The notes under the pieces are model-generated. The model was not told where the DNA came from. It made no database searches and saw only the letters and a list, made by a program, of their open reading frames with translations. Positions 1-64,000 of a stretch of DNA of 64,000 bases are shown piece after piece. Made by a program: the position numbers and the translations under genes. The stretch is from positions 992,001 to 1,056,000 of the forward strand of contig NZ_CP022316.1 of assembly GCF_002216795.1 (NCBI RefSeq), read 5' to 3'. Position 1 is the stretch's first letter, and each line of letters begins with the position of its first letter. The stretch comes from Brachybacterium avium (lineage in GTDB: Bacteria > Actinomycetota > Actinomycetes > Actinomycetales > Dermabacteraceae).

Positions 1-273
1 GTGGGTCAGGCGGGAGCGGGAGTGGACGACCTGGTCGGCCAGCTCCGACATGCGCAGGAACTTGTCCTCCGCCTCGGAGAGGCGCACCAGGATCTCGTAC
101 TCACCCAGGGTCAGATCGATCTCCGGATCGGACTGCAGGGCCTCGCCGAAGCGGTCGGTGAGCAGCGTGGTGGCGTACAGGAAGGTGCGCCAGGCCTCCT
201 GCTCGGTGCTGGAGAGCCAGAGCTCCCTCGGCGTCGACATCCTGCCCTCACCACTTGACGTCGTGTCTTCCAT
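1..273 (-). CDS. MarR family transcriptional regulator, N-terminal part
   Basis: Partial gene: it starts at the ATG at 273 and runs off the left edge, so only 91 N-terminal residues are visible. The region from about residue 50 (IDLTLGEYEILVRLSEAED, then FLRMSELADQVVHSRSRLTH) is the start of a MarR winged helix, with the helix-turn-helix entering the recognition helix at the edge. An AGGAG ribosome site lies about 7 bases before the ATG. It is divergent from the YceI gene at 397, so it probably controls itself and that gene. MarR proteins usually respond to phenolic or oxidative signals, but the ligand cannot be seen here. The DNA-contact wing and dimer helices are outside the window. Confidence 0.8.
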   Translation of the reverse strand, partial: MEDTTSSGEGRMSTPRELWLSSTEQEAWRTFLYATTLLTDRFGEALQSDPEIDLTLGEYEILVRLSEAEDKFLRMSELADQVVHSRSRLTH

Positions 274-320
274 CACGTTCTCCTCATTCCTAGGGCCCGA
301 TGCCTCGCATCATCCCCCAG

Positions 321-337
321 TTTAGTTTATATTTCAA
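321..337. promoter_or_regulatory. AT-rich candidate operator between marR and yceI
   Basis: An AT-rich island (TTTAGTTTATATTTCAA) stands out in the 123-bp divergent gap, where the rest is very GC-rich. Position and composition suit a promoter or MarR-binding site shared by both genes. I could not find a clean inverted repeat, so this is a weak call. Confidence 0.3.
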
Positions 338-396
338 GCAAGACGTCGGTGATCGCGACCTGGTCACCCACCCCGATCCTCTCAAGGAGAACACCG

Positions 397-927
397 ATGA
401 ACGACCTCACTCCCGGCACCTGGACCCTGGACCCCACCCACACCTCCGCGAGCTTCACCGTGCGTCACGCGGGCATCTCCCGGGTCCGCGGCCAGTTCAC
501 CGATGTCGACGGCGCCCTCGAGGTCGGCGAGGGAGGCAAGGACCTCTCCTTCACCTCGACCCTGCAGACCGCCTCGGTCAGCACCTCCAACCAGGACCGC
601 GACAACCACCTGCGCAGCGGTGACTTCTTCGACGCCGAGTCCTTCCCCGAGATCCGCTTCGTCTCCACCGAGGTCAAGGGCGAGACCGTCACCGGCGATC
701 TCACCATCCGTGACACCACCAAGCCCGTCGAGCTGGACTTCTCCTACGAGGGTGCGGCCACCGATCCCTTCGGCGTCTACCGCGCGGGATTCACCGGTGC
801 GACCACGATCTCCCGCAAGGATTTCGGCCTGACCTGGAATGCCGCCCTGGAGGCGGGCGGCGTGCTGGTCGCCGACGAGGTCAAGATCGTCATCGAGGCT
901 GAGTTCACCGCCCCCGCCTCCGCCTGA
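397..927 (+). CDS. YceI family lipid-binding-like protein
   Basis: A 176-residue YceI-like protein, a lipocalin-like beta barrel that in relatives binds isoprenoid or amphiphilic ligands. Family signatures are the opening GTWTLDPTHTSASFTVRHAGIS (residues about 6-27), a central SGDFFDAESFPEIRF, and the C-terminal VADEVKIVIEAEF. No signal peptide is present, so a cytoplasmic location is likely, unlike E. coli YceI. The start chosen is the ATG at 397 with AAGGAG just upstream. An in-frame start 48 bases earlier exists but has no comparable ribosome site. The gene is divergent from the marR gene, and pairing of YceI genes with a MarR regulator is common. Its ligand is unknown. Confidence 0.88.
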   Translation: MNDLTPGTWTLDPTHTSASFTVRHAGISRVRGQFTDVDGALEVGEGGKDLSFTSTLQTASVSTSNQDRDNHLRSGDFFDAESFPEIRFVSTEVKGETVTGDLTIRDTTKPVELDFSYEGAATDPFGVYRAGFTGATTISRKDFGLTWNAALEAGGVLVADEVKIVIEAEFTAPASA

Positions 928-1005
928 GCCCGGCGTCCCGACTCCGGTCCCCTGGCCCGGAGTCTCGGCGCTGAGCGCCTCCGACGGGCCGTCCGCGAAG
1001 CGGGC

Positions 1006-1095
1006 GGTCCGTCGTCGTCCGGTCCGCCGCCGTCTGGCCTGTCGGAGCCCGGTCCGTCGTCATCCAGCCCGTCGCCGTCCGGTCCGTCGGAGCCC
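1006..1095. repeat. 15-bp tandem repeat, six copies, with 45-bp higher order
   Basis: Six consecutive 15-bp units start at 1006, 1021, 1036, 1051, 1066 and 1081; the first is GGTCCGTCGTCGTCC. Units 3 and 6 share the ending GGAGCCC, so the array also reads as two 45-bp repeats. It fills most of the gap between yceI and the glutaredoxin-like gene. A minus-strand ORF across it would encode Asp-Gly-Pro repeats but has no ribosome site or family match. Confidence 0.8.
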
Positions 1096-1115
1096 CGGAG
1101 CGTCCTCACCGCCGA

Positions 1116-1121
1116 TAGGGT
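1116..1121 (+). promoter_or_regulatory. -10 box for leaderless glutaredoxin-like gene
   Basis: TAGGGT lies 7 bases before the ATG at 1129 and no Shine-Dalgarno sequence fits between. This is the spacing expected when transcription starts at the initiation codon. Confidence 0.55.
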
Positions 1122-1128
1122 TCGCCCC

Positions 1129-1434
1129 ATGAACGCTCCGCGCATCCCCTCCCCCCGCGACCCGGACGCCCGCGTCCTCTATCTCACCCGCGAGGGTTGC
1201 CACCTGTGCGAGGAGGCGCTGCCGGTGGTGCGGGCGGAGGCGGACCGCGTCGGCTCCACGGTGGAGGTGCGTGACATCGACGAAGATCCTCGACTGCAGG
1301 CCGACTGGGACTACGACGTGCCGGTGATCATCGTGGACGGCGCGGTCCACGCGAAGTACCGGGTCGAAGCGCAGCAGCTGCGCACGGCACTCGCCCGCCG
1401 GCCCTGGTGGCGCCGCCTGACCGGTCGCGCCTGA
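1129..1434 (+). CDS. Glutaredoxin family protein (DUF836-like thioredoxin fold)
   Basis: A 101-residue protein with a thioredoxin-like fold. The first strand (RVLYLT) leads into the redox motif C24-H-L-C27, and later VPVIIVDG supplies the cis-proline segment. Length and the pattern LTREGCHLCEEA match the small DUF836/glutaredoxin-like family common in Actinobacteria, which probably exchanges dithiol and disulfide on an unknown partner. The C-terminal RRPWWRRLTGRA is basic. The gene stands alone, appears to be transcribed without a leader from a -10 box 7 bases upstream, and is followed by a repeat-rich convergent gap. The physiological substrate cannot be inferred. Confidence 0.8.
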   Translation: MNAPRIPSPRDPDARVLYLTREGCHLCEEALPVVRAEADRVGSTVEVRDIDEDPRLQADWDYDVPVIIVDGAVHAKYRVEAQQLRTALARRPWWRRLTGRA

Positions 1435-1510
1435 CCCTCGGGACGATTCCCGGCCGGTCTGCTCGGCGGCCCCCGCCGGCTGGCACGGCCCCCGCCGGCC
1501 AGGAGGGATC

Positions 1511-1557
1511 GTCAGGTTCTGTTCCGGAAAGTGCCCGGAATTGGTACAGAATCTGAC
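1511..1557. repeat. 47-bp imperfect inverted repeat, possible MITE or REP-like unit
   Basis: Outer arms GTCAGGTTCTGT (1511-1522) and ACAGAATCTGAC (1546-1557) pair with one G-T wobble. Inner arms TTCCGG and CCGGAA pair around a short loop. It sits between two convergent genes and has no T-run, so it does not look like a standard terminator. A second copy elsewhere in the genome would show that it is mobile; none is apparent in this window. Confidence 0.5.
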
Positions 1558-1569
1558 AATCCCCGCAGG

Positions 1570-1620
1570 GCGCTGGTGTGCGCGGGATGCTGGCGTGTGC
1601 GGGGCGCTGGCGTGCGCGGG
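1570..1620. repeat. 17-bp tandem repeat, three copies
   Basis: Three units start at 1570, 1587 and 1604, the first being GCGCTGGTGTGCGCGGG; the others differ at a few positions. A 14-bp direct repeat (CGGCCCCCGCCGGC) also occurs at 1467 and 1486. Together with the adjacent inverted repeat, most of the 1435-1653 gap is repetitive and no gene is supported there. Confidence 0.65.
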
Positions 1621-1653
1621 GACCGCCGGGCCGAGGACAGGCCCCGTGACATG

Positions 1654-1685
1654 CGTCGGCCCCTGCCATCTGGCAGGGGCCGACG
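1654..1685 (-). terminator. Stem-loop after bS22 gene
   Basis: A perfect 14-bp stem (left arm CGTCGGCCCCTGCC) with the 4-base loop ATCT lies 15 bases beyond the bS22 stop codon. There is no U-run, as is usual in high-GC actinobacteria. Confidence 0.75.
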
Positions 1686-1700
1686 TGCCTCACGCAGCGA

Positions 1701-1799
1701 TCACTTCTTGTTGCGACGCTGGTGGCGGGTCTTGCGAAGCAGCTTGCGGTGCTTCTTCTTGGACATGCGCTTGCGTCGCTTCTTGACGACAGAACCCAT
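1701..1799 (-). CDS. 30S ribosomal protein bS22
   Basis: A 32-residue, extremely basic protein beginning [12 protein letters not shown] and ending [11 protein letters not shown]. This is the actinobacterial bS22 (AURKAIP1/COX24-domain) protein known from mycobacterial 30S ribosome structures, where it binds near the decoding region. The full sequence [19 protein letters not shown] is almost invariant in the phylum, so identification is secure despite the size. An AGAGG ribosome site precedes the ATG at 1799 and a strong stem-loop follows the stop. The gene is easily missed by ORF callers because it is only 99 bp. Confidence 0.93.
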
Positions 1800-1913
1800 A
1801 GGTGCCTCTGTTCTGCAGGCTCACGCCTGCGGGATGGTGCAGCGGATCAGGTATGCGCGGCCCGCGGAGACTGCACGAAACTCGTGCGGGCCCGACGCCA
1901 CGGTCGACCAGCC

Positions 1914-1919
1914 ATTCTA
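1914..1919 (-). promoter_or_regulatory. Candidate -10 box for bS22
   Basis: TAGAAT on the minus strand lies about 115 bases upstream of the bS22 start, in the gap between the GTPase stop (1938) and bS22. It is the best -10 match in that gap and would give a leader of about 105 bases. Confidence 0.4.
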
Positions 1920-1937
1920 CACTGCCATGCCGAGCCC

Positions 1938-3638
1938 TCAGCCGTGCGCGAGTGCGAGATCTCTCGCAGCATCTCGGGCCAGGACGAGCTCTGCGGCGAC
2001 GGGTTCGACCACATGTTCCTGCGCCGAGGCGCGCACCCGTGCCAACAGCACCCGGCGCGCACGGCGACGGTGCCACCTTCCGACCAGGGCCGCGACCACC
2101 CCTCCGGCCAGGCCGATCAGCAGTCCCGCGGCGATCCCGAGCACCACCAGCACCGTGGGCAGCGGGATCGGGATCCACAGCTCCTGGACCATCGGCATCG
2201 GCGGTGGGGGCACGCCCAGGAAGGCCAGCAGCGCGTTCAGCGCCAGCCATCCCAGCCCCACCACCCAGGTGAGCAGGGCGAGCCACTGCAGCACATCCAG
2301 CACCGGCCACCACCACGAGGTGGTCCTCGCCCGCAGATCGGCCCCGGCGACCGCCTGGTCGAGCGCATCCGGAAGGAGGTCCTCCCCTTCGCGGGCGGCA
2401 CCGCGCACGGCCGCCCGCCAGGGATCGCTGCCGCCGGCGGAGGCGGCGTCGGCGAAACGGCGCACCCCGCCCGAGGCTCGGGCGCGGGCGGCGGCGTCGG
2501 GCTCCGGCAGGGAGGTGCGCTCGAGCCCCTCCCCGTCGCGCCCGCGGCCGATGCCGAGCCGGCTCAGCGGATCCGGCCGGAAGCGGCGGGCCCAGCGCAG
2601 CGGCGGCCATCCCACCTTCGCGGCGGCGCGGAAGCGGTAGGAAGCACCGACGGCGCGGGCGACCGGTTCGACGCGCGCGGCCGTGGCGAGGTCCTGGACC
2701 AGGGCATCGATGTCCGCGAGCGCCGGCTGCTCCGTCATACCCGTCGGGTCCGCCGCCTCCTGCAGGGATTCGGCGGCCCCGCGCACATCGGCACGATGGC
2801 GCGAGGCGATGGCTTCGCGGCTGCGGGCGATCGCGACCAGGTGCTCCCGCAGTTCCTGGACACCGTCCCCGGTGCTCGCGGAGGTCGCGAGCACGGGAGC
2901 CTGGTCGAGCCCGTCGGCGCGAGCGAGAGCCTCGAGGGAGGCGAGCACCGGGGCCCGCTCGTCCTCGCGGATCCGATCGACCTGGTTCAGCACCAGCACG
3001 GTGACGGCGTCATGCCCGGCGAAGGGGCGCACGAACTCCTGGTGGATCACGGCATCGGCGTACTTCTGCGGGTCGGTGACCCAGACGATCACGTCGACCA
3101 GCCCGGTCATCCGCTCGGCGATGGTGCGGTTGGCGCTCTCGACCGAGTCGAGGTCCGGCAGGTCCAGCAGCACGATGCCCGGAGTGTCGGAGGCATCGGG
3201 GGGCGTCGCTCGGCGCGCACGACGACCGGCCGGCCGCCTGCGAGCGGCTGCGGCGAGTGCGGTGTCGGTCTCCTCGAGGTGATGACGCTCCTCCACCTCG
3301 AGCCAGTCCAGCAGGGCGTCGCTGCCGCGCTCCCCGATCACCGCGGCGACCGGCGAGGAGGTGGTGGGCCGACGCACCGCGGCGCGGGTGATCTCGGCGC
3401 CGACCAGAGCATTGACCAGGGAAGATTTACCGGAACCGGTGGCCCCGAACAGGCCGATCACGGTGTGCTCGGCCGAGAGTGCCCGGCGGTTGTCGATGCG
3501 CTCCAGCACGCTGCGGGACTCCTCGACGGCGCCGCCGGGTGCCACCCCCTCGAGCAGCGAGGTCGCGCGGGTGAGCGCCTCGATCCTCTCGGACAGCGGG
3601 GCCGGTCCCTTCGCGGAGCGGCTCAGCAGCGGACTCAT
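1938..3638 (-). CDS. Dynamin-like/YfjP-type GTPase, membrane-anchored (second of pair)
   Basis: A 566-residue GTPase. The P-loop GATGSGKS is at residues 65-72, followed by a DLPDLDSVE switch II-like segment and a G4-like NQVD (VLVLNQVDRI). Near the C-terminus are two hydrophobic segments, one beginning WWWPVLDVLQWLALL and a second beginning VLVVLGIAAGLL, then a basic stretch and a helical tail. A GTPase head with paired membrane segments is the layout of bacterial dynamin-like and YfjP-type proteins. The start at 3638 overlaps the stop of the upstream GTPase by 4 bases (ATGA), so the two are translationally coupled and probably work as a heteromer. A role in membrane remodelling, as for Streptomyces DynA/DynB or mycobacterial IniA/IniC, is inference. 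The minus-strand frame stays open far upstream, but that extension is a shadow of the neighbour. Confidence 0.82.
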   Translation of the reverse strand: MSPLLSRSAKGPAPLSERIEALTRATSLLEGVAPGGAVEESRSVLERIDNRRALSAEHTVIGLFGATGSGKSSLVNALVGAEITRAAVRRPTTSSPVAAVIGERGSDALLDWLEVEERHHLEETDTALAAAARRRPAGRRARRATPPDASDTPGIVLLDLPDLDSVESANRTIAERMTGLVDVIVWVTDPQKYADAVIHQEFVRPFAGHDAVTVLVLNQVDRIREDERAPVLASLEALARADGLDQAPVLATSASTGDGVQELREHLVAIARSREAIASRHRADVRGAAESLQEAADPTGMTEQPALADIDALVQDLATAARVEPVARAVGASYRFRAAAKVGWPPLRWARRFRPDPLSRLGIGRGRDGEGLERTSLPEPDAAARARASGGVRRFADAASAGGSDPWRAAVRGAAREGEDLLPDALDQAVAGADLRARTTSWWWPVLDVLQWLALLTWVVGLGWLALNALLAFLGVPPPPMPMVQELWIPIPLPTVLVVLGIAAGLLIGLAGGVVAALVGRWHRRRARRVLLARVRASAQEHVVEPVAAELVLARDAARDLALAHG

Positions 3639-5389
3639 GCGTCCTCCCTGATGTCGTGGGCGAGCTGGGTGAGGGCTGCGGCGTCGGCGTGCAGCTGCGC
3701 GGCCGCGCCCTCCACGCCGAGGTCGTCGAGCCGGTCGAGGAAGAGGGCGGAGCGCCCGGCGACCAGGGCGTCGAGCCGGTCGGTGAGCCGCTGGCGGGCG
3801 ACCGTCGCCATCCGCCGCACCGCCTCGTCGCCGAAGATCGTCTCCAGCAGCTTCTGGCCGACGACGGCGGTCGCCGCCCCGGCCCCGACCTCCAGACCGG
3901 TGGGGACGAAGGCGGTGGAGGCGAACACCACCACCATCAGCGCCACGCCCACCGCGTTCACGCCGAGCGAGAGCAGCCGCGCCTTCGTGCGGCGATCGGC
4001 GCCCTCGGCACGGACCAGCTCCAGCACGTCGCCCTGCCAGGCCCGGATCGCGGCGGAGACCTCCTCGGCGTAGCCGTCGGGGAGGCGGGAGAGGTCGCGC
4101 CCCTCGGCGAGGTGCCGGCCGGCAGGGGTGGAGCGCCAGGCGGCATCGGCCAGTTCCGCGCCGCGGGCCGTCTCGTCGATCACCACGTGCACCAGGCCGG
4201 TGCCCAGCGCCTGCTCGGCGGCGATCGCCGGCGCGGGCTTGCCGCCGACCATCTGGCCGAGGCGGTCGCGGGCACGGGTCACCAGGGATTCGACGCCGCG
4301 GAAGAACTCGCCGGTGCCGACCACGTCCTGCCAGCGGGCGAGCACCTCGCCGCGCAGCAGCGAGCCGTCCCCGAGGGCGTCGTCGATCCGCTCGCGGGCC
4401 CCGGAGAAGGAGGCGACCGCCTGCTCGCGCAGACGCTTCCGCTCGGCGTCCTGGACGGCGGCATGCTCGGCGAGATCCGTCGCGGAGCCGGCCAGGCCGT
4501 CGATCGCCCCGGCCAGGGTGCGGCGCGCGATCCGGCCGCGGCCCTCGCCGTCGGCCGCGAGCTGGGCGAAATGGTCCCGCAGCTCGGTGATCACGGCGGG
4601 CGGCAGCATCCCCTCGGGGTCGATCTCCGTCTCGGGGACCAGGAACAGCCGCTCCACGTCGACGCCCTGGCGCTCGAGCATGCCGCGCAGGTCCTCGGCG
4701 AGCTCCTCGGCGACGCCCTCGCGAGCGGGGATGCGGTTCATCACCACGTCCACGGTCACATCCCGCTCGGCGGCGGTGCGCAGCACCTCCCAGGGCACGG
4801 CATCCGCATAACGGTTGGCGGTGGTGACGAACAGCCACAGGTCCGCGGCCCGCAGCAGCTGGCGGGCCAGCTCCCGGTTGCCGAGGGCGACCGAGTCGAT
4901 GTCCGGGGCGTCCAGCAGCGCCAAGCCCGGTGGGACCCGCGTCTGCCCGTGCAGCTCGAGGGAGGTCGCCGGATCCACGTCTCCGGTGGTGTCCCCCGCC
5001 CCGGGCGCCTCGGGATCACGCCGCTGACCGGCATGGACGCGGGCGAGGCCCGGCAGGATCCGGGTGCCGGTGAACCAGGGCTCATCGGCGGGGTGGTGCA
5101 GCAGCACCGGGCGCCGCGTGGTGGGCCGGATCGCGCCGGAACGACTCACGGGATGGCCGACCAGGGCGTTGATCAAGGTCGATTTGCCGGCGCCGGTGGA
5201 ACCGCCGATCACCACCAGCAGCGGGGCGTCCAAGGAGTCCAGGCGCGGGATGACATGGTCGCTGAGCTGCGAGAGCGCTGCGGCGGTCTCCGCCCGGGCC
5301 TGCTCAGCACCCTCGACGGGCAACGGCAGCTCGAGGGCGCGCAGATGCGCGGCGAAGGCGTCGAGCACTGCGGTGGTCCCGGTCATCAT
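3635..5389 (-). CDS. Dynamin-like GTPase (first of pair)
   Basis: A 584-residue GTPase with P-loop GGSTGAGKST at residues 62-71, threonines of a switch I type (RPTTRRPVLL), a DAPDIDSVA switch II-like segment and a VVMNRIP G4-like segment. The C-terminal third has a hydrophobic hairpin beginning VNAVGVALMVVVF, suiting membrane insertion. Tandem ATG codons at 5389 and 5386 follow a GGGGGAG ribosome site; either could be the start. It is the first gene of a two-gene operon with the GTPase ending at 1938. The two proteins are related but clearly different, as in known bacterial dynamin pairs. The automatic label 'ABC transporter' often given to such proteins is not supported: no ABC signature is present. 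Confidence 0.82.
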   Translation of the reverse strand: MMTGTTAVLDAFAAHLRALELPLPVEGAEQARAETAAALSQLSDHVIPRLDSLDAPLLVVIGGSTGAGKSTLINALVGHPVSRSGAIRPTTRRPVLLHHPADEPWFTGTRILPGLARVHAGQRRDPEAPGAGDTTGDVDPATSLELHGQTRVPPGLALLDAPDIDSVALGNRELARQLLRAADLWLFVTTANRYADAVPWEVLRTAAERDVTVDVVMNRIPAREGVAEELAEDLRGMLERQGVDVERLFLVPETEIDPEGMLPPAVITELRDHFAQLAADGEGRGRIARRTLAGAIDGLAGSATDLAEHAAVQDAERKRLREQAVASFSGARERIDDALGDGSLLRGEVLARWQDVVGTGEFFRGVESLVTRARDRLGQMVGGKPAPAIAAEQALGTGLVHVVIDETARGAELADAAWRSTPAGRHLAEGRDLSRLPDGYAEEVSAAIRAWQGDVLELVRAEGADRRTKARLLSLGVNAVGVALMVVVFASTAFVPTGLEVGAGAATAVVGQKLLETIFGDEAVRRMATVARQRLTDRLDALVAGRSALFLDRLDDLGVEGAAAQLHADAAALTQLAHDIREDA

Positions 5390-5478
5390 GTCTCCCCCTC
5401 GATCAATGCGCGCGTCTCTCGTGCGTCATTGTGGCAGGATCCGGCCACGGCGCCGGCGCGGGTCAGCCCGCGGAAGGC

Positions 5479-6768
5479 TCAGTCCAGGAACGGATCCAGC
5501 CCCCACTCGGGGAAAGCGGCGCGGCGCGCGGCCTGGACCGCTCGGTCCAGGGCGTCCTCGGGATCGAAGCCCCGCTCCCAGTCCCGCACCGCCAAGGGGC
5601 GCCCGTCCCCGAAGGTGAGGATCCCGGGCTCCGGGGAGAGCCCGTGCTCCGCCCGCGCGGTCGCAGCCGCGGCAAGGAAGGCCTCCGGCAGCGGGGCCGT
5701 CGCCTCGATCGCTTCCCCGGTGACGATCGCGATCAGGTGCGCCCAGGAGCGCGGCACCACGTCGATCACCGCATATCCGCCGCCGCCGAGCGCGAGCCAG
5801 CGGCCGTCGCAGACCTCCTCGGCCAGCTCCCGCATCAGCAGCATCACCTCGCGCTGCGCCTCGAGGGTGATCGAGAGGTCCGCCAATGGGTCCAGCCGGT
5901 GGCTGTCGGCGCCGTGCTGGGTGACCAGCAGCGTCGGCCGCACCGCCCGCACCAGGGCGGGGACGGTGGCGCCGATCGCGCGCACCCAGCCGTCGGCCGT
6001 GGTGCGCGAGGGCAGCGGCAGGTTGATCGCGGTGCCCGGGGCGCCGGGGCCCCCGGAGTCCTGGACGAACCCGGTGCCGGGGAACAGTCGCTCCCCGGTC
6101 TCGTGGACCGACAGGGTGATCGCGCGCGGCTCGTCCCACAGGATCCGTTCCACCCCGTCGCCGTGGTGCACGTCGACGTCCACGTACATCACCCGCTCCT
6201 CCCCCGCGTCCAGGGCGTGGCGGATCGCGGCGGCGGCATCGTTGTAGACGCAGAAGCCGGAGGCCGAGGACGACTTGGCGTGGTGCAGTCCGCCGGCGAA
6301 GTTCACCGCTCGCCGCACCCGGCCGGAGCGGATCGCGTCGACCGCAGCGAGGGAGCCGCCGACGATGCGGGCCGAGGCGGTGTGCATCCCGGGGAAGGGC
6401 GGGACGTCGTCTCCGCCGAGGCCGAAGCGGAGCAGCTGATCGAGCTCCTCGGCGCGCATCTCCTTCAGCGGCCGCGAGGCCCGCCTGACCGCTTCGATGT
6501 ATGCGGGTTCGTGCACCAGCGCGAGCTGCTCGTCGGCGGCGACCGGGGCCGGCAGGATCTCCACCCCCGGCCGCTCCAGCAGACCGGCGCTGCGGGCGAG
6601 CTGACGGGTGAGGTCCAGACGGATCGGGGCCATCGGGTGGTAGGGGCCGAAGTCGTACTCGCACAGCGCGTCGTCCCACACGATCCCGGCGGGCACCATC
6701 GGGTCGGCGCCGTCGGCAGGGACGACGGCGGGGACGGCGACGGGAGGCGGGAGCGCAGCATCGGGCAT
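5479..6768 (-). CDS. acuC: Acetoin utilization protein AcuC (class I histone deacetylase-like)
   Basis: A 429-residue zinc-dependent deacetylase. Visible motifs are H162-H163 (HHAKSSSASGFCVYND), the zinc ligands D199 and H201 in DVDVHHGDG, and D288 in HGADSHRLDPLADL. This is the arginase/deacetylase fold of AcuC, which removes acetyl groups from proteins such as acetyl-CoA synthetase. The start at 6768 is chosen because a TACGCT -10 box lies 7 bases upstream, fitting a leaderless mRNA; a start 54 bases earlier would place that promoter inside the gene. No AcuA acetyltransferase gene is nearby. The gene is divergent from the potassium transporter. Confidence 0.9.
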   Translation of the reverse strand: MPDAALPPPVAVPAVVPADGADPMVPAGIVWDDALCEYDFGPYHPMAPIRLDLTRQLARSAGLLERPGVEILPAPVAADEQLALVHEPAYIEAVRRASRPLKEMRAEELDQLLRFGLGGDDVPPFPGMHTASARIVGGSLAAVDAIRSGRVRRAVNFAGGLHHAKSSSASGFCVYNDAAAAIRHALDAGEERVMYVDVDVHHGDGVERILWDEPRAITLSVHETGERLFPGTGFVQDSGGPGAPGTAINLPLPSRTTADGWVRAIGATVPALVRAVRPTLLVTQHGADSHRLDPLADLSITLEAQREVMLLMRELAEEVCDGRWLALGGGGYAVIDVVPRSWAHLIAIVTGEAIEATAPLPEAFLAAAATARAEHGLSPEPGILTFGDGRPLAVRDWERGFDPEDALDRAVQAARRAAFPEWGLDPFLD

Positions 6769-6775
6769 GGGTCGA

Positions 6776-6781
6776 AGCGTA
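6776..6781 (-). promoter_or_regulatory. -10 box for leaderless acuC
   Basis: TACGCT on the minus strand, 7 bases before the acuC ATG, with no ribosome site in between. Confidence 0.55.
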
Positions 6782-6909
6782 CCCAGGGTTCGTGGCCATC
6801 GCCGCTGTCGATCCTCCCGCATCCGGCCGCCGTGCCGTATCCCGACCGCGATCAGCCGTAGACTGCCGCGGACCGCGACCGGCGGTCACGGCCCGGCACG
6901 AGGAGCACC

Positions 6910-8325
6910 ATGAGCACACCCGGCAGACGCGCCGCCCAGCGGCGCACCCGGCCGCTCGGCACCCCCGTGCGCCAGCCCGAGTGGAAGCTGGCGCTGCACT
7001 CCCTCACCCGGGCCACTCCGCCACGGATCGCGCTCGCCATGTTCACGGCGCTGATCGTCGCGTTCACCGCGCTGCTGTCGCTCCCGGCGGCGACCACCGA
7101 CGGGGTGCGCACCGACCTCACCGACGCGCTGTTCACCGCCGTCTCCGCGATCTGCGTGACCGGGCTGGTCACGGTCGAGACCGGCGTCCACTGGTCCACC
7201 TTCGGCCTCACCGTCATCATGATCGCGATCAAGCTCGGCGGGCTCGGGCTGATGACCGTCGCCTCCCTGCTGAGCCTGTCGGTGATGCACCGCCTGGGGC
7301 TCGCCCAGCGCGTGATCACCGCCCAGGAGACCCGGGCCGAACGGCTCGCGGAGGTCGGCGGGGTGCTGCGGATCATCCTCATCACCTCGACCCTCTTCGA
7401 GGCCATCACCTTCGTGGCCCTGACCCCGTACATGGTCATCACCGAGCACGGGATCGGGCATTCGATGTTCCTGGGGCTGTTCTACGCGATCAGCGCCTTC
7501 AACAACGCCGGTTTCGTGCCCGAGGCGGCCGGCACCGCGCAGTACGTCGCCGATCCGTTCTTCACCATCCCGATCGGGCTCGCCGTGTTCGCGGGGTCAC
7601 TCGGCTTCCCGGTGATCCTGGTCGTGGTGCGCAAGCTGCGCACCCCGCGCAAGTGGAGCGTGCACGCGAAGCTCACGCTGACCACGACCGCCCTGCTGTT
7701 CCTGCTCGGCTTCGTCGGCTTCCTGACGCTGGAATGGTCCAATCCCGCGACCTTCGGCGACCGGCCCTTCGCCACGAAGCTGCTGGGGGCCGGCTTCGCG
7801 GCGGTGATGCCCCGCTCAGGAGGCTTCGCGACCATCGACGTGGGGCAGATGACCGCCGAATCGCGCCTGCTCACGGATCTGCTCATGTTCATCGGCGGCG
7901 GCTCCGGCTCGACGGCCGGAGGCATCCGGGTGACCACGTTCGCGCTGCTGATGCTCGCGATCTGGGCAGAGGTCCGCGGCAACCCCGATGTGGAGGTGTT
8001 CGGCCGCCGCATCCCGCAGGAGACGATCCGCCAGGCCATCGGCGTGCTGGTCATGAGCGCCACCACCATCTTCCTCGCGACCTTCCTGATGCTGCGGATG
8101 ACGCCCTACACGCTGGACCAGACGGTGTTCGAGGTGCTCTCGGCCTTCGGCACGGTGGGGCTGTCGACGGGAATCACCACCTCTTTGCCCACCGAGGCGA
8201 AGTGGGTGCTGATCACCTGCATGTATGTCGGCCGACTGGGCCCGATGACCCTGGGCGCCGCCCTCGCCGTACGGACCCGGGTGCGGATGATCCAGCTTCC
8301 GTACGAGCGCCCGATCGTCGGCTGA
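6910..8325 (+). CDS. TrkH/KtrB family potassium uptake channel subunit
   Basis: A 471-residue membrane protein with the four-repeat M1-P-M2 layout of the SKT superfamily. The four selectivity-filter segments are visible: AICVTGLVTV, AFNNAGFVPE, RSGGFATIDV and AFGTVGLSTG, each with the conserved glycine that coordinates K+ or Na+. Length suits KtrB/TrkH. It is followed after 82 bases by a single-RCK regulatory subunit, so the pair forms a gated K+ uptake system. GAGGAG lies upstream of the ATG at 6910 and a TAGACT -10 candidate lies at 6859-6864. KtrB and TrkH cannot be separated from sequence reading alone. Confidence 0.9.
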   Translation: MSTPGRRAAQRRTRPLGTPVRQPEWKLALHSLTRATPPRIALAMFTALIVAFTALLSLPAATTDGVRTDLTDALFTAVSAICVTGLVTVETGVHWSTFGLTVIMIAIKLGGLGLMTVASLLSLSVMHRLGLAQRVITAQETRAERLAEVGGVLRIILITSTLFEAITFVALTPYMVITEHGIGHSMFLGLFYAISAFNNAGFVPEAAGTAQYVADPFFTIPIGLAVFAGSLGFPVILVVVRKLRTPRKWSVHAKLTLTTTALLFLLGFVGFLTLEWSNPATFGDRPFATKLLGAGFAAVMPRSGGFATIDVGQMTAESRLLTDLLMFIGGGSGSTAGGIRVTTFALLMLAIWAEVRGNPDVEVFGRRIPQETIRQAIGVLVMSATTIFLATFLMLRMTPYTLDQTVFEVLSAFGTVGLSTGITTSLPTEAKWVLITCMYVGRLGPMTLGAALAVRTRVRMIQLPYERPIVG

Positions 8326-8407
8326 GGCACCGCCTGCTGCCGGAGCATCTAGACTGTGCCCGCCCCGCTCGCGGCCTCTCCGCGATCCCCCTTCCTGAGG
8401 AGCAGAC

Positions 8408-9073
8408 ATGGCACGCAATACGCGCGATGAGGGCGTGCTGGTGATCGGACTGGGGCGCTTCGGAGCGTCGATCTCCCTGACGCTGGAGAAGCTGGGCACC
8501 CAGGTGCTCGCGATCGACAGCAACGAGGAGCTGGTGCAGAAGTACTCCGGCCAGCTCACCCATGTGGTCCGGGCCGACGCCACCCAGCCCGAGGTGCTCG
8601 ACCAGATCGGCGCCTCCGACTTCTCCATGGCCGTGGTCGGTGTGGGCACCACGGTCGAGTCGAGCGTGCTGATCGCCGCGAACCTCGTGGACCTCGGCAA
8701 TCCGCTGATCTGGGCGAAGGCGATCTCGGTGGCGCACGGCCGGATCCTGCAGCGCATCGGCTGCCACCACGTGGTCTATCCCGAGGCCGACGCCGGCAAG
8801 CGCGTCGCACACCTGGTCAACGGGCGCCTGATGGACTTCATCGAGTTCGACGACGACTTCGCGATCGTGAAGATGCGACCGCCGCACGAGGTGCAGGGCA
8901 TGACCCTCGCGGAGTCCGACATCCGCCAGCGGCACGGCGTGACCGTGGTCGGGGTGAAATCCCCCGGCAAGGACTTCACCTATGCCGTCCCCGAGACGAT
9001 GGTGGCCGCGCACGACCTCCTGATCGTCTCCGGCCGCACCGAGCTGATCGAGAAGTTCTCGCACCGCAACTGA
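8408..9073 (+). CDS. TrkA/KtrA family potassium channel regulatory subunit
   Basis: A 221-residue cytoplasmic gating subunit. The N-terminal RCK Rossmann domain begins VLVIGLGRFGASI (residues about 11-23), with the acidic end of strand 2 in AIDSNEE. A C-terminal RCK_C (TrkA-C) domain starts near residue 140 (FAIVKMRPPHEVQGMTLAE). A single RCK unit of this size matches KtrA rather than the duplicated E. coli TrkA. It would bind nucleotides (ATP/ADP or NAD) and gate the channel encoded upstream. TAGACT at 8350-8355 may give it its own promoter, and GAGGAG precedes the ATG. Confidence 0.9.
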   Translation: MARNTRDEGVLVIGLGRFGASISLTLEKLGTQVLAIDSNEELVQKYSGQLTHVVRADATQPEVLDQIGASDFSMAVVGVGTTVESSVLIAANLVDLGNPLIWAKAISVAHGRILQRIGCHHVVYPEADAGKRVAHLVNGRLMDFIEFDDDFAIVKMRPPHEVQGMTLAESDIRQRHGVTVVGVKSPGKDFTYAVPETMVAAHDLLIVSGRTELIEKFSHRN

Positions 9074-9124
9074 GCCGGCGGCGACTCACCGGCCATCCTC
9101 TCCTGGACGCTGCCGCTGGGGAGG

Positions 9125-9991
9125 TCAACTCGTGAGCTCGCGTGACCTGCGGGCGGCGGCGTCCATCGCCGCGGCCAGCCCGGCCCGCACGCCCTCGCGC
9201 TCGAGTGCGGCGTAGCCCTCGGCGGTGGTGCCGCCGGGACTGCACACCCCGGCCTTCGCGACGGCGGGGTGCACTCCCGATTCCAGCAGCATGGTCGCCG
9301 CTCCGCGCATCGTCTGCTGGACGAGGGAATCGGCGAGGTCGCGCCTCAGCCCCTGGCGGACGGCCTCCTCGGTCATCGCCTCGATGATCGCGAAGGCGAA
9401 CCCGGCGAGCGATCCGGCGGCACCGATGAAGGCGTGGACCTGCTCCTCGGTGATGTCCACCGCGACGCCGGCCCGGGCGAACAGCGCATGGATCAGCTGG
9501 TGCTGGGCATCGGTGACGGAGCTGCCGCGCATCAGGCCCACGGCGCCCTCCCCCACCGAGATCGGCGTGTTCGGCATCGCCCGCACCACGGCGCGGCCCG
9601 CCGCGAGGGTGTCCTCGAGCTGTGCGAGGGTGGTCCCGGCGGCCAGGGAGATCATCACGGCGTCGGCGGGGATCAGGTCCCGCAGCTCGGTGATCAGGTC
9701 GAGGATCTGGTACGGCTTGACCCCGAGGACCACGACATCGGCGTCCGCGAGCGCGTCCTGGCGCGAGTCCGCGGCGGTGGCGCCGACCTGTTCGGCGGCG
9801 CGGCGGCTGCTGTCCGCACTGGTGTTGGCGATCCGCAGGCGGTCGGGCCGCACCCCGGCGTCGAGCATGGTCGCCGCGACCGGCCCGCCCATGTTGCCGG
9901 CGCCGATCACGGCGACCGTCACCGCGGCGAGGTCCGGCCCCGAGGGCTGTGCGGCGTCGGGGTCCTGGGTCTGAGCAGTGGTGTCGTCCAT
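9125..9991 (-). CDS. proC: Pyrroline-5-carboxylate reductase
   Basis: A 288-residue NAD(P)H-dependent reductase for the last step of proline synthesis. The N-terminal Rossmann motif VAVIGAGNMGGPVA begins about residue 25, followed by the family patterns LGVKPYQ, VRAMPNTP and the C-terminal block GVCSPGGTTAEGYAALE with the substrate-binding serine/threonine segment. The start at 9991 has a TACCCT -10 box 7 bases upstream, so proC is likely transcribed leaderless from its own promoter. The upstream DUF368 gene is frameshifted, so its original reading frame continues into proC as one 621-codon ORF. I treat this as an accident, not a fusion protein. Confidence 0.93.
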   Translation of the reverse strand: MDDTTAQTQDPDAAQPSGPDLAAVTVAVIGAGNMGGPVAATMLDAGVRPDRLRIANTSADSSRRAAEQVGATAADSRQDALADADVVVLGVKPYQILDLITELRDLIPADAVMISLAAGTTLAQLEDTLAAGRAVVRAMPNTPISVGEGAVGLMRGSSVTDAQHQLIHALFARAGVAVDITEEQVHAFIGAAGSLAGFAFAIIEAMTEEAVRQGLRRDLADSLVQQTMRGAATMLLESGVHPAVAKAGVCSPGGTTAEGYAALEREGVRAGLAAAMDAAARRSRELTS

Positions 9992-9998
9992 GCGTCCC

Positions 9999-10004
9999 AG
10001 GGTA
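9999..10004 (-). promoter_or_regulatory. -10 box for leaderless proC
   Basis: TACCCT on the minus strand, 7 bases before the proC ATG, lying in the 25-base gap after the DUF368 stop. Confidence 0.55.
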
Positions 10005-10016
10005 CGGGCGGTGGGG

Positions 10017-10990
10017 TCAGTTGTCGGCGGCGCGGCCGGGTCGAGTCTGCACAGCGGTGATCCTGCGCTTCTCGAACAGGACCAGCAGCTGCACGAGGAG
10101 CACCCCGGCCACGGCGATCCCGAGCAGGCCGATCCAGCCGGCGCTCGGGGGAGCAGGGAGCCGTCCGTCGTCTGCCAGGGCCACAGGCTGCGCAGCGCCC
10201 CGATCATCACGCCGGCCAGCACCACCATGGTGCCGCGATGATGGCGGAGCAGCAGGTGCCGCATCAGGCGCACGATCACGACCAGGCCCACCAGGGCCCA
10301 GAGGCCGAACCAGGCGATATATCCCAGGTCCCGCTCGTCCACGGCCTGCAGCGTGGGCTGGTAGAGGCCGAGGCTCAGCAGCAGGAACGATCCCGAGACG
10401 CCCGGCAGGACGAGTGCGCACACCGCGATCGCGGCCGCCGGGGCGACGATCCACGGGCTCGGTGCGAGCGCCGTGGTCGGCAGCGAGGTGAGCGCCAGTC
10501 CTCCGAGCGCACCGGCCGCGAAGAGGAGGAGCTCGGGCAGTCGCCATCTCCCGCCGGACAGCCTCACCGGCACCAGCACGGACCCGGCCACGAGCCCGAG
10601 GAACAGGGCACGCATGGCTTGCGGGTAGGTCTCCACCAGCTGGCCGATCGGACCGGCGACGGTGAGCACCGCCACCGCCATCCCGATCAGCAGCGGGATC
10701 ACCAGGCGCCAGGAGACGGCCGCGAGCTGCTTCCGCGCGGCCGGTACCCGCTGCGGACCGGTGACCAGGACACGGACTGCGGCGGTGACGTGGTGGCCTG
10801 AGTCGATCAGCTCGTCGTAGATCCCGGTGACCAGCGCGACCGTGCCACCGCTGACACCGGGCACGGTCTCCACGACCCCGATCAGCGCACCTCGGAGCAG
10901 GTTGCCGATCAGCGAGCGGCGGCAGGGGCGGGGGGCTCCCTGCCCCGGGTGCGGGATGACGGGGCTGCTGGGCTGGGTGGCATCCGTCAT
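10017..10990 (-). pseudogene. DUF368 (PopT-type) membrane protein, single-base frameshift
   Basis: A DUF368 family polytopic protein; this family includes PopT, shown to recycle undecaprenyl phosphate across the membrane. The conserved opening GALIGVVETVPGVSGGT and the second PGVSGS motif (LVLPGVSGSFLLLSLG) are present. The frame breaks at the G run 10147-10151. Adding one base restores a normal C-terminus, with SAGWIGLLGIAVAGVLLVQ as the last membrane helix, ending at 10017 with 324 residues. Without it the frame loses that helix and runs on into proC. It may be a sequencing error or true decay; three other genes in the window share the defect. A TATCCT -10 box lies 6 bases before the ATG. 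Confidence 0.8.
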
Positions 10991-10996
10991 GGCAGC

Positions 10997-11002
10997 AGGA
11001 TA
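10997..11002 (-). promoter_or_regulatory. -10 box for leaderless DUF368 gene
   Basis: TATCCT on the minus strand, 6 bases before the ATG at 10990. Confidence 0.5.
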
Positions 11003-11025
11003 CCGGTCGGCCGCAGGGGATCCGT

Positions 11026-11289
11026 TCAGCGCCGGGGTCCCCAGTGCGGGGGCACGTCCTGGGCGAGGCGGGCGTCGTTGGATTCATCGGCCCCGGGCTC
11101 CGGGGAGTCCTCCTCGACGCGGTCGGGGAGGATCGGCCGACGGTTCTGCGCGGCCGGGTCCCCCGACGATGAGGGGTCCGGTTCATCCCAGGGGATCGGT
11201 CTGCCGGTCACCGAGGAGATGACGACGCGACCAGGGGGCCTGGCCGCTCCGCCGTCGGCCGCTCGGCGGCCGGTCCCGGCGGCGTTCAT
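11026..11289 (-). CDS. Small hypothetical protein coupled to the helicase-like gene
   Basis: An 87-residue protein rich in Pro, Asp, Glu and Arg, probably mostly disordered (PIPWDEPDPSSSGDPAAQNR; C-terminus DVPPHWGPRR). I recognise no family. Its ATG at 11289 overlaps the stop of the large helicase-like gene by 4 bases (ATGA), so it should be translationally coupled and may be a partner or regulator of that protein. The coding call rests on this overlap and on codon bias, not on homology. Confidence 0.55.
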   Translation of the reverse strand: MNAAGTGRRAADGGAARPPGRVVISSVTGRPIPWDEPDPSSSGDPAAQNRRPILPDRVEEDSPEPGADESNDARLAQDVPPHWGPRR

Positions 11290-14200
11290 TGGCGTTCCTG
11301 GTAGCGACGGATGGCGCTGGAGACGGAGACGTCCAGCAGCACCGAGCGCTGCTCGAAGCCGAGGAAGCTGCGCACCTCGGTGGCCAGGTGCTCCTCGAGG
11401 CGGGCACGGCCGTCGGAGCAGATGTACTCCACCACCGCATCGAAGTCGTCGCTGGAGTAGAAGGACAGCGGGTGACCGGCGGGGATCTGGGGCCTGGGCA
11501 GACGATGGCGGATGGTGCCCACCCCCGTCGGGGAATCCGAGCTCTCCTCCGCCTGGACCAGGCGCAGCGCCCGGTCCACGGCGCGCCGGATCCGCTCGGC
11601 CTCGCCGTCGGGGTCGATGAACAGCGCCCAGGACCATACCCGCTCGGTGGCCCAGCCCGCGGCCTCGAGTCGCTCGGCCCGCAGCCGGTCGCGCTCGCGC
11701 TGGCTGGTGGTGTCGACGTAGTGCGCGCCGTCGGTGTCCACGGCCAGCAGCATCCGGCCGGGCATGTCCGGGTGGCCGAGCGCCAGCTCGATCCGGTCGC
11801 CGGAGAGCCCGAAGTCGCGCTCGACCAGCAGGCCGAGGCGGAAGAGGCGATCGGCGAGGTCCTGCACCAGGGCGTCGGTCTCCAGGGCGCGCGGCTCACG
11901 GAGCTCCTCGGGCGACGGCGCATGCTCCGCGTCCGCCTCCGGCGGCTCCGCCACCTGTTCGCTCGCGTCCTGCGCGGACGCCTCGGACTCCGCGGCCACG
12001 GCGCCGGATCCAGTGTCCTCGTCGGCGGGAGCGTCCTCGGCGGAGCCGTCCATGGGGCCGGCATCGTCCGGGGAGCCGGCGGAGCGGCGGGCCATGGCGG
12101 CCTCGATCGCCGCGTCCAGGTCCTCGTCCGTCATCTCCGCATCGCCCCGGGCCTGCTGCTCCGCATCGTCGGGCGTGCCGGGAACCGGCGTTCCCTCCGG
12201 GACCGCGGTGGCGGGGGCGGGCCGCGCCTCCTGCGGCTCGGGCGGGGCGATCTCGTCCTCGCTGCCGGTGAGCGCGGCGACGTGCGGGATCACTGGGACA
12301 TCGGGGCCGCCCTGGAGCACCCAGAGCATGGCGCGCAGGTCGCGGGCACCGTCGGAGCGCAGCCGGGCATGGTCGAGGTCCTGCACCCCGATCGCGGAGA
12401 CCACGGTGGTGCGGCCGCGGGCACGGGTGATCACGGTGGCCAGGGCCTTGCGTCCGCTCGCCTCGGAGAGGGGGCCGAAGCGGTGCAGCAGCCGCCCGTG
12501 CGGAGTCTTGCCGAAACCGACCGAGACGATGATGTCATCCCGCACGACGGCGGTGGCCTGCTCCGCCGGCAGGACGGTGAAGACCTCGTTCGCGCCGGGA
12601 TCGAAGTAGTCGCGCAGGGCCGGGATCACCGAGACGGTGTTCATGATCCGCTCCATCAGCCGGCGAGCATGATCCTCGGTGAAGGTCAGCACCGCCAAGG
12701 AACGCTCGGGACGGGTGCGGGCGTGCTCGATCACCAGATCGGTCACCCGGCGCAGCTCGGCCTCCGTGCTCTCGACGTACTCCATGCCCTCGGTGACCAG
12801 GCCCCGCCCGTTCTCGACCATGACCAGGCGATCCTGCTCGGGGGCGATGGGGCTGGGAACGGCGATGACCTCGCCGGCCAGGGCGCGCCGCTGGGCGAAG
12901 CCCCGCAGCCCCTCGGCGGCGGGGTGCGGATCCCGCAGGATCTCGGCGTGCGGGGCGATCTGCAGCATGTCGTCCAGCAGGCTGGGCGCGGAGTCCCCGC
13001 CGTACTCGAGCGGGTCCCCGACCACGACGGTCTGCTCCCCGCGGACGATCGAGGGCAGGGCGGCGGCGGTGGGCAGGCGTCCGCCGTCGGCGACCACGAC
13101 CACGTCGAAGTGGCGTCCGCGCGGGATCACCTGAGGCACCAGATACGGGGAGGCGAGCCACGCCGGGCGGGCCGCGAACAGGATGTCCTCGTACTTCGCG
13201 GCGAGGTCCCGGATGGAGACCGTCGAGGAGCGGGCGAGCTCTGCGATCGCGGAGCGGGAGGTGTCCGGGTAGGCCTTCATGGTCTCGACCCTGGTGTCGT
13301 CGGCGGCGGCATGGACGCGAGCGGCGGCACGGGTGACGTGCTCCGCATCCAGCCTCCGGAACCGTTCGGCCACCTGGGACAGCGAGGTCCCGTCGTACTG
13401 CGAGATGGTCGGCTCCGCGCCCGCGATCAGCTCCAGGACGCTTCCCCACCAGGCCAGCTCGAGCTCGGCGCCGACCAGCTCGCGGTCCACGCGGCGGGCG
13501 CGGAGATCCTCGACCAGGTCCCCGAGCCCGTCGAAGCTGAGGCGGCGCAGCAGCTCGGTGCGGCGCGGGAGGGTCTCGAGATCACCGCGGTCGGCATGCA
13601 GGGCCTCGACGCGTCGCTCGAGCTCGCTCAGCTCGGTGCGGGCGAGGTCCGCGCCCGAGGTCGTGCCGTCCAGCAGCACGGCGAGCTCGTCGAGCACCTT
13701 CTCGGAGCGGGCCGCGGCGCGATGGACGGCGCCGAGGTCGCTGGGCAGTGCGGGGCGCGAGAGCGTCGTGGTGGCCTCGGCGGATTCCTGCGCCTCCCCG
13801 AGCGTCGCCCGCCGCCAGTCATCGGCGACCTTCCTCGCCTCGGTGAGGTCGTGGTGGAGATCCGGGGACAGCGCAGCCGGGCGCTGCAGCGCGCCGGCGT
13901 CCTTGCGCAGGCGCCGCCGCGTGCCGAAGCCCATGGACACGCCGCGCTCCTCGCGCCAGCGTCGGTCCGCGGTGGCGGCGACGAGGTCTGCCAGCGGGGC
14001 GGAGAACACTGCCGCCTGGAAGGTGTCCAGCAGGGTCCGCACCCGATCGAGCAGGGCGAGGCGCTCCTGCAGCTGGTGCAGGGTGGTGGGCTCGGTGAGA
14101 CCGAGCTCGCCGCCGCTGCGGGCACAGGCCCGGCGCAGCTGCGGCAGCACGTCCGTGCGCAGCTCATCGATCAGCTCCGCGGCGCGGGCGGCCTGGGTGT

Positions 14201-15926
14201 CGCTGCTGATGGGCGCGCCGTACCAGGCCGTCATCTCCGGCCCGCTGGTGAGCACGCCGACCTCGGCCGCCTCCCGCAGCGCGTCGACGAAGCGATCCCG
14301 TTCGGCGCCGATCATCTGGGCGGCGACGTCGGCCCGCAGGCGCACCTGCGTGCGCGGTGCCGGGCTCAGCCGCGTCAGCGCTGCCAGTGCGGAGATCGCC
14401 TCGTGCGCGGAGGCGTCCCAGGGATGTTGGAGGCGATGCATCGCCTCGACGTGGCCCACCAGGATGTCCCGGCTCTCGCCGAGTTCTGCGGGAGCGATGT
14501 CATCGGGCCCCAGGCCGTGGGAGCCGGCGCGGCGCAGGCTGCGCAGCAGGGCGGCGGAGGCGTTGCGCTGCAGCGACGGGTCCGGTGAGAGATCGAAGAC
14601 GAGCTCCTCGAGGTCGCGTCGGCCGGCGATCTCGACCAGCTGGGCGAGGTTGCGTCGACGCTGGGAGACGATCAGGACGGAGCGGCCGCGGGCGTTGAGC
14701 TCCTCGGCGAGGTCGATCACGAGGTCGAGGCTGGTGGTGCCGGGCGGGGTGGCGACGGCGAGGTCCTGGCCGGCGAGCACCCGGGCCAGCACTGCGCGGT
14801 GGCCGGGATCGACAGCCGCGACCAGCTCCTCCTCGGGGATCTCGGGGACCTCCTGCTCCGCCTCCTGGCCACGGACCACGGCCCGGGCAGATTCGTCGCC
14901 GGCGAGTGCGGCCACCAGCGGGGAGGCGGCCCAACCACCCAGGTCGGCATCCAGGTCCTCGGCGACGGAGCCGGCGGCGTCCATCAGGTTCCCGACCACC
15001 AGGGCGTGGAGCACGCGGAAGCCGGGCAGCGGCTGGCCGAGCGAGCGGAAGGCGTCGAGGACGGGGTTGGGGTCGAAGCCGTGGGCGCCGTCAGTGGTGG
15101 CCAGCAGTGCGCGGGCGTCGACCGCGACGCCGGCCTCGCGCAGAGCGCGCAGCAGCACCGGGTTGAGGTCGGCGGTGGCGTCGACCTCGAGGTCGACGTC
15201 CTCCCGGGCGTTGCCCCGCAGACGCAGCGTGATCGGTCGCACCAGCACGGGGGCGTGGATCGGGGCGGAGCCATCCTCGGGGTACCAGATCGCCTCGCCG
15301 ATGCCGAGGTGACAGGTGGTCAGGCCCACCTCCTCCGCGTGACGCTCGGCGATCTCCCGGATGGAGCGGGCGTGGGCGCGGGCGTCTGCCAGTGCACCGA
15401 CCTCCCGCACCAGCGAGGAGAGCCGGGTGGGGCCGCGACCGGCGAGCAGCTGGGCCAGGCCCGAGGGATGGGAGTGGGTCAGATCCAGCACCACTCCCCC
15501 GGCCCGGATCTGGGTGAGGAACGAGGGGGCGTGGACCCCGCCGGTGATCTGCTGGGACCAGCGGTCCAGGGCGTCGGCGACGCGGTCCTCCCGGCTCAGC
15601 GGACGATGCTCGCGCGGCGTGGCCGGCAGGTCGTCCTCATCCTGCCCGGGCGCGATCCCGGCGCCGATCTCCTCGGCGTGCGGATCCAGGACCACCTCGT
15701 ACCCGCCGGTCGCCCGCGACGGGCCGGAGCCGGCGCGGGAGGCGTCGGCGTCGGCGCCGTGGCCCGCACTGTCGGGGGCGGCGGCGCGCTGGTCCGCGGC
15801 CGCTCGTGCGGCCCCGGCCCGGTCCTCACGACGCTCGCTCGCCAGGGCCGACAGGGCGTCATGACGGGCGGCGGCGTCCTCACCCGGACGCTCCGACCGC
15901 TTCTTCCCACGCAGGAAACTCCACAT
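11286..15926 (-). CDS. Giant helicase-like protein with C-terminal MTES_1575-type nuclease domain
   Basis: A 1546-residue protein with the layout of DUF4011-type superfamily 1 helicases. An N-terminal region contains LTHSHPSGLAQLL near residue 110. A first RecA-like part follows near residue 394, with PPGTTSL where active relatives have PPGTGKS. The Walker B region near residue 942 is VVVVADGGRLP instead of a DEA(S/A) type. The second RecA-like part keeps IIVSVGFGKTPHGRLLHRFGPL and VITRARGRTTVVS (motifs V and VI). A C-terminal Vsr-like nuclease domain follows (LLAVDTDGAHY, RERDRLRAERLEAAGWATERVWSW), with conservative changes at acidic positions. ATP hydrolysis looks lost or altered. ATG 15926 is chosen because TAGCGT lies 8 bases upstream; a GTG lies 6 bases earlier. 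Confidence 0.75.
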   Translation of the reverse strand: MWSFLRGKKRSERPGEDAAARHDALSALASERREDRAGAARAAADQRAAAPDSAGHGADADASRAGSGPSRATGGYEVVLDPHAEEIGAGIAPGQDEDDLPATPREHRPLSREDRVADALDRWSQQITGGVHAPSFLTQIRAGGVVLDLTHSHPSGLAQLLAGRGPTRLSSLVREVGALADARAHARSIREIAERHAEEVGLTTCHLGIGEAIWYPEDGSAPIHAPVLVRPITLRLRGNAREDVDLEVDATADLNPVLLRALREAGVAVDARALLATTDGAHGFDPNPVLDAFRSLGQPLPGFRVLHALVVGNLMDAAGSVAEDLDADLGGWAASPLVAALAGDESARAVVRGQEAEQEVPEIPEEELVAAVDPGHRAVLARVLAGQDLAVATPPGTTSLDLVIDLAEELNARGRSVLIVSQRRRNLAQLVEIAGRRDLEELVFDLSPDPSLQRNASAALLRSLRRAGSHGLGPDDIAPAELGESRDILVGHVEAMHRLQHPWDASAHEAISALAALTRLSPAPRTQVRLRADVAAQMIGAERDRFVDALREAAEVGVLTSGPEMTAWYGAPISSDTQAARAAELIDELRTDVLPQLRRACARSGGELGLTEPTTLHQLQERLALLDRVRTLLDTFQAAVFSAPLADLVAATADRRWREERGVSMGFGTRRRLRKDAGALQRPAALSPDLHHDLTEARKVADDWRRATLGEAQESAEATTTLSRPALPSDLGAVHRAAARSEKVLDELAVLLDGTTSGADLARTELSELERRVEALHADRGDLETLPRRTELLRRLSFDGLGDLVEDLRARRVDRELVGAELELAWWGSVLELIAGAEPTISQYDGTSLSQVAERFRRLDAEHVTRAAARVHAAADDTRVETMKAYPDTSRSAIAELARSSTVSIRDLAAKYEDILFAARPAWLASPYLVPQVIPRGRHFDVVVVADGGRLPTAAALPSIVRGEQTVVVGDPLEYGGDSAPSLLDDMLQIAPHAEILRDPHPAAEGLRGFAQRRALAGEVIAVPSPIAPEQDRLVMVENGRGLVTEGMEYVESTEAELRRVTDLVIEHARTRPERSLAVLTFTEDHARRLMERIMNTVSVIPALRDYFDPGANEVFTVLPAEQATAVVRDDIIVSVGFGKTPHGRLLHRFGPLSEASGRKALATVITRARGRTTVVSAIGVQDLDHARLRSDGARDLRAMLWVLQGGPDVPVIPHVAALTGSEDEIAPPEPQEARPAPATAVPEGTPVPGTPDDAEQQARGDAEMTDEDLDAAIEAAMARRSAGSPDDAGPMDGSAEDAPADEDTGSGAVAAESEASAQDASEQVAEPPEADAEHAPSPEELREPRALETDALVQDLADRLFRLGLLVERDFGLSGDRIELALGHPDMPGRMLLAVDTDGAHYVDTTSQRERDRLRAERLEAAGWATERVWSWALFIDPDGEAERIRRAVDRALRLVQAEESSDSPTGVGTIRHRLPRPQIPAGHPLSFYSSDDFDAVVEYICSDGRARLEEHLATEVRSFLGFEQRSVLLDVSVSSAIRRYQERQ

Positions 15927-15934
15927 GGGCACCC

Positions 15935-15940
15935 ACGCTA
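15935..15940 (-). promoter_or_regulatory. -10 box for leaderless helicase-like gene
   Basis: TAGCGT on the minus strand, 8 bases before ATG 15926 and 2 bases before an alternative GTG; the spacing favours the ATG. Confidence 0.5.
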
Positions 15941-16030
15941 CCGGCGCGGGGACCCCTGCTCGTGCAGGCGTGCCGTACCTCGCCGACCGGGCCTGCTCAC
16001 ATCTGCCGGGCGCAGCCGCCGGGAAGGGTC

Positions 16031-16819
16031 TCAGACTTCGTGCAGCCGTACCGAGGACTCCTCGAGATGGGCGCGGAGCGCGTCCGGGACGGGGCCGGTG
16101 ATCACCAGGTCGGTGAGCACCGAGACCGGGCAGATGCCGGCGAGCGCACGGTGGCCGATCTTGTCGGCGGTGGCGAGCCCCACCACCCGGCGGGAGTGAC
16201 CGATCATGATCCGGGTGACCCCCGCCTCCGCATCGGAGTTGCAGGTCAGTCCGGCATGGAGATCGAGCCCGACGGTGCCGACGAACATGGTGTCCAGCCA
16301 GAGATCGCGCATGGTGGCGGTGGCGAGCGGGCCGGTCAGCTCGAAGGAGTACGGCTCGGCGACGCCACCGAGGACGACCGTGCGCACCGAAGGGCGCAGC
16401 ACGGCCTCGGTGGCGATGTTCAGGGCCGCGCAGACGACCGTCAGCCCGGGGGTGCCGTCCCGGGAATCGATGTCGGGGCGGGCCACGGCGCGGCGTGCAG
16501 TCGCGGTGGTGGTGCGGCCGCCGTTGAAGCCGATGATCTGGCCGGGCTCGACCATCACGGCCGCCCGTTCGGCGATACGCTCACGCTGCGCGGAGTCCTC
16601 GTCGGCGCTGCGGGGCACGGTCGCCAGGGAGTAGGCGACGTCGACCGCGACGATCCCGCCATGGGTGCGCCGCGCGAGCTGGGCGCGCTCCATCTCCATG
16701 AAGTCGCGCCGGACGGTGGACTCGCTGACCCCCAGCTCCCGTGCGACGTCGGCGACGCTGAGGCGCTTGGTCGAGGCGAGCAGGGTGAGCACGTGGTCCC
16801 ACCGGGCGCTGCGATCCAT
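16031..16819 (-). CDS. DeoR family transcriptional regulator
   Basis: A 262-residue DeoR/GlpR regulator. The N-terminal winged helix contains the family signature SVADVARELGVSESTVRRDF (residues about 20-39), then RTHGGIVAVD. The C-terminal DeoRC sensor domain has IIGFNGGRTTTA for phosphosugar binding and the late TADKIGH segment. Such proteins repress sugar operons until a phosphorylated sugar binds. The neighbours give no clear sugar target, so the regulon is unknown. The ATG at 16819 starts the conserved domain; an in-frame ATG further upstream at 16933 would add a long unconserved leader. The ribosome site (GCAGAG) is weak. Confidence 0.87.
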   Translation of the reverse strand: MDRSARWDHVLTLLASTKRLSVADVARELGVSESTVRRDFMEMERAQLARRTHGGIVAVDVAYSLATVPRSADEDSAQRERIAERAAVMVEPGQIIGFNGGRTTTATARRAVARPDIDSRDGTPGLTVVCAALNIATEAVLRPSVRTVVLGGVAEPYSFELTGPLATATMRDLWLDTMFVGTVGLDLHAGLTCNSDAEAGVTRIMIGHSRRVVGLATADKIGHRALAGICPVSVLTDLVITGPVPDALRAHLEESSVRLHEV

Positions 16820-16835
16820 GGGTGCTCTGCGGGGC

Positions 16836-16849
16836 CCGGAGATCTCCGG
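16836..16849. promoter_or_regulatory. Palindrome in the DeoR gene leader
   Basis: The perfect 14-bp palindrome CCGGAGATCTCCGG lies 17 bases before the DeoR ATG and is flanked by G and C runs that extend the stem. On the plus strand it is followed by CCCCTTTT. It could be an autoregulatory operator or a leader hairpin. No plus-strand gene ends here, so a terminator role is less likely. Confidence 0.35.
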
Positions 16850-16968
16850 CCCCTTTTCGTCAGATCTTGAATTACGCAGATTCACGCAGCAAGTATTGCG
16901 CACTCTGTCATGAAATGGGTCGATCTCGCGCAAGAACCGTCAATTTTGCCGTTGTGCGCGGAGCACAT

Positions 16969-16998
16969 TTGAGACACCGGGCAGCCTCGTCATACGTT
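16969..16998 (+). promoter_or_regulatory. Candidate promoter of antitoxin-like gene
   Basis: TTGAGA (16969-16974) and TACGTT (16993-16998) are spaced by 18 bases and lie about 50 bases upstream of the ATG at 17051. Confidence 0.4.
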
Positions 16999-17050
16999 GA
17001 CTCCGTCGCCCCGGACACGGGGCGGTTCCGCGAACGAGAGGATATCCATC

Positions 17051-17254
17051 ATGGGTTTCGATGACGCGCTGAACAAGGCCAAGAGTCTCGCCTCCGAGAA
17101 CCCCGAGCAGGCCGAGCAGATGCTCGACGCCGCGGGTGAGCAGATCAAGGATCGCACTCCGGACAATGTCGATGGCCAGGTCGACAAGGGCGTCGACGCC
17201 GCGCGCGACAAGTTCGGGCTCGGCGGCGAGGACGACAAGGACAAGGACGACTGA
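17051..17254 (+). CDS. Rv0909/MT0933-type antitoxin-like small protein
   Basis: A 67-residue, highly charged protein: MGFDDALNKAKSLASENPEQ at the start, a central DRTPDNVDGQVDKGVDAARD and a DKDKDD tail. The pattern of a helical N-terminus followed by VDKGVDAARDKFG matches the MT0933/Rv0909 antitoxin family of Actinobacteria. No toxin gene lies beside it: the next gene is CopC-like on the other strand. It may therefore be an orphan or a stress-associated protein unrelated to toxin control. An AGAGGA ribosome site precedes the start, and a 44-bp palindromic terminator follows 22 bases after the stop. Confidence 0.75.
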   Translation: MGFDDALNKAKSLASENPEQAEQMLDAAGEQIKDRTPDNVDGQVDKGVDAARDKFGLGGEDDKDKDD

Positions 17255-17276
17255 GTCCCGACCCCTCGCGACTGAG

Positions 17277-17320
17277 CACTGAGGAGCCCCCGACGCGATC
17301 GCGTCGGGGGCTCCTCAGTG
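17277..17320. terminator. 44-bp perfect palindrome, bidirectional terminator
   Basis: A perfect inverted repeat is centred between 17298 and 17299 (core CGACGCGATCGCGTCG, arms extending through CTGAGGAGCCCC). It lies between the convergent antitoxin-like and CopC-like genes and should stop transcripts from both sides. Confidence 0.88.
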
Positions 17321-17361
17321 TGTCGGGCCTCGACCCCTGGCCGGACCGGTCGCGGGGCAGG

Positions 17362-18009
17362 TCAGTCGCGGCGGCGCATGATCGCGTAGCCCGCGACCGC
17401 GACGACGAGGACGATCACCGCGAGGCCCCCGAGCAGCACCGGCATCGACAGGCCGCCGTCCTGCTCGGACTGCTCCGCGGCCTCGGACTCGCCCTGGGCC
17501 GACGCGTCACCGGTGGCGGTGGGGAGCTCCTGCGGGGACTCCTCGGAATCCTCCGTGCTCGCGCCGCCCCCGTCGCTCGGTCCCGCGACGGCGTCCTCCT
17601 CGGCGGCGGGGTCCTGCTCGACGGTGAGCGTCAGGGTGCCCTCGATCGGGTGGCCGTCGCCGGAGACGACGCGCCACTGGATGTCGTAGGTGCCGACGGG
17701 CAGCGGCTCGGGCAGGGTCGCGGTGGCGGTGGGGCCCTCGACGGCCGGAGTGACCTCGGCGACCTGGTCCCCGGACTCGTCGGAGACCCGCACCAGCGGG
17801 CTGACGTCGAGGATGTCGGCGGAGAAGGTGAAGACGACCGCCTCGGGTGACGTCTCCAGAGTGGAGCCGTCGGCCGGATCGGTGCTGAGCAGGGTGTCAT
17901 GCGCCTGCGCGGGCGCCGGCAGAGCGAGCATCGCGGCGAACAGCAGGGCGACGCACACGGCGAGCGCGGAGGTGGAACGAGCTGCGGAACGACTGATCAC
18001 TGAGGTCAC
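17362..18009 (-). CDS. CopC domain-containing copper-binding membrane-anchored protein
   Basis: A 215-residue exported protein. The signal peptide ends at PAPAQA-HDTLL, leaving an N-terminal histidine as in CopC copper sites. The CopC/YobA-like beta barrel runs through TDPADGSTLETSP, VVFTFSADI and WRVVSGDGHPIEGTL. After an acidic Ser/Glu-rich linker (EEDAVAGPSDGG onward) comes one C-terminal transmembrane helix (SMPVLLGGLAVIVLVVAVAG) and RRR. It probably binds Cu at the outer membrane face. The usual CopD/YcnJ partner is not adjacent. The second of two tandem GTG codons is taken as start because TAGCCT lies 6 bases before it. Confidence 0.85.
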   Translation of the reverse strand: MTSVISRSAARSTSALAVCVALLFAAMLALPAPAQAHDTLLSTDPADGSTLETSPEAVVFTFSADILDVSPLVRVSDESGDQVAEVTPAVEGPTATATLPEPLPVGTYDIQWRVVSGDGHPIEGTLTLTVEQDPAAEEDAVAGPSDGGGASTEDSEESPQELPTATGDASAQGESEAAEQSEQDGGLSMPVLLGGLAVIVLVVAVAGYAIMRRRD

Positions 18010-18015
18010 CACAGC

Positions 18016-18021
18016 AGGCTA
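18016..18021 (-). promoter_or_regulatory. -10 box for leaderless CopC-like gene
   Basis: TAGCCT on the minus strand, 6 bases before the GTG at 18009 and 3 before the GTG at 18012. Confidence 0.45.
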
Positions 18022-18055
18022 CGCCAGCACCCTGAGCACCAGATCATGCCTTCGC

Positions 18056-19489
18056 TCACAGCCGTGGCAGCTCCACATGATGGCGCAGCACGGGCAGCGC
18101 GGCGCGTGCGGCCTCGACCTCCTCGAGGTCGAGGTCCACCAGCAGCAGCCCGGGCTCCCGCCCGAGCTCCTGGCGGATCCGACCCAGCGGGCCGACGACG
18201 GCGCTGCGACCGATCCCGCGGGCGGCGGGGCCGGAGTAGCTCGGGGGCGGCGACTGGTCCGCGGCGAGGACGACGGTGGTGGAGTCCAGGGCGCGGGCGC
18301 GCAGCAGCAGCTGGAGCTGTTCGCGCTTGCCGGGCCCGTCCTTCCAGGCCAGCGGGAGCAGGATCGCCTGGGCACCGTGCTGGGCGAGCGCCGTGAACTG
18401 CTCCGGGAAGCGCACGTCGTAGCAGGTCGCGACCCCGAACCGGGTTCCGGCGAGATCGAAGGTGATCAGCTCATCGCCCGGGGCGACGGTGCGGGACTCA
18501 TCCGCGCCGAAGGCGTCGAAGAGGTGGATCTTGCGGTAGTCGAGATGCGGGTCCCAGTTCGGGCCGCGCACGATCACGGTGTTGTGGACCCGCCCGTCGT
18601 CGGTGGGGGTGAAGGAGCCGGCGACCACCACCACGCCATGCTCCTCGGCGAGCTCCTGGACCACCTGGGCGAACTCCTCGTGGTGCGCCACGGCGGCCGC
18701 GCGCAGGTCCGTGCCGAAGGGGGTGAGGGTCGCCTCCGGCAGCAGCACCAGGTGGGCGCCCTCCTCGGCCGCCTCGGCCACCGCGGAGCGCACGGTGTCG
18801 AGGGTGGCCCTCACCTCCTCGGAGACCTCGATCTGAGCCAGCGCGATGCGCGGACCGGCCACGCGCCGCACCTGTGCGAGAGCGTCCGGGGTGTCGATGT
18901 CCGCGCCCTCCGCGCCGGTGGCCGGCAGCGTCACCAGCTCCTGATCGGCCAGCTGCGCGTACAGCCGGCGCAGGCTGAGGTCGGCCCAGCCTCCCTCCGC
19001 ACGCTCGACCGCGGTCAGTGCCGCGCGCAGCCGGCCCAGCGGCCAGGCGGCACCGAGGAACTGGAGGTGGCCGTCCTCCGCCTCCAGTGCCGCGACGCTC
19101 GAGCTCTCGGCACTGGCGGCGGCGAGCGCCGCGAGGGTCTCGGGGCGCAGCATCGGCATGTCGCCGCCGAGCACCAGCACGGTCGCCTCGTCGGCGCCCT
19201 CGGAGAACTCGGCGACCCCCCGCTCGAGCGCGGCCAGCGGGCCCGACCTGGGCGGGTCCTCGAGCACGAAGCGGGCTCCGTGGCGCTCGGCGAGCACGTC
19301 CCCGTCCTCGCCGCTGGGACCCACCACGATGCGGCGGCCGACGGGGGCGGCGCGCAGCACCCTCTCCAGCGCGCTCGCCCCGGCGATCGGCAGACGCGTC
19401 TTATCGGTGCCGCCGAGGCGCGAGGACGCACCTCCGGCCAGGATGATCGCGGCGACGGTGGCGGAGGTCTCGTGCAGCTGGCTGGACAT
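18056..19489 (-). CDS. MobA-like nucleotidyltransferase fused to a nitrilase-family amidohydrolase
   Basis: A 477-residue two-domain protein. Residues 11-190 are a MobA-like NTP transferase: LAGGASSRLGGTDK at 18-31 binds nucleotide and GGDMP (D110) binds metal, as in enzymes that attach GMP or CMP to molybdopterin. Residues about 212-470 are a nitrilase-superfamily hydrolase with the full triad E252 (LPEATL), K320 (LDYRKIHLFD) and C356 (GVATCYDVRFPEQ). Both halves look catalytically intact, so this is a genuine fusion in one uninterrupted frame. The nitrilase half most resembles omega-amidase/NIT-type enzymes that repair deaminated metabolites. No other molybdenum cofactor gene is present here. 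An AGGA ribosome site precedes ATG 19489. Confidence 0.83.
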   Translation of the reverse strand: MSSQLHETSATVAAIILAGGASSRLGGTDKTRLPIAGASALERVLRAAPVGRRIVVGPSGEDGDVLAERHGARFVLEDPPRSGPLAALERGVAEFSEGADEATVLVLGGDMPMLRPETLAALAAASAESSSVAALEAEDGHLQFLGAAWPLGRLRAALTAVERAEGGWADLSLRRLYAQLADQELVTLPATGAEGADIDTPDALAQVRRVAGPRIALAQIEVSEEVRATLDTVRSAVAEAAEEGAHLVLLPEATLTPFGTDLRAAAVAHHEEFAQVVQELAEEHGVVVVAGSFTPTDDGRVHNTVIVRGPNWDPHLDYRKIHLFDAFGADESRTVAPGDELITFDLAGTRFGVATCYDVRFPEQFTALAQHGAQAILLPLAWKDGPGKREQLQLLLRARALDSTTVVLAADQSPPPSYSGPAARGIGRSAVVGPLGRIRQELGREPGLLLVDLDLEEVEAARAALPVLRHHVELPRL

Positions 19490-19561
19490 GCTCAGATCCT
19501 GCCACGGAGCGCTACCATGTTCGAGGCCCTTCGTCGCTGCATCGCGCGCTCGGGCCGGATC

Positions 19562-19634
19562 GCCCCCGTAGCTCAGGGGATAGAGCACCGCTCTCCTAAA
19601 GCGGGTGTCGCGCGTTCGATTCGCGCCGGGGGCA
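19562..19634 (+). tRNA. tRNA-Arg (anticodon CCU)
   Basis: A 73-base cloverleaf. The acceptor arms GCCCCCG (19562-19568) and CGGGGGC (19627-19633) pair perfectly, with discriminator A at 19634. The D arm contains AGCTCAGGGGATAGAGC, the anticodon loop is CTCCTAA (anticodon CCT), and the T loop is GTTCGATTC. CCA is not encoded. It is a single tRNA between the divergent MobA-nitrilase gene and the end of the IclR gene. A TACCAT -10 candidate lies about 45 bases upstream. Confidence 0.95.
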
Positions 19635-19649
19635 CGAAGGAATAGCAGG

Positions 19650-20420
19650 TCAGGGCAGCAGTGCAGCCGTGCCGCCGAGCCGGGCCGTGATGCCGGCCGC
19701 CGCCTGCCCGCACGCATCGCGCAGCTCGTCCAGCCGCTCCCGGTCCACGCGATATCGCGGGGCCGCGATCAGCAGCGAACCGACGAGATCGCCCCGATGA
19801 TCCCGCACCGCGGCAGCGATCCCCACCTCGTCGGGGACGGTGAGCCCGTCGTTGACGGCGCACCGCTCGTCGTCATCGCGGGAGAGCGCGGCCAGAGCCT
19901 CCTCGTCGGTATCGAGACGCTCCAGGGCCGTGGCGCGGGCCTCTCCGCTCATCTCCCGCAGGAAGATGCGCACGGAGCTCGAGGCCGGCGTCGCGTAGCG
20001 GGTGCCGAGCTCGACCGCGTGCTTGACGGCGCGCCGGGAGGGCACCTGCTCGACGGTCGCCGCGCCGTCGCCGTCCCACAGCAGCAGGGAGCTGGTCTCC
20101 CCCGTCGCCTCGGTGACCTCGGCGAGCACCGGCGCGGCGGCGCGGCGGATGTCCAGATCGGACAGCAGCGAGCCCGCGACCTGCAGCAGGCCGAGGCTCA
20201 GCCGGTACTTCTGGGAGTAGGGATCCCGCTCGACGAGTCCCTCGGACTCCAGCGTCGGCAGCATCCGGGAGACCGAGGACTTGTGCAGCCCGACCTGCTC
20301 GGCGATATCGACCACGCCGAGCACCGGGTGCTGGGCCGTGAAACAGCGCAGGATCGCCATCGCCGTCGCGACGGGGGATCCGCTGCGCACGGGGCTCTCG
20401 TTCCCGGTGGTGCTCGCCAT
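19650..20420 (-). CDS. IclR family regulator, candidate controller of the creatinine genes
   Basis: A 256-residue IclR regulator. The N-terminal winged helix has VDIAEQVGLHKSSVSRMLPTL (about residues 37-57), and the C-terminal IclR effector domain includes GETSSLLLWDGDG and the late DEVGIAAAVRDHRGDLVGSLL. It is the last gene of the minus-strand unit creatinase-cupin-iclR. Three promoters of the creatinine island share one 25-bp composite operator, and this is the most likely protein to bind it (inference). Whether it activates or represses, and whether it senses creatine, creatinine or sarcosine, is unknown. A GGGAGG ribosome site precedes the start. Confidence 0.88.
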   Translation of the reverse strand: MASTTGNESPVRSGSPVATAMAILRCFTAQHPVLGVVDIAEQVGLHKSSVSRMLPTLESEGLVERDPYSQKYRLSLGLLQVAGSLLSDLDIRRAAAPVLAEVTEATGETSSLLLWDGDGAATVEQVPSRRAVKHAVELGTRYATPASSSVRIFLREMSGEARATALERLDTDEEALAALSRDDDERCAVNDGLTVPDEVGIAAAVRDHRGDLVGSLLIAAPRYRVDRERLDELRDACGQAAAGITARLGGTAALLP

Positions 20421-20461
20421 CGCCTCTGCCCTCCCTGTGACCCGCTGGACGTCCGTGGATC

Positions 20462-20878
20462 CTACGCGTCCGCCGCACGACGGGCCTCGAGCGCCCGCCG
20501 AAAGGAGCCGAAGCCGCTCTGGTCGAAGGTGCCCGGAGGTCCCCAGATCACCACGACCCGCAGCGATCCCTTGCCGATGTTGGCGAGGTCGTGCGGGGTG
20601 GCCGCCGGGCTGCGGAGACTGTCGCCGGGTCCCAGCTCGAAGCTCTCGCCGTCCTGACGGATTCGGGCCCTTCCTTCCGTGACCAGGTAGAGCTCCTCGA
20701 GGGGCGGGTCGTCGTGGGTGTGCATGCCCTCGAAGGCACCGGGTCCGAGCGTCCAGGTCTGGACAGCGGCCATGAGCTGTGAGTCACCCGCGAAGTGGTG
20801 CTCGACGCTCAGCGGCCCCCGACCCCCGTGCATCGCGAACTCGACGGCGTACCGGCCTCGGCGGTCGACGGGGTCCAT
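20462..20878 (-). CDS. Cupin domain protein in the creatinase operon
   Basis: A 138-residue single-domain cupin. The first metal motif is GMHTHDDPPLEELYLVTEGRA (two His and a Glu) and the second is GDSLRSPAATPHDLAN, with a single His. Small cupins of this type bind a metal and may be isomerases, dioxygenases or ligand sensors. It lies 84 bases after creatinase and 41 before iclR, on the same strand and presumably the same mRNA, so a role in creatine or sarcosine metabolism is likely. No defined reaction can be assigned. AGGAGG precedes the ATG. Confidence 0.8.
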   Translation of the reverse strand: MDPVDRRGRYAVEFAMHGGRGPLSVEHHFAGDSQLMAAVQTWTLGPGAFEGMHTHDDPPLEELYLVTEGRARIRQDGESFELGPGDSLRSPAATPHDLANIGKGSLRVVVIWGPPGTFDQSGFGSFRRALEARRAADA

Positions 20879-20962
20879 GGGCTGCCTCCTGAGCAGTCGC
20901 GGTCATCGGGGGTGACGGCGGGCCCGGCAGCTCGACCGGGCTCCGCCGTCGTCCCCGCCCGG

Positions 20963-22219
20963 TCAGGCCGGGATGATGTTGTACTCGGGGCCGAAGGGGA
21001 ACTTCGTGATGTTCTCGACGCCGTCCTCGCCGACCACGAGGATGTCGTGCTCGCGGTAGCCGCCCGCTCCGGGCTGTCCCTCGGGCACGGTGATCATCGG
21101 TTCCATCGAGACCACCATGCCGGGCTCGAGCACGGTGTCGATGTCCTCGCGCAGCTCGAGGCCCGCCTCGCGGCCGTAGTAGTGGGACAGGACGCCGAAG
21201 GAGTGGCCGTAGCCGAAGGTGCGGTTGGGCAGCAGCCCGTAGCCGATATAGATCTCGTTCAGCGCCGCGGCGATGTCCTTGCAGACGGCTCCGGGCTTGA
21301 TCAGCTCGAGGCCGGCACGGTGCACCTCGACGTTGACGTTCCACATCCGCAGGGACTCCGCGTCGGGCTCGCCGAAGAAGAGCGTGCGCTCCAGGGCCGT
21401 GTAGTAGCCGGTGGGCATCGGGAAGGCGTTCAGCGAGAGGATGTCGTGCTCCTGGACCTCCCGGGTGGTGGCCCAGTTGTGGGCGCCGTCGGTGTTGATG
21501 CCGGACTGGAACCAGACCCAGGTGTCCCGGATCTCGCGGTGCGGGAAGGCCTTGGCGATCTCGTGGGTCATCGCCTGGGTGCCGGCGAGGGCGACCTCGA
21601 ACTCCTTGACCCCGGCGTGGATCGCGTCCTTGATGGCCTGGCCGCCGATGTCGCCGATCCGGGCGCTCTCGCGGATCACGGCGATCTCCTCGTCGGACTT
21701 CAGCATCCGCTGGCGCATGGCGGCCTGGGAGACGTCCACCAGCTCCGCCCCGGAGAAGGTGTCCTGGAGCTGCTGGCGGATCAGCTGGGGGACGGTGTCG
21801 TCCTCGATGCCGAGTCGCTTCGGGCTCTTCACGCCGCGCTGGGCGAGGGCCTGCTGGAGCGCGAAGTAGTAGTTGTCGCGCTGCCAGTCGGTGTAGACGA
21901 GGTTCTCGCCGTAGCTGGTGCGCCAGGGCATCCCGGCGTCGATGTTGGCGCTGATGGTGCAGGTGTCATCGGCGGTGACGACCATGCCGTAGTTGCGTCC
22001 GAAGTAGGTGAACAGGAAGTCCGAGTAGTACTTGATGCCCTGGTAGCTGGTGAGGATCACGGCGTCGAGGTCCTTCTCGGCCATGATCTGACGCAGGCCT
22101 GACAGGCGGCGCTCGAACTCGGCGTCGGAGAACGTCAGCTGCTGCTTCTCGCCGATGTGCAGGGTCTTCAGGCGCTCCAGCTCGGAGACGGAGCTCGCGG
22201 TGGCGGGGGTCGTGGTCAT
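20963..22219 (-). CDS. Creatinase (creatine amidinohydrolase)
   Basis: A 418-residue enzyme hydrolysing creatine to sarcosine and urea. It has the pita-bread fold of M24 aminopeptidases but lacks the metal ligands. Diagnostic creatinase segments are nearly identical to the Pseudomonas enzyme as I remember it: YYSDFLFTYFGR, VYTDWQRDNY, WFQSGINTDGAHN (H247 matches the catalytic histidine) and RTFGYGHSFGVLSHYYGREA. Length is typical. It starts a minus-strand unit with a cupin and IclR gene. Its upstream gap (22220-22346) carries the shared GTTGC operator. The urea it releases has no urease partner in this window. Confidence 0.96.
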   Translation of the reverse strand: MTTTPATASSVSELERLKTLHIGEKQQLTFSDAEFERRLSGLRQIMAEKDLDAVILTSYQGIKYYSDFLFTYFGRNYGMVVTADDTCTISANIDAGMPWRTSYGENLVYTDWQRDNYYFALQQALAQRGVKSPKRLGIEDDTVPQLIRQQLQDTFSGAELVDVSQAAMRQRMLKSDEEIAVIRESARIGDIGGQAIKDAIHAGVKEFEVALAGTQAMTHEIAKAFPHREIRDTWVWFQSGINTDGAHNWATTREVQEHDILSLNAFPMPTGYYTALERTLFFGEPDAESLRMWNVNVEVHRAGLELIKPGAVCKDIAAALNEIYIGYGLLPNRTFGYGHSFGVLSHYYGREAGLELREDIDTVLEPGMVVSMEPMITVPEGQPGAGGYREHDILVVGEDGVENITKFPFGPEYNIIPA

Positions 22220-22292
22220 GGGGTGCTCCTATCGGGGTGCCGCCGGTGGGCGGCCATCGGGTGCGGTGGCGTCTTTGCCTCACAGCTCCTGA

Positions 22293-22317
22293 ATTGCATT
22301 CAGCGCAACCGTGTTGC
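22293..22317. promoter_or_regulatory. Shared creatinine-island operator, creatinase copy
   Basis: ATTGC-N7-GCAAC-N3-GTTGC on the plus strand, one mismatch from the copies at 25066 and 27109. It lies 74-98 bases upstream of the creatinase start. A further TTGCATTCA direct repeat (22294 and 22314) overlaps it. Confidence 0.65.
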
Positions 22318-22346
22318 ATTCATTGTGTGCCGCGTGGTGGGTCACG

Positions 22347-23156
22347 TCAAGGGGTGCCGAGCTCCCGGCGCAGATCCGTCGCGAGAGCCTCGGTGACCTG
22401 CTCGAACAAGAGCTCCCCCTTACGGGCGTCGGAGCCGTCGGGGGCGGAGAGGCACCCGGTCTCCGGGGTGCGCTCGGCGACGACCGGCAGCCGGTCGAAG
22501 CGCGGCAGGCTCGCCGGCGGATGGCTCACGGCGCGCTCCATCTCGACCAGCTCGGGGCGCAGGTGCAGCATCAGCGAGGTCTCCAGGACACCGCCGTGCT
22601 CGATGTCCCAGCCGGGAAAGCCCTTCGGATACACCTCGGCCAAGGTCGCCTCCGAGACGTAGTCCCAGTAGGACAGCAGCAGCACCGAGGGCGTCGACCC
22701 TCCCTCGCCCGCGATCCCGGCCGCCCGGACGTCGCCGAGCGCGAGATCCGCCGCCTCGTAGAGGAACTGGTAGTTCTCGAAGTGCCCGTTGAGCACCACC
22801 ACGTTCGCCACGCCCTGGGACAGGAAGCCCGCGAGCACGCAGCGTGCCTGGGCGATGAGGGCGGCGGCGTCCAGGCTGATGGTGCCGGGAAGATGGTCGC
22901 CCCCGCCGGACTTCTGCTGGGACTTATAGCCGTAGGCGAGCGGCTCGGCGACCTTCGCCCCGGTGCGCGCCGCCACCGCCTCGGCGATGGTCGTGGACAG
23001 CAGGGCGTCGGTCCCCATCGGCAGATGGGGGCCGTGCTGCTCGAAGGCCCCGGCCGGCACGATCACGGTGGCGCCGCCCCGCGCCACCCAGTCCCGATAG
23101 CGGTGGGCATCCAGGTGGGCCAGCCGGACCGGCTGCTGCGCTGCGGTGTCAGGCAC
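22347..23156 (-). CDS. Creatininase (creatinine amidohydrolase)
   Basis: A 269-residue creatininase-family metalloenzyme that opens creatinine to creatine. The binuclear metal ligands are all visible: E39 and H41 in GAFEQHGPHLP, D50 in GTDALL, and H125 and E127 in LNGHFENYQF. A tryptophan (YWDYVSE) and the C-terminal IEHGGVLETSLML also match. The presence of creatinase and BCCT transporter genes beside it makes creatinine the best substrate, although the family also contains F420- and riboflavin-linked amidases. It follows the BCCT gene after 17 bases and is probably cotranscribed with it. Confidence 0.92.
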   Translation of the reverse strand: MPDTAAQQPVRLAHLDAHRYRDWVARGGATVIVPAGAFEQHGPHLPMGTDALLSTTIAEAVAARTGAKVAEPLAYGYKSQQKSGGGDHLPGTISLDAAALIAQARCVLAGFLSQGVANVVVLNGHFENYQFLYEAADLALGDVRAAGIAGEGGSTPSVLLLSYWDYVSEATLAEVYPKGFPGWDIEHGGVLETSLMLHLRPELVEMERAVSHPPASLPRFDRLPVVAERTPETGCLSAPDGSDARKGELLFEQVTEALATDLRRELGTP

Positions 23157-23173
23157 TCTCTCGCATCCTCTCG

Positions 23174-24991
23174 TCAGGGTTTCTCGGCATAGGGGTTCTG
23201 GGGTTCGGTGAGGGTGCCCGCGCCGACGCCGCGTCGCGGGTCGGGGCGGGGGATCCCGTCGGCATCGACGGTGTCATCCTCCGCCCGGCGCTTCGGATCG
23301 TTGATCTCCTTCTCCAGCCGCCGCACGAACTTGTTGCGAGCCCTCAGGCGGCGGACGAGGTTGATGATCATCAGCAGGATCACGAAGGAGAACGGGAAGG
23401 CGCCGATGATGGTGCCGGTCTGGACGGTGTCGACGACGTTCACGCCGCCGAGCGCGAGCAGCAGCACCGCGACCGTGCCGATGCTGGCGACCAGGACCAC
23501 ACGGAAGAGGGGGCCGGACTTCTTCGGGGCCGAGACGAACTCGGCGAGGGCATAGGTGCCCGAGTCGAGGCTGGTGACGTAGTAGGTGGCCACCAGGATC
23601 GTCGCGATCACCAGCAGCGGGCCACCGACCACGGGGATCATCCCGAGCATCGAGAAGAGCCCGGCGGAGGTGTCCTCGGCGACGTCGGCGGAGACGCTGC
23701 CGCCGGAGAGGTCGTCGTAGTAGGTACCGGCTGAGCCGATCACAGCCACCCACACCATCACGATCAGGGTGGGGATGACGGTCACTCCCAGGACGAACTC
23801 GCGGATCGTCCGGCCGCGGGAGATGCGGGCGATGAATCCGGCGACGAAGGGCGAGAAGGCGATGACCCAGCACCAGATGAAGACGGTCCAGATCCCGTTC
23901 CAGCTCTCCGACCAGTCCCCGAGCGGCGCAGCGGCGGTCTCCGCTCCGGTCCAGAAGCTCATCGGGATGAAGTGGGAGAAGAAGGACCCGAAGGTCTGGG
24001 AGAGGTTCGACAGGATGTACACAGTGGGACCGAAGACGAAGACGCCGATGACCAGCACGATGCTCAGCACCGAGTTCAGTTCGCTGATGCGCTTCATCCC
24101 CTTGTTCACGCCCAGGAAGGCGGAGAGGGCGGTGAGCCCGCCGAGCACCACGATGACGACGAACCAGACGGCGGGACCGGAGAGGATCCCGGTGAAGGAG
24201 GTCAAGCCGGAGCTGAACTGCATCGCGGCGAAGCCGAAGGAGGTGGCCAGACCCAGAACCGTGGCGATGATGGCGAGCAGCTCGATGACGACTCCGGCCG
24301 GCCGCTGGACGCGCTCCGGGAGCAGATCGACGGTCGCCTCACGGAAGGTGAGGGTCTTGCCGAGGTTGTGATGGGAGTAGGCCAGGCAGATGGCGACCAC
24401 GCAGTACATAGCCCAGGCCGTCAGCCCCCAGTGGAAGTACGTCCACACGATGCCGCCCTGACCGGGGTTGCCGGCATCCGCCACCACCGGAGCGCCGTCC
24501 TGCAGCAGGATCGGTTCGGCGATCGACCAGAAGATCAGGCCGATCCCCTGGCCGCAGGCGAAGAGCATGGAGTACCAGGCGAACTTGCCGTGCTCGGGCC
24601 GGGCCTTGGGGCCGCCCAGTCGGATCGAGCCCATCCTGCTCAGGCACAGCCAGGTGCACACGCCGAAGGCGATCAGCGAATAGGCGACGAACCACCAGGT
24701 GAATCCGCCGGTGACGAAGGTGCGCAGGCGGCCGATTACCGCCGCGGCGCCATCGGGGTCCGCGATCACCGCGATCACCGCAGCGAGGATCAGCAGCGGC
24801 GGCAGCACCATGATGATCCCGCGGTCCAGCGGCGGGATCAGCCGGCCGCGGAAGCGCGGGAGGACGACAGTGCTGCCGCGCTCCGCCTCGGCACCCTCCT
24901 CGCTGGCCGTGACGGTGGGGGCGGCATCGACCGGCTCCCGGTCGTCGTCCGGCGGAGAGCTCTCGTGGTCTGTGGAATCGGATGTAGGCAT
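23174..24991 (-). CDS. BCCT family transporter, probable creatinine/creatine or betaine importer
   Basis: A 605-residue betaine/choline/carnitine transporter with about 12 membrane helices starting near residue 55. The family signature is present as GIWTVFIWCWVIAFSPFVAG followed by FIARISRGRTIREF, along with WTYFHWGLTAWAMYC, which includes the aromatic substrate-box region. It has an acidic N-terminal tail and a charged C-terminal tail (RLEKEINDPKRRAEDD). The start at 24991 follows GGAGG by 8 bases; an in-frame upstream start at 25081 has no ribosome site. It leads the BCCT-creatininase unit, so its cargo is likely creatinine, creatine or a related methylated amine. Confidence 0.9.
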   Translation of the reverse strand: MPTSDSTDHESSPPDDDREPVDAAPTVTASEEGAEAERGSTVVLPRFRGRLIPPLDRGIIMVLPPLLILAAVIAVIADPDGAAAVIGRLRTFVTGGFTWWFVAYSLIAFGVCTWLCLSRMGSIRLGGPKARPEHGKFAWYSMLFACGQGIGLIFWSIAEPILLQDGAPVVADAGNPGQGGIVWTYFHWGLTAWAMYCVVAICLAYSHHNLGKTLTFREATVDLLPERVQRPAGVVIELLAIIATVLGLATSFGFAAMQFSSGLTSFTGILSGPAVWFVVIVVLGGLTALSAFLGVNKGMKRISELNSVLSIVLVIGVFVFGPTVYILSNLSQTFGSFFSHFIPMSFWTGAETAAAPLGDWSESWNGIWTVFIWCWVIAFSPFVAGFIARISRGRTIREFVLGVTVIPTLIVMVWVAVIGSAGTYYDDLSGGSVSADVAEDTSAGLFSMLGMIPVVGGPLLVIATILVATYYVTSLDSGTYALAEFVSAPKKSGPLFRVVLVASIGTVAVLLLALGGVNVVDTVQTGTIIGAFPFSFVILLMIINLVRRLRARNKFVRRLEKEINDPKRRAEDDTVDADGIPRPDPRRGVGAGTLTEPQNPYAEKP

Positions 24992-25065
24992 CTGGACGTC
25001 CTCCAACGGCGCTGTTGTGGGCTGGCTCCCCGGTGGGACGGGGTCGCAGCTCCTTCCGACGACCT

Positions 25066-25090
25066 GTTGCATCATGGGCAACTCGGTTGC
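25066..25090. promoter_or_regulatory. Shared creatinine-island operator, BCCT copy
   Basis: GTTGC (25066-25070), N7, GCAAC (25078-25082), N3, GTTGC (25086-25090): all three blocks are perfect. It lies about 75 bases upstream of the BCCT start. Confidence 0.7.
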
Positions 25091-25174
25091 GGCACATCTT
25101 TGCAGTGACCGGCCTCACGGTCAACCCTCCGACGGCACCCGTGCGTGCTCTCCACAGCACGGGCGCCGCGGCGC

Positions 25175-25624
25175 TCACATGGGCTCCTTGACCCCTCGTC
25201 GGATCAGCCACGCGTTGACCGGATAGCTGCACAGGAAGCCGAACACCATGGCGATCTGCATGAAGAACCAGTAGGCGGGGGTCGACGGCGGCGCATGCCC
25301 GTCGAGCCAGTGCGGCAGCACGGCGAGCTGGACGATCGCCATGAACCCGATCATCCCGACCTGCCAGGCGGCGATGGAGGCCACGTCCGCCTTCAGCGCG
25401 GCGAGGAGCCCCTGGACGAGTCCCAGCTGGCGCATGGGCGCGATCGCGAAGTACTGCAGGACCACCCCGAACACGAAGGCCAGGACGGTGCCGACGACCC
25501 AGCCCCCGTAGACCTCGTGACGCAGCAGCGCGACCGGCACCAGCGCGGGCAGCAGCGCCATCAGCACGTCCGCGGCGTGGTCATCGGCACCTCCTGCGCC
25601 CCCGGGTTCGGGTCCTCGGGTCAC
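25175..25624 (-). CDS. DUF4396 membrane protein in the creatinine island
   Basis: A membrane protein of 149 residues if the GTG at 25624 is used, or 128 from the ATG at 25561. Four hydrophobic segments are visible, and the C-terminal FFMQIAMVFGFLCSYPVNAWLIRRGVKEPM-type ending is characteristic of DUF4396. Function is unknown. It lies 81 bases after the MFS carrier on the same strand and is probably in the same transcription unit, which begins at a shared creatinine-island operator; a role as transporter accessory is a guess. No good ribosome site marks either start. Confidence 0.7.
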   Translation of the reverse strand: MTRGPEPGGAGGADDHAADVLMALLPALVPVALLRHEVYGGWVVGTVLAFVFGVVLQYFAIAPMRQLGLVQGLLAALKADVASIAAWQVGMIGFMAIVQLAVLPHWLDGHAPPSTPAYWFFMQIAMVFGFLCSYPVNAWLIRRGVKEPM

Positions 25625-25705
25625 GCCCCGATCATCTCGAGGACCGCCGCGCGAGGGAAGTCCCCGATGGGCGAGGCGGCCACCCGGGAACCGCACCCGG
25701 GGTGA

Positions 25706-27091
25706 TCAGGCGGCCGCGCGCCGCAGGTCGTGATGGGCGGTCTCGCGGGCGATGAGCACCGCGATCAGGGAGACTGCGGCCGCGGCCATGAGGTACCACG
25801 CAGGGGCGATCGTGCTGCCGGTCATCCCGATCAGCAGCGTGGCGACGAACGGAGCCGTGCCGCCGAAGATCGCATTGGACAGGTTGAAGCTGACAGCGAA
25901 GCCCGAATACCGGACCTCGGTGGGGAACAGCTCGGCGAGGAAGCTCGGCAGCGTGCCGTCGTTGAGGGTGAGCATCGCGCCCAGCAGCACCTGCACCAGC
26001 AGGATCACCAGGAAGGAATCGGTCTCCAGCAGGAAGAACGCCGGCACCGTGAGCACGATGAAGCTCACCGACGCGCTGAGCAGCACCTTCCGCCGCCCGA
26101 AGCGGTCCGAGAGCAGGCCGGTGAGGAAGATGAAGCCGATGTAGGTGAACAGCGCGACCGTGGTGGCGATGTAGGCGCGGGTATCGCTCAGGCCGAGCTC
26201 GGTCGACATGTACACCGGCATGTAGCTGAGGATCATGTAGAAGCCGACGGCGTTGAGCAGGACCGCGCCGGAGGCGAGCAGCCCGGTGCGCCAGTAGGTG
26301 ACCAGCAGCTGCTTGGTCGGCGCCTTCACGACGTCGTCGCTCTTCGTCAAGGCCTGGAACTCGGGGGTGTCCTCGAGCTTGTTCCGGATGTACTTGCCGA
26401 TCAGGCCCATCGGCGCTGCGAGCAGGAACGGCAGGCGCCATCCCCACGACTCCATCTGGGGATCGGTCAGCGTCACGCTCAGCAGCGAGGCGATCAGGGA
26501 GCCGAGCAGCAGGCCCGAGGCGGTGGAGGCCGGGACCACCGCGGCATACATGCCCCGCCGGCGAGGCGGTGCATATTCCACGAGGAAGGCGGAGCTGCCG
26601 GCGTACTCGCCGGCGGCGGAGAAGCCCTGCACGAGGCGCAGCACGAGCAGGAGCAGCGGGGCGAGGAATCCCACGGTCTGGTACGAGGGCAGCAGGGCGA
26701 TGAGGAAGGTCGCGCCGGACATGATCAGGATCGACCAGGCGAGCGCGGTCCGCCGACCGACCCTGTCCCCCAGGTTGCCCCAGAAGAACCCGCCGATGGG
26801 GCGGATGAGGAAGGAGATCGCGAACAGCGCGTAGGTGGACAGCAGGGCGACGCGCGGGTCGCTCTCCGGGAAGAAGACGACCGCGATCGTGGTGGCGAGA
26901 TAGCCGTAGACGGCGTAGTCGAACCATTCGACGAAGTTGCCGATGAAGCTGGCCACGACCACCTTGCGGCGGGTCTGCGGGGTGACGCCGGTGCCGTCGT
27001 TGGCCCGCGAGCGCCCGCTCATGCTCAGGGATTCCGCATCGGGGGAACCGTCGGCCGGGGTGGCTGCGTCCTGGGGAGCAGTGGACATCAT
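25706..27091 (-). CDS. MFS transporter, metabolite:H+ symporter (MHS/ProP-like)
   Basis: A 461-residue twelve-helix MFS carrier of the MHS family. The family marks are the opening ASFIGNFVEWFDYAVYGYLA, the loop GNLGDRVGRRTAL between helices 2 and 3, RLVQGFSAAGEYAGSSAFL in helix 4 and a second DRFGRRKVLL loop. MHS members import proline, betaine, citrate or related compounds with H+. Its promoter carries the shared creatinine-island operator, so it probably imports creatine, sarcosine or a similar compound. Tandem ATG codons at 27091 and 27088 follow AGAGG. It is followed by the DUF4396 gene. Confidence 0.9.
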   Translation of the reverse strand: MMSTAPQDAATPADGSPDAESLSMSGRSRANDGTGVTPQTRRKVVVASFIGNFVEWFDYAVYGYLATTIAVVFFPESDPRVALLSTYALFAISFLIRPIGGFFWGNLGDRVGRRTALAWSILIMSGATFLIALLPSYQTVGFLAPLLLLVLRLVQGFSAAGEYAGSSAFLVEYAPPRRRGMYAAVVPASTASGLLLGSLIASLLSVTLTDPQMESWGWRLPFLLAAPMGLIGKYIRNKLEDTPEFQALTKSDDVVKAPTKQLLVTYWRTGLLASGAVLLNAVGFYMILSYMPVYMSTELGLSDTRAYIATTVALFTYIGFIFLTGLLSDRFGRRKVLLSASVSFIVLTVPAFFLLETDSFLVILLVQVLLGAMLTLNDGTLPSFLAELFPTEVRYSGFAVSFNLSNAIFGGTAPFVATLLIGMTGSTIAPAWYLMAAAAVSLIAVLIARETAHHDLRRAAA

Positions 27092-27108
27092 CGTCCGCCT
27101 CTCTATCG

Positions 27109-27133
27109 GTTGCTCTGTGTGCAACTAGGTTGC
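27109..27133. promoter_or_regulatory. Shared creatinine-island operator, MFS copy
   Basis: GTTGC (27109-27113), N7, GCAAC (27121-27125), N3, GTTGC (27129-27133): all blocks are perfect. It lies 18-42 bases upstream of the MFS start, close enough to overlap the promoter or leader. Confidence 0.7.
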
Positions 27134-27241
27134 GTAGAACCTAGGCGCGTACGACACCGGCGTCAAGCGATCGGCGAGAAGTACCCTCCGCGGCCCCGGC
27201 CCGCCCACCGGGCCCGACGGGCGTGACGACGGGACGAACCC

Positions 27242-27901
27242 TCAGATGACCTGGCGCACCATCGCATCGAAGTGATGGATGTGAGCGAGGGCCAGCCGTT
27301 CGGCCCGGTCGGCATCGCCGGCGAGGATCGCCTCCAGCAGTGCGAGGTGCTCGCGGACATGTCCGGTCACATCCGGGAGCCGGTCGACCATGACGCTCCA
27401 GATGCGGGTGGCGAGGTTGTCGAGCCGGATCAGGGAGTCCTCGAGGTGGGGGTTGCCCGCGGCGCGGTAGATCAGGCGGTGCACGGCGAGATCTGCCGCC
27501 ATCGCCTCGCGCCAGGGGGAGCCGTCCAGCAGGCCCTCGACCCCCTCGTGCGCCTCGCGCAGCGCGCCTCGCACCTCGGGATCGGCACGCAGGGCCGCCT
27601 TGCGCGCAGCGAGGGGCTCCAGCAGCTCGCGCACCTCGGACACCGTCGCCAGCTCGGTGATGTCCACCCCCGTCGCGAACGTTCCACGGCGCGGATAGGA
27701 GACCACGAGCCGGTCCACCTCGAGCCGCTTGAGCGCCTCCCGCAGCGGGGTGCGGCCGACCCCGAGCTCCTCGGCGAGACGACCCTCCTGCAGGGGATCG
27801 CCCGGAGCGATGTCGAGCACGACCAGGCGGTCCCGCAGCGTGCGGTACGCCCGCTCGGCGAGCGAGAGTGCAGGGTCGGCATGCACGGGCAAGGAGGTCA
27901 T
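27242..27901 (-). CDS. GntR family regulator (FCD/FadR type) of the glyA-sox operon
   Basis: A 219-residue GntR regulator. The winged helix contains AERAYRTLRDRLVV and LAEELGVGRTPLREALKRLE (residues about 40-60); the C-terminal all-helical FCD domain has D-A-x-x-H-R-L-I (DLAVHRLIYRAAGN) and late H (HIHHFDAMV) metal-ligand positions. It is divergent from glyA, and a perfect 16-bp palindrome of FCD style lies in the shared gap, so it most likely represses the glyA-soxBDAG-sdaA operon and responds to a small organic acid or amine. The ATG at 27901 has GGAGG upstream; in-frame codons further up are not conserved. Confidence 0.88.
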   Translation of the reverse strand: MTSLPVHADPALSLAERAYRTLRDRLVVLDIAPGDPLQEGRLAEELGVGRTPLREALKRLEVDRLVVSYPRRGTFATGVDITELATVSEVRELLEPLAARKAALRADPEVRGALREAHEGVEGLLDGSPWREAMAADLAVHRLIYRAAGNPHLEDSLIRLDNLATRIWSVMVDRLPDVTGHVREHLALLEAILAGDADRAERLALAHIHHFDAMVRQVI

Positions 27902-27994
27902 CGCAGTCCTTCCTCCGGAGCGGACAATCGTGGACGAGAAGTCGCGCGCCGCAGGGGTTGACGTCGCGCGACCGCCATCATACGGTGTGCCCAT

Positions 27995-28010
27995 AACTGA
28001 TATATCAGTT
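27995..28010. promoter_or_regulatory. Palindromic GntR/FCD operator upstream of glyA
   Basis: The perfect palindrome AACTGATATATCAGTT lies 29 bases before the glyA ATG in the divergent gap with the GntR gene. AT-rich 16-bp palindromes are typical FCD-type operators, and binding here would block the glyA promoter. Confidence 0.75.
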
Positions 28011-28038
28011 GTTCATGACAGGTACTTCAGGAGTTGCA

Positions 28039-29394
28039 ATGACGCAGACCACTGCCCCCACCGGGACCGTACCGGCCGAGCTGACCCGCACCCTCGCCGA
28101 GCTCGACCCCGAGATCGCCGGGCACATCGACGCCGAGCTGGCCCGCCAGCGCGAGGGCCTGGAGATGATCGCCTCAGAGAACCACACCGCCGCTGCCGTG
28201 ATGCAGGCACAGGGCTCGGTGCTGACCAACAAGTACGCCGAGGGCTACCCCGGCAAGCGGTACTACGGCGGCTGCGAGCACGTCGACGCCATCGAGACGC
28301 TCGCGATCGAACGGGCGAAGGCACTGTTCGGTGCGGCATTCGCGAACGTCCAGCCCCATTCCGGTGCCCAGGCCAACGCCTCCGTGATGCATGCGCTGAT
28401 CCGTCCCGGGGACACGGTCCTGGGTCTGGAGCTGGCGCACGGCGGCCACCTGACCCACGGCATGCGGCTCAACTTCTCCGGGCGGCTCTACGACATCGCG
28501 GCCTACGGGGTGGACGAGAAAACGCACCGCGTGGACATGGACGAGGTCGCACGCCTGGCGCGAGAGCACCGCCCGAAGCTGATCATCGCCGGCTGGTCCG
28601 CCTACCCGCGGCAGCTCGACTTCGCCGCCTTCCGGGAGATCGCCGACGAGGTGGGCGCCTACCTGATGGTGGACATGGCGCACTTCGCGGGCCTGGTCGC
28701 CACCGGGCTGCACCCCTCCCCGGTCCCCCATGCGCACGTGGTCACCTCCACCACCCACAAGACCCTCGCCGGACCCCGCGGCGGACTCATCCTCACGAAC
28801 GAGCCGGAGATCGCCAAGAAGGTGCGCTCGGCCGTCTTCCCCGGCCAACAGGGCGGTCCGCTCGAGCACGTGATCGCGGGCAAGGCGGTGGCCTTCAAGA
28901 TCGCCGCGACCGACGACTTCCGCGATCGCCAGCAGCGCACCCTCACCGGCGCCGCCCTCCTCGCCGAACGCCTCACCCGCCCCGATGTCACCGCGCACGG
29001 GATCACGGTGCTCACCGGCGGCACCGACGTGCACCTGGTGCTCGTGGACCTGCGCGACTCGCCGCTGAACGGGCAGCAGGGAGAGGACCTGCTGGCCGCC
29101 GTCGACATCACCGTCAATCGCAACGCGGTGCCCTTCGACCCCCGACCGCCGATGGTCACCTCGGGGCTCCGCATCGGCACCCCGGCTCTCGCCAGCCGCG
29201 GATTCGACCGGGACGACTTCCGTGAGGTCGCCGACCTCATCGCCGAGACCCTGATCGCCGGCGCCCGCGCCGCGACCGGCGACGGCGAGAAGGTCTCCGT
29301 GGACGAGGCGGTGCTGTCCGGCCTGCGCGACCGCGCCCGTGGCCTGGCCGCCGCCCACCCCCTGTACCCCGACCTCACCGAGATGGGAGCCTGA
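28039..29394 (+). CDS. glyA: Serine hydroxymethyltransferase
   Basis: A 451-residue PLP enzyme that interconverts serine and glycine with tetrahydrofolate. The PLP lysine is K241 in [16 protein letters not shown], and the start of the domain shows [10 protein letters not shown] and [15 protein letters not shown]. It is the first gene of the sarcosine oxidase operon, followed by soxB after one base. There it would combine the glycine and methylene-tetrahydrofolate made by sarcosine oxidase into serine, so it is a catabolic SHMT, probably separate from a housekeeping copy elsewhere. AGGAG precedes the ATG at 28039 by 6 bases. Confidence 0.95.
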
Positions 29395-29395
29395 C

Positions 29396-30613
29396 ATGGC
29401 CGAGCTGCTTCCCGAGCACCCCGAATTCCTGTGGCGCAACCCCGAGCCCGCCGCCGGCTACGACGTCGTCATCGTCGGCGGCGGCGGCCACGGCCTCGCC
29501 ACCGCCTACTACCTGGCCAGCGTCCACGGGATCACGAACGTCGCGATCCTCGAGAAGGGCTGGCTGGCCGGCGGGAACATGGCCCGCAACACCACGATCA
29601 TCCGCTCGAACTACCTCTGGGACGAGTCCGCCGGGATGTACGAGAAGGCCCTGAAGCTGTGGGAGGGATGGCCCGAGGAGCTCGAGTACGACTTCCTGTT
29701 CTCCCAGCGCGGGGTCATGAACCTCGCCCACACCCTGCAGGACGTCCGCGACTCCGAGCGGCGCGTGTACGCCAACCGCCTCAACGGGATCGACTCGCAG
29801 TGGCTGACCCCGCAGGAGGCGCAGGAGGTCTGCCCGATCCTCAACGTCTCCGACGACATCCGCTATCCCGTCCTCGGCGGCACCTATCAGCCCCGCGCCG
29901 GCATCGCCAAGCACGATCACGTCGCCTGGGCGCTGGCCCGCAAGTGCGACGAGATGGGCGTGGACATCATCCAGAACTGCGAGGTCACCGGCTTCGTCAA
30001 GGACGGCGACCGGGTCGTCGGCGTGGAGACCAGCCGCGGACGCATCAACGCCGGCAAGGTCGGGCTCGCCGCCGCCGGCAGCTCCTCCCTGCTGGCCGAC
30101 CTGGCCGGGTTCCGCCTGCCGATCCAGTCCCATCCGCTGCAGGCGCTGGTGTCGGAGCTGTTCGAGCCGGTCCATCCCACCGTGGTGATGTCCAACCACG
30201 TGCACGTGTACGTCTCCCAGGCGCACAAGGGCGAGCTGGTCATGGGGGCCGGGGTCGACACCTACAACGGGTACGGCCAGCGCGGCTCCTTCCACGTCAT
30301 CGAGGAGCAGATGGCCGCCGCGGTCGAGCTGTTCCCGATCTTCGCCCGCGCGCACGTGCTGCGCACCTGGGGCGGGATCGTCGACACCACCCTCGACGCC
30401 TCCCCCATCATCTCCGCCACGCCGATCGACGATCTCTACGTCAACTGCGGCTGGGGCACCGGCGGGTTCAAGGCCACCCCGGCAGCGGGCATGACCTTCG
30501 CCCACACCATCGCCACCGGCGCACCCCACCCCCTGAACGAGGCGTTCACGCTCGAGCGCTTCGAGACCGGCCATCTGATCGACGAGCACGGCGCCGCCGC
30601 CGTCGCCCACTGA
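29396..30613 (+). CDS. soxB: Sarcosine oxidase subunit beta
   Basis: A 405-residue flavoprotein subunit of heterotetrameric sarcosine oxidase, which demethylates sarcosine to glycine. The FAD-binding motif is [17 protein letters not shown] (residues 24-40). H173 in [15 protein letters not shown] occupies the position of the histidine that binds FMN covalently in characterised beta subunits. The late block [16 protein letters not shown] is the conserved flavin/substrate region. It begins one base after the glyA stop and is followed by soxD after 13 bases. Confidence 0.95.
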
Positions 30614-30626
30614 GGAAGGAGCACCC

Positions 30627-30938
30627 GTGCTGCTCATCGACTGCCCCCACTGCGGACCCCGCAACGAGGTCGAGTACGCCTACGGCGGCCAGGCCCATGT
30701 GGCCCGGCCGGAGGACCCCTACGCGCTGGACGACCGCGAGTGGGCCGAATACCTCTTCTACCGTGACAACCCCCGCGGCGACTACGCCGAGCGCTGGCAC
30801 CACACCGGCGGCTGCCGCAAGTGGTTCAACGCCATCCGCGACACCGCCACCTACGAGTTCCGCGCCACCTATCCGGCCGGCTCCGCACGCCCCGGCACCG
30901 GGCCGGGCCCCACCTCGCACGAAGGAGTGCAGCCGTGA
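30627..30938 (+). CDS. soxD: Sarcosine oxidase subunit delta
   Basis: A 103-residue zinc-binding subunit. The four zinc ligands match the characterised delta subunit in both residue type and position: C6 and C9 (LIDCPHCG), H59 (RWHHTGG) and C63 (GCRKWF). The typical [11 protein letters not shown] is present. It starts with GTG, with AAGGAG upstream, and its stop overlaps the soxA start (GTGA). It stabilises the alpha-beta complex rather than catalysing a reaction. Confidence 0.95.
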
Positions 30939-33844
30939 CCACCACCCGCCTGGATCCCACCCGCGCCCCGGGGCACGGCATCGACCGAGACCACGAGGTC
31001 ACCTTCCGCGTCGACGGCACCGAGCTCACGGGCTACGAGGGGGACACCGTCGCCAGCGCCCTGCTCGCCGCCGGACGCCCGGGCTGCGGCCCCTCCCTCT
31101 ATCTGAAGCGTCCGCGCGGCGTGCTCGCCGCCGGCCTCGAGGAGCCCAGCGCCCTGCTGCGGGTGCGGGGCACCCGTGCCGGAGAGGTCGACGAGTCGAT
31201 GCTCCCGGCCACCACCGTCGGCATCCGCGAAGGGCTCGAGGCCGAGCACCTCTCGGGCATGGGCGTCCTCGACCCCCGCAGGGACGAGGCGCTGTACGAC
31301 CATCGGTACGTGCACACGGACGTGCTGGTCGTCGGCGCCGGACCGGCCGGCCTCGCCGCCGCCCGCGCGGCCGCCGCGAGCGGGGCCCGCACCCTGCTGA
31401 TCGACGACCAGGCCCGTGCCGGGGGCTCCCTGCTCGGCGACCGGTCGGCCACGATCGACGGCGACGACGCGCTCACCTGGGTGGAGCAGACCCTGCAGCA
31501 GCTGGCGGCCGCCGAGGAGTTCACCTACCTGCCGCGCACCATCGCCGCCGGCAGCTACGACGCGAACTTCGTGGTCGCGGTGCAGCATCGCACCGACCAC
31601 CTGCCCGCCGCGGACCGCCCCGGCGTCTCCCGCCAGCGGGTCCACCACATCCGTGCCGCTCGCGTGGTGCTGGCCACCGGCACCCACGAGCGTCCGCTGG
31701 TGTTCGCCGACAACGACCGCCCCGGGGTGATGCTTGCCGGCGCGGTGCGCACCTATCTCAACCGGTACGCCACCGCCTGCGGCAGCCGGACCGTCGTCGC
31801 GACCACCAACGACAGCGCCTACACCCTCGTCGAGGATCTGGTGCTGGCCGGTCTCGAGGTGGCCGCCGTGGTCGACTCCCGACCGGAGCTCTCCGCCTCC
31901 GCGCAGGCCGTGCTCGATGCGACCGGGGTGCGGTGCCTCCCCGGCTCCGCCGTGGTCGGGACCGCGGGTGACGGGTCCGAGGGCCACCTCAGCGCGGTCG
32001 ACGTCCGCTCCCTCGACGCGGACGGCGCACCCCAGGGCCCGAGCGAGCGGATCGACGCCGATCTGCTCGCCGTCTCCGGCGGGTTCTCCCCCGTCGTGCA
32101 CCTGCACAGCCAGCGCCAGGGCCGGCTGGCCTGGGACGAGGACCTCGCGGCCTGGCTGCCGGTGGACACCGTGGCCGGCCAGCAGATGGCCGGTGCGGCC
32201 ACCGGCGCCTGGACGCTCGCCTCCACCCTGGCCGACGGCACCGCGGCGGGCATCCGGGCGGCGGAGACCACCGGCTTCTCCTCCTCGCTGCAGGCCCCCG
32301 ACGCTCCCGCCACGGAGGTGGGCACGTTCCGCCCGCTGTGGATGGTGGCGGGGCCCGAGGGCGGGCCGGAGGCCTGGACCACCCATTTCGTGGACCTGCA
32401 GCGTGATCAGACCGTCGCCGATGTGGCCCGTGCGATCGGCGCGGGGATGCACTCCGTCGAGCACGTCAAGCGCTACACCTCGATCTCCACCGCGAACGAC
32501 CAGGGCAAGACCAGCGGTGTCAACGCCTCGGCCGTGATCGCGGCGCTGCTGGGGCACGAGGGCCCGGCCGAGGTGGGCAGCTCCGGGTTCCGCCCGCCGT
32601 ACGCGCCGGTCGGCTTCGCGGCGCTCGCGGGCAGGCGCCGCGGCGCGCTCTACGACGCGGCCCGGCTCACCGCCGTCCACCCCTGGCACGTCGCGAACGG
32701 CGCCGTGTTCGAGGACGTCGGCCAGTGGAAGCGCCCCTGGTTCTTCCCCCGACCCGGCGAGGACATGGACGCCGCCGTGCTGCGCGAATGCGCCGCGGTG
32801 CGCACGTCGGTCGGCTTCCTGGACGGCACCACGCTGGGGAAGATCGAGATCCGCGGCGCCGACGCCGCCGACTTCCTGGGCCGGGTGTACACCAACGGCT
32901 TCAAGAAGCTGGCCGTCGGCAAGGGCCGCTACGGGCTGATGTGCACCGAGGACGGCATGCTGTTCGACGACGGGGTGACGATGCGCCTGGCCGAGGACCA
33001 CTTCTTCATGACCACCACCACCGGTGGCGCGGCGAAGGTGCTGGACTGGCTCGAGCAGTGGCACCAGACGGAGTGGCCGGAGCTCGACGTCACCTTCACC
33101 TCCGTCACCGAGCAGTGGAGCACCATCGCCGTGGTCGGCCCGCGCTCCCGCGACGTGATCGCGAAGCTCGCCCCCGGACTGGATGTCAGCAACGACGCCT
33201 TCGGCTTCATGGAGTTCAAGGAGCACACCCTGGCCTCCGGGATCCCGGCCCGGATCTGCCGCATCTCCTTCTCCGGGGAGCTCGCCTTCGAGATCAACGT
33301 CGAGGCGTTCTACGGGCTCGCCCTCTGGGAGGCCGTCGCCGAGGCAGGGGCGGAGTTCGACATCACCCCCTACGGCACCGAGACGATGCACGTGCTGCGG
33401 GCCGAGAAGGGCCTGGTCATCGTCGGCCAGGACACCGACGGCACCGTCACCCCGCAGGACGCGGGCATGGAGTGGGCGGTCTCGAAGTTCAAGGACTTCC
33501 TGGGCAAGCGCTCCTTCCAGCGCCAGGACACCTCCCGCACCGACCGCAAGCAGCTGGTGGGCCTGCTGCCGGTGGACCGCACCTCGCGGCTCCCGGAGGG
33601 GGTCCAGATCATCGAGGCCGACACCCCGGTCACCCCCGACCGCGGACCGGTGCCGATGATCGGCCAGGTCACCTCCTCCTACCGCTCCGCCGCGCTGGAT
33701 CGCACCTTCGCCCTCGCCCTGATCCAGGACGGGCACCAGCGCATCGGCGACATCGTCCGCGCCCCCCTCGGCGACCGCCTGGTGGACGCCGAGATCACCT
33801 CCCACATCCTCTACGACCCCGAAGGGAAGCGCCGTGATGGCTGA
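30935..33844 (+). CDS. soxA: Sarcosine oxidase subunit alpha
   Basis: A 969-residue subunit. The N-terminal ferredoxin-like part (residues 20-80) is followed by a pyridine nucleotide-disulfide oxidoreductase domain with [17 protein letters not shown] near residue 130 and [18 protein letters not shown]. The C-terminal 380 residues are a GcvT-type folate domain ([45 protein letters not shown]) that binds tetrahydrofolate and captures the methyl carbon as 5,10-methylene-THF. The start is GTG 30935, overlapping the soxD stop. It overlaps soxG by 8 bases at its end. Confidence 0.95.
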
Positions 33845-34532
33845 TCGCACCCTGTCCCCGTTCACCGCCGCCCAGGCCGACCCGGTGCTGAGCACCGAGG
33901 AGGCCACCGCACTGCTGGCCTCCCGTCCCGCGGACGAGCTGCGCCGCTCCCCCGTCTCCCACCTCGCAGCGGCGATGGCGGAGGCCGAGGTCACCGGCGA
34001 ACGCTCCGTGGCCCTGCGCGAACTGCCGTTCACCGTGCAGATCGGGCTGCATGCCGAGCCCGGCTCCCCCTCGGCCCGGGCTCTCGAGGCCGAGCTCGGG
34101 CTCGAGCTGCCTCGGCAGCACGGCAGCACGACGGGTGATGCCGCGGGCCTGCACGTGCTCTGGCTGGCGCCGGACGACTTCCTGGCCGTCGACGTCTCCC
34201 GGACCCAGCGCACCGGCGACGAGCAGCCCTTCGCCGCAGCGCTCGAGGGGATGCCGGGACTCGCCGTCGACCTCTCGGGCAACCGCACCGTCCTGGAGCT
34301 GAGCGGCCGCAGTGCCCGTCAGGTGCTGGAGAAGAGCTGCCACGCGGACCTGCATCCGCGGGAGTTCCCCGTCGGCACCGCGATCGTCACGGCCCTCGGC
34401 ACCGTCCCGGTGATCCTGCATCGCAGCGCCGAGGAGACCTTCCGGATCCTCCCGCGGGCATCCTTCGCGGACTTCCTGGTGCGCTGGCTGCTGGACGGCA
34501 TGGAGGAGTTCGGGAGCGAGGCGATCCCATGA
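33837..34532 (+). CDS. soxG: Sarcosine oxidase subunit gamma
   Basis: A 231-residue gamma subunit with a GcvT-like fold, matching the usual 200-residue length. Recognisable segments are [53 protein letters not shown] and a C-terminal [18 protein letters not shown]. It completes the alpha-beta-gamma-delta complex. The ATG at 33837 overlaps soxA; a GTG three bases earlier is also possible. Its stop overlaps the sdaA start (ATGA), so translation is coupled through the operon. Confidence 0.92.
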
Positions 34533-35949
34533 GCCTGAGCGTGCTGGACCTGTTCTCCATCGGGCTGGGACCGTCCTCGTCCCACACGGTCGGACCCATG
34601 CGGGCCGCCCGCCGCTTCGCCCGGGAGCTGGCCGAGGGCGGCCCGCTGGCCGGCACCGCAGGCGTGCGGGCCGAGTTCTACGGCTCGCTCGCGGCGACCG
34701 GGATCGGCCACGGCTCCGACACCGCGGTGGTGCTGGGCCTGGCCGGCCGGGATCCGGAGACGATCGGCGCGCTGGAGGCGCCGGAGGTGGTCCGGGAGGT
34801 CGAGGAGACCGGACGCCTCCCCCTGGACGGCAGCCACGGCATCGACTTCGTGCGGGAGCGCGATGTGGTGCTGCATCAGGGCAGCTCCCTGCCCGGCCAC
34901 CCCAACGGAATGCGCCTGAGCGCCCTGGACGCCGCGGGGGAGGTGCTGGTCTCCCAGGAGTACTACTCCGTCGGCGGCGGGTTCGTGGTCACCGCCGACG
35001 AGCTGGAGGATCCGGTGCCGGATGCCCCGAGACGCCGGAGCCCCTCCCCTTCGTGGACGGCGCCGAGCTGCTGGAGCGCTGCGAAGCCACGGGCTCCTCG
35101 ATCGCCGAGGTGATGCGGGCGAACGAGCGCACCCGTCACACGGACGAGGAGATCGACACCGCGCTGCTGGACGTCTGGGACGTGATGCAGGAATGCGTGG
35201 AGAACGGCTGCACCCGCGGCGAGGAGTCGCTGCCCGGACCGCTGCAGACGAAGCGTCGGGCCCCGGCCCTGCGGCGTCGTCTCCGGGAGCTGGAGGCCGC
35301 AGGGCCGGGGCTGGGCAAGCACGCCACGCTCGCGGAGCTCGAGTGGGTGAACCTCTACGCACTGGCCGTGAACGAGGAGAACGCCTCGGGCGGCCGCGTG
35401 GTCACCGCCCCGACCAACGGAGCGGCCGGGATCATCCCCGCGGTGCTCCACTACGCGATGCGCTTCCTGCACGCCGAGGCCGATCCCGCGACCGCCCGGA
35501 AGGAGGTGCTCGATTTCCTGCTCACCGCGGGCGCAGTGGGCATGCTGTTCAAGCGCAACGCCTCGATCTCGGGCGCCGACGTCGGCTGCCAGGGCGAGGT
35601 GGGCTCCGCGTGCTCGATGGCGGCGGCCGGGCTGTGCGCCATCCTCGGCGGCACCCCTGCCCAGGTGGAGAATGCGGCGGAGATCGGGCTCGAGCACAAT
35701 CTGGGCTTGACCTGCGATCCGATCGCCGGTCTGGTGCAGATCCCCTGCATCGAGCGCAACGCGATGGCCTCGGTGAAGGCGATCAATGCGGCACGGCTGG
35801 CGCTCGCCGGGGACGGCAGCCACCGGGTCTCCCTGGACCAAGCGATCCGCACGATGCGGGACACCGGGCGGGACATGATGTCGAAGTACAAGGAGACCTC
35901 GCTGGGCGGCCTGGCCGTGCACGTGGCGGTGAACGTCCCCGAGTGCTGA
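34529..35949 (+). pseudogene. sdaA: L-serine ammonia-lyase, single-base frameshift
   Basis: An iron-sulfur L-serine dehydratase that converts serine to pyruvate and ammonia, closing the creatinine-to-pyruvate route. The N-terminal part has [21 protein letters not shown]. The C-terminal part has [18 protein letters not shown] and the cluster cysteines in [20 protein letters not shown], with [17 protein letters not shown]. The frame breaks at the C run 35025-35028: adding one base gives an intact 473-residue protein, reading through [14 protein letters not shown]. As written, two ORFs end or start at 35113 and 35053. A sequencing error is likely because all catalytic parts are intact on both sides. 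Confidence 0.88.
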
Positions 35950-35959
35950 CCGGCCCGGG

Positions 35960-36745
35960 TCAGCCCGCCGCGTCGCGCAGCTCCTTCAGCCGGGCCCGGT
36001 CCAGCAGAGCGGTCCAGCGACGCCCCGAGTCGATCAGGCCCTGCTTCTTCCAGCGGCTCATCACCCGCGAGACCGATTCCGGGGTGGAGCGGGCGAGCCC
36101 CGCGAGGTCCGCGCGGGACAGCGGCACCTCGAGCAGGATCCCCTCGCTGCCGCGGTCCTCACCGAGCTTGTCGGCCAGGCGCAGCAGAGTGCTCGCCACC
36201 CGCTGCTCGACGGTCGCGGAGCCGTGGGAGCCGACGTCGGTCTCGGCCCGGGCGAGACGGACGGCGACGTCGTCGAGGACCCGCAGGGCGATGCGCGGCT
36301 GCTCGGCCAGGACCGCACGGAACTCGTCCTGGTCGATGCGCAGCACGCAGGTGCCCACCAGCGCCGAGGCGGTCTGGTGGTGGACGCTCTCCCCGAGCGT
36401 GCTCATGGCCCCGAACAGCTCACCGGGGACCAGCAGATCGGTGACGGTCTCCGTCCCACCGGCAGTGAGCTGGGACAGCTTCACCCGGCCCTCGGCGACC
36501 ACATAGAGCGAGTCCGCCTCCTCGCCCGCACGGAAGATCGGGGCCGCAGCGGCGAAGGACCGGGTGCTCATGCGCGCATCGATGCGGTCCAGCTCCTCCT
36601 CGCCCAGCCCGCGGAAGTAGGGCGCCCTGGACAGCACGTACAGCCGCACCGGCCGCGGGCACTCGTGCGGCAGCGTGATCTCCGTGAGCGGGATCGTGCG
36701 CCGGCCCTGCGGCCCAGGCCCGGCGGGTGGCTGCGAGATGGTCAT
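35960..36745 (-). CDS. Crp/Fnr family transcriptional regulator
   Basis: A 261-residue regulator. The cyclic-nucleotide-like domain spans residues 35-155 (IFRAGEEADSLYVVAEGRVKL, GELFGAMSTLGESVHHQTASA). The C-terminal helix-turn-helix has SRADLAGLARSTPESVSRVMSRW (about 209-231). The N-terminus has one cysteine (HECPRPVRLYVLS) and no FNR four-cysteine cluster, so oxygen sensing by iron-sulfur is not supported. It is divergent from the metal chaperone and P-type ATPase, with an Fnr-like site in the gap. It ends 10 bases from the convergent sdaA stop. TAGGGT lies 6 bases before the ATG. Confidence 0.87.
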   Translation of the reverse strand: MTISQPPAGPGPQGRRTIPLTEITLPHECPRPVRLYVLSRAPYFRGLGEEELDRIDARMSTRSFAAAAPIFRAGEEADSLYVVAEGRVKLSQLTAGGTETVTDLLVPGELFGAMSTLGESVHHQTASALVGTCVLRIDQDEFRAVLAEQPRIALRVLDDVAVRLARAETDVGSHGSATVEQRVASTLLRLADKLGEDRGSEGILLEVPLSRADLAGLARSTPESVSRVMSRWKKQGLIDSGRRWTALLDRARLKELRDAAG

Positions 36746-36751
36746 GGCTCG

Positions 36752-36757
36752 ACCCTA
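36752..36757 (-). promoter_or_regulatory. -10 box for leaderless Crp/Fnr gene
   Basis: TAGGGT on the minus strand, 6 bases before the ATG at 36745. Confidence 0.5.
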
Positions 36758-36796
36758 GTCCCCTCCATCCCGCCTGGTCGCGCGATGTGCAGGTGA

Positions 36797-36838
36797 TTGA
36801 TCCTCGTCATGTCGCCGCCGCCAGGGCCCCTCTAGGTT
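36797..36838 (+). promoter_or_regulatory. Fnr-like site and -10 box for the metal-efflux genes
   Basis: TTGAT-CCTC-GTCAT (36797-36810) resembles an Fnr/Crp palindrome (TTGAT-N4-ATCAA). TAGGTT at 36833-36838 is a -10 box predicting a start near 36845. The site centre is then about 41.5 bases upstream, the class II activator position. Confidence 0.45.
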
Positions 36839-36894
36839 GGGAGCACATCGAGGGACAGCCCCTCGAGGACCACGATCCAGGAGGAAGGCCCACC

Positions 36895-37134
36895 ATGACC
36901 ACCATCCCCGCCACCAGCACCCACTCCCTCTTCCGCGCCACGGGCTTCAGCTGCCCGTCCTGCGTCGCCAAGATCGAGAAGCAGGTGGGCCGCCTCGAGG
37001 GCGTGCAGAACGTCAGCGTGAAGTTCGCCTCCGGCCGCGTCGAGGTCGACCACGACCCGGCGGTGACCACCACCGACGAGATCGTCTCCGCGATCGGCAG
37101 GGCCGGCTACGAGTCCGCCCTCTCGGCCCTCTGA
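36895..37134 (+). CDS. Heavy-metal-associated (CopZ-like) metallochaperone
   Basis: A 79-residue HMA-domain protein. The metal-binding motif is GFSCPSCVAKIEKQV (CxxC, cysteines near residues 20 and 23), with the typical GVQNVSVKFASGRVEVDHDP and IVSAIGRAGYES following. It carries Cu(I), Zn or a similar ion, probably delivering it to the P-type ATPase encoded 77 bases downstream. GGAGGAAGG lies before the ATG. The pair is likely controlled by the divergent Crp/Fnr protein. Confidence 0.9.
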   Translation: MTTIPATSTHSLFRATGFSCPSCVAKIEKQVGRLEGVQNVSVKFASGRVEVDHDPAVTTTDEIVSAIGRAGYESALSAL

Positions 37135-37211
37135 CCACCTGGTGGCCGGGTCGCCACGGCCCGGCCGCCCGTCCCGCGTCCTGCTCCGCACGTGATCGTG
37201 AAAGGCACATC

Positions 37212-39209
37212 ATGTCCGCTCTCACCCGCTGGCTGCGTGGCCCCTGGGGAACCCCGATCGTCGCGGGTCTCCTCATCGTCGTCGCCGCGATCCTCTCCCT
37301 GAGCATCGAGGTGAACCCCTTCGGCGCAGGCCACCATCACGGCATCGGCCTCTCGCTGGAGGGACCCACCGCCCTGGTCGCCTCCGATCTCTTCATGATC
37401 GCCGCGGCGCTGGTCGCCGGCATCCCGATCATCCTCAAGGCCGTGCGCGCCCTGATGGTCAAGGTCATCGCCATCGATCTGCTGGTCGCCATCGCCGCGG
37501 TCGGTGCGCTGATCATCGGCCAGTACTGGGAGGCCGCTGCGGTGACCTTCCTGTTCGCCATCGGTCACGCCCTCGAGGCCGGCACCATGAACCGCACCCG
37601 CTCCGCGCTCGCGGAGCTCGTCGCCGTCGCCCCCGACGTCGCCGTGGTGATGCGGGAGGGCGAGCAAGTGGAGATCTCCGCCGCCCAGGTCCAGCCCGAT
37701 GAGACCGTGCTGGTCAAGAACGGCGCCAAGGTCCCCGTCGACGGCATCGTCATCGGCGGCACCGGTGCCCTGGACGAGGCCTCGATCACCGGCGAGTCCA
37801 TCCCCGTCGAGAAGAGCGAGAGTGACCAGGTGTTCGCCGGCACCATCTCCCGCGGCGGCTTCCTGCAGGTGCGCGCCACCGGCATCGGCGCCGACACCAC
37901 GCTGGCCCGCATCATCCACCGCGTCGAGGAGGCCCAGGACGCCAAGGCGCGCACCCAGTCCTTCATGGAGAGGTTCTCCACCTGGTACACCCCCGGCATC
38001 ATCCTGCTCGCCCTGGTCACGGGGCTCATCACCGGGAACATCGTGCTGGCCCTGACCCTGCTGGTGATCGGCTGCCCCGGCGCGATGGTCATCTCCATCC
38101 CCGTCGCGATCGTGGCCGGGATCGGCCGCGGCGCCAAGGACGGCATCCTCATCAAGGGCGGCGAGTACCTGGAGACCAGCGCGAGGATCACCGCCGTCGC
38201 CCTGGACAAGACGGGCACCCTCACCGAGGGCCGGCCCACCCTCACCGACGTCACCGTGCTGGATCCCGCGATGGACCGCGCCGAGGTGCTTGGCTGGGCA
38301 GCGCGCGCCGAGGCCGGCTCCGAGCATCCGCTGGCCCGTCCGCTCCTGGAGGCCGCCGCAGCTGAGGGTCTGCGCACCGGCGGTCTGCCCGAGGCCACCG
38401 AGCCGGCGCCCGGCATGGGCGTCGTCGCCACCGTGGATGGCCACCGCGTCGCGGTCGGCAATCTGCCGCTGCTCGCCGCGGAGGGGATCAGTGAGGACCG
38501 CGGCGCGGCCGCCGAGGTTGACCGGCTGGCCGGCCTCGGACGCACCCCGATGGTCGTCACCTTCGACGGCCGCGTGATCGGCGTGGTCGCGGTCGCCGAC
38601 CGGCTGCGCACCGACGCACCGGAGATGATCTCGCAGCTGCACGCGAACGGCGTGAAGCAGGTCCTGATGCTCACCGGCGACAACTACCAAGTGGCCGAGG
38701 CCGTGGCCGCGCAGGTGGGCGTCGATGAGGTCCGCGCGCAGCTGCTGCCCGAGGACAAGCTCACCATCGTCCAGCAGCTCCAGCACGAGGGCTTCACCGT
38801 CGCGATGGTCGGCGACGGCGTCAACGACGCCCCGGCCCTGGCCACCGCCGATATCGGGGTGGCGATGGGCGCCGCCGGCACCGGGGTCGCGATCGAGACC
38901 GCTGACATCGCCCTGATGAACGATGATCTGCTGAAGCTCCCGCAGGCGATCGGCCTGGCCCGCGGCACCGTGGCGGTGATGCGCCAGAACATCGCGATCG
39001 CCCTGCTCACGGTCCTCGCCCTGCTGGCGGGGGTGTTCGCCGGCGGGGTCACGATGGCGATCGGCATGCTGGTCCACGAGGCCTCCGTGCTGCTGGTGAT
39101 CGTCAACGCCATGCGGCTGCTGCGGCATCGGTCGACGGGCGGGCATCGTGCTCCCGTCCGCCCCGCACCGCGGGCCCCACGGGCGGCGGCGGAGGAGCAG
39201 ACTGTCTGA
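37212..39209 (+). CDS. Heavy metal-translocating P1B-type ATPase with CPG membrane motif
   Basis: A 665-residue metal-exporting ATPase without its own HMA domain. Motifs are a HHH triplet (41-43), TGES (193-196), the transmembrane metal site C288-P-G in VIGCPGAMVIS, phosphorylated D332 in DKTGTLTEG, the SEHPLARP histidine-proline motif and GDGVNDAP. The CPG triplet replaces the CPC of Cu/Zn pumps and the SPC of Co/Fe pumps, so metal choice is uncertain; relatives with CPG have been linked to iron or zinc efflux. It follows the HMA chaperone, so copper, zinc or iron detoxification is likely. About six to eight helices are visible. Confidence 0.9.
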   Translation: MSALTRWLRGPWGTPIVAGLLIVVAAILSLSIEVNPFGAGHHHGIGLSLEGPTALVASDLFMIAAALVAGIPIILKAVRALMVKVIAIDLLVAIAAVGALIIGQYWEAAAVTFLFAIGHALEAGTMNRTRSALAELVAVAPDVAVVMREGEQVEISAAQVQPDETVLVKNGAKVPVDGIVIGGTGALDEASITGESIPVEKSESDQVFAGTISRGGFLQVRATGIGADTTLARIIHRVEEAQDAKARTQSFMERFSTWYTPGIILLALVTGLITGNIVLALTLLVIGCPGAMVISIPVAIVAGIGRGAKDGILIKGGEYLETSARITAVALDKTGTLTEGRPTLTDVTVLDPAMDRAEVLGWAARAEAGSEHPLARPLLEAAAAEGLRTGGLPEATEPAPGMGVVATVDGHRVAVGNLPLLAAEGISEDRGAAAEVDRLAGLGRTPMVVTFDGRVIGVVAVADRLRTDAPEMISQLHANGVKQVLMLTGDNYQVAEAVAAQVGVDEVRAQLLPEDKLTIVQQLQHEGFTVAMVGDGVNDAPALATADIGVAMGAAGTGVAIETADIALMNDDLLKLPQAIGLARGTVAVMRQNIAIALLTVLALLAGVFAGGVTMAIGMLVHEASVLLVIVNAMRLLRHRSTGGHRAPVRPAPRAPRAAAEEQTV

Positions 39210-39247
39210 ACAGCACCACCGCCGGCCCGCACCCGAAGGAGTCCCCC

Positions 39248-40153
39248 ATGTCCGCAGTCTTCGTCGTCACCGCCTACGGCGGCCCCGAGGGGCAGCAGCT
39301 CATCCAGCGCGAGGCCCCGGCGCCGCGGAGTGGAGAGATCGCCATCTCCGTCCGGGCCGCGGGGGTCAATCCTGCCGACGCGAAGCGCCGCGAGGGCGCC
39401 TTCGGGACCAGTGGCCGGCTCCCCTTGGCGATGGGGCTGGAGGCCTCAGGCGTCGTCACCGCCGTGGGTGAGGGCACCGAGGGGTTCGCGGTCGGGGATG
39501 CGGTGCTCGGCGCCCCCGCCCGTGGTCTCGGCGCCTTCGCCGAGCACACGGTGCTGGATGCCTCGCAGTCCGTGGCCAAGCCCGCAGAGGTCTCCTTCCC
39601 CGATGCGGCGACGCTCCCGGTCGCCGGGACCACCGCGTACGACCTCATCCACCAGCTCGCTCCCGCGGCCGGGCAGACGGTGCTGGTGCTCGGGGCGGGC
39701 GGCGGCGTGGGGCAGATGGCGCTGCAGGTCGCCGCGGCTCACGGACTCACCGTGATCGGGGTCGCCTCGCAGTCCAAGCGCACGCTGGTCGAGGCCACCG
39801 GCGCCACCTTCGTGCCCTCCGGGCCGGGGGTCGCGGAACGGGTCCGCGAGGCCGCGCAGAGCGGTGTCGACCTGCTGGCCGATCTCGTGGGCGGGGAGCC
39901 GCTGCGTGAGCTGGCCCCCACCATGACCAGCCCGGCGGGGATCGTCTCCGCCGCCGATGCCGAGACCGCGCTCGCGCTCGGCGGAGCAGGCAGGGAGCGG
40001 TCCGCCGGGGCGTTGGAGGCGATCACCGCGCTCGTCCGCGACGGCCTGGTGGACCCGCATGTGGAACAGACCCACCCGTTGGTGTGGGCGGCCGAGGCAC
40101 TGGCCGCGGTCGAGGCCGGCCATTCCCGCGGCAAGAGCGTGATCATCCCCTGA
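39248..40153 (+). CDS. Quinone oxidoreductase-like zinc-independent MDR protein
   Basis: A 301-residue NADP-dependent oxidoreductase of the medium-chain family. The N-terminal GroES-like domain holds AAGVNPADAKRREGAFG and GLEASGVVTAVGEG. The Rossmann nucleotide site is VLVLGAGGGVGQMALQ (about residue 138-153), and there are no catalytic zinc cysteines. This is the pattern of quinone reductases and zeta-crystallin. An AAGGAG site lies upstream. It follows the ATPase after 38 bases on the same strand and may be cotranscribed with it, or respond to quinone stress. The substrate is unknown. Confidence 0.88.
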   Translation: MSAVFVVTAYGGPEGQQLIQREAPAPRSGEIAISVRAAGVNPADAKRREGAFGTSGRLPLAMGLEASGVVTAVGEGTEGFAVGDAVLGAPARGLGAFAEHTVLDASQSVAKPAEVSFPDAATLPVAGTTAYDLIHQLAPAAGQTVLVLGAGGGVGQMALQVAAAHGLTVIGVASQSKRTLVEATGATFVPSGPGVAERVREAAQSGVDLLADLVGGEPLRELAPTMTSPAGIVSAADAETALALGGAGRERSAGALEAITALVRDGLVDPHVEQTHPLVWAAEALAAVEAGHSRGKSVIIP

Positions 40154-40182
40154 CCTGCGCACTGCGTCGCCTGCGCCTCCGG

Positions 40183-40188
40183 TAACGT
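40183..40188 (+). promoter_or_regulatory. -10 box for leaderless S9 peptidase gene
   Basis: TAACGT lies 7 bases before the ATG at 40196. The intervening GAGGTGG could also serve as a ribosome site for a longer mRNA. Confidence 0.45.
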
Positions 40189-40195
40189 GAGGTGG

Positions 40196-42223
40196 ATGAC
40201 CTCCCCCGCAGCTGCCTCGTCCACCGACGCCACGGAGTTCACCGACTTCTCCGACGTCGACGCCTTCCTGCGCATCCCGCGCCTGACCTCCGTGGCCGCG
40301 AGCCAGGACGGCCGGGTGGTGGCCGCGATCCAGGAGGCCGATGAGCCCGGCGCGAAGCTCATCTCCTCCCTGTGGGAGCTGGATCCCCAGGGTCGGGAGC
40401 CCGCCCGTCGGCTGACCTTCTCCGCGAAGGGCGAGAGCGCCCCGCGCTTCGCCCCCGACGGCTCCCTGCTGTTCAGCTCCGCCCGCCCGCACCCGGAAGG
40501 CGGCGCCGAGGAGGACACCGCCGCGATCTGGCGCCTGCCCCGCACCGGTGAGGCACAGGTGGTGGCCTCGGCCCCAGCAGGCCTGTCCCTGCTCGCCGTC
40601 GCCGCGGACGGCACCATGCTCGGCGCCACCAGCGTGCTGCCCGGCGGCACGATCGAGGACGATGCCGAGCGCCGGAAGGCCCGCAAGGATGCGAAGCAGA
40701 CCACCATCTGGCACACCGGGATGCCGATCCGGCTGTGGGACCACGAGATCGGGGACGAGAGCCGCCGCCTGATGCTGATCACTCCGGACGGGGACCTCAC
40801 CGACCTCACCCCGGACGTCGGCACCGTGACCCTCTACGCCGCCTCCGCGGACCTCTCCCCCGACGGCTCCACCGTCGCCACCTCCTGGACCCAGCGGGCC
40901 CGCGGCGGCGAGACCCGCAGCTCGATCGCGCTGATCGACACCGCGACCCTGCGTCGCAGCGTGCTGTGCGCGGCGGACGAGACCGCCCAGTTCAGCTCGC
41001 CGCTGTTCTCCCGCGACGGCCGGCACCTGGCCGTGATCCGCTCGACCGCCTCGTCCCCCACCGACACCAGTTACAGCCGCCTGGAGGTCCATCCCGTCGG
41101 CGGCGGCGACCCGGTCACCGCGCAGCTGGGCGACCTCAGCATGACCGACCTCGAATGGGCCGAGGACGGCTCGCTGCTGGTCGCCGGCGACCTCCACTCC
41201 TCGGGCGCGGTGCTCGCGATCGACCCGGCGACGGGCGAGGCGCGCACCGTGGCGGGCGACGGCGTCTTCTCCTCCCTCGCCGCGGCCCCGGGCGGCGCCG
41301 TCTTCGCGCTGCGCTCGGACATCGCGACCCCGTCCCGCCCGCTCCGGATCGGCGCCGACGGGACGTTGCGCGCACTGCCCGCCCCGGGCGCAGTGGGGGC
41401 CCTGCCGGGAGCCCTGGAGTGGGTGGAGACCGAGGTCGACGGGATCACCGTGGGCGGCTGGCTGTGCCTGCCCGCCGGCGCCTCTGTTGAGCATCCCGCG
41501 CCGGTCATGCTGTGGATCCACGGCGGGCCCCACGGCTCCTACAACGCCTGGAGCTGGCGCTGGTGCCCCTGGCTCTCGGTCGAGCGCGGCTATGCGGTGC
41601 TGATGCCGGATCCGGCGATGTCCACGGGGTACGGGGACGCGGGCCTGAACCGCGGCTGGCCGCGCCGTCCCGACGTGGTCTTCCACGAGTGCGAGACCCT
41701 GTTCGACAGGGTGCTCGAGCGGGAGGAGCTGGACGTCTCGCGCACCGCGATGCTCGGCGCCTCCTTCGGCGGGTTCATGGCCAACTGGATCGCCGGGCAC
41801 ACCGAGCGCTTCGACGCGATCGTCACCCATGCGGGGCTGTGGGCGCTGGACCAGCAGCACCGCACCACCGACGCCGCCGCCTCCAAGATGCGGGTGCACC
41901 GCCACGAGGACGAGGACCCGGACTGGTACCGGGCCTTCTCCCCGCACCACGAGATCGATGCGATCACCACCCCGATGCTGGTCACCCACGGCAACCGTGA
42001 CTACCGGGTGCCGATCAGCGAGGCGCTGCGGCTGTGGTGGGACCTCGTCTCCACCTGGGACGGCGAGCCGCAGGACATGCCGCACCGCTTCCTGCAGCTG
42101 ACCAGCGAGAACCACTGGGTGCTCACCCCGTCCAACGCGCTCGCCTGGAACCAGGCCGTGCTGGCCTTCTGCGACCAGCACGTCCTCGGCGCCGACCCCG
42201 TCCCGGACGTCCTGCCCTGGTGA
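40196..42223 (+). CDS. S9 family prolyl oligopeptidase/acylaminoacyl-peptidase
   Basis: A 675-residue cytoplasmic serine peptidase. Residues 1-400 form a beta-propeller with repeated blades (TSVAASQDGRVVAA, SADLSPDGSTVATSW). The C-terminal alpha/beta hydrolase has the complete triad: S523 in GASFGGFMANW, D602 in THGNRDYRVP and H640 in SENHWVLTP. Such enzymes clear short peptides or remove acylated N-terminal residues. The stop codon TGA at 42221 is itself the first part of a 14-bp repeat array. No signal peptide is present. Confidence 0.9.
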   Translation: MTSPAAASSTDATEFTDFSDVDAFLRIPRLTSVAASQDGRVVAAIQEADEPGAKLISSLWELDPQGREPARRLTFSAKGESAPRFAPDGSLLFSSARPHPEGGAEEDTAAIWRLPRTGEAQVVASAPAGLSLLAVAADGTMLGATSVLPGGTIEDDAERRKARKDAKQTTIWHTGMPIRLWDHEIGDESRRLMLITPDGDLTDLTPDVGTVTLYAASADLSPDGSTVATSWTQRARGGETRSSIALIDTATLRRSVLCAADETAQFSSPLFSRDGRHLAVIRSTASSPTDTSYSRLEVHPVGGGDPVTAQLGDLSMTDLEWAEDGSLLVAGDLHSSGAVLAIDPATGEARTVAGDGVFSSLAAAPGGAVFALRSDIATPSRPLRIGADGTLRALPAPGAVGALPGALEWVETEVDGITVGGWLCLPAGASVEHPAPVMLWIHGGPHGSYNAWSWRWCPWLSVERGYAVLMPDPAMSTGYGDAGLNRGWPRRPDVVFHECETLFDRVLEREELDVSRTAMLGASFGGFMANWIAGHTERFDAIVTHAGLWALDQQHRTTDAAASKMRVHRHEDEDPDWYRAFSPHHEIDAITTPMLVTHGNRDYRVPISEALRLWWDLVSTWDGEPQDMPHRFLQLTSENHWVLTPSNALAWNQAVLAFCDQHVLGADPVPDVLPW

Positions 42224-42276
42224 GCCCCGGCTGGCGAGCCCCGGCTGGTGAGCGCCGGCGGGTGAGCGCCACCAGA
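42221..42276. repeat. 14-bp tandem repeat beginning at the peptidase stop codon
   Basis: Units start at 42221, 42235, 42249 and 42263, with the first TGAGCCCCGGCTGG. Each copy after the first shows a few changes and the fourth is partial. The first unit contains the stop codon of the S9 peptidase. Confidence 0.65.
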
Positions 42277-42348
42277 AGACTGCGCTAAACCAGCGTTGAA
42301 CGGCTGTGCGGCGTTCAACGCCCACTGACGACAGAGAACTGGTGGCGC
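42266..42348. repeat. 83-bp nested inverted repeat
   Basis: The outer 10-bp arms are GCGCCACCAG (42266-42275) and CTGGTGGCGC (42339-42348). Inside is a second hairpin, GCGTTGAAC (42293-42301) against GTTCAACGC (42314-42322). It could be a terminator for the peptidase gene or a small non-autonomous element. Confidence 0.55.
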
Positions 42349-42443
42349 CAACCGGCCAACCGGCCAACCGGCCAAGCCGGCCCGGGCCGGGCCAGCCGGC
42401 CAGCCGGGCCAACCGGGCCGGGCCAGCCGGCCAGCCGGACCGG
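42348..42443. repeat. CCAACCGG/CCAGCCGG satellite-like array
   Basis: Three exact CCAACCGG units (42348-42371) are followed by variants such as CCAAGCCGG and CCAGCCGG to about 42443. The tract is almost purely G, C and A and is strongly self-complementary. No coding frame is supported. A TAGGCT -10 candidate at 42447-42452 for the next gene lies at its right edge. Confidence 0.75.
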
Positions 42444-42506
42444 CACTAGGCTGATGGTGCCCCGCCCTGCGGATCGTCCGTGGGCGTCTGCTCGGACAGA
42501 GGATCC

Positions 42507-42767
42507 ATGACTCCACGCCGCCGCCGTTTCGACGCCACCTGGCTGCCCTTCGGCATGATGATCGGGCTCACCGTGGGGATCGGGCTGGGTCTGTCGGTGA
42601 TCGGCAACATCTTCGCCGGCGCGCTGGTCGGCTTCGTCGGCGGCGCGGCACTGGGCATCGCTCTCGGATTCCGCGATCCGCGGCGCACGGGGAACGACGA
42701 GGACGCCGACGACGACCGCTATCGCCGCGAGCACGGAGACCCGGGACCACAGCACGGCGACCGCTGA
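42507..42767 (+). CDS. Small two-helix membrane protein
   Basis: An 86-residue protein. After a basic start (MTPRRRRFD) come two hydrophobic segments, about residues 12-33 (LPFGMMIGLTVGIGLGLSVI) and 36-54 (IFAGALVGFVGGAALGIALG). The tail is highly charged (NDEDADDDRYRREHGD). It resembles the glycine-rich two-helix proteins common in Micrococcales, with no known function. A GAGG ribosome site lies 6 bases before the ATG at 42507. Confidence 0.65.
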   Translation: MTPRRRRFDATWLPFGMMIGLTVGIGLGLSVIGNIFAGALVGFVGGAALGIALGFRDPRRTGNDEDADDDRYRREHGDPGPQHGDR

Positions 42768-42772
42768 GAGCT

Positions 42773-42791
42773 CTCGGCCGGAACGGCCGAG
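42773..42791 (+). terminator. Short stem-loop after the two-helix protein
   Basis: CTCGGCCG and CGGCCGAG pair around a GAA loop just after the stop at 42767. There is no T-run, so its strength is uncertain. Confidence 0.45.
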
Positions 42792-42856
42792 CCCGCTGGC
42801 CGCCGCGCACACGGGGTGCACACGGCATCGGGGCGGGAAGAGGGAAGGGATCGATC

Positions 42857-43762
42857 ATGAGGACCGTGAAGATCACACGACGCACCCGCACCGCCATGGC
42901 GCTCCTCGCCGGTGCAGCCCTGCTGGGCCTCGGTGCCTGCGGGACCGGCACCGAGGACGGGGCGGAGGAATCCTCGGCTCCGCCCTCGGCGAGCACCGAC
43001 GACGGGGCGCAGGAGACGGAGCAGGACGCCGATCACGATCAGGCCTCCGACGACGGCGGCTCCGCGACCGGCGACGACGACGAGGTCACCGAGGACGACG
43101 AGGGGGCGAGCACCGCCGGGGAGCGCACCCGGATCATGCTCCGCACCGACCTGGGGCTGGATGGCAGCACCGGCGAAGGCGCCCTCGTGCTCACCGGGGA
43201 CGATCTGTCGGCACTGCTCGCCGAGCCCTTCGGCGGCACCGCCGACTGTGATGCCGAGCTGGTGCTCGAACCGGGCGCCGCTCCCGTCGACTGCGTCGGC
43301 CCAGCGAACTTCGACAGCACCGAGCCGACCCAGCCATGGGTCGCTCACACGGTCATGGTCCCCGCGGAGTCCGGCTTCCAGGACGGCTCCCGCGTCGCGG
43401 TGCTGTTCTCCACGGGGACGGCGCTGCCGGAGGCGGCAGAGGACCTGCTGGATGAGGACGTCACCCTGACCGGGGTGGGCTTCGGCTCCACCTTCGGGAT
43501 GGATCCGCTCAGCGCCGAGGACGTCGCCGGGAGCACCCTGGGCACCCTCACCTCGGAATTCGCCTACGTGCCCGTGGACGAGATGGCCGACTGGTCGGAC
43601 GTCACCTGCGAGGACGGTCTCGACTTCGCGGAGTTCGAGACCGTGGACTGCGAGGCGACCACCGCCGAGGGCGAGTCCTGGGACCTGGTGGTCGCACCGG
43701 GCACCTATGCGGACAACGACCAGGGGCTGCTGGTCGGGATCGATCGCACGAGCGGCAGCTGA
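42857..43762 (+). CDS. Hypothetical lipoprotein
   Basis: A 301-residue secreted lipoprotein. The basic N-terminus (RRTRTAMALL) leads to the lipobox LGLGAC with the lipid-modified C28. Residues 30-90 are an acidic Asp/Glu/Ser linker. The folded part from about residue 92 contains four further cysteines (TADCDAELVL, APVDCVGPA, DVTCEDGLD, TVDCEATT), which could form two disulfides. No domain family is recognised. Monocistronic context gives no function. Confidence 0.75.
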   Translation: MRTVKITRRTRTAMALLAGAALLGLGACGTGTEDGAEESSAPPSASTDDGAQETEQDADHDQASDDGGSATGDDDEVTEDDEGASTAGERTRIMLRTDLGLDGSTGEGALVLTGDDLSALLAEPFGGTADCDAELVLEPGAAPVDCVGPANFDSTEPTQPWVAHTVMVPAESGFQDGSRVAVLFSTGTALPEAAEDLLDEDVTLTGVGFGSTFGMDPLSAEDVAGSTLGTLTSEFAYVPVDEMADWSDVTCEDGLDFAEFETVDCEATTAEGESWDLVVAPGTYADNDQGLLVGIDRTSGS

Positions 43763-43938
43763 GCCCGGCTCAGTCCGCTCGCGGCCACCGGCGGTCAGCT
43801 CGCTCACCGGTGGCGGCGCGGCCACGCCCGCCGCGGCTATCGTGGAGGTGCGTCGGGCGGATCCTGCCGGCGCCGCGGCCGGGACGACCCGGACGACGGA
43901 CCCACCCGAGGACGGCCTCGCAGGAGGATTCTCCGTCC

Positions 43939-45122
43939 ATGCCGTCCGACTCCCCCGCTCCCGCGCCGACCGGCCACCGTCCGGTCCGCGCCGTTCTCAC
44001 CCGTGGCGCGCTCACCCGTCTGCTCCTGGGCTGGGCCGCCGTCGGTGCGATGACGCCGGCTGCACCGCTGCTGGATGGCGCGCTGTCCCCGTTGGTGCTC
44101 GCCCTGCTGCTGGTGGCGATCGTGGTGGTGATCGTGGTGGCCGCCGGGGGCGTGGTCCAGCAGGCCGAGGCGCTCGCACGCCGGCTCGGCGACCCCTACG
44201 GCACGCTCGTGCTCACCCTGTCGATCGTGGTGATCGAGGTGGTGCTGATCGCTGCGGTGATGCTCGGGCCGGGTGAGCACGCCACCATCGCCCGGGACTC
44301 GGTGATGGCTGTCTCCATGATCATCATGAACCTGGTGCTCGGGCTGTGCCTGCTGGTGGCGGGGCTGCGTCATGGCGCCCTCCCCCTGCAACGGGTGGGC
44401 ACCTCCGCCTACCTGGTGATGCTGGTGGCGCTGGCCGCGCTGGCGTTCGCCCTGCCGGCGACCCTCGGGCCGGCGGCGGCTACTCCCCCGTCCAGGCGCT
44501 GGTGATCGGGGGCCTCACGGTGCTGCTGTACGCCGTCTTCCTGCTGCGGCAGATGGGTGCCCAGTCCGGTGAGTTCCAGGAGGTGACGCCGAGCGGTGGC
44601 CACGGACCGGTGCCGACGGAGACCGCTGACCCCGGCCGCACCCCGCTGGGCGAGGTCCTGGCCACCCATCGCCGTGAGCTGCTGGCCCGCACCGCGATGC
44701 TGATCGCGACCGTGCTGCCGATCGTGCTGCTCTCGCACCACATGGCCGGCCTGCTCGATGACGCGCTGGCCCGGCTCGGCGCTCCGGTCGCGCTCGGCGG
44801 GGTGCTGATCGCCATGATCGTGTTCACGCCGGAGTCGATCACCGCGGTGCGAGCGGCCCTGTCCGGCGAGATGCAGCGGGTGGCGAACCTGTGCCATGGC
44901 GCGCTGGTCTCCACCCTCGCCCTGACCATCCCGACAGTGCTGGTGCTGGGCCTGCTGGTCGGCACCGAGGTGACGCTCGCGGAATCGGCGACAAACCTGC
45001 TCCTGCTGGGCGTGACCCTCGCCGTCGCCGCGATCTCTGCGGCCGCACCTCGGGTCACCGCGGTGCACGGCGGTGTGCACCTGCTGCTGTTCGCCGTCTA
45101 CGCGCTCGCGCTGTTCTCCTGA
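43939..45122 (+). pseudogene. Calcium/proton antiporter (ChaA-like), single-base frameshift
   Basis: A cation/H+ exchanger with about 10-11 membrane helices and the two conserved acidic repeats of the CaCA family: LSIVVIEVVLIAAVML in the first half and MIVFTPESITAVRAAL in the second. The frame breaks near 44467-44476 in a G/C-rich run. Restoring one base joins ALPATLG to GGYSPVQALVIGGL and gives a complete 394-residue protein. As written, ORF 1 ends at 44505 and the rest reads in another frame to 45122. GGAGG precedes the ATG. Because both halves are fully conserved, sequencing error is as likely as decay. Confidence 0.82.
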
Positions 45123-45142
45123 CCCTCACGCCCCGGTCGCGG

Positions 45143-45148
45143 TATGGT
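45143..45148 (+). promoter_or_regulatory. -10 box for leaderless dienelactone hydrolase gene
   Basis: TATGGT lies 6 bases before the GTG at 45155; no ribosome site fits. Confidence 0.5.
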
Positions 45149-45154
45149 CGCCGC

Positions 45155-45904
45155 GTGAGTGCGATGACGCTGCCCATCCCGACCGATGCTGGTGACCTCC
45201 CGGGCCTGCTCTGGCTGCCCGAGGACCTCGAACAGCCCGTCCCCGGCCTCGTGGTGCTGCAGGAGATCTTCGGCCTGTCCGACTACGTGCAGCGGCGCTG
45301 CGCGGATCTCGCCGCGCTCGGCTATGCCGTGCTGGCACCGCAGTTGTTCGCCCGCCTGGACCCGCCGCTGGTGGGGCTGGAGGACTGGGACGACTTCGAG
45401 TCCTGGCTCGGCGAGGGCGTGGCCCTGACCGCACAGCTGCCCTGGGAGCGCGCCGAGGCCGATGCCCTGGCAGCCCTGAACGCCCTGCGGGCGCACGGCG
45501 CCGTCGATTCCGAGCAGGTGGGCCTGGTGGGCTTCTGCTACGGCGGCGGGCTCGCGTTCGCGGCGACCGCCTCCGCCGCGGCGGAGGAGCGACCCCCGTC
45601 GGCGCTGGTGAGCTATTACGGCTCGGCGCTGCCCACGCTCCTGGACCGGGCCGCACAGGTCGAGGTGCCGAGCCTGCATCACTTCGGCACCTCCGATGCG
45701 TTCATCCCGCTGGAGCAGGTCGAGGAGATCCGGCGTGCGGTGACCGCCGATGGCACCCGTGACCAGATCCGCTTCCGCCTGCACGAGGGAGCCGGGCATG
45801 CCTTCGACAATCCCCACCCCGGCCTCCATCACGACGCGGGCGCCGAGGCCGCCTGGCAGCAGACGACCGGCTTCCTCGCGGAGACGCTGCCGACGCGCTC
45901 CTGA
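45155..45904 (+). CDS. Dienelactone hydrolase family protein
   Basis: A 249-residue alpha/beta hydrolase. The nucleophile is the cysteine in GLVGFCYGGG (near residue 130), with the family glutamate in LQEIFGLSDY, an aspartate in HFGTSDAFIP and the histidine in EGAGHAFDNP. This is the Cys-Asp-His triad of dienelactone hydrolases, which open lactones in chloroaromatic breakdown, though most family members have other substrates. The GTG at 45155 is chosen on the -10 spacing; ATG 45164 is an alternative. No aromatic pathway genes are nearby. Confidence 0.87.
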   Translation: MSAMTLPIPTDAGDLPGLLWLPEDLEQPVPGLVVLQEIFGLSDYVQRRCADLAALGYAVLAPQLFARLDPPLVGLEDWDDFESWLGEGVALTAQLPWERAEADALAALNALRAHGAVDSEQVGLVGFCYGGGLAFAATASAAAEERPPSALVSYYGSALPTLLDRAAQVEVPSLHHFGTSDAFIPLEQVEEIRRAVTADGTRDQIRFRLHEGAGHAFDNPHPGLHHDAGAEAAWQQTTGFLAETLPTRS

Positions 45905-46255
45905 GCGAGACCCACACCACTGATACCGGGCGGAACGCGGCTCCTCCCGGCGCGAAACACCTGCGAGACCGAATAGTTATGTCCAGATTGTCGGACAGTC
46001 CGCACAGCGGCGCGCGGAGGCCGCCGAGGCCACGCCGCCCCAGCGCACAGCGTTTTTGCGTTCCGCATCTGCTTCAGTGAACTCCCGGCGGATGGCATAT
46101 GCAATGGTCAGAAACGACTGTTGCGGCGCGTGAACGGTTTGCCGCGTCTGCGGCGGAGGACGAAGATGGATCATCGGGTCGGTGCTCCGCGAGCGCCAAG
46201 GACGTGGAGCGACACCGATCCGTGCCCGCCCGACCCCTGCTGACGAGGAGCCCAC
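45905..46255. other. 351-bp gap upstream of the betaine ABC operon
   Basis: No gene is supported. It is less GC-rich than its surroundings in places (for example GCGTTTTTGCG near 46050 and GGCATATGC near 46095). ATTGTCGGACAG at 45987-45998 has a TGTC-G-GACA dyad and could be a GntR-type or osmoregulatory site. I see no convincing promoter pair, but the length suits a regulated promoter. Confidence 0.4.
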
Positions 46256-47536
46256 GTGCCACCAGTGATCACTGCCGACGGCCTGTACAAGGTCTTCGGT
46301 CGCCGCCCCTCGCGAGGCGTGGATGCCCTCCGGCGAGGCACGACGCGCGAGGAGCTGCGCGACGACGGGCTGACCGCTGCGGTGATCGACGCGAGCTTCA
46401 GCGTCGAGCCCGGCGAGAACTTCGTCGTGATGGGCCTCTCCGGCTCCGGCAAGTCGACCCTGATCCGCATGGTCAACGGGCTGCTGCCGGCCACAGCGGG
46501 TGAGCTGCGCATCGGCGACGACGTGCTCTCGAACATGTCCGCCGCCAAGGTCCGCCAGGTGCGCCGCAAGCGCATCTCGATGGTCTTCCAGCACTTCGCG
46601 CTGCTGCCCCATCGCACCGTCGGCGAGAACGCCGCCTACGGTCTCGAGGTCAGCGGCGTGAATCGTGCCGAGCGGCAGCAGCGTGCCGCCGACGCGCTCG
46701 AGATGGTCGGCCTGAAGGGCTGGGGCGGCTACAGGCCCTCGGCCCTCTCCGGCGGCATGCAGCAGCGTGTGGGCCTCGCCCGCGCCCTGGCGGCCGGGAC
46801 CGACATCATGCTCATGGATGAGGCGTTCTCCGCACTGGACCCGCTGATCCGCCGCGATATGCAGGATCAGCTGATCGATCTCCAGCAGAAGCTGGACAAG
46901 ACGATCCTGTTCATCACCCACGACCTCAACGAGGCCATGCGCATCGGCGATCGCATCGCGATGATGCGCGACGGGCGGATCGAGCAGATCGGCACCTCCG
47001 ACGAGATCCTCAACGAGCCGGCCAACGACTACGTGGCCCGCTTCATCCAGGATGTCGACCGTTCCCGCGTCATGACCGCAGAGAACATCCTCGAGCGCCC
47101 CGCCGAGACCCTCGGCGAGGACCACGGCCCGCGCACCGCGCACCGCATGCTGCGCGAGACCCAGAATTCGTGGCTGATCGCCCTGCATCGGGATCGCACC
47201 CCGCGCGGCGTGCTATGGGAGGACGACGTCGCCGATGCCGTCCGTCGGGGCCAGGACGAGCTGCCCTGGGTGCCCGGGCAGGAGATGCCCGTGGTCTCCT
47301 ACGACACCCCGATCGCCGAGCTGTTCGGCCCGTCCGCCCAGCATCAGAGCCCCCTGGTCGTCGTCGACGACGAGGGCAAGTTCCTCGGCGTGATCCCCCG
47401 GGTCACCCTGCTGACCGCCGCCGGGACCGGGCACAACGAGAACGGCGACGTCGTCACCACCGTCGATTCGCCGGACCCTGCTGGCGGCGATGCCCTGGGA
47501 GCGACGACCCACGAGACCAACGGAGGTGACCGATGA
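46256..47536 (+). CDS. Glycine betaine/proline ABC transporter ATP-binding protein (ProV/OpuAA-like)
   Basis: A 426-residue ATPase. Walker A is GLSGSGKST (about residue 63-71), the Q-loop FQHFALLPHRTV, the signature LSGGMQQRVGLARAL, Walker B IMLMDEAFSALDP and the H-loop FITHDLNEAM. The C-terminal 130 residues hold a CBS-type regulatory region that in relatives senses ionic strength. The start is GTG 46256, with GAGGAG six bases upstream. Its stop overlaps the permease start by 4 bases. Confidence 0.92.
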   Translation: MPPVITADGLYKVFGRRPSRGVDALRRGTTREELRDDGLTAAVIDASFSVEPGENFVVMGLSGSGKSTLIRMVNGLLPATAGELRIGDDVLSNMSAAKVRQVRRKRISMVFQHFALLPHRTVGENAAYGLEVSGVNRAERQQRAADALEMVGLKGWGGYRPSALSGGMQQRVGLARALAAGTDIMLMDEAFSALDPLIRRDMQDQLIDLQQKLDKTILFITHDLNEAMRIGDRIAMMRDGRIEQIGTSDEILNEPANDYVARFIQDVDRSRVMTAENILERPAETLGEDHGPRTAHRMLRETQNSWLIALHRDRTPRGVLWEDDVADAVRRGQDELPWVPGQEMPVVSYDTPIAELFGPSAQHQSPLVVVDDEGKFLGVIPRVTLLTAAGTGHNENGDVVTTVDSPDPAGGDALGATTHETNGGDR

Positions 47537-48432
47537 ACCCCGAGGACGGTCTCGTACCGCGCATTCCCATCGGCGACTGGGCCGAGAGCGGCATCGACTG
47601 GCTGAAGGCGAATCTCGCCTGGCTGTTCGACGCCTTCCGCTGGCTGATGGAGTTCCTCGTCGGGAACTTCACCGAGGCGCTGCTGTTCCTGCCCGCCCTG
47701 GTGATGATCCCGCTGCTGGCACTGATCGCCTGGGCGGTGCGCTCCTGGCGCATGGGCGTCGGCACCCTGGTGATGATGCTCGTGGTCGTCGCCATGGACC
47801 AGTGGACACCGATGCTCCAGACGATGGCGCTGGTGATCGTCGCGACCCTGTTCGCGGTGATCATCGCGGTGCCGCTGGGCATCCTGGCTGCCATGAACTC
47901 CACGGTGAGCGCGATCGTCAAACCGGTCATGGACTTCATGCAGACGATGCCCGCCTTCGTCTACCTGATCCCGGCGGTCACCTTCTTCTCGATCGGGCTG
48001 GTGCCAGGGATGTTCTCGACCATCATCTTCGCGCTGCCGCCCGGCGTGCGCATGACGGAGCTCGGCATCCGGCAGGTCGACTCCGAGACGGTCGAGGCCG
48101 GCGAGTCGTTCGGCGCCAACCGAGGGCAGATCCTCCGCGGCATCCAGCTTCCCCTGGCCATCCCCACCATCATGGCGGGCGTCAACCAGGTGATCATGCT
48201 GGCGCTGTCGATGGCCGTGATCGCCGGCATGGCCGGGACCGAAGGCTCCGGAAAGCTGGTCGTCCAGGCGATCTCGACCCTGGACCTCCCGCTCGGCGTC
48301 GAAGCCGGTCTCGGCGTCGTCGTCCTGGCGGTCTTCCTGGACCGCGTCACCGCCGCGCTGGGCAACCCCGGCGACTACAAGAGCTCGCTGACCGCCCTGG
48401 TGAGGCGGCGTCGCGCAGCCTCACGAACCTGA
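47533..48432 (+). CDS. Glycine betaine/proline ABC transporter permease (ProW-like)
   Basis: A 299-residue membrane protein with the ABC permease EAA-type loop (GESFGANRGQILRGIQLPLAIP). Helices include PLLALIAWAVRSW and LVMMLVVVAMDQW. It has the ProW/OpuAB pattern MDFMQTMPAFVYLIPAVTFFSIG. It is translationally coupled to the ATPase upstream (ATGA overlap) and followed by the binding protein after 41 bases, so the three form one importer for a quaternary amine osmolyte. Confidence 0.92.
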   Translation: MNPEDGLVPRIPIGDWAESGIDWLKANLAWLFDAFRWLMEFLVGNFTEALLFLPALVMIPLLALIAWAVRSWRMGVGTLVMMLVVVAMDQWTPMLQTMALVIVATLFAVIIAVPLGILAAMNSTVSAIVKPVMDFMQTMPAFVYLIPAVTFFSIGLVPGMFSTIIFALPPGVRMTELGIRQVDSETVEAGESFGANRGQILRGIQLPLAIPTIMAGVNQVIMLALSMAVIAGMAGTEGSGKLVVQAISTLDLPLGVEAGLGVVVLAVFLDRVTAALGNPGDYKSSLTALVRRRRAASRT

Positions 48433-48473
48433 CCCCCGAACCCATAGAACACCCCTGGAAAGGATGATCGATC

Positions 48474-49430
48474 ATGACCAAGCGCAACTCGCTCTGGACC
48501 CCGAACTCCGTCTCCCGCCGCTCCGCCCTGGTGGGCGGTGCCGGCCTGCTGGGCCTCGGCCTGGCCGCCTGCAGCAGCGACTCCGGTGACGGGGGCGGAA
48601 GCGGCGGCGACAGCAGCGGCGGTGGCGGCCCCGAGGGCAAGACCATCACGCTCGGCTACATCTCGTCCTGGACCGACGGCCTGTCCACCGCGTACCTGCT
48701 GGACAACCGCCTGACCGCGATGGGCTACACGGTCGAGCACCAGACCATCGCCGAGGCCGCCCTGCTCTACGCGGGTCTCGCCCAGGGCGACGTGAACATG
48801 TACCCCTCGGCCTGGCCCGAGGTCACCCACGCCGACTACATGAAGGAGTACGGCGATGACATCGAGGACCTCGATGCCTACTACGAGGGCGCGAAGCTGA
48901 ACTTCTCCGTCCCCGAGTACATGGACGACATCCAGTCGATCGCGGACCTGCAGGGCCAGGCGGACCGCTTCGACGGCAAGATCTATGGCATCGAGCCCGG
49001 CGCGGGCATCACCGGCGTCACCCAGGACAGCGTGATCCCCGGCTACGGCCTGGATGACTTCGAGCTGGTCACCTCCTCCACCCCGGCGATGCTCACCGAG
49101 CTGCAGAACAAGATCGATGCCGAGGAGGACATCGTCGTGACCCTGTGGTCCCCGTTCTGGGCCATGACCGCCTTCCCGGTCCGGGCCCTGGAGGACCCGG
49201 AGGGTCACTTCGGCGAGCCGGAGGCCCTGCACCACCTCGGCAACAAGGGCTTCTCCGAGGAGTTCCCCGAGGCCGCGGAGTGGATCGGGAAGATGAAGCT
49301 GTCCGACGAGGAGTTCGGCTCGCTCGAGGACACGGTCGTCAACCAGTTCGAGGAGGGCCAGGAGGCCGAAGCGATCGAAAAGTGGCTCGAGGAGAACCCC
49401 GACGTTCTGGCGCCGCTGCCGGGCGAGTGA
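48474..49430 (+). CDS. Glycine betaine-binding lipoprotein (ProX/OpuAC-like)
   Basis: A 318-residue solute-binding lipoprotein. A twin-arginine (SRRSALVGG) precedes the hydrophobic core and the lipobox LGLAAC, C33 being lipidated; export may use Tat. The mature domain shows TITLGYISSWTDGLSTAYLL and the OpuAC-typical VYPSAWPEVTH-like segment (NMYPSAWPEVTH). Several tryptophans (SSWTDG, AWPEV, LWSPFWAM) suit a cation-pi box for betaine. It is the last gene of the ABC operon, followed by a strong terminator. Confidence 0.9.
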   Translation: MTKRNSLWTPNSVSRRSALVGGAGLLGLGLAACSSDSGDGGGSGGDSSGGGGPEGKTITLGYISSWTDGLSTAYLLDNRLTAMGYTVEHQTIAEAALLYAGLAQGDVNMYPSAWPEVTHADYMKEYGDDIEDLDAYYEGAKLNFSVPEYMDDIQSIADLQGQADRFDGKIYGIEPGAGITGVTQDSVIPGYGLDDFELVTSSTPAMLTELQNKIDAEEDIVVTLWSPFWAMTAFPVRALEDPEGHFGEPEALHHLGNKGFSEEFPEAAEWIGKMKLSDEEFGSLEDTVVNQFEEGQEAEAIEKWLEENPDVLAPLPGE

Positions 49431-49484
49431 CCCCAGCGCGGACCTCCGCGCTCCGGCCGGCGGGCTGAGCCCCGCCTCCGCCGC

Positions 49485-49529
49485 ACAGGACGGGCCGACC
49501 ACGATCTCCTCGTGGTCGGCCCGTCCTGT
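49485..49529. terminator. 19-bp perfect stem terminator
   Basis: ACAGGACGGGCCGACCACG and its exact complement enclose a 7-base loop (ATCTCCT). It lies between convergent genes, the betaine-binding protein and the oxidoreductase. Confidence 0.88.
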
Positions 49530-49541
49530 CATCGCCGGGGT

Positions 49542-50648
49542 TCAGTGCGCGACGGCGACCTCGCTTCCCGCTGCCGCCGAGGCATAGCAGGCGTCGATGA
49601 CCCGGGCGCGGCGCAGGGCGAGCGACCCGTCGTGCGCGGCGGTGTCCCCGGAGGCGACGTTCTGCAGGAAGCTCGCGACCGCGGCGGCGTGGCGACCGTC
49701 CTGACCGACCACGGGCTGCAGCTCGGCTGGCATCCCGGCGACCTCGGTCCACACGGAGATCTCCTGATGCGGATGCGAGGGGTCGCCGCCCCATTCGATG
49801 GTGGCGCCGCCGTCGGCCCCGTAGAGGGTGACATAGCAGAGGTCGTGCGGGATCCATTGGGCCCAACTGGACTCCAGCAGCAGGGTGCCTCCGCCGTCCA
49901 GGCGCAGGAAGGCGGTCGCGAGGTCCTCGACTTCGAAGGGCGCACCGTCCTCGACCTGGGAGATGCCGAAGCCGGAGCCACCGCGGGCCAGCGGTCCGAA
50001 CTCGGCGTGGGTGGAGGCGGAGGCTGCGGTCACCGCGGGCTCGCCCATCAGGTGCAGGGCCATGTCGAGCATGTGGATGCCGATGTCCATCATCGCGCCG
50101 CCACCGGAGCTCTCAGCCCGGGTGAACCAGGTGCCGAGACCGGGGATCCCCTGTCGGCGGAGCCATCCGGTCTTGGCGTAGTAGAGCGTCCCCAGCACAC
50201 CGGAGTCGACCACGGCCTTCAGCGCTGAGACGTCCCCGCGCTGGCGGTGATTGAAGGACACGTCCAGCACGCGATCGGCCTGCTGTGCGGCGGCGACCAT
50301 GCGGGCGGCGGCCTCGCCGGTCTGGGCCATCGGCTTCTCGGTGAGCACGTGCAGGCCCGCGCCGAGGGCATGGATCGCCATCGGCTCGTGCAGGAAGGTG
50401 GGGGTGGCGATCGAGACGACGTCGAGCTCGGCCTCGGCGATCATCTGCTTCCAGTCCCGGTAGCGGCCGGGCACGTCGTGCTCGGTACCGAACTGCTCCA
50501 GCAGGTGCTCCTCCATCGCCGAGAGCGCGACGAGGTCGACGGAGGGATCGGCGGCGTAGGCGGCGACATGCTGCTGACCGGCCCAGCCCAGGCCGATCAC
50601 TCCGGCGCGCAGTCGTCGCTGCCCGCCCTCCGGTGCTGCTGCGTTCAT
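49542..50648 (-). CDS. Gfo/Idh/MocA family oxidoreductase
   Basis: A 368-residue NAD(P)-dependent sugar dehydrogenase-type enzyme. The N-terminal Rossmann motif is AGVIGLGWAGQQHVAAYA (about residues 14-31), followed by VSIATPTFLHEP and the catalytic LTEKPMA lysine. The C-terminal beta domain contains GGGAMMDIGIHMLDMALHLMG. Members oxidise inositols or sugars or remodel glycosides. It is on the minus strand next to a ROK regulator and divergent from a sugar ABC importer and GH13 enzyme, so a role in the same carbohydrate route is plausible. The start at 50648 has a weak AAAGGGA site. Confidence 0.88.
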   Translation of the reverse strand: MNAAAPEGGQRRLRAGVIGLGWAGQQHVAAYAADPSVDLVALSAMEEHLLEQFGTEHDVPGRYRDWKQMIAEAELDVVSIATPTFLHEPMAIHALGAGLHVLTEKPMAQTGEAAARMVAAAQQADRVLDVSFNHRQRGDVSALKAVVDSGVLGTLYYAKTGWLRRQGIPGLGTWFTRAESSGGGAMMDIGIHMLDMALHLMGEPAVTAASASTHAEFGPLARGGSGFGISQVEDGAPFEVEDLATAFLRLDGGGTLLLESSWAQWIPHDLCYVTLYGADGGATIEWGGDPSHPHQEISVWTEVAGMPAELQPVVGQDGRHAAAVASFLQNVASGDTAAHDGSLALRRARVIDACYASAAAGSEVAVAH

Positions 50649-50742
50649 GATGCGTGGTCCCTTTCGATCGGACGGCTGTGCGGGATGGTTGGTCATGCGG
50701 TGAGTCGTGGGGATGGCGAGATGACGGGGCAGGGTCGAGCCC

Positions 50743-51981
50743 TCACCCTTCCGGCGAGAGCAAGTCCAGCGGGCTCTCGCGCAGGCGGGTGAGGGCATGC
50801 TCGATCGCACCACGCACCACCACCTCCCGGCCCAGTTCGCTGGCGACCAGCTGCGGCAGGGGCGCGGCGGCGATCTCGGTCAGCTCGAGACGGGAGCGCT
50901 GCAGGACGGGTTCGATGGCATCTGCGATCGCCCCGGCCACGACGACCCTCTCGACCCCGAGCAGGCTCGACAGGATCGCGGCGATGCGGGCCAGGCGTGC
51001 GGCGATCCGGTCCAGCACGTCCCGCGCAAGGGGATCGCCGTCGCGGGCCGCGGCGAAGACGTCGACGGCGCTGAGGACGTCGGCCGGGAACGCTGCAAGA
51101 GTGGGCGAGTCGCGGCCGGCGGCGATCGCGTCGAGGGTCCAGCGGCGGGCGAGGGCGGCCACTCCGTCGGCCCCGCGGGAGTCGCCGAGCACGTCGTCCA
51201 GGAAGCGCATCTCCCCGGCGCCGCCGGCGGCCCCTCGCAGCAGACGACCATCGACGATGAGCCCGGCGCCGAAGCGCTCCCCCATCAGCAGCGCCGCCAC
51301 GTGCTCGGTCCTGGCGTGCGGTGCGGCGAGCGCGTGCTCGGCGAGGGCGGCGAGGTTCGCATCGTTCTCGACCTGCACCGTTCCGTCGAGGGCGTCGACG
51401 AGACCGGGGTTCATGGCGGGCCAGTAGGTGGAGTCGACCGACGGCGAGCGGCCGGCGGAGTCCACCGGCGCGGGCACTCCGACCACCGTCAGCAGTCGTC
51501 GCCTCCCACCGGCCCCCGCCTGCTCGATGACCTGGTCGACGAGGTCACGCACAGCCTCCACCCGACATTCCGCTGCGGCAGCACCCTGGCCGACGTCCCG
51601 CCCATCGAGATCTCCGTCGATCGCGCGACTCGCAGCAGTCATCTCTCTCCCGCGTAGGTCCACGGCCCGCGCCATGAGGGTGTGCTGGCCCGCATCGACG
51701 CCGACGATGACGGCAGCCTCCGCGCGCAGGGCGTAATGGCGTGCGGGGCGACCGCGCTGCACGACTCCGTCCACGCGCTCGACGGAGACCTCATGCAGCC
51801 AACCGGCTTGCTCGAGCTCGCTGCAGACCCCGAGCACGGTGGCGCGAGTCAGCCCGGTCGCGGCCATCGCGTCGGCCGCAGTGAAGCGGGGCACCCTCAG
51901 CGCGTGCTGCAGCAGCGCCTGACGGTTCGCCCGGCGGAGGAGCTGTGGGGAGCTCGCACCGCGGTCCGGGCCTGTTGACAT
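50743..51981 (-). CDS. ROK family transcriptional regulator lacking the zinc motif
   Basis: A 412-residue protein. The N-terminal winged helix has FTAADAMAATGLTRATVLGVCSEL (about residues 32-55). The ROK sugar-binding domain has VIVGVDAGQHTLMARAVDLRG and AGLIVDGRLLRGAAGGAGEM, with VQVENDANLAALAEHA. The cysteine cluster CxCGxxGC that binds zinc in most ROK proteins is absent: the segment after GGAGEM reads MRFLDDVLGD. It is divergent from the sugar ABC operon and the likely repressor of it. GGAGGAG lies upstream of the ATG at 51981. Confidence 0.87.
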   Translation of the reverse strand: MSTGPDRGASSPQLLRRANRQALLQHALRVPRFTAADAMAATGLTRATVLGVCSELEQAGWLHEVSVERVDGVVQRGRPARHYALRAEAAVIVGVDAGQHTLMARAVDLRGREMTAASRAIDGDLDGRDVGQGAAAAECRVEAVRDLVDQVIEQAGAGGRRRLLTVVGVPAPVDSAGRSPSVDSTYWPAMNPGLVDALDGTVQVENDANLAALAEHALAAPHARTEHVAALLMGERFGAGLIVDGRLLRGAAGGAGEMRFLDDVLGDSRGADGVAALARRWTLDAIAAGRDSPTLAAFPADVLSAVDVFAAARDGDPLARDVLDRIAARLARIAAILSSLLGVERVVVAGAIADAIEPVLQRSRLELTEIAAAPLPQLVASELGREVVVRGAIEHALTRLRESPLDLLSPEG

Positions 51982-52014
51982 GGCGCTCCTCCGTCCCCAT
52001 ACTTTCGATAGGCC

Positions 52015-52055
52015 GTAAATATAATGCTTGACGTATCTATGGTCGCATCTATCCC
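52015..52055 (+). promoter_or_regulatory. Candidate promoter and ROK operator for the sugar ABC operon
   Basis: TTGACG at 52028-52033 and TATCCC at 52050-52055 are spaced by 16 bases. GTAAA-N8-TTGAC (52015-52032) is an imperfect inverted repeat overlapping the -35 box and containing TATAAT. It suits repression by the divergent ROK protein. Confidence 0.4.
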
Positions 52056-52087
52056 GAGAGTCTGCACACTCTTCCGCGAAGGAGACG

Positions 52088-53362
52088 ATGGTGTCATCCT
52101 CGACCGGCTTGTCCGGCCCCCTCACCCGCCGAACCCTGCTGGCAGGCGCGGGCGGTGCCCTGGCGGCGACCGCCCTGACGTCCTGCGGGCGCGGCGGTCC
52201 CTCCGAGCTGACGCTCTACCAGTCCAAGCCCGAGGCGATCTCGTACTTCAGCCGGCTCGCCGCCGAGTTCTCCAGCTCCCAAGACCGCTTCACCGTCCAG
52301 CACGACATCGCCACGAACCTCTCGGCGAGCTTCGTGCGCAACAATCCGCCGGACCTGGGTTGCCAGAACTACAACCTCGAGATGGGCCGCTTCATGGAGC
52401 GCGGTGCCCTCTCGGACCTCTCCGACCTCCCCGAAGCCGCGACCATCCGCGAGGACGTAGCTGAGCTCGCCGACTGGTACCCCACCTATGAGGGCCGCAC
52501 CAGCGTGCTGCCCTATTCGGTCACCGCCGCCGCAGTCATCTACAACCGGCAGATCTTCGAGGAGCACGGGCTCGAGGTCCCCACCACCTGGGAGGAGCTG
52601 CTGAGCGTCTGCGAGACGCTGCAGGCCGCAGAGGTCACACCCATCTACGCGACCTTCCTGGATCCCTGGACGATCGCCCAGGGACTGTTCGACTACACCG
52701 TCGGCGGGATGGTCGACGTCCGCAGCTTCTACGCGCAACTGGCCGAGATCGGCGAGGACGTCGGCCCGGATTCCGAGGTCTCCTTCCAGAACACGCTGCT
52801 GGAGCCCGTCGAACGCATGCTGGAACTGGTCCCGTACTGCAACTCCGATGCGTCCAGCCGCGCCTACGGCGACGGCAACACGGCGATGGCCCAGGGGAAG
52901 GCGGCGATGTACTTCCAGGGCCCCTGGGCGCTGGGAGAGATCGAGAAGGCCGGCACCGAGGTGGATCTCGGCACCTTCCCGCTGCCGGCGACCGATGATC
53001 CGGCTGATCTGCGGGTCCGCGTGAACATCGACCTTTCGCTGTGGATCCCGGAGGCCGCGAACGAGCAGGAGGGGGCGCGGGAGCTCCTGCAGTTCCTGAT
53101 GCAGCCCGATATCCAGAACACGTACAACGACGACTTCCTCGCCTTCGGCACCACGAAGAACGCCCCTGCGGTGACCGACGAGAGGATCGCCGAGATGCAG
53201 TCGTACTACGACGAGGGCCGCTTCTACATGGGTGCCTCGCAGTTCATCCCGAACTCCATCCCGGCCCAGAACTACCTCCAGTCGATCGTCGGTGGCGCCG
53301 ACGCCGAGCAGACCCTGGCGCGCATGGACGCCGACTGGGCTCGCCTGGCCTTCCGGGAGTGA
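52088..53362 (+). CDS. Sugar ABC transporter substrate-binding lipoprotein
   Basis: A 424-residue family 1 extracellular solute-binding protein. A twin-arginine (TRRTLLAG) leads to the lipobox LTSC, with C33 as the lipid anchor; Tat export is likely. Mature segments PFYTVTAAAVIYNRQIF-like (LPYSVTAAAVIYNRQIFEEHG), TTWEELLSVCETL and GKAAMYFQGPWALGEIE are typical of oligosaccharide-binding proteins. It is the first gene of an operon with two permeases and a GH13 enzyme. The ATPase (usually MsiK-type and shared) is absent. Confidence 0.88.
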   Translation: MVSSSTGLSGPLTRRTLLAGAGGALAATALTSCGRGGPSELTLYQSKPEAISYFSRLAAEFSSSQDRFTVQHDIATNLSASFVRNNPPDLGCQNYNLEMGRFMERGALSDLSDLPEAATIREDVAELADWYPTYEGRTSVLPYSVTAAAVIYNRQIFEEHGLEVPTTWEELLSVCETLQAAEVTPIYATFLDPWTIAQGLFDYTVGGMVDVRSFYAQLAEIGEDVGPDSEVSFQNTLLEPVERMLELVPYCNSDASSRAYGDGNTAMAQGKAAMYFQGPWALGEIEKAGTEVDLGTFPLPATDDPADLRVRVNIDLSLWIPEAANEQEGARELLQFLMQPDIQNTYNDDFLAFGTTKNAPAVTDERIAEMQSYYDEGRFYMGASQFIPNSIPAQNYLQSIVGGADAEQTLARMDADWARLAFRE

Positions 53363-53392
53363 TCACCGATGACGTCTCAGCAAGGAGCCCCG

Positions 53393-54325
53393 ATGTCGAC
53401 GACGACACCATCGCCCGCTGTTCCCACGGACGGCGAGAGCCGACCTCGCCCCCCGCTCGTCCACCACAAACGGCGGATCGACCCCCTCTACTACCTGTTC
53501 CTGTTCCCTTCGCTCGCCCTGTTCAGCCTCGCGGTCACGCTGCCGGCGCTGCTGGGCTTCGGCTACAGCTTCACCAACTCCATCGGCTTCGGTGACTGGG
53601 AGTTCATCGGGTTCCGGAACTATGTCGCGATGTTCCGCGATCAGGGGATCCTGGGGTCGTACACCTTCACACTAGGCTTCTCGCTGATCACCGTGATCGT
53701 GGTGAACATCCTCGCCTTCGCACTGGCCCTGGGCCTGACCTCGAAGATCCGCTTCACCACCGCGCTGCGCACGATTTACGTGATCCCGATGGTCATCTCC
53801 GGCATCGTCATCGCCTTCGTGTTCCAGTACCTGTTCGCGAACACCGTGCCCGGCATCGGCCAGGCGATCGGCTCGGACGCGCTGTCCAGCACGATCCTCG
53901 CCGATCCCGACTGGGCCTGGCTGTCGATCGTGATCGTCACCGCCTGGCAGTCGATCCCCGGCACGATGCTGATCTACATCGCCGGGCTGGTGACCATCCC
54001 CGCCGAGGTCTATGAGGCCGGATCGATCGATGGTGCGACCGGCTGGCAGAGCGTCCGGCACATCACCCTGCCGCTGGTCTCCGGCTTCATCGTCATCAAC
54101 ACGATCCTCGGCTTCAAGAACTACCTCAACGCCTACGACATCATCGTGGGCCTGACCGACGGCGGCCCGGGCGTGGCCACCCGGTCCGTGGCGATGGCGA
54201 TCTTCCGCGGGTTCGAGGGCGGCGACTACGCCTACCAGATGGCGAACGCGATGGTCTTCTTCCTGATCTCGATAGCCCTCGCGCTCCTCCAGCTCCGCAT
54301 CACCCGAGGAAGGACGGCGTTCTGA
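53393..54325 (+). CDS. Sugar ABC transporter permease (MalF/UgpA-like)
   Basis: A 310-residue permease with about six helices (LYYLFLFPSLALFSLAVTLP first). The EAA loop is EAGSIDGATGWQSVRHITLPL. The start at 53393 is preferred because AAGGAG lies 7 bases upstream; an ATG 24 bases earlier is also possible. It overlaps the next permease start by one base (TGATG), so the two are coupled and form the heterodimeric channel. Confidence 0.9.
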   Translation: MSTTTPSPAVPTDGESRPRPPLVHHKRRIDPLYYLFLFPSLALFSLAVTLPALLGFGYSFTNSIGFGDWEFIGFRNYVAMFRDQGILGSYTFTLGFSLITVIVVNILAFALALGLTSKIRFTTALRTIYVIPMVISGIVIAFVFQYLFANTVPGIGQAIGSDALSSTILADPDWAWLSIVIVTAWQSIPGTMLIYIAGLVTIPAEVYEAGSIDGATGWQSVRHITLPLVSGFIVINTILGFKNYLNAYDIIVGLTDGGPGVATRSVAMAIFRGFEGGDYAYQMANAMVFFLISIALALLQLRITRGRTAF

Positions 54326-55248
54326 TGAGCACTGCGACTCCCGCCGCATCTGCGGCCCCTGCCGGTTCCCCCACCGACACCTCGACCGCCCCGCCGCCGG
54401 CTGCGCGCCGCCGCCGCGGCCGGGTGGGACGCGAGCGCATCAGCTGGACCACCACCGGGCTGCTCCTGGTGGGCTCGCTGGCCGTGCTGGTGCCGCTGTA
54501 CATCACCGTGAACATGGCGCTGAAGACCACCGAGCAGGCGGTCGGCGGCAATGCCTTCGCGCTCCCGGACCCGTTCACGTTCTCGAGCTTCGTCGAGGCC
54601 TGGAACCTCACGAACTTCCCGCGCGGCTTCGCGATCTCGATCTTCATCACGGTGATCGCCGTGGTCGGCGAGATCGTGATCTCGGCGCTCGCCGCCTACG
54701 CAATCGTGCGCAACTGGGATCGACGAGCCTTCCGCTGGTCGTTCTTCTACCTGCTGGCGGCGATGTTCATCCCGTTCCCGGTGGTCGCGCTGCCCCAGAT
54801 CCAGCTGACGGGCATGCTCGGGCTGGACAACCCGCTGGGGGTCGCGATCCTGCACATCGCCTTCTCCCTGGCGTTCAACACGCTGCTGCTGACCGCCTTC
54901 CTGCGCACCATCCCGCTTGAGCTCGAGGAGTCGATGCGGATGGACGGCGCCGGCACCTGGAAGGTGTTCTGGACGCTGATCCTCCCGTTGCTGGCGCCGA
55001 TGTGCGCGACCGTGGGCATCTTCGCGTTCATCGCGTCGTGGAACGACTTCATGATGCCCTCGCTGATCATCTCGGACCCGACGCTGCAGACCATCCCGGT
55101 GCTGCAGAACATGTTCCAGACCCAGTTCAGCAACAGCTACAACGTCGCTTTCGCCTCCTACCTGATGGCGATGGCACCGGCGATCATCGTCTACCTGTTC
55201 GCTCAGCGGTGGGTGATGTCCGGCCTCACCCAGGGCGCGATCAAGTAA
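54325..55248 (+). CDS. Sugar ABC transporter permease (MalG/UgpE-like)
   Basis: A 307-residue permease. After a Pro/Ala-rich cytoplasmic tail it has about six helices (LLLVGSLAVLVPLYITVNMAL) and an EAA loop, ESMRMDGAGTWKVFWTLILPL. The end QRWVMSGLTQGAIK is the family C-terminal signature. It pairs with the preceding permease. A gap of 152 bases, in which I see no site, separates it from the GH13 gene. Confidence 0.9.
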   Translation: MSTATPAASAAPAGSPTDTSTAPPPAARRRRGRVGRERISWTTTGLLLVGSLAVLVPLYITVNMALKTTEQAVGGNAFALPDPFTFSSFVEAWNLTNFPRGFAISIFITVIAVVGEIVISALAAYAIVRNWDRRAFRWSFFYLLAAMFIPFPVVALPQIQLTGMLGLDNPLGVAILHIAFSLAFNTLLLTAFLRTIPLELEESMRMDGAGTWKVFWTLILPLLAPMCATVGIFAFIASWNDFMMPSLIISDPTLQTIPVLQNMFQTQFSNSYNVAFASYLMAMAPAIIVYLFAQRWVMSGLTQGAIK

Positions 55249-55400
55249 CCCCCTGCGCTAGGGCGGCCGGCTCGTGCCGGTCGCGCTCCGCACCGCCTGT
55301 TCCTCCACCGTCGACCCCCACGCATCCCCTCATGATCCTGCACCCGAATCCGCATCCGCATCTGCTTCCACCCACGACAGAACCTGGAGGTTCCCCGACA

Positions 55401-57107
55401 GTGACCGCAGCTCCCCTGACTTCTCCCTCCGCCACCCGGTCCGACGCCGACTGGTGGCGCCAGGCGGCCGTCTACCAGATCTATCCGCGCTCCTTCGCGG
55501 ACGGCAACGGCGACGGCATCGGCGACCTGGCCGGCATCATCTCGCGCGTCCCGTATCTTGCCGAGCTCGGCGTGGACGCGGTGTGGCTGAGCCCCTTCTA
55601 CCCCTCTGCTCTCGCCGACGGGGGCTACGACGTGGATGACTACCGCGATGTGGATCCGACGATCGGCACCCTCGAGGAGTTCGACGAAATGGTCGCCGCC
55701 CTGCACGGGGTCGGCATCAAGCTCATCGTCGACGTGGTCCCGAACCACTCCTCGGATCGGCACGTCTGGTTCCAAGAGGCGCTGGCCTCCCCGAAGGGCT
55801 CTGATGCTCGCGAGCGCTATATCTTCCGCGATGGTCGCGGGGAGCAGGGCGAGGAGCCACCCGCGGACTGGACCTCGATCTTCAGCGGCCCGGCCTGGAC
55901 CCGGGTGCCGGACGGCCAGTGGTACCTGCACTCCTTCGCCACCGAGCAGCCCGATTTCAACTGGAGGCACCCGGAGGTCCATGAGGACTTCCTGCACACC
56001 CTGAGGTTCTGGTCGGACCGGGGGGTGGACGGCTTCCGGATCGACGTGGCGCATGGGCTCTCGAAGGACCTCGGCGAGGTACTGCCCAGCACGGCGGAGC
56101 TGCGGGCGATGCCGAAGGACGGCACCCATCCGCTGTGGGACCGCGACGACGTGCACGAGATCTATGCCGAGTGGCGTGAGCTGTTCGATCAGTACGAGCC
56201 GCCGCGGATCGCGGTCGCGGAGGCCTGGGTGGAGACTCCGGAGCGTCGTGCGCGGTACGCGAGCCCTGAGGGGCTCGGCCAGGCGTTCAACTTCGACCTC
56301 ATGGAGGCCGATTTCGATGCCGTGCACTTCCGCGACATCGTCACCGACAACCTCGCGCAGTCCGCGGTGACCGGGTCGTCCACGACCTGGGTGTTCTCGA
56401 ACCATGACGGGGTGCGTCATGCCACCCGGTACGGTCTGCCGCCGCGTGCCGGGCGGGCCGTGAAGCAGGGGGCTGAGTGGGTGGCCGCCGGCGGTCCGGA
56501 AGGCGGTATCGATCGTGAGCTGGGGCTTCGCCGTGCCCGGGCGGCGACGATGTTCGAGCTGGCCCTGCCCGGCAGCGCATACCTGTACCAGGGGGAGGAG
56601 CTGGGCCTGCACGAGGTCGCGGAGATCCCGGATGAGGAGCGGCAGGATCCGGCGTTCCTGCGCACCACTGCCGCAGATCGCGGCTTCGACGGACTGGGTC
56701 GTGACGGCTGCCGGGTCCCGCTGCCGTGGACCCGGTCGGGCTCCTCCTTCGGCTTCGGCGAGGGCGGGGGGCATCTGCCGCAGCCGGCCTGGTTCGCGGA
56801 TTTCTCCGTCGAGGTCGAGGACGGCACCGCCGGTTCGACGCTCGAGATGTACCGCGAGGCATTGCGCCTGCGCACAGAGCTGCAGGGCGAGGAGACGCTC
56901 GAGTGGGACGAGGCGCTCTCCAGTGATGACGTGCTCGCCTTCGAGCGTCCCGGCGGTTGGTTGAGCGTCACGAACTTCGGAGCAGAACCGGTGACACTGC
57001 CCGCTGGCGAGTTGCTGCTGGCCAGCGGCGAGCTCGCAGCGGCGGCCGATGGTTCGGCGGTGCTGCCGGGTGCGACCACGGCGTGGCTGCGCCAGTCGGC
57101 GGCCTGA
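55401..57107 (+). CDS. GH13 alpha-glucosidase (oligo-1,6-glucosidase type)
   Basis: A 568-residue cytoplasmic glycosidase of the alpha-amylase family. The opening WWRQAAVYQIYPRSFADGNG is typical. Catalytic residues are the nucleophile aspartate in GFRIDVAHGL, the acid glutamate in IAVAEAWVE and the transition-state aspartate in VFSNHDGVRH. PDFNWRHPEVHEDF is the alpha-glucosidase pattern. It probably hydrolyses the oligosaccharides imported by the ABC system upstream. The start is GTG 55401 with GGAGG about 10 bases before it. Its last 140 bases overlap the tail of the convergent DUF222/HNH ORF. Confidence 0.9.
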   Translation: MTAAPLTSPSATRSDADWWRQAAVYQIYPRSFADGNGDGIGDLAGIISRVPYLAELGVDAVWLSPFYPSALADGGYDVDDYRDVDPTIGTLEEFDEMVAALHGVGIKLIVDVVPNHSSDRHVWFQEALASPKGSDARERYIFRDGRGEQGEEPPADWTSIFSGPAWTRVPDGQWYLHSFATEQPDFNWRHPEVHEDFLHTLRFWSDRGVDGFRIDVAHGLSKDLGEVLPSTAELRAMPKDGTHPLWDRDDVHEIYAEWRELFDQYEPPRIAVAEAWVETPERRARYASPEGLGQAFNFDLMEADFDAVHFRDIVTDNLAQSAVTGSSTTWVFSNHDGVRHATRYGLPPRAGRAVKQGAEWVAAGGPEGGIDRELGLRRARAATMFELALPGSAYLYQGEELGLHEVAEIPDEERQDPAFLRTTAADRGFDGLGRDGCRVPLPWTRSGSSFGFGEGGGHLPQPAWFADFSVEVEDGTAGSTLEMYREALRLRTELQGEETLEWDEALSSDDVLAFERPGGWLSVTNFGAEPVTLPAGELLLASGELAAAADGSAVLPGATTAWLRQSAA

Positions 57108-58932
57108 GCGGAGCCCACCGCGCTCTGGTCGCGAGCACCCCGGATCTCACCCTTCGAGGGGTGACGCCGGGGCACTCTCGTCGCCTGGCGACCCGCGGTC
57201 GTGACCTGACCGGGTCCCGATCTCCCCGCGCCGTCACCGGCTGCGCGCCGGTAGCAGCCGGAGTCCTGCATGTCGGGGCCGAGACGACCGGCCGCTCCGG
57301 TGCGTCGACCGGGATGCGGACGGTGAGCGAGAAGGTCGTCGCTCCACACGGCGCGGAGCTGGTGACGCCGGTGATCGAGTCGGCGTCTTCAGTATCGGCA
57401 GCGTCGGCGACGTCCGCGGCAGCAGTTCCAGCGGCGGCGCCGGACTTCTCGCTCGCAGCGCCCGTCACCGCAGCCGCAGGGCCCAGCGGGGATGGGGAGG
57501 TGACGCGGGTGATGCCCGAGGTGCCGGACCATCCGACCAGGTGGCGCGAGGACTCCGAGTCCACGAGACGCTGGACGCCGGCGGTGTCTCTCTCCTTCGA
57601 GAGGTTGCAGTGCGCGCACAGGCCCTGACCGTTGTCGATGCTCGTGGCCCCACCCGCGGAGGCGGGGACGATGTGGTCGTGCTGGCGCACCGCGGCGTCG
57701 CAGAACGGTGCACGGCAGATGAGGTCCCGCCAGTCGAGGAAGCGTGCCATCGAGGGCGGGAAGGCTCTCGCCCGGGATTCGACGGCCACCAGCTCTCCGG
57801 AGGTGGGATGGGTGAACAGGCGTCGCATCACGGGACGGAGCTGTGGTCCGTCCGGGCCGCAGCGGTCCCCCACGGAGGGGTCCGGTTCGGCGAGCGCGAG
57901 GCGAAGCTGTTCGCGCGCCATCTCCACCGGGACGGAGCCGTACCCCTCGATATGCGCGATATCGCCGTGGTCCGGGGAGAGCAGCGATCGCTCGGTCATG
58001 ATCAGCCCGATCTCCAGCCGCACCGGGTCCATGCCTCCCTCGCGACCGATCAGCGTATCGGCGAAGGCATCCGCCATCAGTGCGCCGTGGCCCTCCCGCG
58101 CACCTTCGGCACGGAGCCGCTCCGCTTCGAGGGAGAGGCGCTTGTGGACGAGCTTGGCATCCAGTGCCGGCAGCTGAGCGCTCACGGTCGCCATTCCGTG
58201 CTGGCCGGGGGTGAAGGTGACGTGGCGACCCTGGCGAGCCCGGTGGTGGCGCTCAGCGGCTCCCTGCGGGTCCAGCTGCCCGATCGCGGAGGAGACCTCC
58301 TCCCGCCACCGTTTGACCCCGGCTCCGTCCAGACGGGGCATCTGTTCATGCAGAGCCTCATCGAGCTGTCGACACTGGTGGTCATCGAGCGGTTCCATCG
58401 CGGACGCCGTCGCGTAGGCCACCTGGGCGGTCACCTTTCCGGTGCCCAGCGCGCAGAGCATGCGCGGCATGGAACGGACCATGCGCCGGGCTGAGGCCAA
58501 GGAGCGCTCTGCAGCGGAGGGCGAGCGCCGGGTCATCAGGGAATAGTCACGGCGGGTCCGGCCGTCGGCAAGGCGATTGAGCCGGTCGATCGGCGGGAGG
58601 AATTCGTCCTCGTGCGCGGCGTCGTCCCGCTCGGCACGGATCTGGTCGCGCCGTGTGGCCTCGGCCAGTGCCACCACCGCGCGTGCCTCGAGCGCGTCGA
58701 GCGAGCTGCGGGACTCGTGGACCCTCGCGAGCAGCTTGGTGTAGTCGTCCCGTGGTCGCTCCCCTGCCTCGAACATCTTCTCCGGTGCGGTGGCGATCGC
58801 GGTCAGCAGGAAGTCGACGTCGCCGAGCAGCTCCGCGAGCGCGGCCGGGCCGGCCGCGTGGAGCGCAGCGAGGGTCTCCTCCGGAGTGGCGGAACGCCGC
58901 TCCGAGGAATCCGTCAGCTTCTCCATGAACAT
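56968..58932 (-). CDS. DUF222 / HNH endonuclease domain protein
   Basis: A 654-residue protein. The N-terminal half is DUF222 (LDALEARAVVALAEATRR, APEKMFEAGERPR). The HNH nuclease near residues 410-455 has ICRAPFCDAAVRQHDHIVPA and GLCAHCNLSKE, giving cysteine pairs and the DH catalytic residues. Such proteins are repeated in actinobacterial genomes; the gene family is mobile-like, but its role is unclear. The last 195 residues are a low-complexity tail that extends 140 bases antisense into the GH13 gene, so the true C-terminus may be shorter or frameshifted. The start at 58932 follows GAGAGGA. Confidence 0.78.
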   Translation of the reverse strand: MFMEKLTDSSERRSATPEETLAALHAAGPAALAELLGDVDFLLTAIATAPEKMFEAGERPRDDYTKLLARVHESRSSLDALEARAVVALAEATRRDQIRAERDDAAHEDEFLPPIDRLNRLADGRTRRDYSLMTRRSPSAAERSLASARRMVRSMPRMLCALGTGKVTAQVAYATASAMEPLDDHQCRQLDEALHEQMPRLDGAGVKRWREEVSSAIGQLDPQGAAERHHRARQGRHVTFTPGQHGMATVSAQLPALDAKLVHKRLSLEAERLRAEGAREGHGALMADAFADTLIGREGGMDPVRLEIGLIMTERSLLSPDHGDIAHIEGYGSVPVEMAREQLRLALAEPDPSVGDRCGPDGPQLRPVMRRLFTHPTSGELVAVESRARAFPPSMARFLDWRDLICRAPFCDAAVRQHDHIVPASAGGATSIDNGQGLCAHCNLSKERDTAGVQRLVDSESSRHLVGWSGTSGITRVTSPSPLGPAAAVTGAASEKSGAAAGTAAADVADAADTEDADSITGVTSSAPCGATTFSLTVRIPVDAPERPVVSAPTCRTPAATGAQPVTARGDRDPVRSRPRVARRRECPGVTPRRVRSGVLATRARWAPLRPPTGAATPWSHPAAPPNHRPPLRARRWPAATRQRAVSPVLLRSS

Positions 58933-58981
58933 GCTGACATCCTCTCTCGGCGCACCGACATTCGAAAGCCCGTGCCACGAA

Positions 58982-59163
58982 TGTGGAAAACCTTCTCAGG
59001 ATGCCCGTCACCTTGTTCACATCGACACATACGGCTCCACGACCTGCACTCGGGTGCTCTCTCGGGCCCGACCTGCAGGCTGTGCATAACTTTCTCCAAC
59101 CAGCCCCGAGGGGTGTCCTACAAAATGTGGACAAGAATGTGGATAAGCGGACACTGTGGAGGA
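58982..59163 (-). promoter_or_regulatory. Cluster of DnaA boxes in the 378-bp gap 58933-59310
   Basis: Read on the minus strand, four 9-mers match DnaA boxes: TTTTCCACA (58982-58990), TTATGCACA (59081-59089), TTGTCCACA (59126-59134) and the exact consensus TTATCCACA (59138-59146). A weaker one, TCCTCCACA, ends at 59163. All point the same way. The gap otherwise contains only upstream regions of the HNH and cupin genes. No dnaA or dnaN gene is in the window. Confidence 0.7.
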
Positions 59164-59310
59164 AAGGTCATGCCTCACAGAAGCTTTCCGGGCCCTGCTC
59201 CACGTCCGCTCGGAGCACGTCCGAGATGCCCTCCACTGGCCCCTCACCCTTGCCCCTTCCGCTCTGCCGGTATCTGATGGGGGTATCTGCACCCACCCCA
59301 GGAGGCTCCG

Positions 59311-59727
59311 ATGGAGAAGCTTGAACTCAACGCGACCAACCCCGGCCCGGGCTCCTCGTTCACCGGTGAGGTGTTCATGGAGGCGATCCGCGGGCCGCTG
59401 GACGGTTCACGCGCCGCGATGAGCCATGTGCACTTCACGCCGGGCGCTCGTACGCATTGGCACTGGCATCCCGCCGGTCAGACCCTCTACGGCACCGGCG
59501 GGGTGGGGCTGGTCGTCACCCGCTCGGGCGAGGTCCTCACGCTCGAGCCGGGGCGCACGGTGTGGATCCCGCCGCGCGAGGAGCATTGGCACGGCGCGCT
59601 CGACACCTCGTTGATGTCCCACCTCGCGGTGCAGGAGGCCGACGAGGACGACGAGACCGTGATCTGGCTCGAACCGGTCAGCGACGAGGAGTTCGCCCGC
59701 GCGAACGAGGTGGCACGCACGGCCTGA
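59311..59727 (+). CDS. Cupin domain protein (carboxymuconolactone/quercetinase-like cupin)
   Basis: A 138-residue single cupin. The first motif is HVHFTPGARTHWHWHPAGQTLY, supplying several histidines, and the second is VWIPPREEHWHGAL with two more. Length and motif type match small metal-binding cupins whose reactions are unknown. AGGAGG lies 5 bases before the ATG at 59311. It is divergent from the HNH gene across the DnaA-box region and is a stand-alone gene. Confidence 0.82.
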   Translation: MEKLELNATNPGPGSSFTGEVFMEAIRGPLDGSRAAMSHVHFTPGARTHWHWHPAGQTLYGTGGVGLVVTRSGEVLTLEPGRTVWIPPREEHWHGALDTSLMSHLAVQEADEDDETVIWLEPVSDEEFARANEVARTA

Positions 59728-59794
59728 GAGGCGAGGCTCGGCAGGCATGACTTTGCCACCGATCCGGCCCGAGCCCGGGCCCGAGCCCTCGGGA

Positions 59795-59800
59795 TAGCGT
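59795..59800 (+). promoter_or_regulatory. -10 box for leaderless small membrane protein
   Basis: TAGCGT lies 6 bases before the ATG at 59807; no ribosome site is present. Confidence 0.5.
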
Positions 59801-59806
59801 GTGGTC

Positions 59807-60247
59807 ATGCCGCCGCAGAACACCCCCGCCTTCGCCACCCCGCCCCCTCGCACGCATCGCACCCGGACGCTCGTCCTCGTCGCAGCCGCCGCGGCGCTGG
59901 TCGTCGGCCTGATCGGGCTCGGCATCGGCGGGGTCGGCGGCGCTCTGCTCTCCGGGAGTCTCGGCAGCGCCGATTCACGGGCGGATCAGGACCTCGCCGA
60001 TGGGTGCGCGATCCTGGACCGCGCCGAGGGCGAGCTGCCGCTGACCGAGGAGTCCCTCGACGTGCAGGCCCCGCTGTTCTCCGAACTCCTCGCCGCCGCG
60101 AGCCTGTTCACCGCCGCGGGGGTGGGGAAGGACGATCTGGAGCTCCAGACGGCGGGCAGCGAGTTACTTGAGGGGATGAGCCGATTGGACATCGACCTGG
60201 CCAACGAAACCCTCGAGGCGCTCGCACCGATCTGCGCGGATGCCTGA
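59807..60247 (+). CDS. Small single-helix membrane protein
   Basis: A 146-residue protein of unknown function. A Pro/Thr/Arg-rich N-terminus is followed by one long hydrophobic helix (VLVAAAAALVVGLIGLGIGG, about residues 24-44) and then an acidic, helical extracytoplasmic domain with two cysteines (DGCAILDRAEG, APICADA). It lies 4 bases from the convergent FGGY kinase end. The ATG at 59807 is chosen from the -10 spacing. No family is recognised. Confidence 0.6.
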   Translation: MPPQNTPAFATPPPRTHRTRTLVLVAAAAALVVGLIGLGIGGVGGALLSGSLGSADSRADQDLADGCAILDRAEGELPLTEESLDVQAPLFSELLAAASLFTAAGVGKDDLELQTAGSELLEGMSRLDIDLANETLEALAPICADA

Positions 60248-60250
60248 GCC

Positions 60251-61747
60251 TCACGACCCCTGCTGCAGCGCCCCGACCTCGGCGACCGCGGTGTAGAGGG
60301 CGCGGTGCGCGGCCGCGGCCGCAGGGTCCGGGGCAATGCTCCGGCCGTCCGCTCGTGCGGCCAGCGGCAGGATCCGATGCTCCCGTCCCAACGCGTCCGC
60401 CGCGGCGAGCGCACAGCCGACCAGCGCGGCGTCGGCCCCGTCGACCGTGCGCACGGGACGCCCGGTGACGTCGGCGATGATCCGCAGCCAGGGCTGCGAG
60501 GCGGTCCCGCCGCCGGTGACGGCCAGAGGGCGTGAGGGGTCACTGTCGTCGCCATGAGCGAGGGCGTGGGCGACGCCTTCGAGCATCGCCGCGTACAGGT
60601 CGATCCCGCGGGTCTGCGGGCCGATGCCGATCATGGCGCCGCGGAGGTCGGCGTCCCGTACGGGGTAGCGCTCGCCGAGGATCGAGGGCAGGGCGAGGAG
60701 CCCGGTGGGTCCGCGGCCGCACCGGTGCTCGCGATCCTCGAGCAGGGCGTCGGCCGCACCGGGAGCCACCCCGCCAAGCAGTGCCCCGCGTGCCCAGTCC
60801 GCTGCGGCGCCCGCAGCGAGCAGGGCGGAAATCCGCAGGATCGACCCCGCTCCGTGGTCGCTCGCACCATCGTCGCTCGCGCCGAGCGCGAGGTGGTGCG
60901 ATGTGCCCACCTGCGGTGGCGAGGGCGCCGACAGCACGGCGGCGCGCCAGCCGCTGGTGCCCACGTAGGCGTAGTCGTCGCCCGGTGCGAGCCCGACGAT
61001 GCCGAGCGTGGTCGCACCGGCATCGCCCGGGGCGAGGACCACGGGGAGCCCGGTCGGCAGGCCCAGCAGCGCGGCCGCCGACGCCCCGGTGCGTCCGAGA
61101 ACCTGGCCCGCCCGGTGGGTGAGCGCCGGCAGCAGGGGCGCCGCGAGGCCCGCGGCGCGCGCGACCGGGGCCGACCACGTGCGCGTGCGGGAATCGAGCA
61201 GCCCGGTGGCGGCGGCCGTCGTCGGATCGCACCAGGCGCCGAGGCCCAGTCGGTGCACGAGGTGGCCGGCCGGACCGAACACCACCTGCCGGGCACGCCG
61301 CATGAGGCCGGGATCCACCCGGTCCAGACGGCGGAACATCGCCGCACAGCTGCTCGCGTCCTGCCGGTTGCCGGTGAGCTGGTCCCAGTCGATGCCCTCG
61401 GCCGTGAGCTGGGCGTGCAGCTCGAAAGCCTCGGCCCCGGCGCGGGTGTCGCTGTACAGGATGGCGGGAGGCTCAGCCCCGCCCTCGGTCTCGAGCACCA
61501 GGTCCTGCATCTGGCCGGTGAGGCTCAGCGCGAGCAGGTCCTCGCCGGCCGATGGGGAGGGGAGGAGCTGCGTGATCGCGGCGCGGGCGGCGCGGACCCA
61601 GTCCGCGGGATCCTGCTCCGCTCCCCCGTCGGCCGTGCGGCGCGTCGGATACTCGCTGCTCGCCTGCGCCCTGCTGGTGCCGTCCACGTCGATCAGCGCT
61701 GCTTTCGCAGCGGAGGTCCCGAGGTCCAGGCACAGCAGAGAGGGCAT
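60251..61747 (-). CDS. FGGY family carbohydrate kinase (xylulokinase-like)
   Basis: A 498-residue sugar kinase. The N-terminal LCLDLGTSAAKAALIDVDG binds ATP, SLTGQMQDLVLE matches the xylulokinase GQMHG region with Asp in place of His, and the late LAVTGGGTASQPWLRIIADV is the FGGY C-domain signature. The substrate is uncertain, and an altered GQMQD box argues against a plain xylulokinase. It is on the minus strand, divergent from the YtrA-type regulator; TATCCT lies 6 bases before the ATG at 61747. Upstream in-frame codons are rejected because they would span this promoter. Confidence 0.85.
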   Translation of the reverse strand: MPSLLCLDLGTSAAKAALIDVDGTSRAQASSEYPTRRTADGGAEQDPADWVRAARAAITQLLPSPSAGEDLLALSLTGQMQDLVLETEGGAEPPAILYSDTRAGAEAFELHAQLTAEGIDWDQLTGNRQDASSCAAMFRRLDRVDPGLMRRARQVVFGPAGHLVHRLGLGAWCDPTTAAATGLLDSRTRTWSAPVARAAGLAAPLLPALTHRAGQVLGRTGASAAALLGLPTGLPVVLAPGDAGATTLGIVGLAPGDDYAYVGTSGWRAAVLSAPSPPQVGTSHHLALGASDDGASDHGAGSILRISALLAAGAAADWARGALLGGVAPGAADALLEDREHRCGRGPTGLLALPSILGERYPVRDADLRGAMIGIGPQTRGIDLYAAMLEGVAHALAHGDDSDPSRPLAVTGGGTASQPWLRIIADVTGRPVRTVDGADAALVGCALAAADALGREHRILPLAARADGRSIAPDPAAAAAHRALYTAVAEVGALQQGS

Positions 61748-61753
61748 GAGGTG

Positions 61754-61759
61754 AGGATA
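61754..61759 (-). promoter_or_regulatory. -10 box for leaderless FGGY kinase gene
   Basis: TATCCT on the minus strand, 6 bases before the ATG at 61747. Confidence 0.5.
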
Positions 61760-61827
61760 GGCGGGCACACCCTGTCCTCGCCGCCTGCAGAGCCCCGTGC
61801 TCCGCTCGAGGATCCCGGGCCGACGCC

Positions 61828-61882
61828 TTGACTCCGCCACCCCCCTGCCCTACTGTCTTAAGCACCTAATACAATGAGACAG
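61828..61882 (+). promoter_or_regulatory. Promoter and autoregulatory operator of the YtrA-type operon
   Basis: TTGACT (61828-61833) and TACTGT (61851-61856) are separated by 17 bases. CTGTCT (61853-61858) and AGACAG (61877-61882) form an inverted repeat over the -10 box and start region, fitting repression by the GntR protein encoded 11 bases downstream. Confidence 0.6.
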
Positions 61883-61892
61883 GGGGTGGCTG

Positions 61893-62291
61893 ATGCAGTT
61901 CGACAGCTCGATCCCCATCTGGACCCAGCTGGTCACGGAGTTCTCCCGACGGATCGTCGTGGGCAGCTGGCCCGCTGGAGCCAGACTCCCCGGGGTGAGG
62001 GCGCTCGCCGGCGAGTTCGGGGTCAACCCGAACACCGTCCAGCGGGCGATGTCCGAGCTCGAACGCGAAGGGCTGTGCCGCTCCGAACGCACCTCGGGCA
62101 GGTTCATCACCGAGGACTCCTCCCGGATCGACCAGCTCCGGGCCACGCTCGCCGAACAGGCGGCGGACGACTTCCTGGACCGGGCCCGAGGCTTCGGGAT
62201 GGGCCACGCCCAGGTGCAGCAGCTCATCACAGAGAGGTGGGACCACCATGACCCCGACCATGACGAACACACTGACAGCGAAGGGGCCTGA
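61893..62291 (+). CDS. GntR family regulator, YtrA subfamily
   Basis: A 132-residue regulator. The N-terminal winged helix has IWTQLVTEFSRRIVVGSWPAG, LAGEFGVNPNTVQRAMSELER and GLCRSERTSGRFI. The short C-terminal region of about 50 residues is typical of the YtrA subfamily, which controls adjacent ABC exporters. It is the first gene of an operon with an ABC ATPase and permease, and an operator overlaps its own promoter. The Rv-style AGGGGGT ribosome site lies just upstream. Confidence 0.88.
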   Translation: MQFDSSIPIWTQLVTEFSRRIVVGSWPAGARLPGVRALAGEFGVNPNTVQRAMSELEREGLCRSERTSGRFITEDSSRIDQLRATLAEQAADDFLDRARGFGMGHAQVQQLITERWDHHDPDHDEHTDSEGA

Positions 62292-62292
62292 G

Positions 62293-63009
62293 ATGAACTC
62301 TCCCGAACAGGACCAGCCCTCCCTGATCTCGACCAGGGCGCTGACCAAGACCTACGGCAGCACGACGGCGATCGACGGGCTGGACCTCGACCTCCCCGGA
62401 GGCCGGATCATCGGCCTGCTCGGCGAGAACGGCTGCGGCAAGACCACCCTGATGAAGATCCTCGCCGGGGTCGTCAGCGACTACAGCGGCCAGGTGCGCA
62501 TCGCCGGTCTGGCCCCGGGCCCCGCCTCGAAGGCGAAGGTCTCCTTCCTTCCCGATGTGAGCTTCCTGCCGCACAGCGCCCGTGCGCGCTACTGCGTCGA
62601 TCTGTACGCCGACTTCTTCGAGGACTTCGACACCGAGCGGGCGCATGAGCTGATCGGGTTCTTCGGCCTCGAGGAATCGATGCGCCTCAAGGAGATGTCC
62701 AAGGGCATGCGGGAGAAGGTGCAGATCGCCCTGGCGATGTCCCGGCGAGCGCAGGTCTACCTGCTCGACGAGCCGATCAGCGGCGTGGATCCCGCGGCCC
62801 GTCAGATCATCCTCGACGGGATCCTGCGCACCTTCGAGGAGGACTCGCTGCTGCTGATCTCCACCCACCTGATCCACGATCTGGAGCAGATCCTCGATTC
62901 GGTGGTGATGATGCGCCACGGCGACGTGGTCCTCGCCGGAGAGGCCGACGACCTCCGTGCACAGCACGGCGGCGGCCTCGATCAGATCTTCAAGGAGACG
63001 TACCGATGA
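62293..63009 (+). CDS. ABC transporter ATP-binding protein
   Basis: A 238-residue exporter-type ATPase. Walker A is GENGCGKTTLMK, the signature region MSKGMREKVQIALAMSR replaces the usual LSGGQ, and Walker B is VYLLDEPISGVDP, with the H-loop ISTHLIHDLE. The ATG at 62293 directly follows the regulator stop (AAGGGG upstream); an alternative ATG at 62248 with GAGGTGG overlaps the regulator. It works with the permease that follows, and substrate classes in YtrA operons include antibiotics and peptides. Confidence 0.88.
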   Translation: MNSPEQDQPSLISTRALTKTYGSTTAIDGLDLDLPGGRIIGLLGENGCGKTTLMKILAGVVSDYSGQVRIAGLAPGPASKAKVSFLPDVSFLPHSARARYCVDLYADFFEDFDTERAHELIGFFGLEESMRLKEMSKGMREKVQIALAMSRRAQVYLLDEPISGVDPAARQIILDGILRTFEEDSLLLISTHLIHDLEQILDSVVMMRHGDVVLAGEADDLRAQHGGGLDQIFKETYR

Positions 63010-63829
63010 TCACCACCCTCATGAAGCACGAATGGCTGCGCACCCGCGGGCTGCTCGGCACCATCACCGGCGCCGCGCTGCTGCTGGTCATCGCCGGCAC
63101 CGCCCTGACGGCCACCGGTTGGCCCGGGATCTCCGTGATCGGGGTGCTGATGCTCGTGGCAGCGCTGGGAGGGTTGGTCCCCGCGCTGCAGATCGCGCTG
63201 ACCATCCACTACTGGCAGTCCAGCTTCGGCCGGACCGGATACTTCACCCAGTCCCTGCCCGTGCGCGGCACGACCATCTTCACGGCCAAGCTGCTGTGGG
63301 CCCTGCTGATCTCGCTCGCCGGACTCATAGTGGTCCTGGGCATGCTGTGCGCCGCCTGGCCCGTGCTCGCCGGTCAGCTGGGCACCGAGCGCAATCCCTT
63401 CACCGTCATCTCGCAGCTGTGGAGCGGCTATGCGGAGGTCGTCCCGGTGCCGCTGCTGGTGGCCGCCGTCGGGCTCTTCGTGGGCATGATCCTCATCTGG
63501 CCGATCCAGTACTTCTTCGCCGCCTCGGTGGGCAGCGAGGCTCCGCTGAACCGGCTCGGCCTCGGGGCCCGGTGCTCGTCTTCCTCGGCCTGTACCTGGT
63601 CATGCAGGTCGTCCTCTTCCTCGGGATGGCCGTTCTGCCCTGGGGGCTCGGGGTCGCCGACGGGCAGCTCGGCGTGGTCCGCTGGTGGCTCTTCTCGGAG
63701 CTGGCCGCTGGGGACTCCGCCTCCTCCGACATCATGCCGCTCGGCTTCCTCCCCGCGCTCTTCCTGGTGACCCTGGCGTGCCTGGTGCGCACCGTCCACT
63801 CCTGGCGACGGAAGATCAGCCTGGTGTGA
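63006..63829 (+). pseudogene. ABC transporter permease, single-base frameshift
   Basis: A membrane subunit with about six helices (GLLGTITGAALLLVIAGTAL; GVLMLVAALGGLVPALQ). The ATG overlaps the ATPase stop (ATGA). The frame breaks at the GGGG run 63564-63567: adding one base joins LNRLGLG to GPVLVFLGLYLVMQVVLF and gives a complete 274-residue protein ending at 63829. As written, the first frame would end at 63770 after an unconserved tail. Both halves remain intact. Sequencing error is likely, since the same one-base loss in a G/C run occurs in three other genes. Confidence 0.82.
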
Positions 63830-63888
63830 GGCCGCGGGATCGGCCGCGCCCGGCCACCCGAGGGACCTGGATGCGGGAGACTTGCGAC

Positions 63889-64000
63889 ATGGACTGCGAG
63901 AACACCGCGCACGGGATCGCCGCACTCAGCCGCTGGATCGACGAGGGGAACACCCACCGCGATCCGGAGGCCGCGACCTGGGCCCGGCTGGCGAAGATCA
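63889..64000 (+). CDS. N-terminal part of a MazG-like or uncharacterised protein
   Basis: Partial gene running off the right edge; 37 residues are visible (ending ATWARLAKI). LSRWIDEGNTHRDPEAATWAR resembles the start of MazG-like nucleotide pyrophosphohydrolases of Actinobacteria, where the next residues would be an E-E-x-x-E metal motif, but this is not visible. An in-frame ATG at 63871 is another possible start. The call is weak. Confidence 0.4.
   Translation, partial: MDCENTAHGIAALSRWIDEGNTHRDPEAATWARLAKI

Follow-up and report, generated by a model that had tools for sequence, protein, structure and literature searches.

The creatine and creatinine genes of Brachybacterium avium raise the question of what controls the uptake and hydrolysis of these compounds. 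We analysed a window of 64,000 nt (GCF_002216795.1, contig NZ_CP022316.1, positions 992,001 to 1,056,000, forward strand), in which the 25-bp pattern GTTGC-N7-GCAAC-N3-GTTGC, reading GCAAC-N3-GTTGC-N7-GCAAC in gene direction, recurs before the genes of the island. Sequence comparison makes it very likely that a creatine-responsive IclR-family repressor encoded in the island (19650-20420) controls uptake and hydrolysis through this operator. The genes of the island and the adjoining regulatory features are as follows.

19650-20420, minus strand: IclR-family regulator, proposed operator binder (Pfam HTH_IclR, PF09339, 2.2e-15; IclR_C, PF01614, 4.4e-14; both above cutoffs)
20462-20878, minus strand: small cupin protein, between creatinase and IclR (Cupin_2, 3.3e-15)
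20963-22219, minus strand: creatinase (creatine amidinohydrolase; nearest solved structure 1chm, creatine amidinohydrolase, 1.2e-158)
22347-23156, minus strand: creatininase (NCBIfam TIGR04448, 303.6 bits, cutoff 235)
23174-24991, minus strand: BCCT transporter, probable creatine/creatinine importer (Pfam BCCT, 4e-135)
25706-27091, minus strand: MFS transporter, probable creatine/creatinine importer (MFS_1, 7.2e-39)
27242-27994 (likely start 27901), minus strand: GntR/FCD regulator, beside the sarcosine half
27995-28010: palindrome AACTGATATATCAGTT, between the GntR gene and the SHMT-sarcosine oxidase genes, a separate operator, probably of GntR

The best NCBIfam model for the MFS protein is TIGR00883, a metabolite/H+ symporter (398.8 bits, below the cutoff of 443.45). 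The genes would form three units, namely MFS, BCCT-creatininase and creatinase-cupin-IclR, the last two presumably cotranscribed, and the predicted operators precede these units.

27109-27133: predicted three-box operator before MFS (gene direction GCAAC-CTA-GTTGC-ACACAGA-GCAAC, 0 mismatches)
25066-25090: predicted three-box operator before BCCT-creatininase (0 mismatches)
22293-22317: predicted three-box operator before creatinase-cupin-IclR (1 mismatch, at the outermost base of the promoter-distal box)

A pattern scan of the window bore out the original prediction of two exact copies and one copy with a single mismatch, each lying within the gap that precedes the MFS, BCCT or creatinase gene. 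With up to three mismatches allowed, the scan yielded five matches against 1.30 expected, a number reached by 2 of 100 shuffles; the two further matches carry three mismatches each, and one of them overlaps the creatinase copy. The 64-kb window alone thus makes a moderate case against chance. A search of the whole genome (3,568,502 bases in three contigs) at up to two mismatches, which had been proposed as a check, returned only these three copies, and the reversed control pattern returned no match under the same conditions.

The claim that the fixed spacing makes chance very unlikely was settled by a comparison across 70 loci, which had been retrieved via the IclR protein and not via the site. 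The relatives were obtained by a contig scan with an IclR alignment; a single IclR protein as the query gave none. Exact boxes at the 7/3 spacing make up 65 sites in 47 of the 70 loci, as against one site over 71 other spacings, and 29 other orderings of the same box letters gave no site in these loci. The inverted pair GTTGC-N7-GCAAC, exact in two window copies and one base off in the creatinase copy, occurs 82 times at N7 (164/2), and the pair GCAAC-N3-GTTGC, present in all three window copies, occurs 73 times at N3 (146/2), with at most six occurrences of either at any other gap from 0 to 15; these counts were halved because each pair is its own reverse complement. On genome-wide uniqueness and the spacing comparison, a chance origin of the boxes was rejected. 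In a profile of 75 non-redundant sites, 14 of the 15 box positions are 96–100% conserved, the outer base of the middle box reaching 83%, and conservation is highest in the promoter-distal box, with one deviation in 75 sites. A fourth box was rejected as a general feature, box 0 being found in 2 and box 4 in 4 of 104 sites (0.9 and 1.7 expected).

Consensus readings of the sequence, which are not mapped transcription starts, place a promoter immediately ahead of each copy.

27138-27166, minus strand: putative MFS promoter (TTGACG 27166-27161, 17-bp spacer, TAGGTT 27143-27138; operator beginning 4 bp downstream)
25096-25124, minus strand: putative BCCT promoter (TTGACC 25124-25119, 17-bp spacer, AAAGAT 25101-25096; operator beginning 5 bp downstream)
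22322-22350, minus strand: putative creatinase promoter (TTGACG 22350-22345, 17-bp spacer, CACAAT 22327-22322; operator beginning 4 bp downstream)
25105-25118: exact GTGA-N6-TCAC, within the spacer of the BCCT promoter

CACAAT and AAAGAT are poor -10 boxes, and the creatinase -35 hexamer overlaps the creatininase stop codon. Each operator copy begins 4–5 bp past the putative -10, likely over the transcription start, which is the position of a repressor. At the sites of relatives, TTGAC is found in 63 of 75 cases, lying near -33 in the profile, together with a weak TA...T near -9. Polarity relative to the gene is the same in 87 of 100 placed sites (104 sites in all) and opposite in the remaining 13, several of which are among paired sites. 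The GTGA-N6-TCAC element, which we take to be CRP/GlxR-like, has best matches with two and three mismatches at the creatinase and MFS promoters, respectively. A GlnR-type site in the promoter region was rejected, the pattern GT.AC.{6}G.AAC matching none of the 75 sites. The original prediction had described these as the only three promoters of the minus-strand half; this did not hold, as the GntR gene needs its own, and its gap carries the different palindrome at 27995-28010.

Comparison of the same gaps in related genomes, likewise proposed at the outset, revealed that the site is conserved in relatives that keep the genes. Among 38 genomes of the genus, all seven with an IclR orthologue (E-value of 1e-30 or better) have the site at up to one mismatch, and 1 of the 31 genomes without an orthologue at that threshold has a lone match (G027), with no related gene inside the surrounding 20 kb. 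In other genera of the family the site again stands before MFS, BCCT or creatinase, and among the 70 IclR loci, 57 of the 63 that bear creatinase carry it at up to one mismatch; many of these loci are related to one another or duplicate the surveyed genomes, so the counts are not independent. Outside the family but within the order, all 30 creatinase-positive genomes drawn have a match (up to one mismatch). In 29 it lies no more than 3 kb from creatinase, the sole match in the remaining genome (G726) lying on a different contig from creatinase; other genomes of the order match in 5 of 30 cases. The reversed pattern gives a background at one mismatch of 12/30 creatinase-positive genomes, 4/30 other genomes of the order and 1/38 genomes of the genus. 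Elsewhere in the phylum, the exact pattern was found in four of 395 further genomes (against 2 of 396 for the reversed control), once before an MFS relative (G054) and three times more than 1.5 kb from any of the tested genes.

Six of the 63 creatinase-positive loci lack the site. In four of them (L061, L063, L083, L107) the sequence extends little or not at all beyond the start of the first gene. L117 is a duplicate cluster with a broken IclR gene, its match split over three frames, and no site at up to two mismatches; L092 has no site despite about 1.2 kb upstream of the creatinase match. Two distant IclR relatives, from a Betaproteobacterium MAG (L116, 37% identity) and Chelatococcus (L118, 34%), carry incomplete sites close to the IclR gene; their loci hold a GLUCM-like gene among others.

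The IclR protein had been named as the natural candidate to bind the operator, and its co-occurrence with the site, the family-typical three-box geometry and the different palindrome in the GntR gap argue for this assignment. In its likely recognition region, GL-HKS and V-SR are invariant across 11 aligned orthologues, and for its effector domain a relative of solved structure exists (3obf). The GntR/FCD regulator (27242-27994) adjoins the MFS unit here, as it does in many relatives, and it, or another regulator, might occupy the site in place of IclR; we consider this very improbable. Gaps between GntR and sarcosine oxidase have a palindrome of their own, TGATATATCA, in 25 of 31 cases and a three-box site (up to two mismatches) in one of 31, the three-box site occurs without a GntR match in 16 loci exceeding 20 kb, and the spacing of the site is that of the IclR family. 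The GntR/FCD protein is therefore probably not the binder. The division of labour between the two regulators is not strict, since in two loci without a GntR match (L060, L065) sites lie between a sarcosine-oxidase or SHMT gene and a divergent MFS gene.

IclR might also act from this operator as an activator that needs creatine to recruit polymerase, which we judge unlikely. PcaU, PobR and HmgR are known to have three-box sites; the first two are IclR proteins that act as activators from such sites, and the best NCBIfam model for the present protein is TIGR02431 (pcaR_pcaU), which it resembles without being a member (84.6 bits, far below the cutoff of 284.75). However, both the three window promoters and the 75-site profile show a recognisable -35 and a weaker -10 ahead of the site; activation from such a downstream position would be unusual, and TTGAC boxes with 17-bp spacers should need no activator. 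That the boxes are a repeat element or a chance occurrence without regulatory function is a reading to which we give almost no weight: in its favour are the shortness of the element, the palindrome made by two of the boxes and some background at one mismatch in the reversed controls, but the element is unique genome-wide, sits in gaps before creatine genes with exact spacing, is conserved over several families, and keeps its place and spacing before the same genes in unrelated genera.

Under repression by IclR, a dimer or tetramer of the protein on the three half-sites, the two direct ones of which are 20 bp apart (about two helical turns), would block RNA polymerase in the absence of substrate. 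Creatine or a close relative, on entering the cell, would bind the effector domain and release IclR, and the three units would be switched on together. IclR would be autoregulated, because its gene sits in the creatinase unit. Creatine rather than creatinine is the more plausible inducer because, of the 43 creatinase loci longer than 20 kb, 16 show no creatininase match. The sarcosine that creatinase produces would then be handled by another module, which comprises SHMT, sarcosine oxidase and serine dehydratase and would be controlled by GntR through the TGATATATCA operator.

An IclR paralogue beside N-carbamoylsarcosine amidohydrolase has the same operator type in some genomes. This suggests a wider reading, tentative and, with all its parts taken jointly, somewhat less probable than its opposite. 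Paralogous IclR repressors may use a single operator type to govern both of the routes by which bacteria convert creatinine to sarcosine, the creatinase-side paralogue sensing creatine and the amidohydrolase-side paralogue sensing the near-isosteric N-carbamoylsarcosine, with the base beside the half-site (TGCAAC or AGCAAC) separating the two. A conserved CRP/GlxR-like site in the -35/-10 spacer of creatine promoters would lie ahead of the IclR site, so that carbon and substrate signals would be received at neighbouring sites within about 60 bp; in genomes that have lost GntR, the IclR site could move before the sarcosine genes too.

Creatininase, creatinase and sarcosine oxidase are enzymes of clinical creatinine tests. 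A repressor that responds to creatine and has a defined 25-bp operator would account for the switching-on of the pathway in Brachybacterium, Arthrobacter, Glutamicibacter, Kocuria, Brevibacterium and related bacteria, and might find use as a creatine sensor. The strict three-box geometry also offers a clean series of natural sites for studying how three half-sites are recognised by IclR proteins.

In the literature searched, which did not extend to the supplementary tables of PMC8222616 or to RegPrecise, we found no IclR regulon of creatine genes; the only regulator of such genes encountered was the general nitrogen regulator AmtR. The IclR mention in a Roseobacter litoralis paper (PMC3141670) concerns a galactoside cluster, and the term is absent from the text of PMC3534580, retrieved in a search for creatinase and Arthrobacter regulators. 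AmtR controls the creatinine/creatine genes creT and crnA in Corynebacterium glutamicum ATCC 14067, according to the main text of PMC8864220, in which "IclR" does not occur. It is likewise a regulator of these genes in an actinobacterium but belongs to the TetR family, recognises CTAT-N6-ATAG and exerts general nitrogen control rather than pathway-specific control. The SoxR/sigma-54 system of Bacillus thuringiensis HD73, as described in PMC4941409, controls sarcosine oxidase genes; it differs in regulator and sigma factor and concerns the downstream module. The statement that no operator of this form had been described for creatinine catabolism therefore stands for creatine genes as far as searched, and "creatin" is absent from the main text of PMC8222616, although operators of this form are a type already described for the IclR family. 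That text (Suvorova and Gelfand 2021, PMC8222616) covers the three-box operators of PcaU, PobR and HmgR and gives a family consensus of GKTYC-N7/8-GRAMC (group 1) and GRAAC-N3/4-GTTYC (group 2). The present operator likewise has three alternating half-sites, with boxes 1–2 at the N7 of group 1 and boxes 2–3 at the N3 of group 2, and likewise has an IclR-family gene inside the regulated locus. Its half-site, GTTGC, agrees with GKTYC/GRAMC in four of five letters, with G where the consensus has Y; that consensus is a joint one, and the paper's main text names IclR proteins with other motif types. The present pathway is that of creatine and creatinine, whereas the paper's text stresses aromatics and sugars, and the present operator differs further in its predominant polarity and its predicted position over the start site.

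The three-box element GTTGC-N7-GCAAC-N3-GTTGC matches the window without mismatch at 25066-25090 and 27109-27133 and with one mismatch at 22293-22317, which bears out the 25-bp composite element of the original prediction, two exact copies and one single-mismatch copy ahead of the BCCT, MFS and creatinase genes, respectively. The genome-wide search that the prediction proposed returned no further copies: across the whole assembly (3,568,502 bases, up to two mismatches) the pattern occurred at only these three places, and the reversed pattern, our background control, had no match. The genes concerned are as follows.

25706-27091, minus strand, MFS gene
23174-24991, minus strand, BCCT gene, followed by creatininase
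22347-23156, minus strand, creatininase, downstream of BCCT
20963-22219, minus strand, creatinase, followed by the cupin protein and IclR
20462-20878, minus strand, cupin protein, between creatinase and IclR
19650-20420, minus strand, IclR-family regulator with both IclR domains, behind creatinase

To the right of the GntR/FCD gene runs a divergent series of SHMT, sarcosine oxidase beta, alpha and gamma, and serine dehydratase genes. A Crp/Fnr-family regulator gene (35960-36745) lies beside the serine dehydratase genes. The ORF at 18056-19717, adjoining IclR, joins MobA-like NTP transferase and carbon-nitrogen hydrolase domains in one frame, and its first ~80 residues probably reflect a start placed too far upstream. 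Combined, the genes encode the route from creatinine through creatine and sarcosine to glycine and serine and on to pyruvate, the reaction order being general knowledge.

The proposed comparison with relatives showed that the site is conserved where the genes are kept, in genus, family, order and individually fetched loci. Among 38 genomes of the genus, an IclR orthologue (E 1e-30 or better) was found in seven, all with a site at up to one mismatch; a lone site match occurred in one of the 31 others (G027), and the reversed control matched in one of the 38. Outside the genus, four family members (G039, G041, G043 and G044) carry the site before creatinase, MFS or BCCT, and G038, with the weakest IclR match (in two pieces), had neither creatinase nor a site at up to two mismatches within its 20 kb. 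At the level of the order, creatinase (1e-120) was present in 39 of 396 drawn genomes. All 30 of these outside the family had a site match at up to one mismatch, by coordinates within 3 kb of creatinase in 29; in the exception, G726, the sole match lies on another contig. Since the reversed control matched 12 of the 30, single matches elsewhere in these genomes are background. In 30 order genomes not listed as creatinase-positive, the site was found in five and the control in four.

We also fetched 70 loci from named genomes, with an alignment of 11 IclR orthologues; some are from the same genomes as above, and relatives are not independent. The exact boxes at spacing 7/3 occurred 65 times in 47 of these loci, with a single occurrence across the 71 other spacing combinations, and the other 29 orderings of the GTTGC letters were absent from all 70. 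At up to one mismatch the site was present in 59 loci, including 57 of the 63 with a creatinase match. Six creatinase-positive loci lacked it (L061, L063, L083, L092, L107 and L117): four of them include little or no upstream DNA, and the absence from L092 is unexplained. L117 holds a second creatine cluster of Glutamicibacter creatinolyticus (3346-10518), with an IclR match in three frames, a GntR gene directly in front and no three-box site at up to two mismatches. Site-bearing genera include Arthrobacter, Glutamicibacter, Sinomonas, Kocuria, Citricoccus, Brevibacterium, Georgenia, Humibacillus, Nesterenkonia and Nocardiopsis. Overall, the operator is real and widely conserved.

A matched gene lies within 400 bp of 100 of the 104 sites, all 100 being outside matched coding stretches. 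The nearest gene is MFS for 50, creatinase for 32, BCCT for 8, creatininase for 7, and sarcosine oxidase beta, SHMT or IclR for one each; 87 of the 100 share one polarity and 13 have the opposite one. In gene direction the element reads GCAAC-N3-GTTGC-N7-GCAAC. At all three window places the sequence TTGAC(G/C)-N17-hexamer precedes it (hexamers TAGGTT, AAAGAT and CACAAT), and the element begins 4, 5 and 4 bp past the hexamer, respectively. A profile of relatives' promoters (87 sites with a properly directed target gene within 300 bp, 75 non-redundant) shows, beyond the element itself, two blocks most clearly: TTGAC near -33, matched exactly by 63 of the 75 sites, and a weak TA...T near -9, both numbered from the site. 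The element would thus cover the inferred transcription start, the position of a steric repressor. Conservation is 96-100% at all box positions but one, the outer base of the middle box, at 83%; the absolute figures are inflated by the selection of sites at up to one mismatch, which affects the contrast between positions less. Of the 24 deviations, 13 fall on that base, 12 of these being C-to-T changes, and the promoter-distal box has a single deviation in the 75 sites.

Within the 35 bp preceding the operator, 50 of 75 creatine promoters (loci L051-L120) contain GTGA-N6-TCAC at up to one mismatch, against 0.65 expected from shuffles and at most 12 for other spacers. It mostly starts one base after TTGAC, within the -35/-10 spacer, and resembles a CRP/GlxR site. 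The window's BCCT copy (25105-25118) is exact, and those at creatinase and MFS are poor. Sinomonas promoters carry paired three-box sites separated by 63-65 bp, or roughly six helical turns (L053 6989/7052, L054 7168/7231, L055 7027/7090, L059 5979/6044, L114 5818/5883), opposite in orientation in four of the five loci; a loop or cooperative pair is possible.

Two regulators could be considered for this operator, IclR and GntR. In the gap between GntR and the SHMT or sarcosine oxidase genes, TGATATATCA was present in 25 of 31 loci, compared with a shuffle expectation of 0.24 calculated for a looser pattern, and the three-box site at up to two mismatches in one of 31; the window has the palindrome AACTGATATATCAGTT at 27995-28010, between GntR and the SHMT-sox genes. 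These data suggest that GntR most likely has an operator of its own and that the two regulators most likely divide the pathway at sarcosine. A GntR match is absent from 16 site-bearing loci longer than 20 kb. In two of these 16, L060 (7043-7208) and L065 (7070-7248), three-box sites also lie between a sarcosine oxidase or SHMT gene and a divergent MFS gene, so the sarcosine genes there may have joined the IclR regulon. The original proposal of IclR as the binder is favored by its position behind creatinase on the same strand, its two domains and the IclR-family geometry of the site, and stands as a prediction: the operator most likely belongs to a pathway-specific IclR regulator, with binding, repression and effector all predicted.

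As inducer, creatine is likelier than creatinine, because 16 of 43 creatinase-positive loci longer than 20 kb have no creatininase match. Growth of Arthrobacter sp. Rue61a is reported on creatine and sarcosine and not on creatinine (PMC3534580). For a close relative of IclR, a structure of the effector domain has been solved (3obf, 1.3e-37).

The same operator type accompanies paralogous IclR genes beside N-carbamoylsarcosine amidohydrolase (L040 6570-9863, L069 10859-12580, L086 1040-4417, L181 and L182). In genome G002, a second IclR, 46% identical to that of the window, lies downstream of MFS and of an enzyme matching the amidohydrolase structure 1nba (1.1e-164); a one-mismatch site precedes the enzyme gene by 25 bp. 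The amidohydrolase (1e-80) occurs in five of 396 order genomes: G002, G602 and G537 (enzyme at 91% or more) have a site at up to one mismatch directly before its gene, and G603 and G500 (63-65%) have none there. Five of ten gaps examined before the gene, those of the five paralogous loci, hold such a site within 100 bp; L040, L181 and L182 are the same three genomes as G002, G602 and G537. The L069, L086 and L183 gaps contain an additional, more distant four-box version, in gene direction GTTGC-N7-GCAAT-N3-GTT(A/C)C-N7-GCAAC, with two mismatches in all. The five near sites all have A before the first box and T after the middle box (AGCAAC...GTTGCT, a small sample), whereas creatine sites prefer T (63%) and A (55%), i.e., TGCAAC half-sites.

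The original prediction knew of no described operator of this form. In the literature searched on creatine, creatinine and sarcosine genes and IclR, a creatine-gene regulon of this type was indeed not found, but the operator form itself is already known for the IclR family: PMC8222616 predicts the three-box geometry for 32 groups of IclR orthologues, and it is the same as that of the creatine-gene site.
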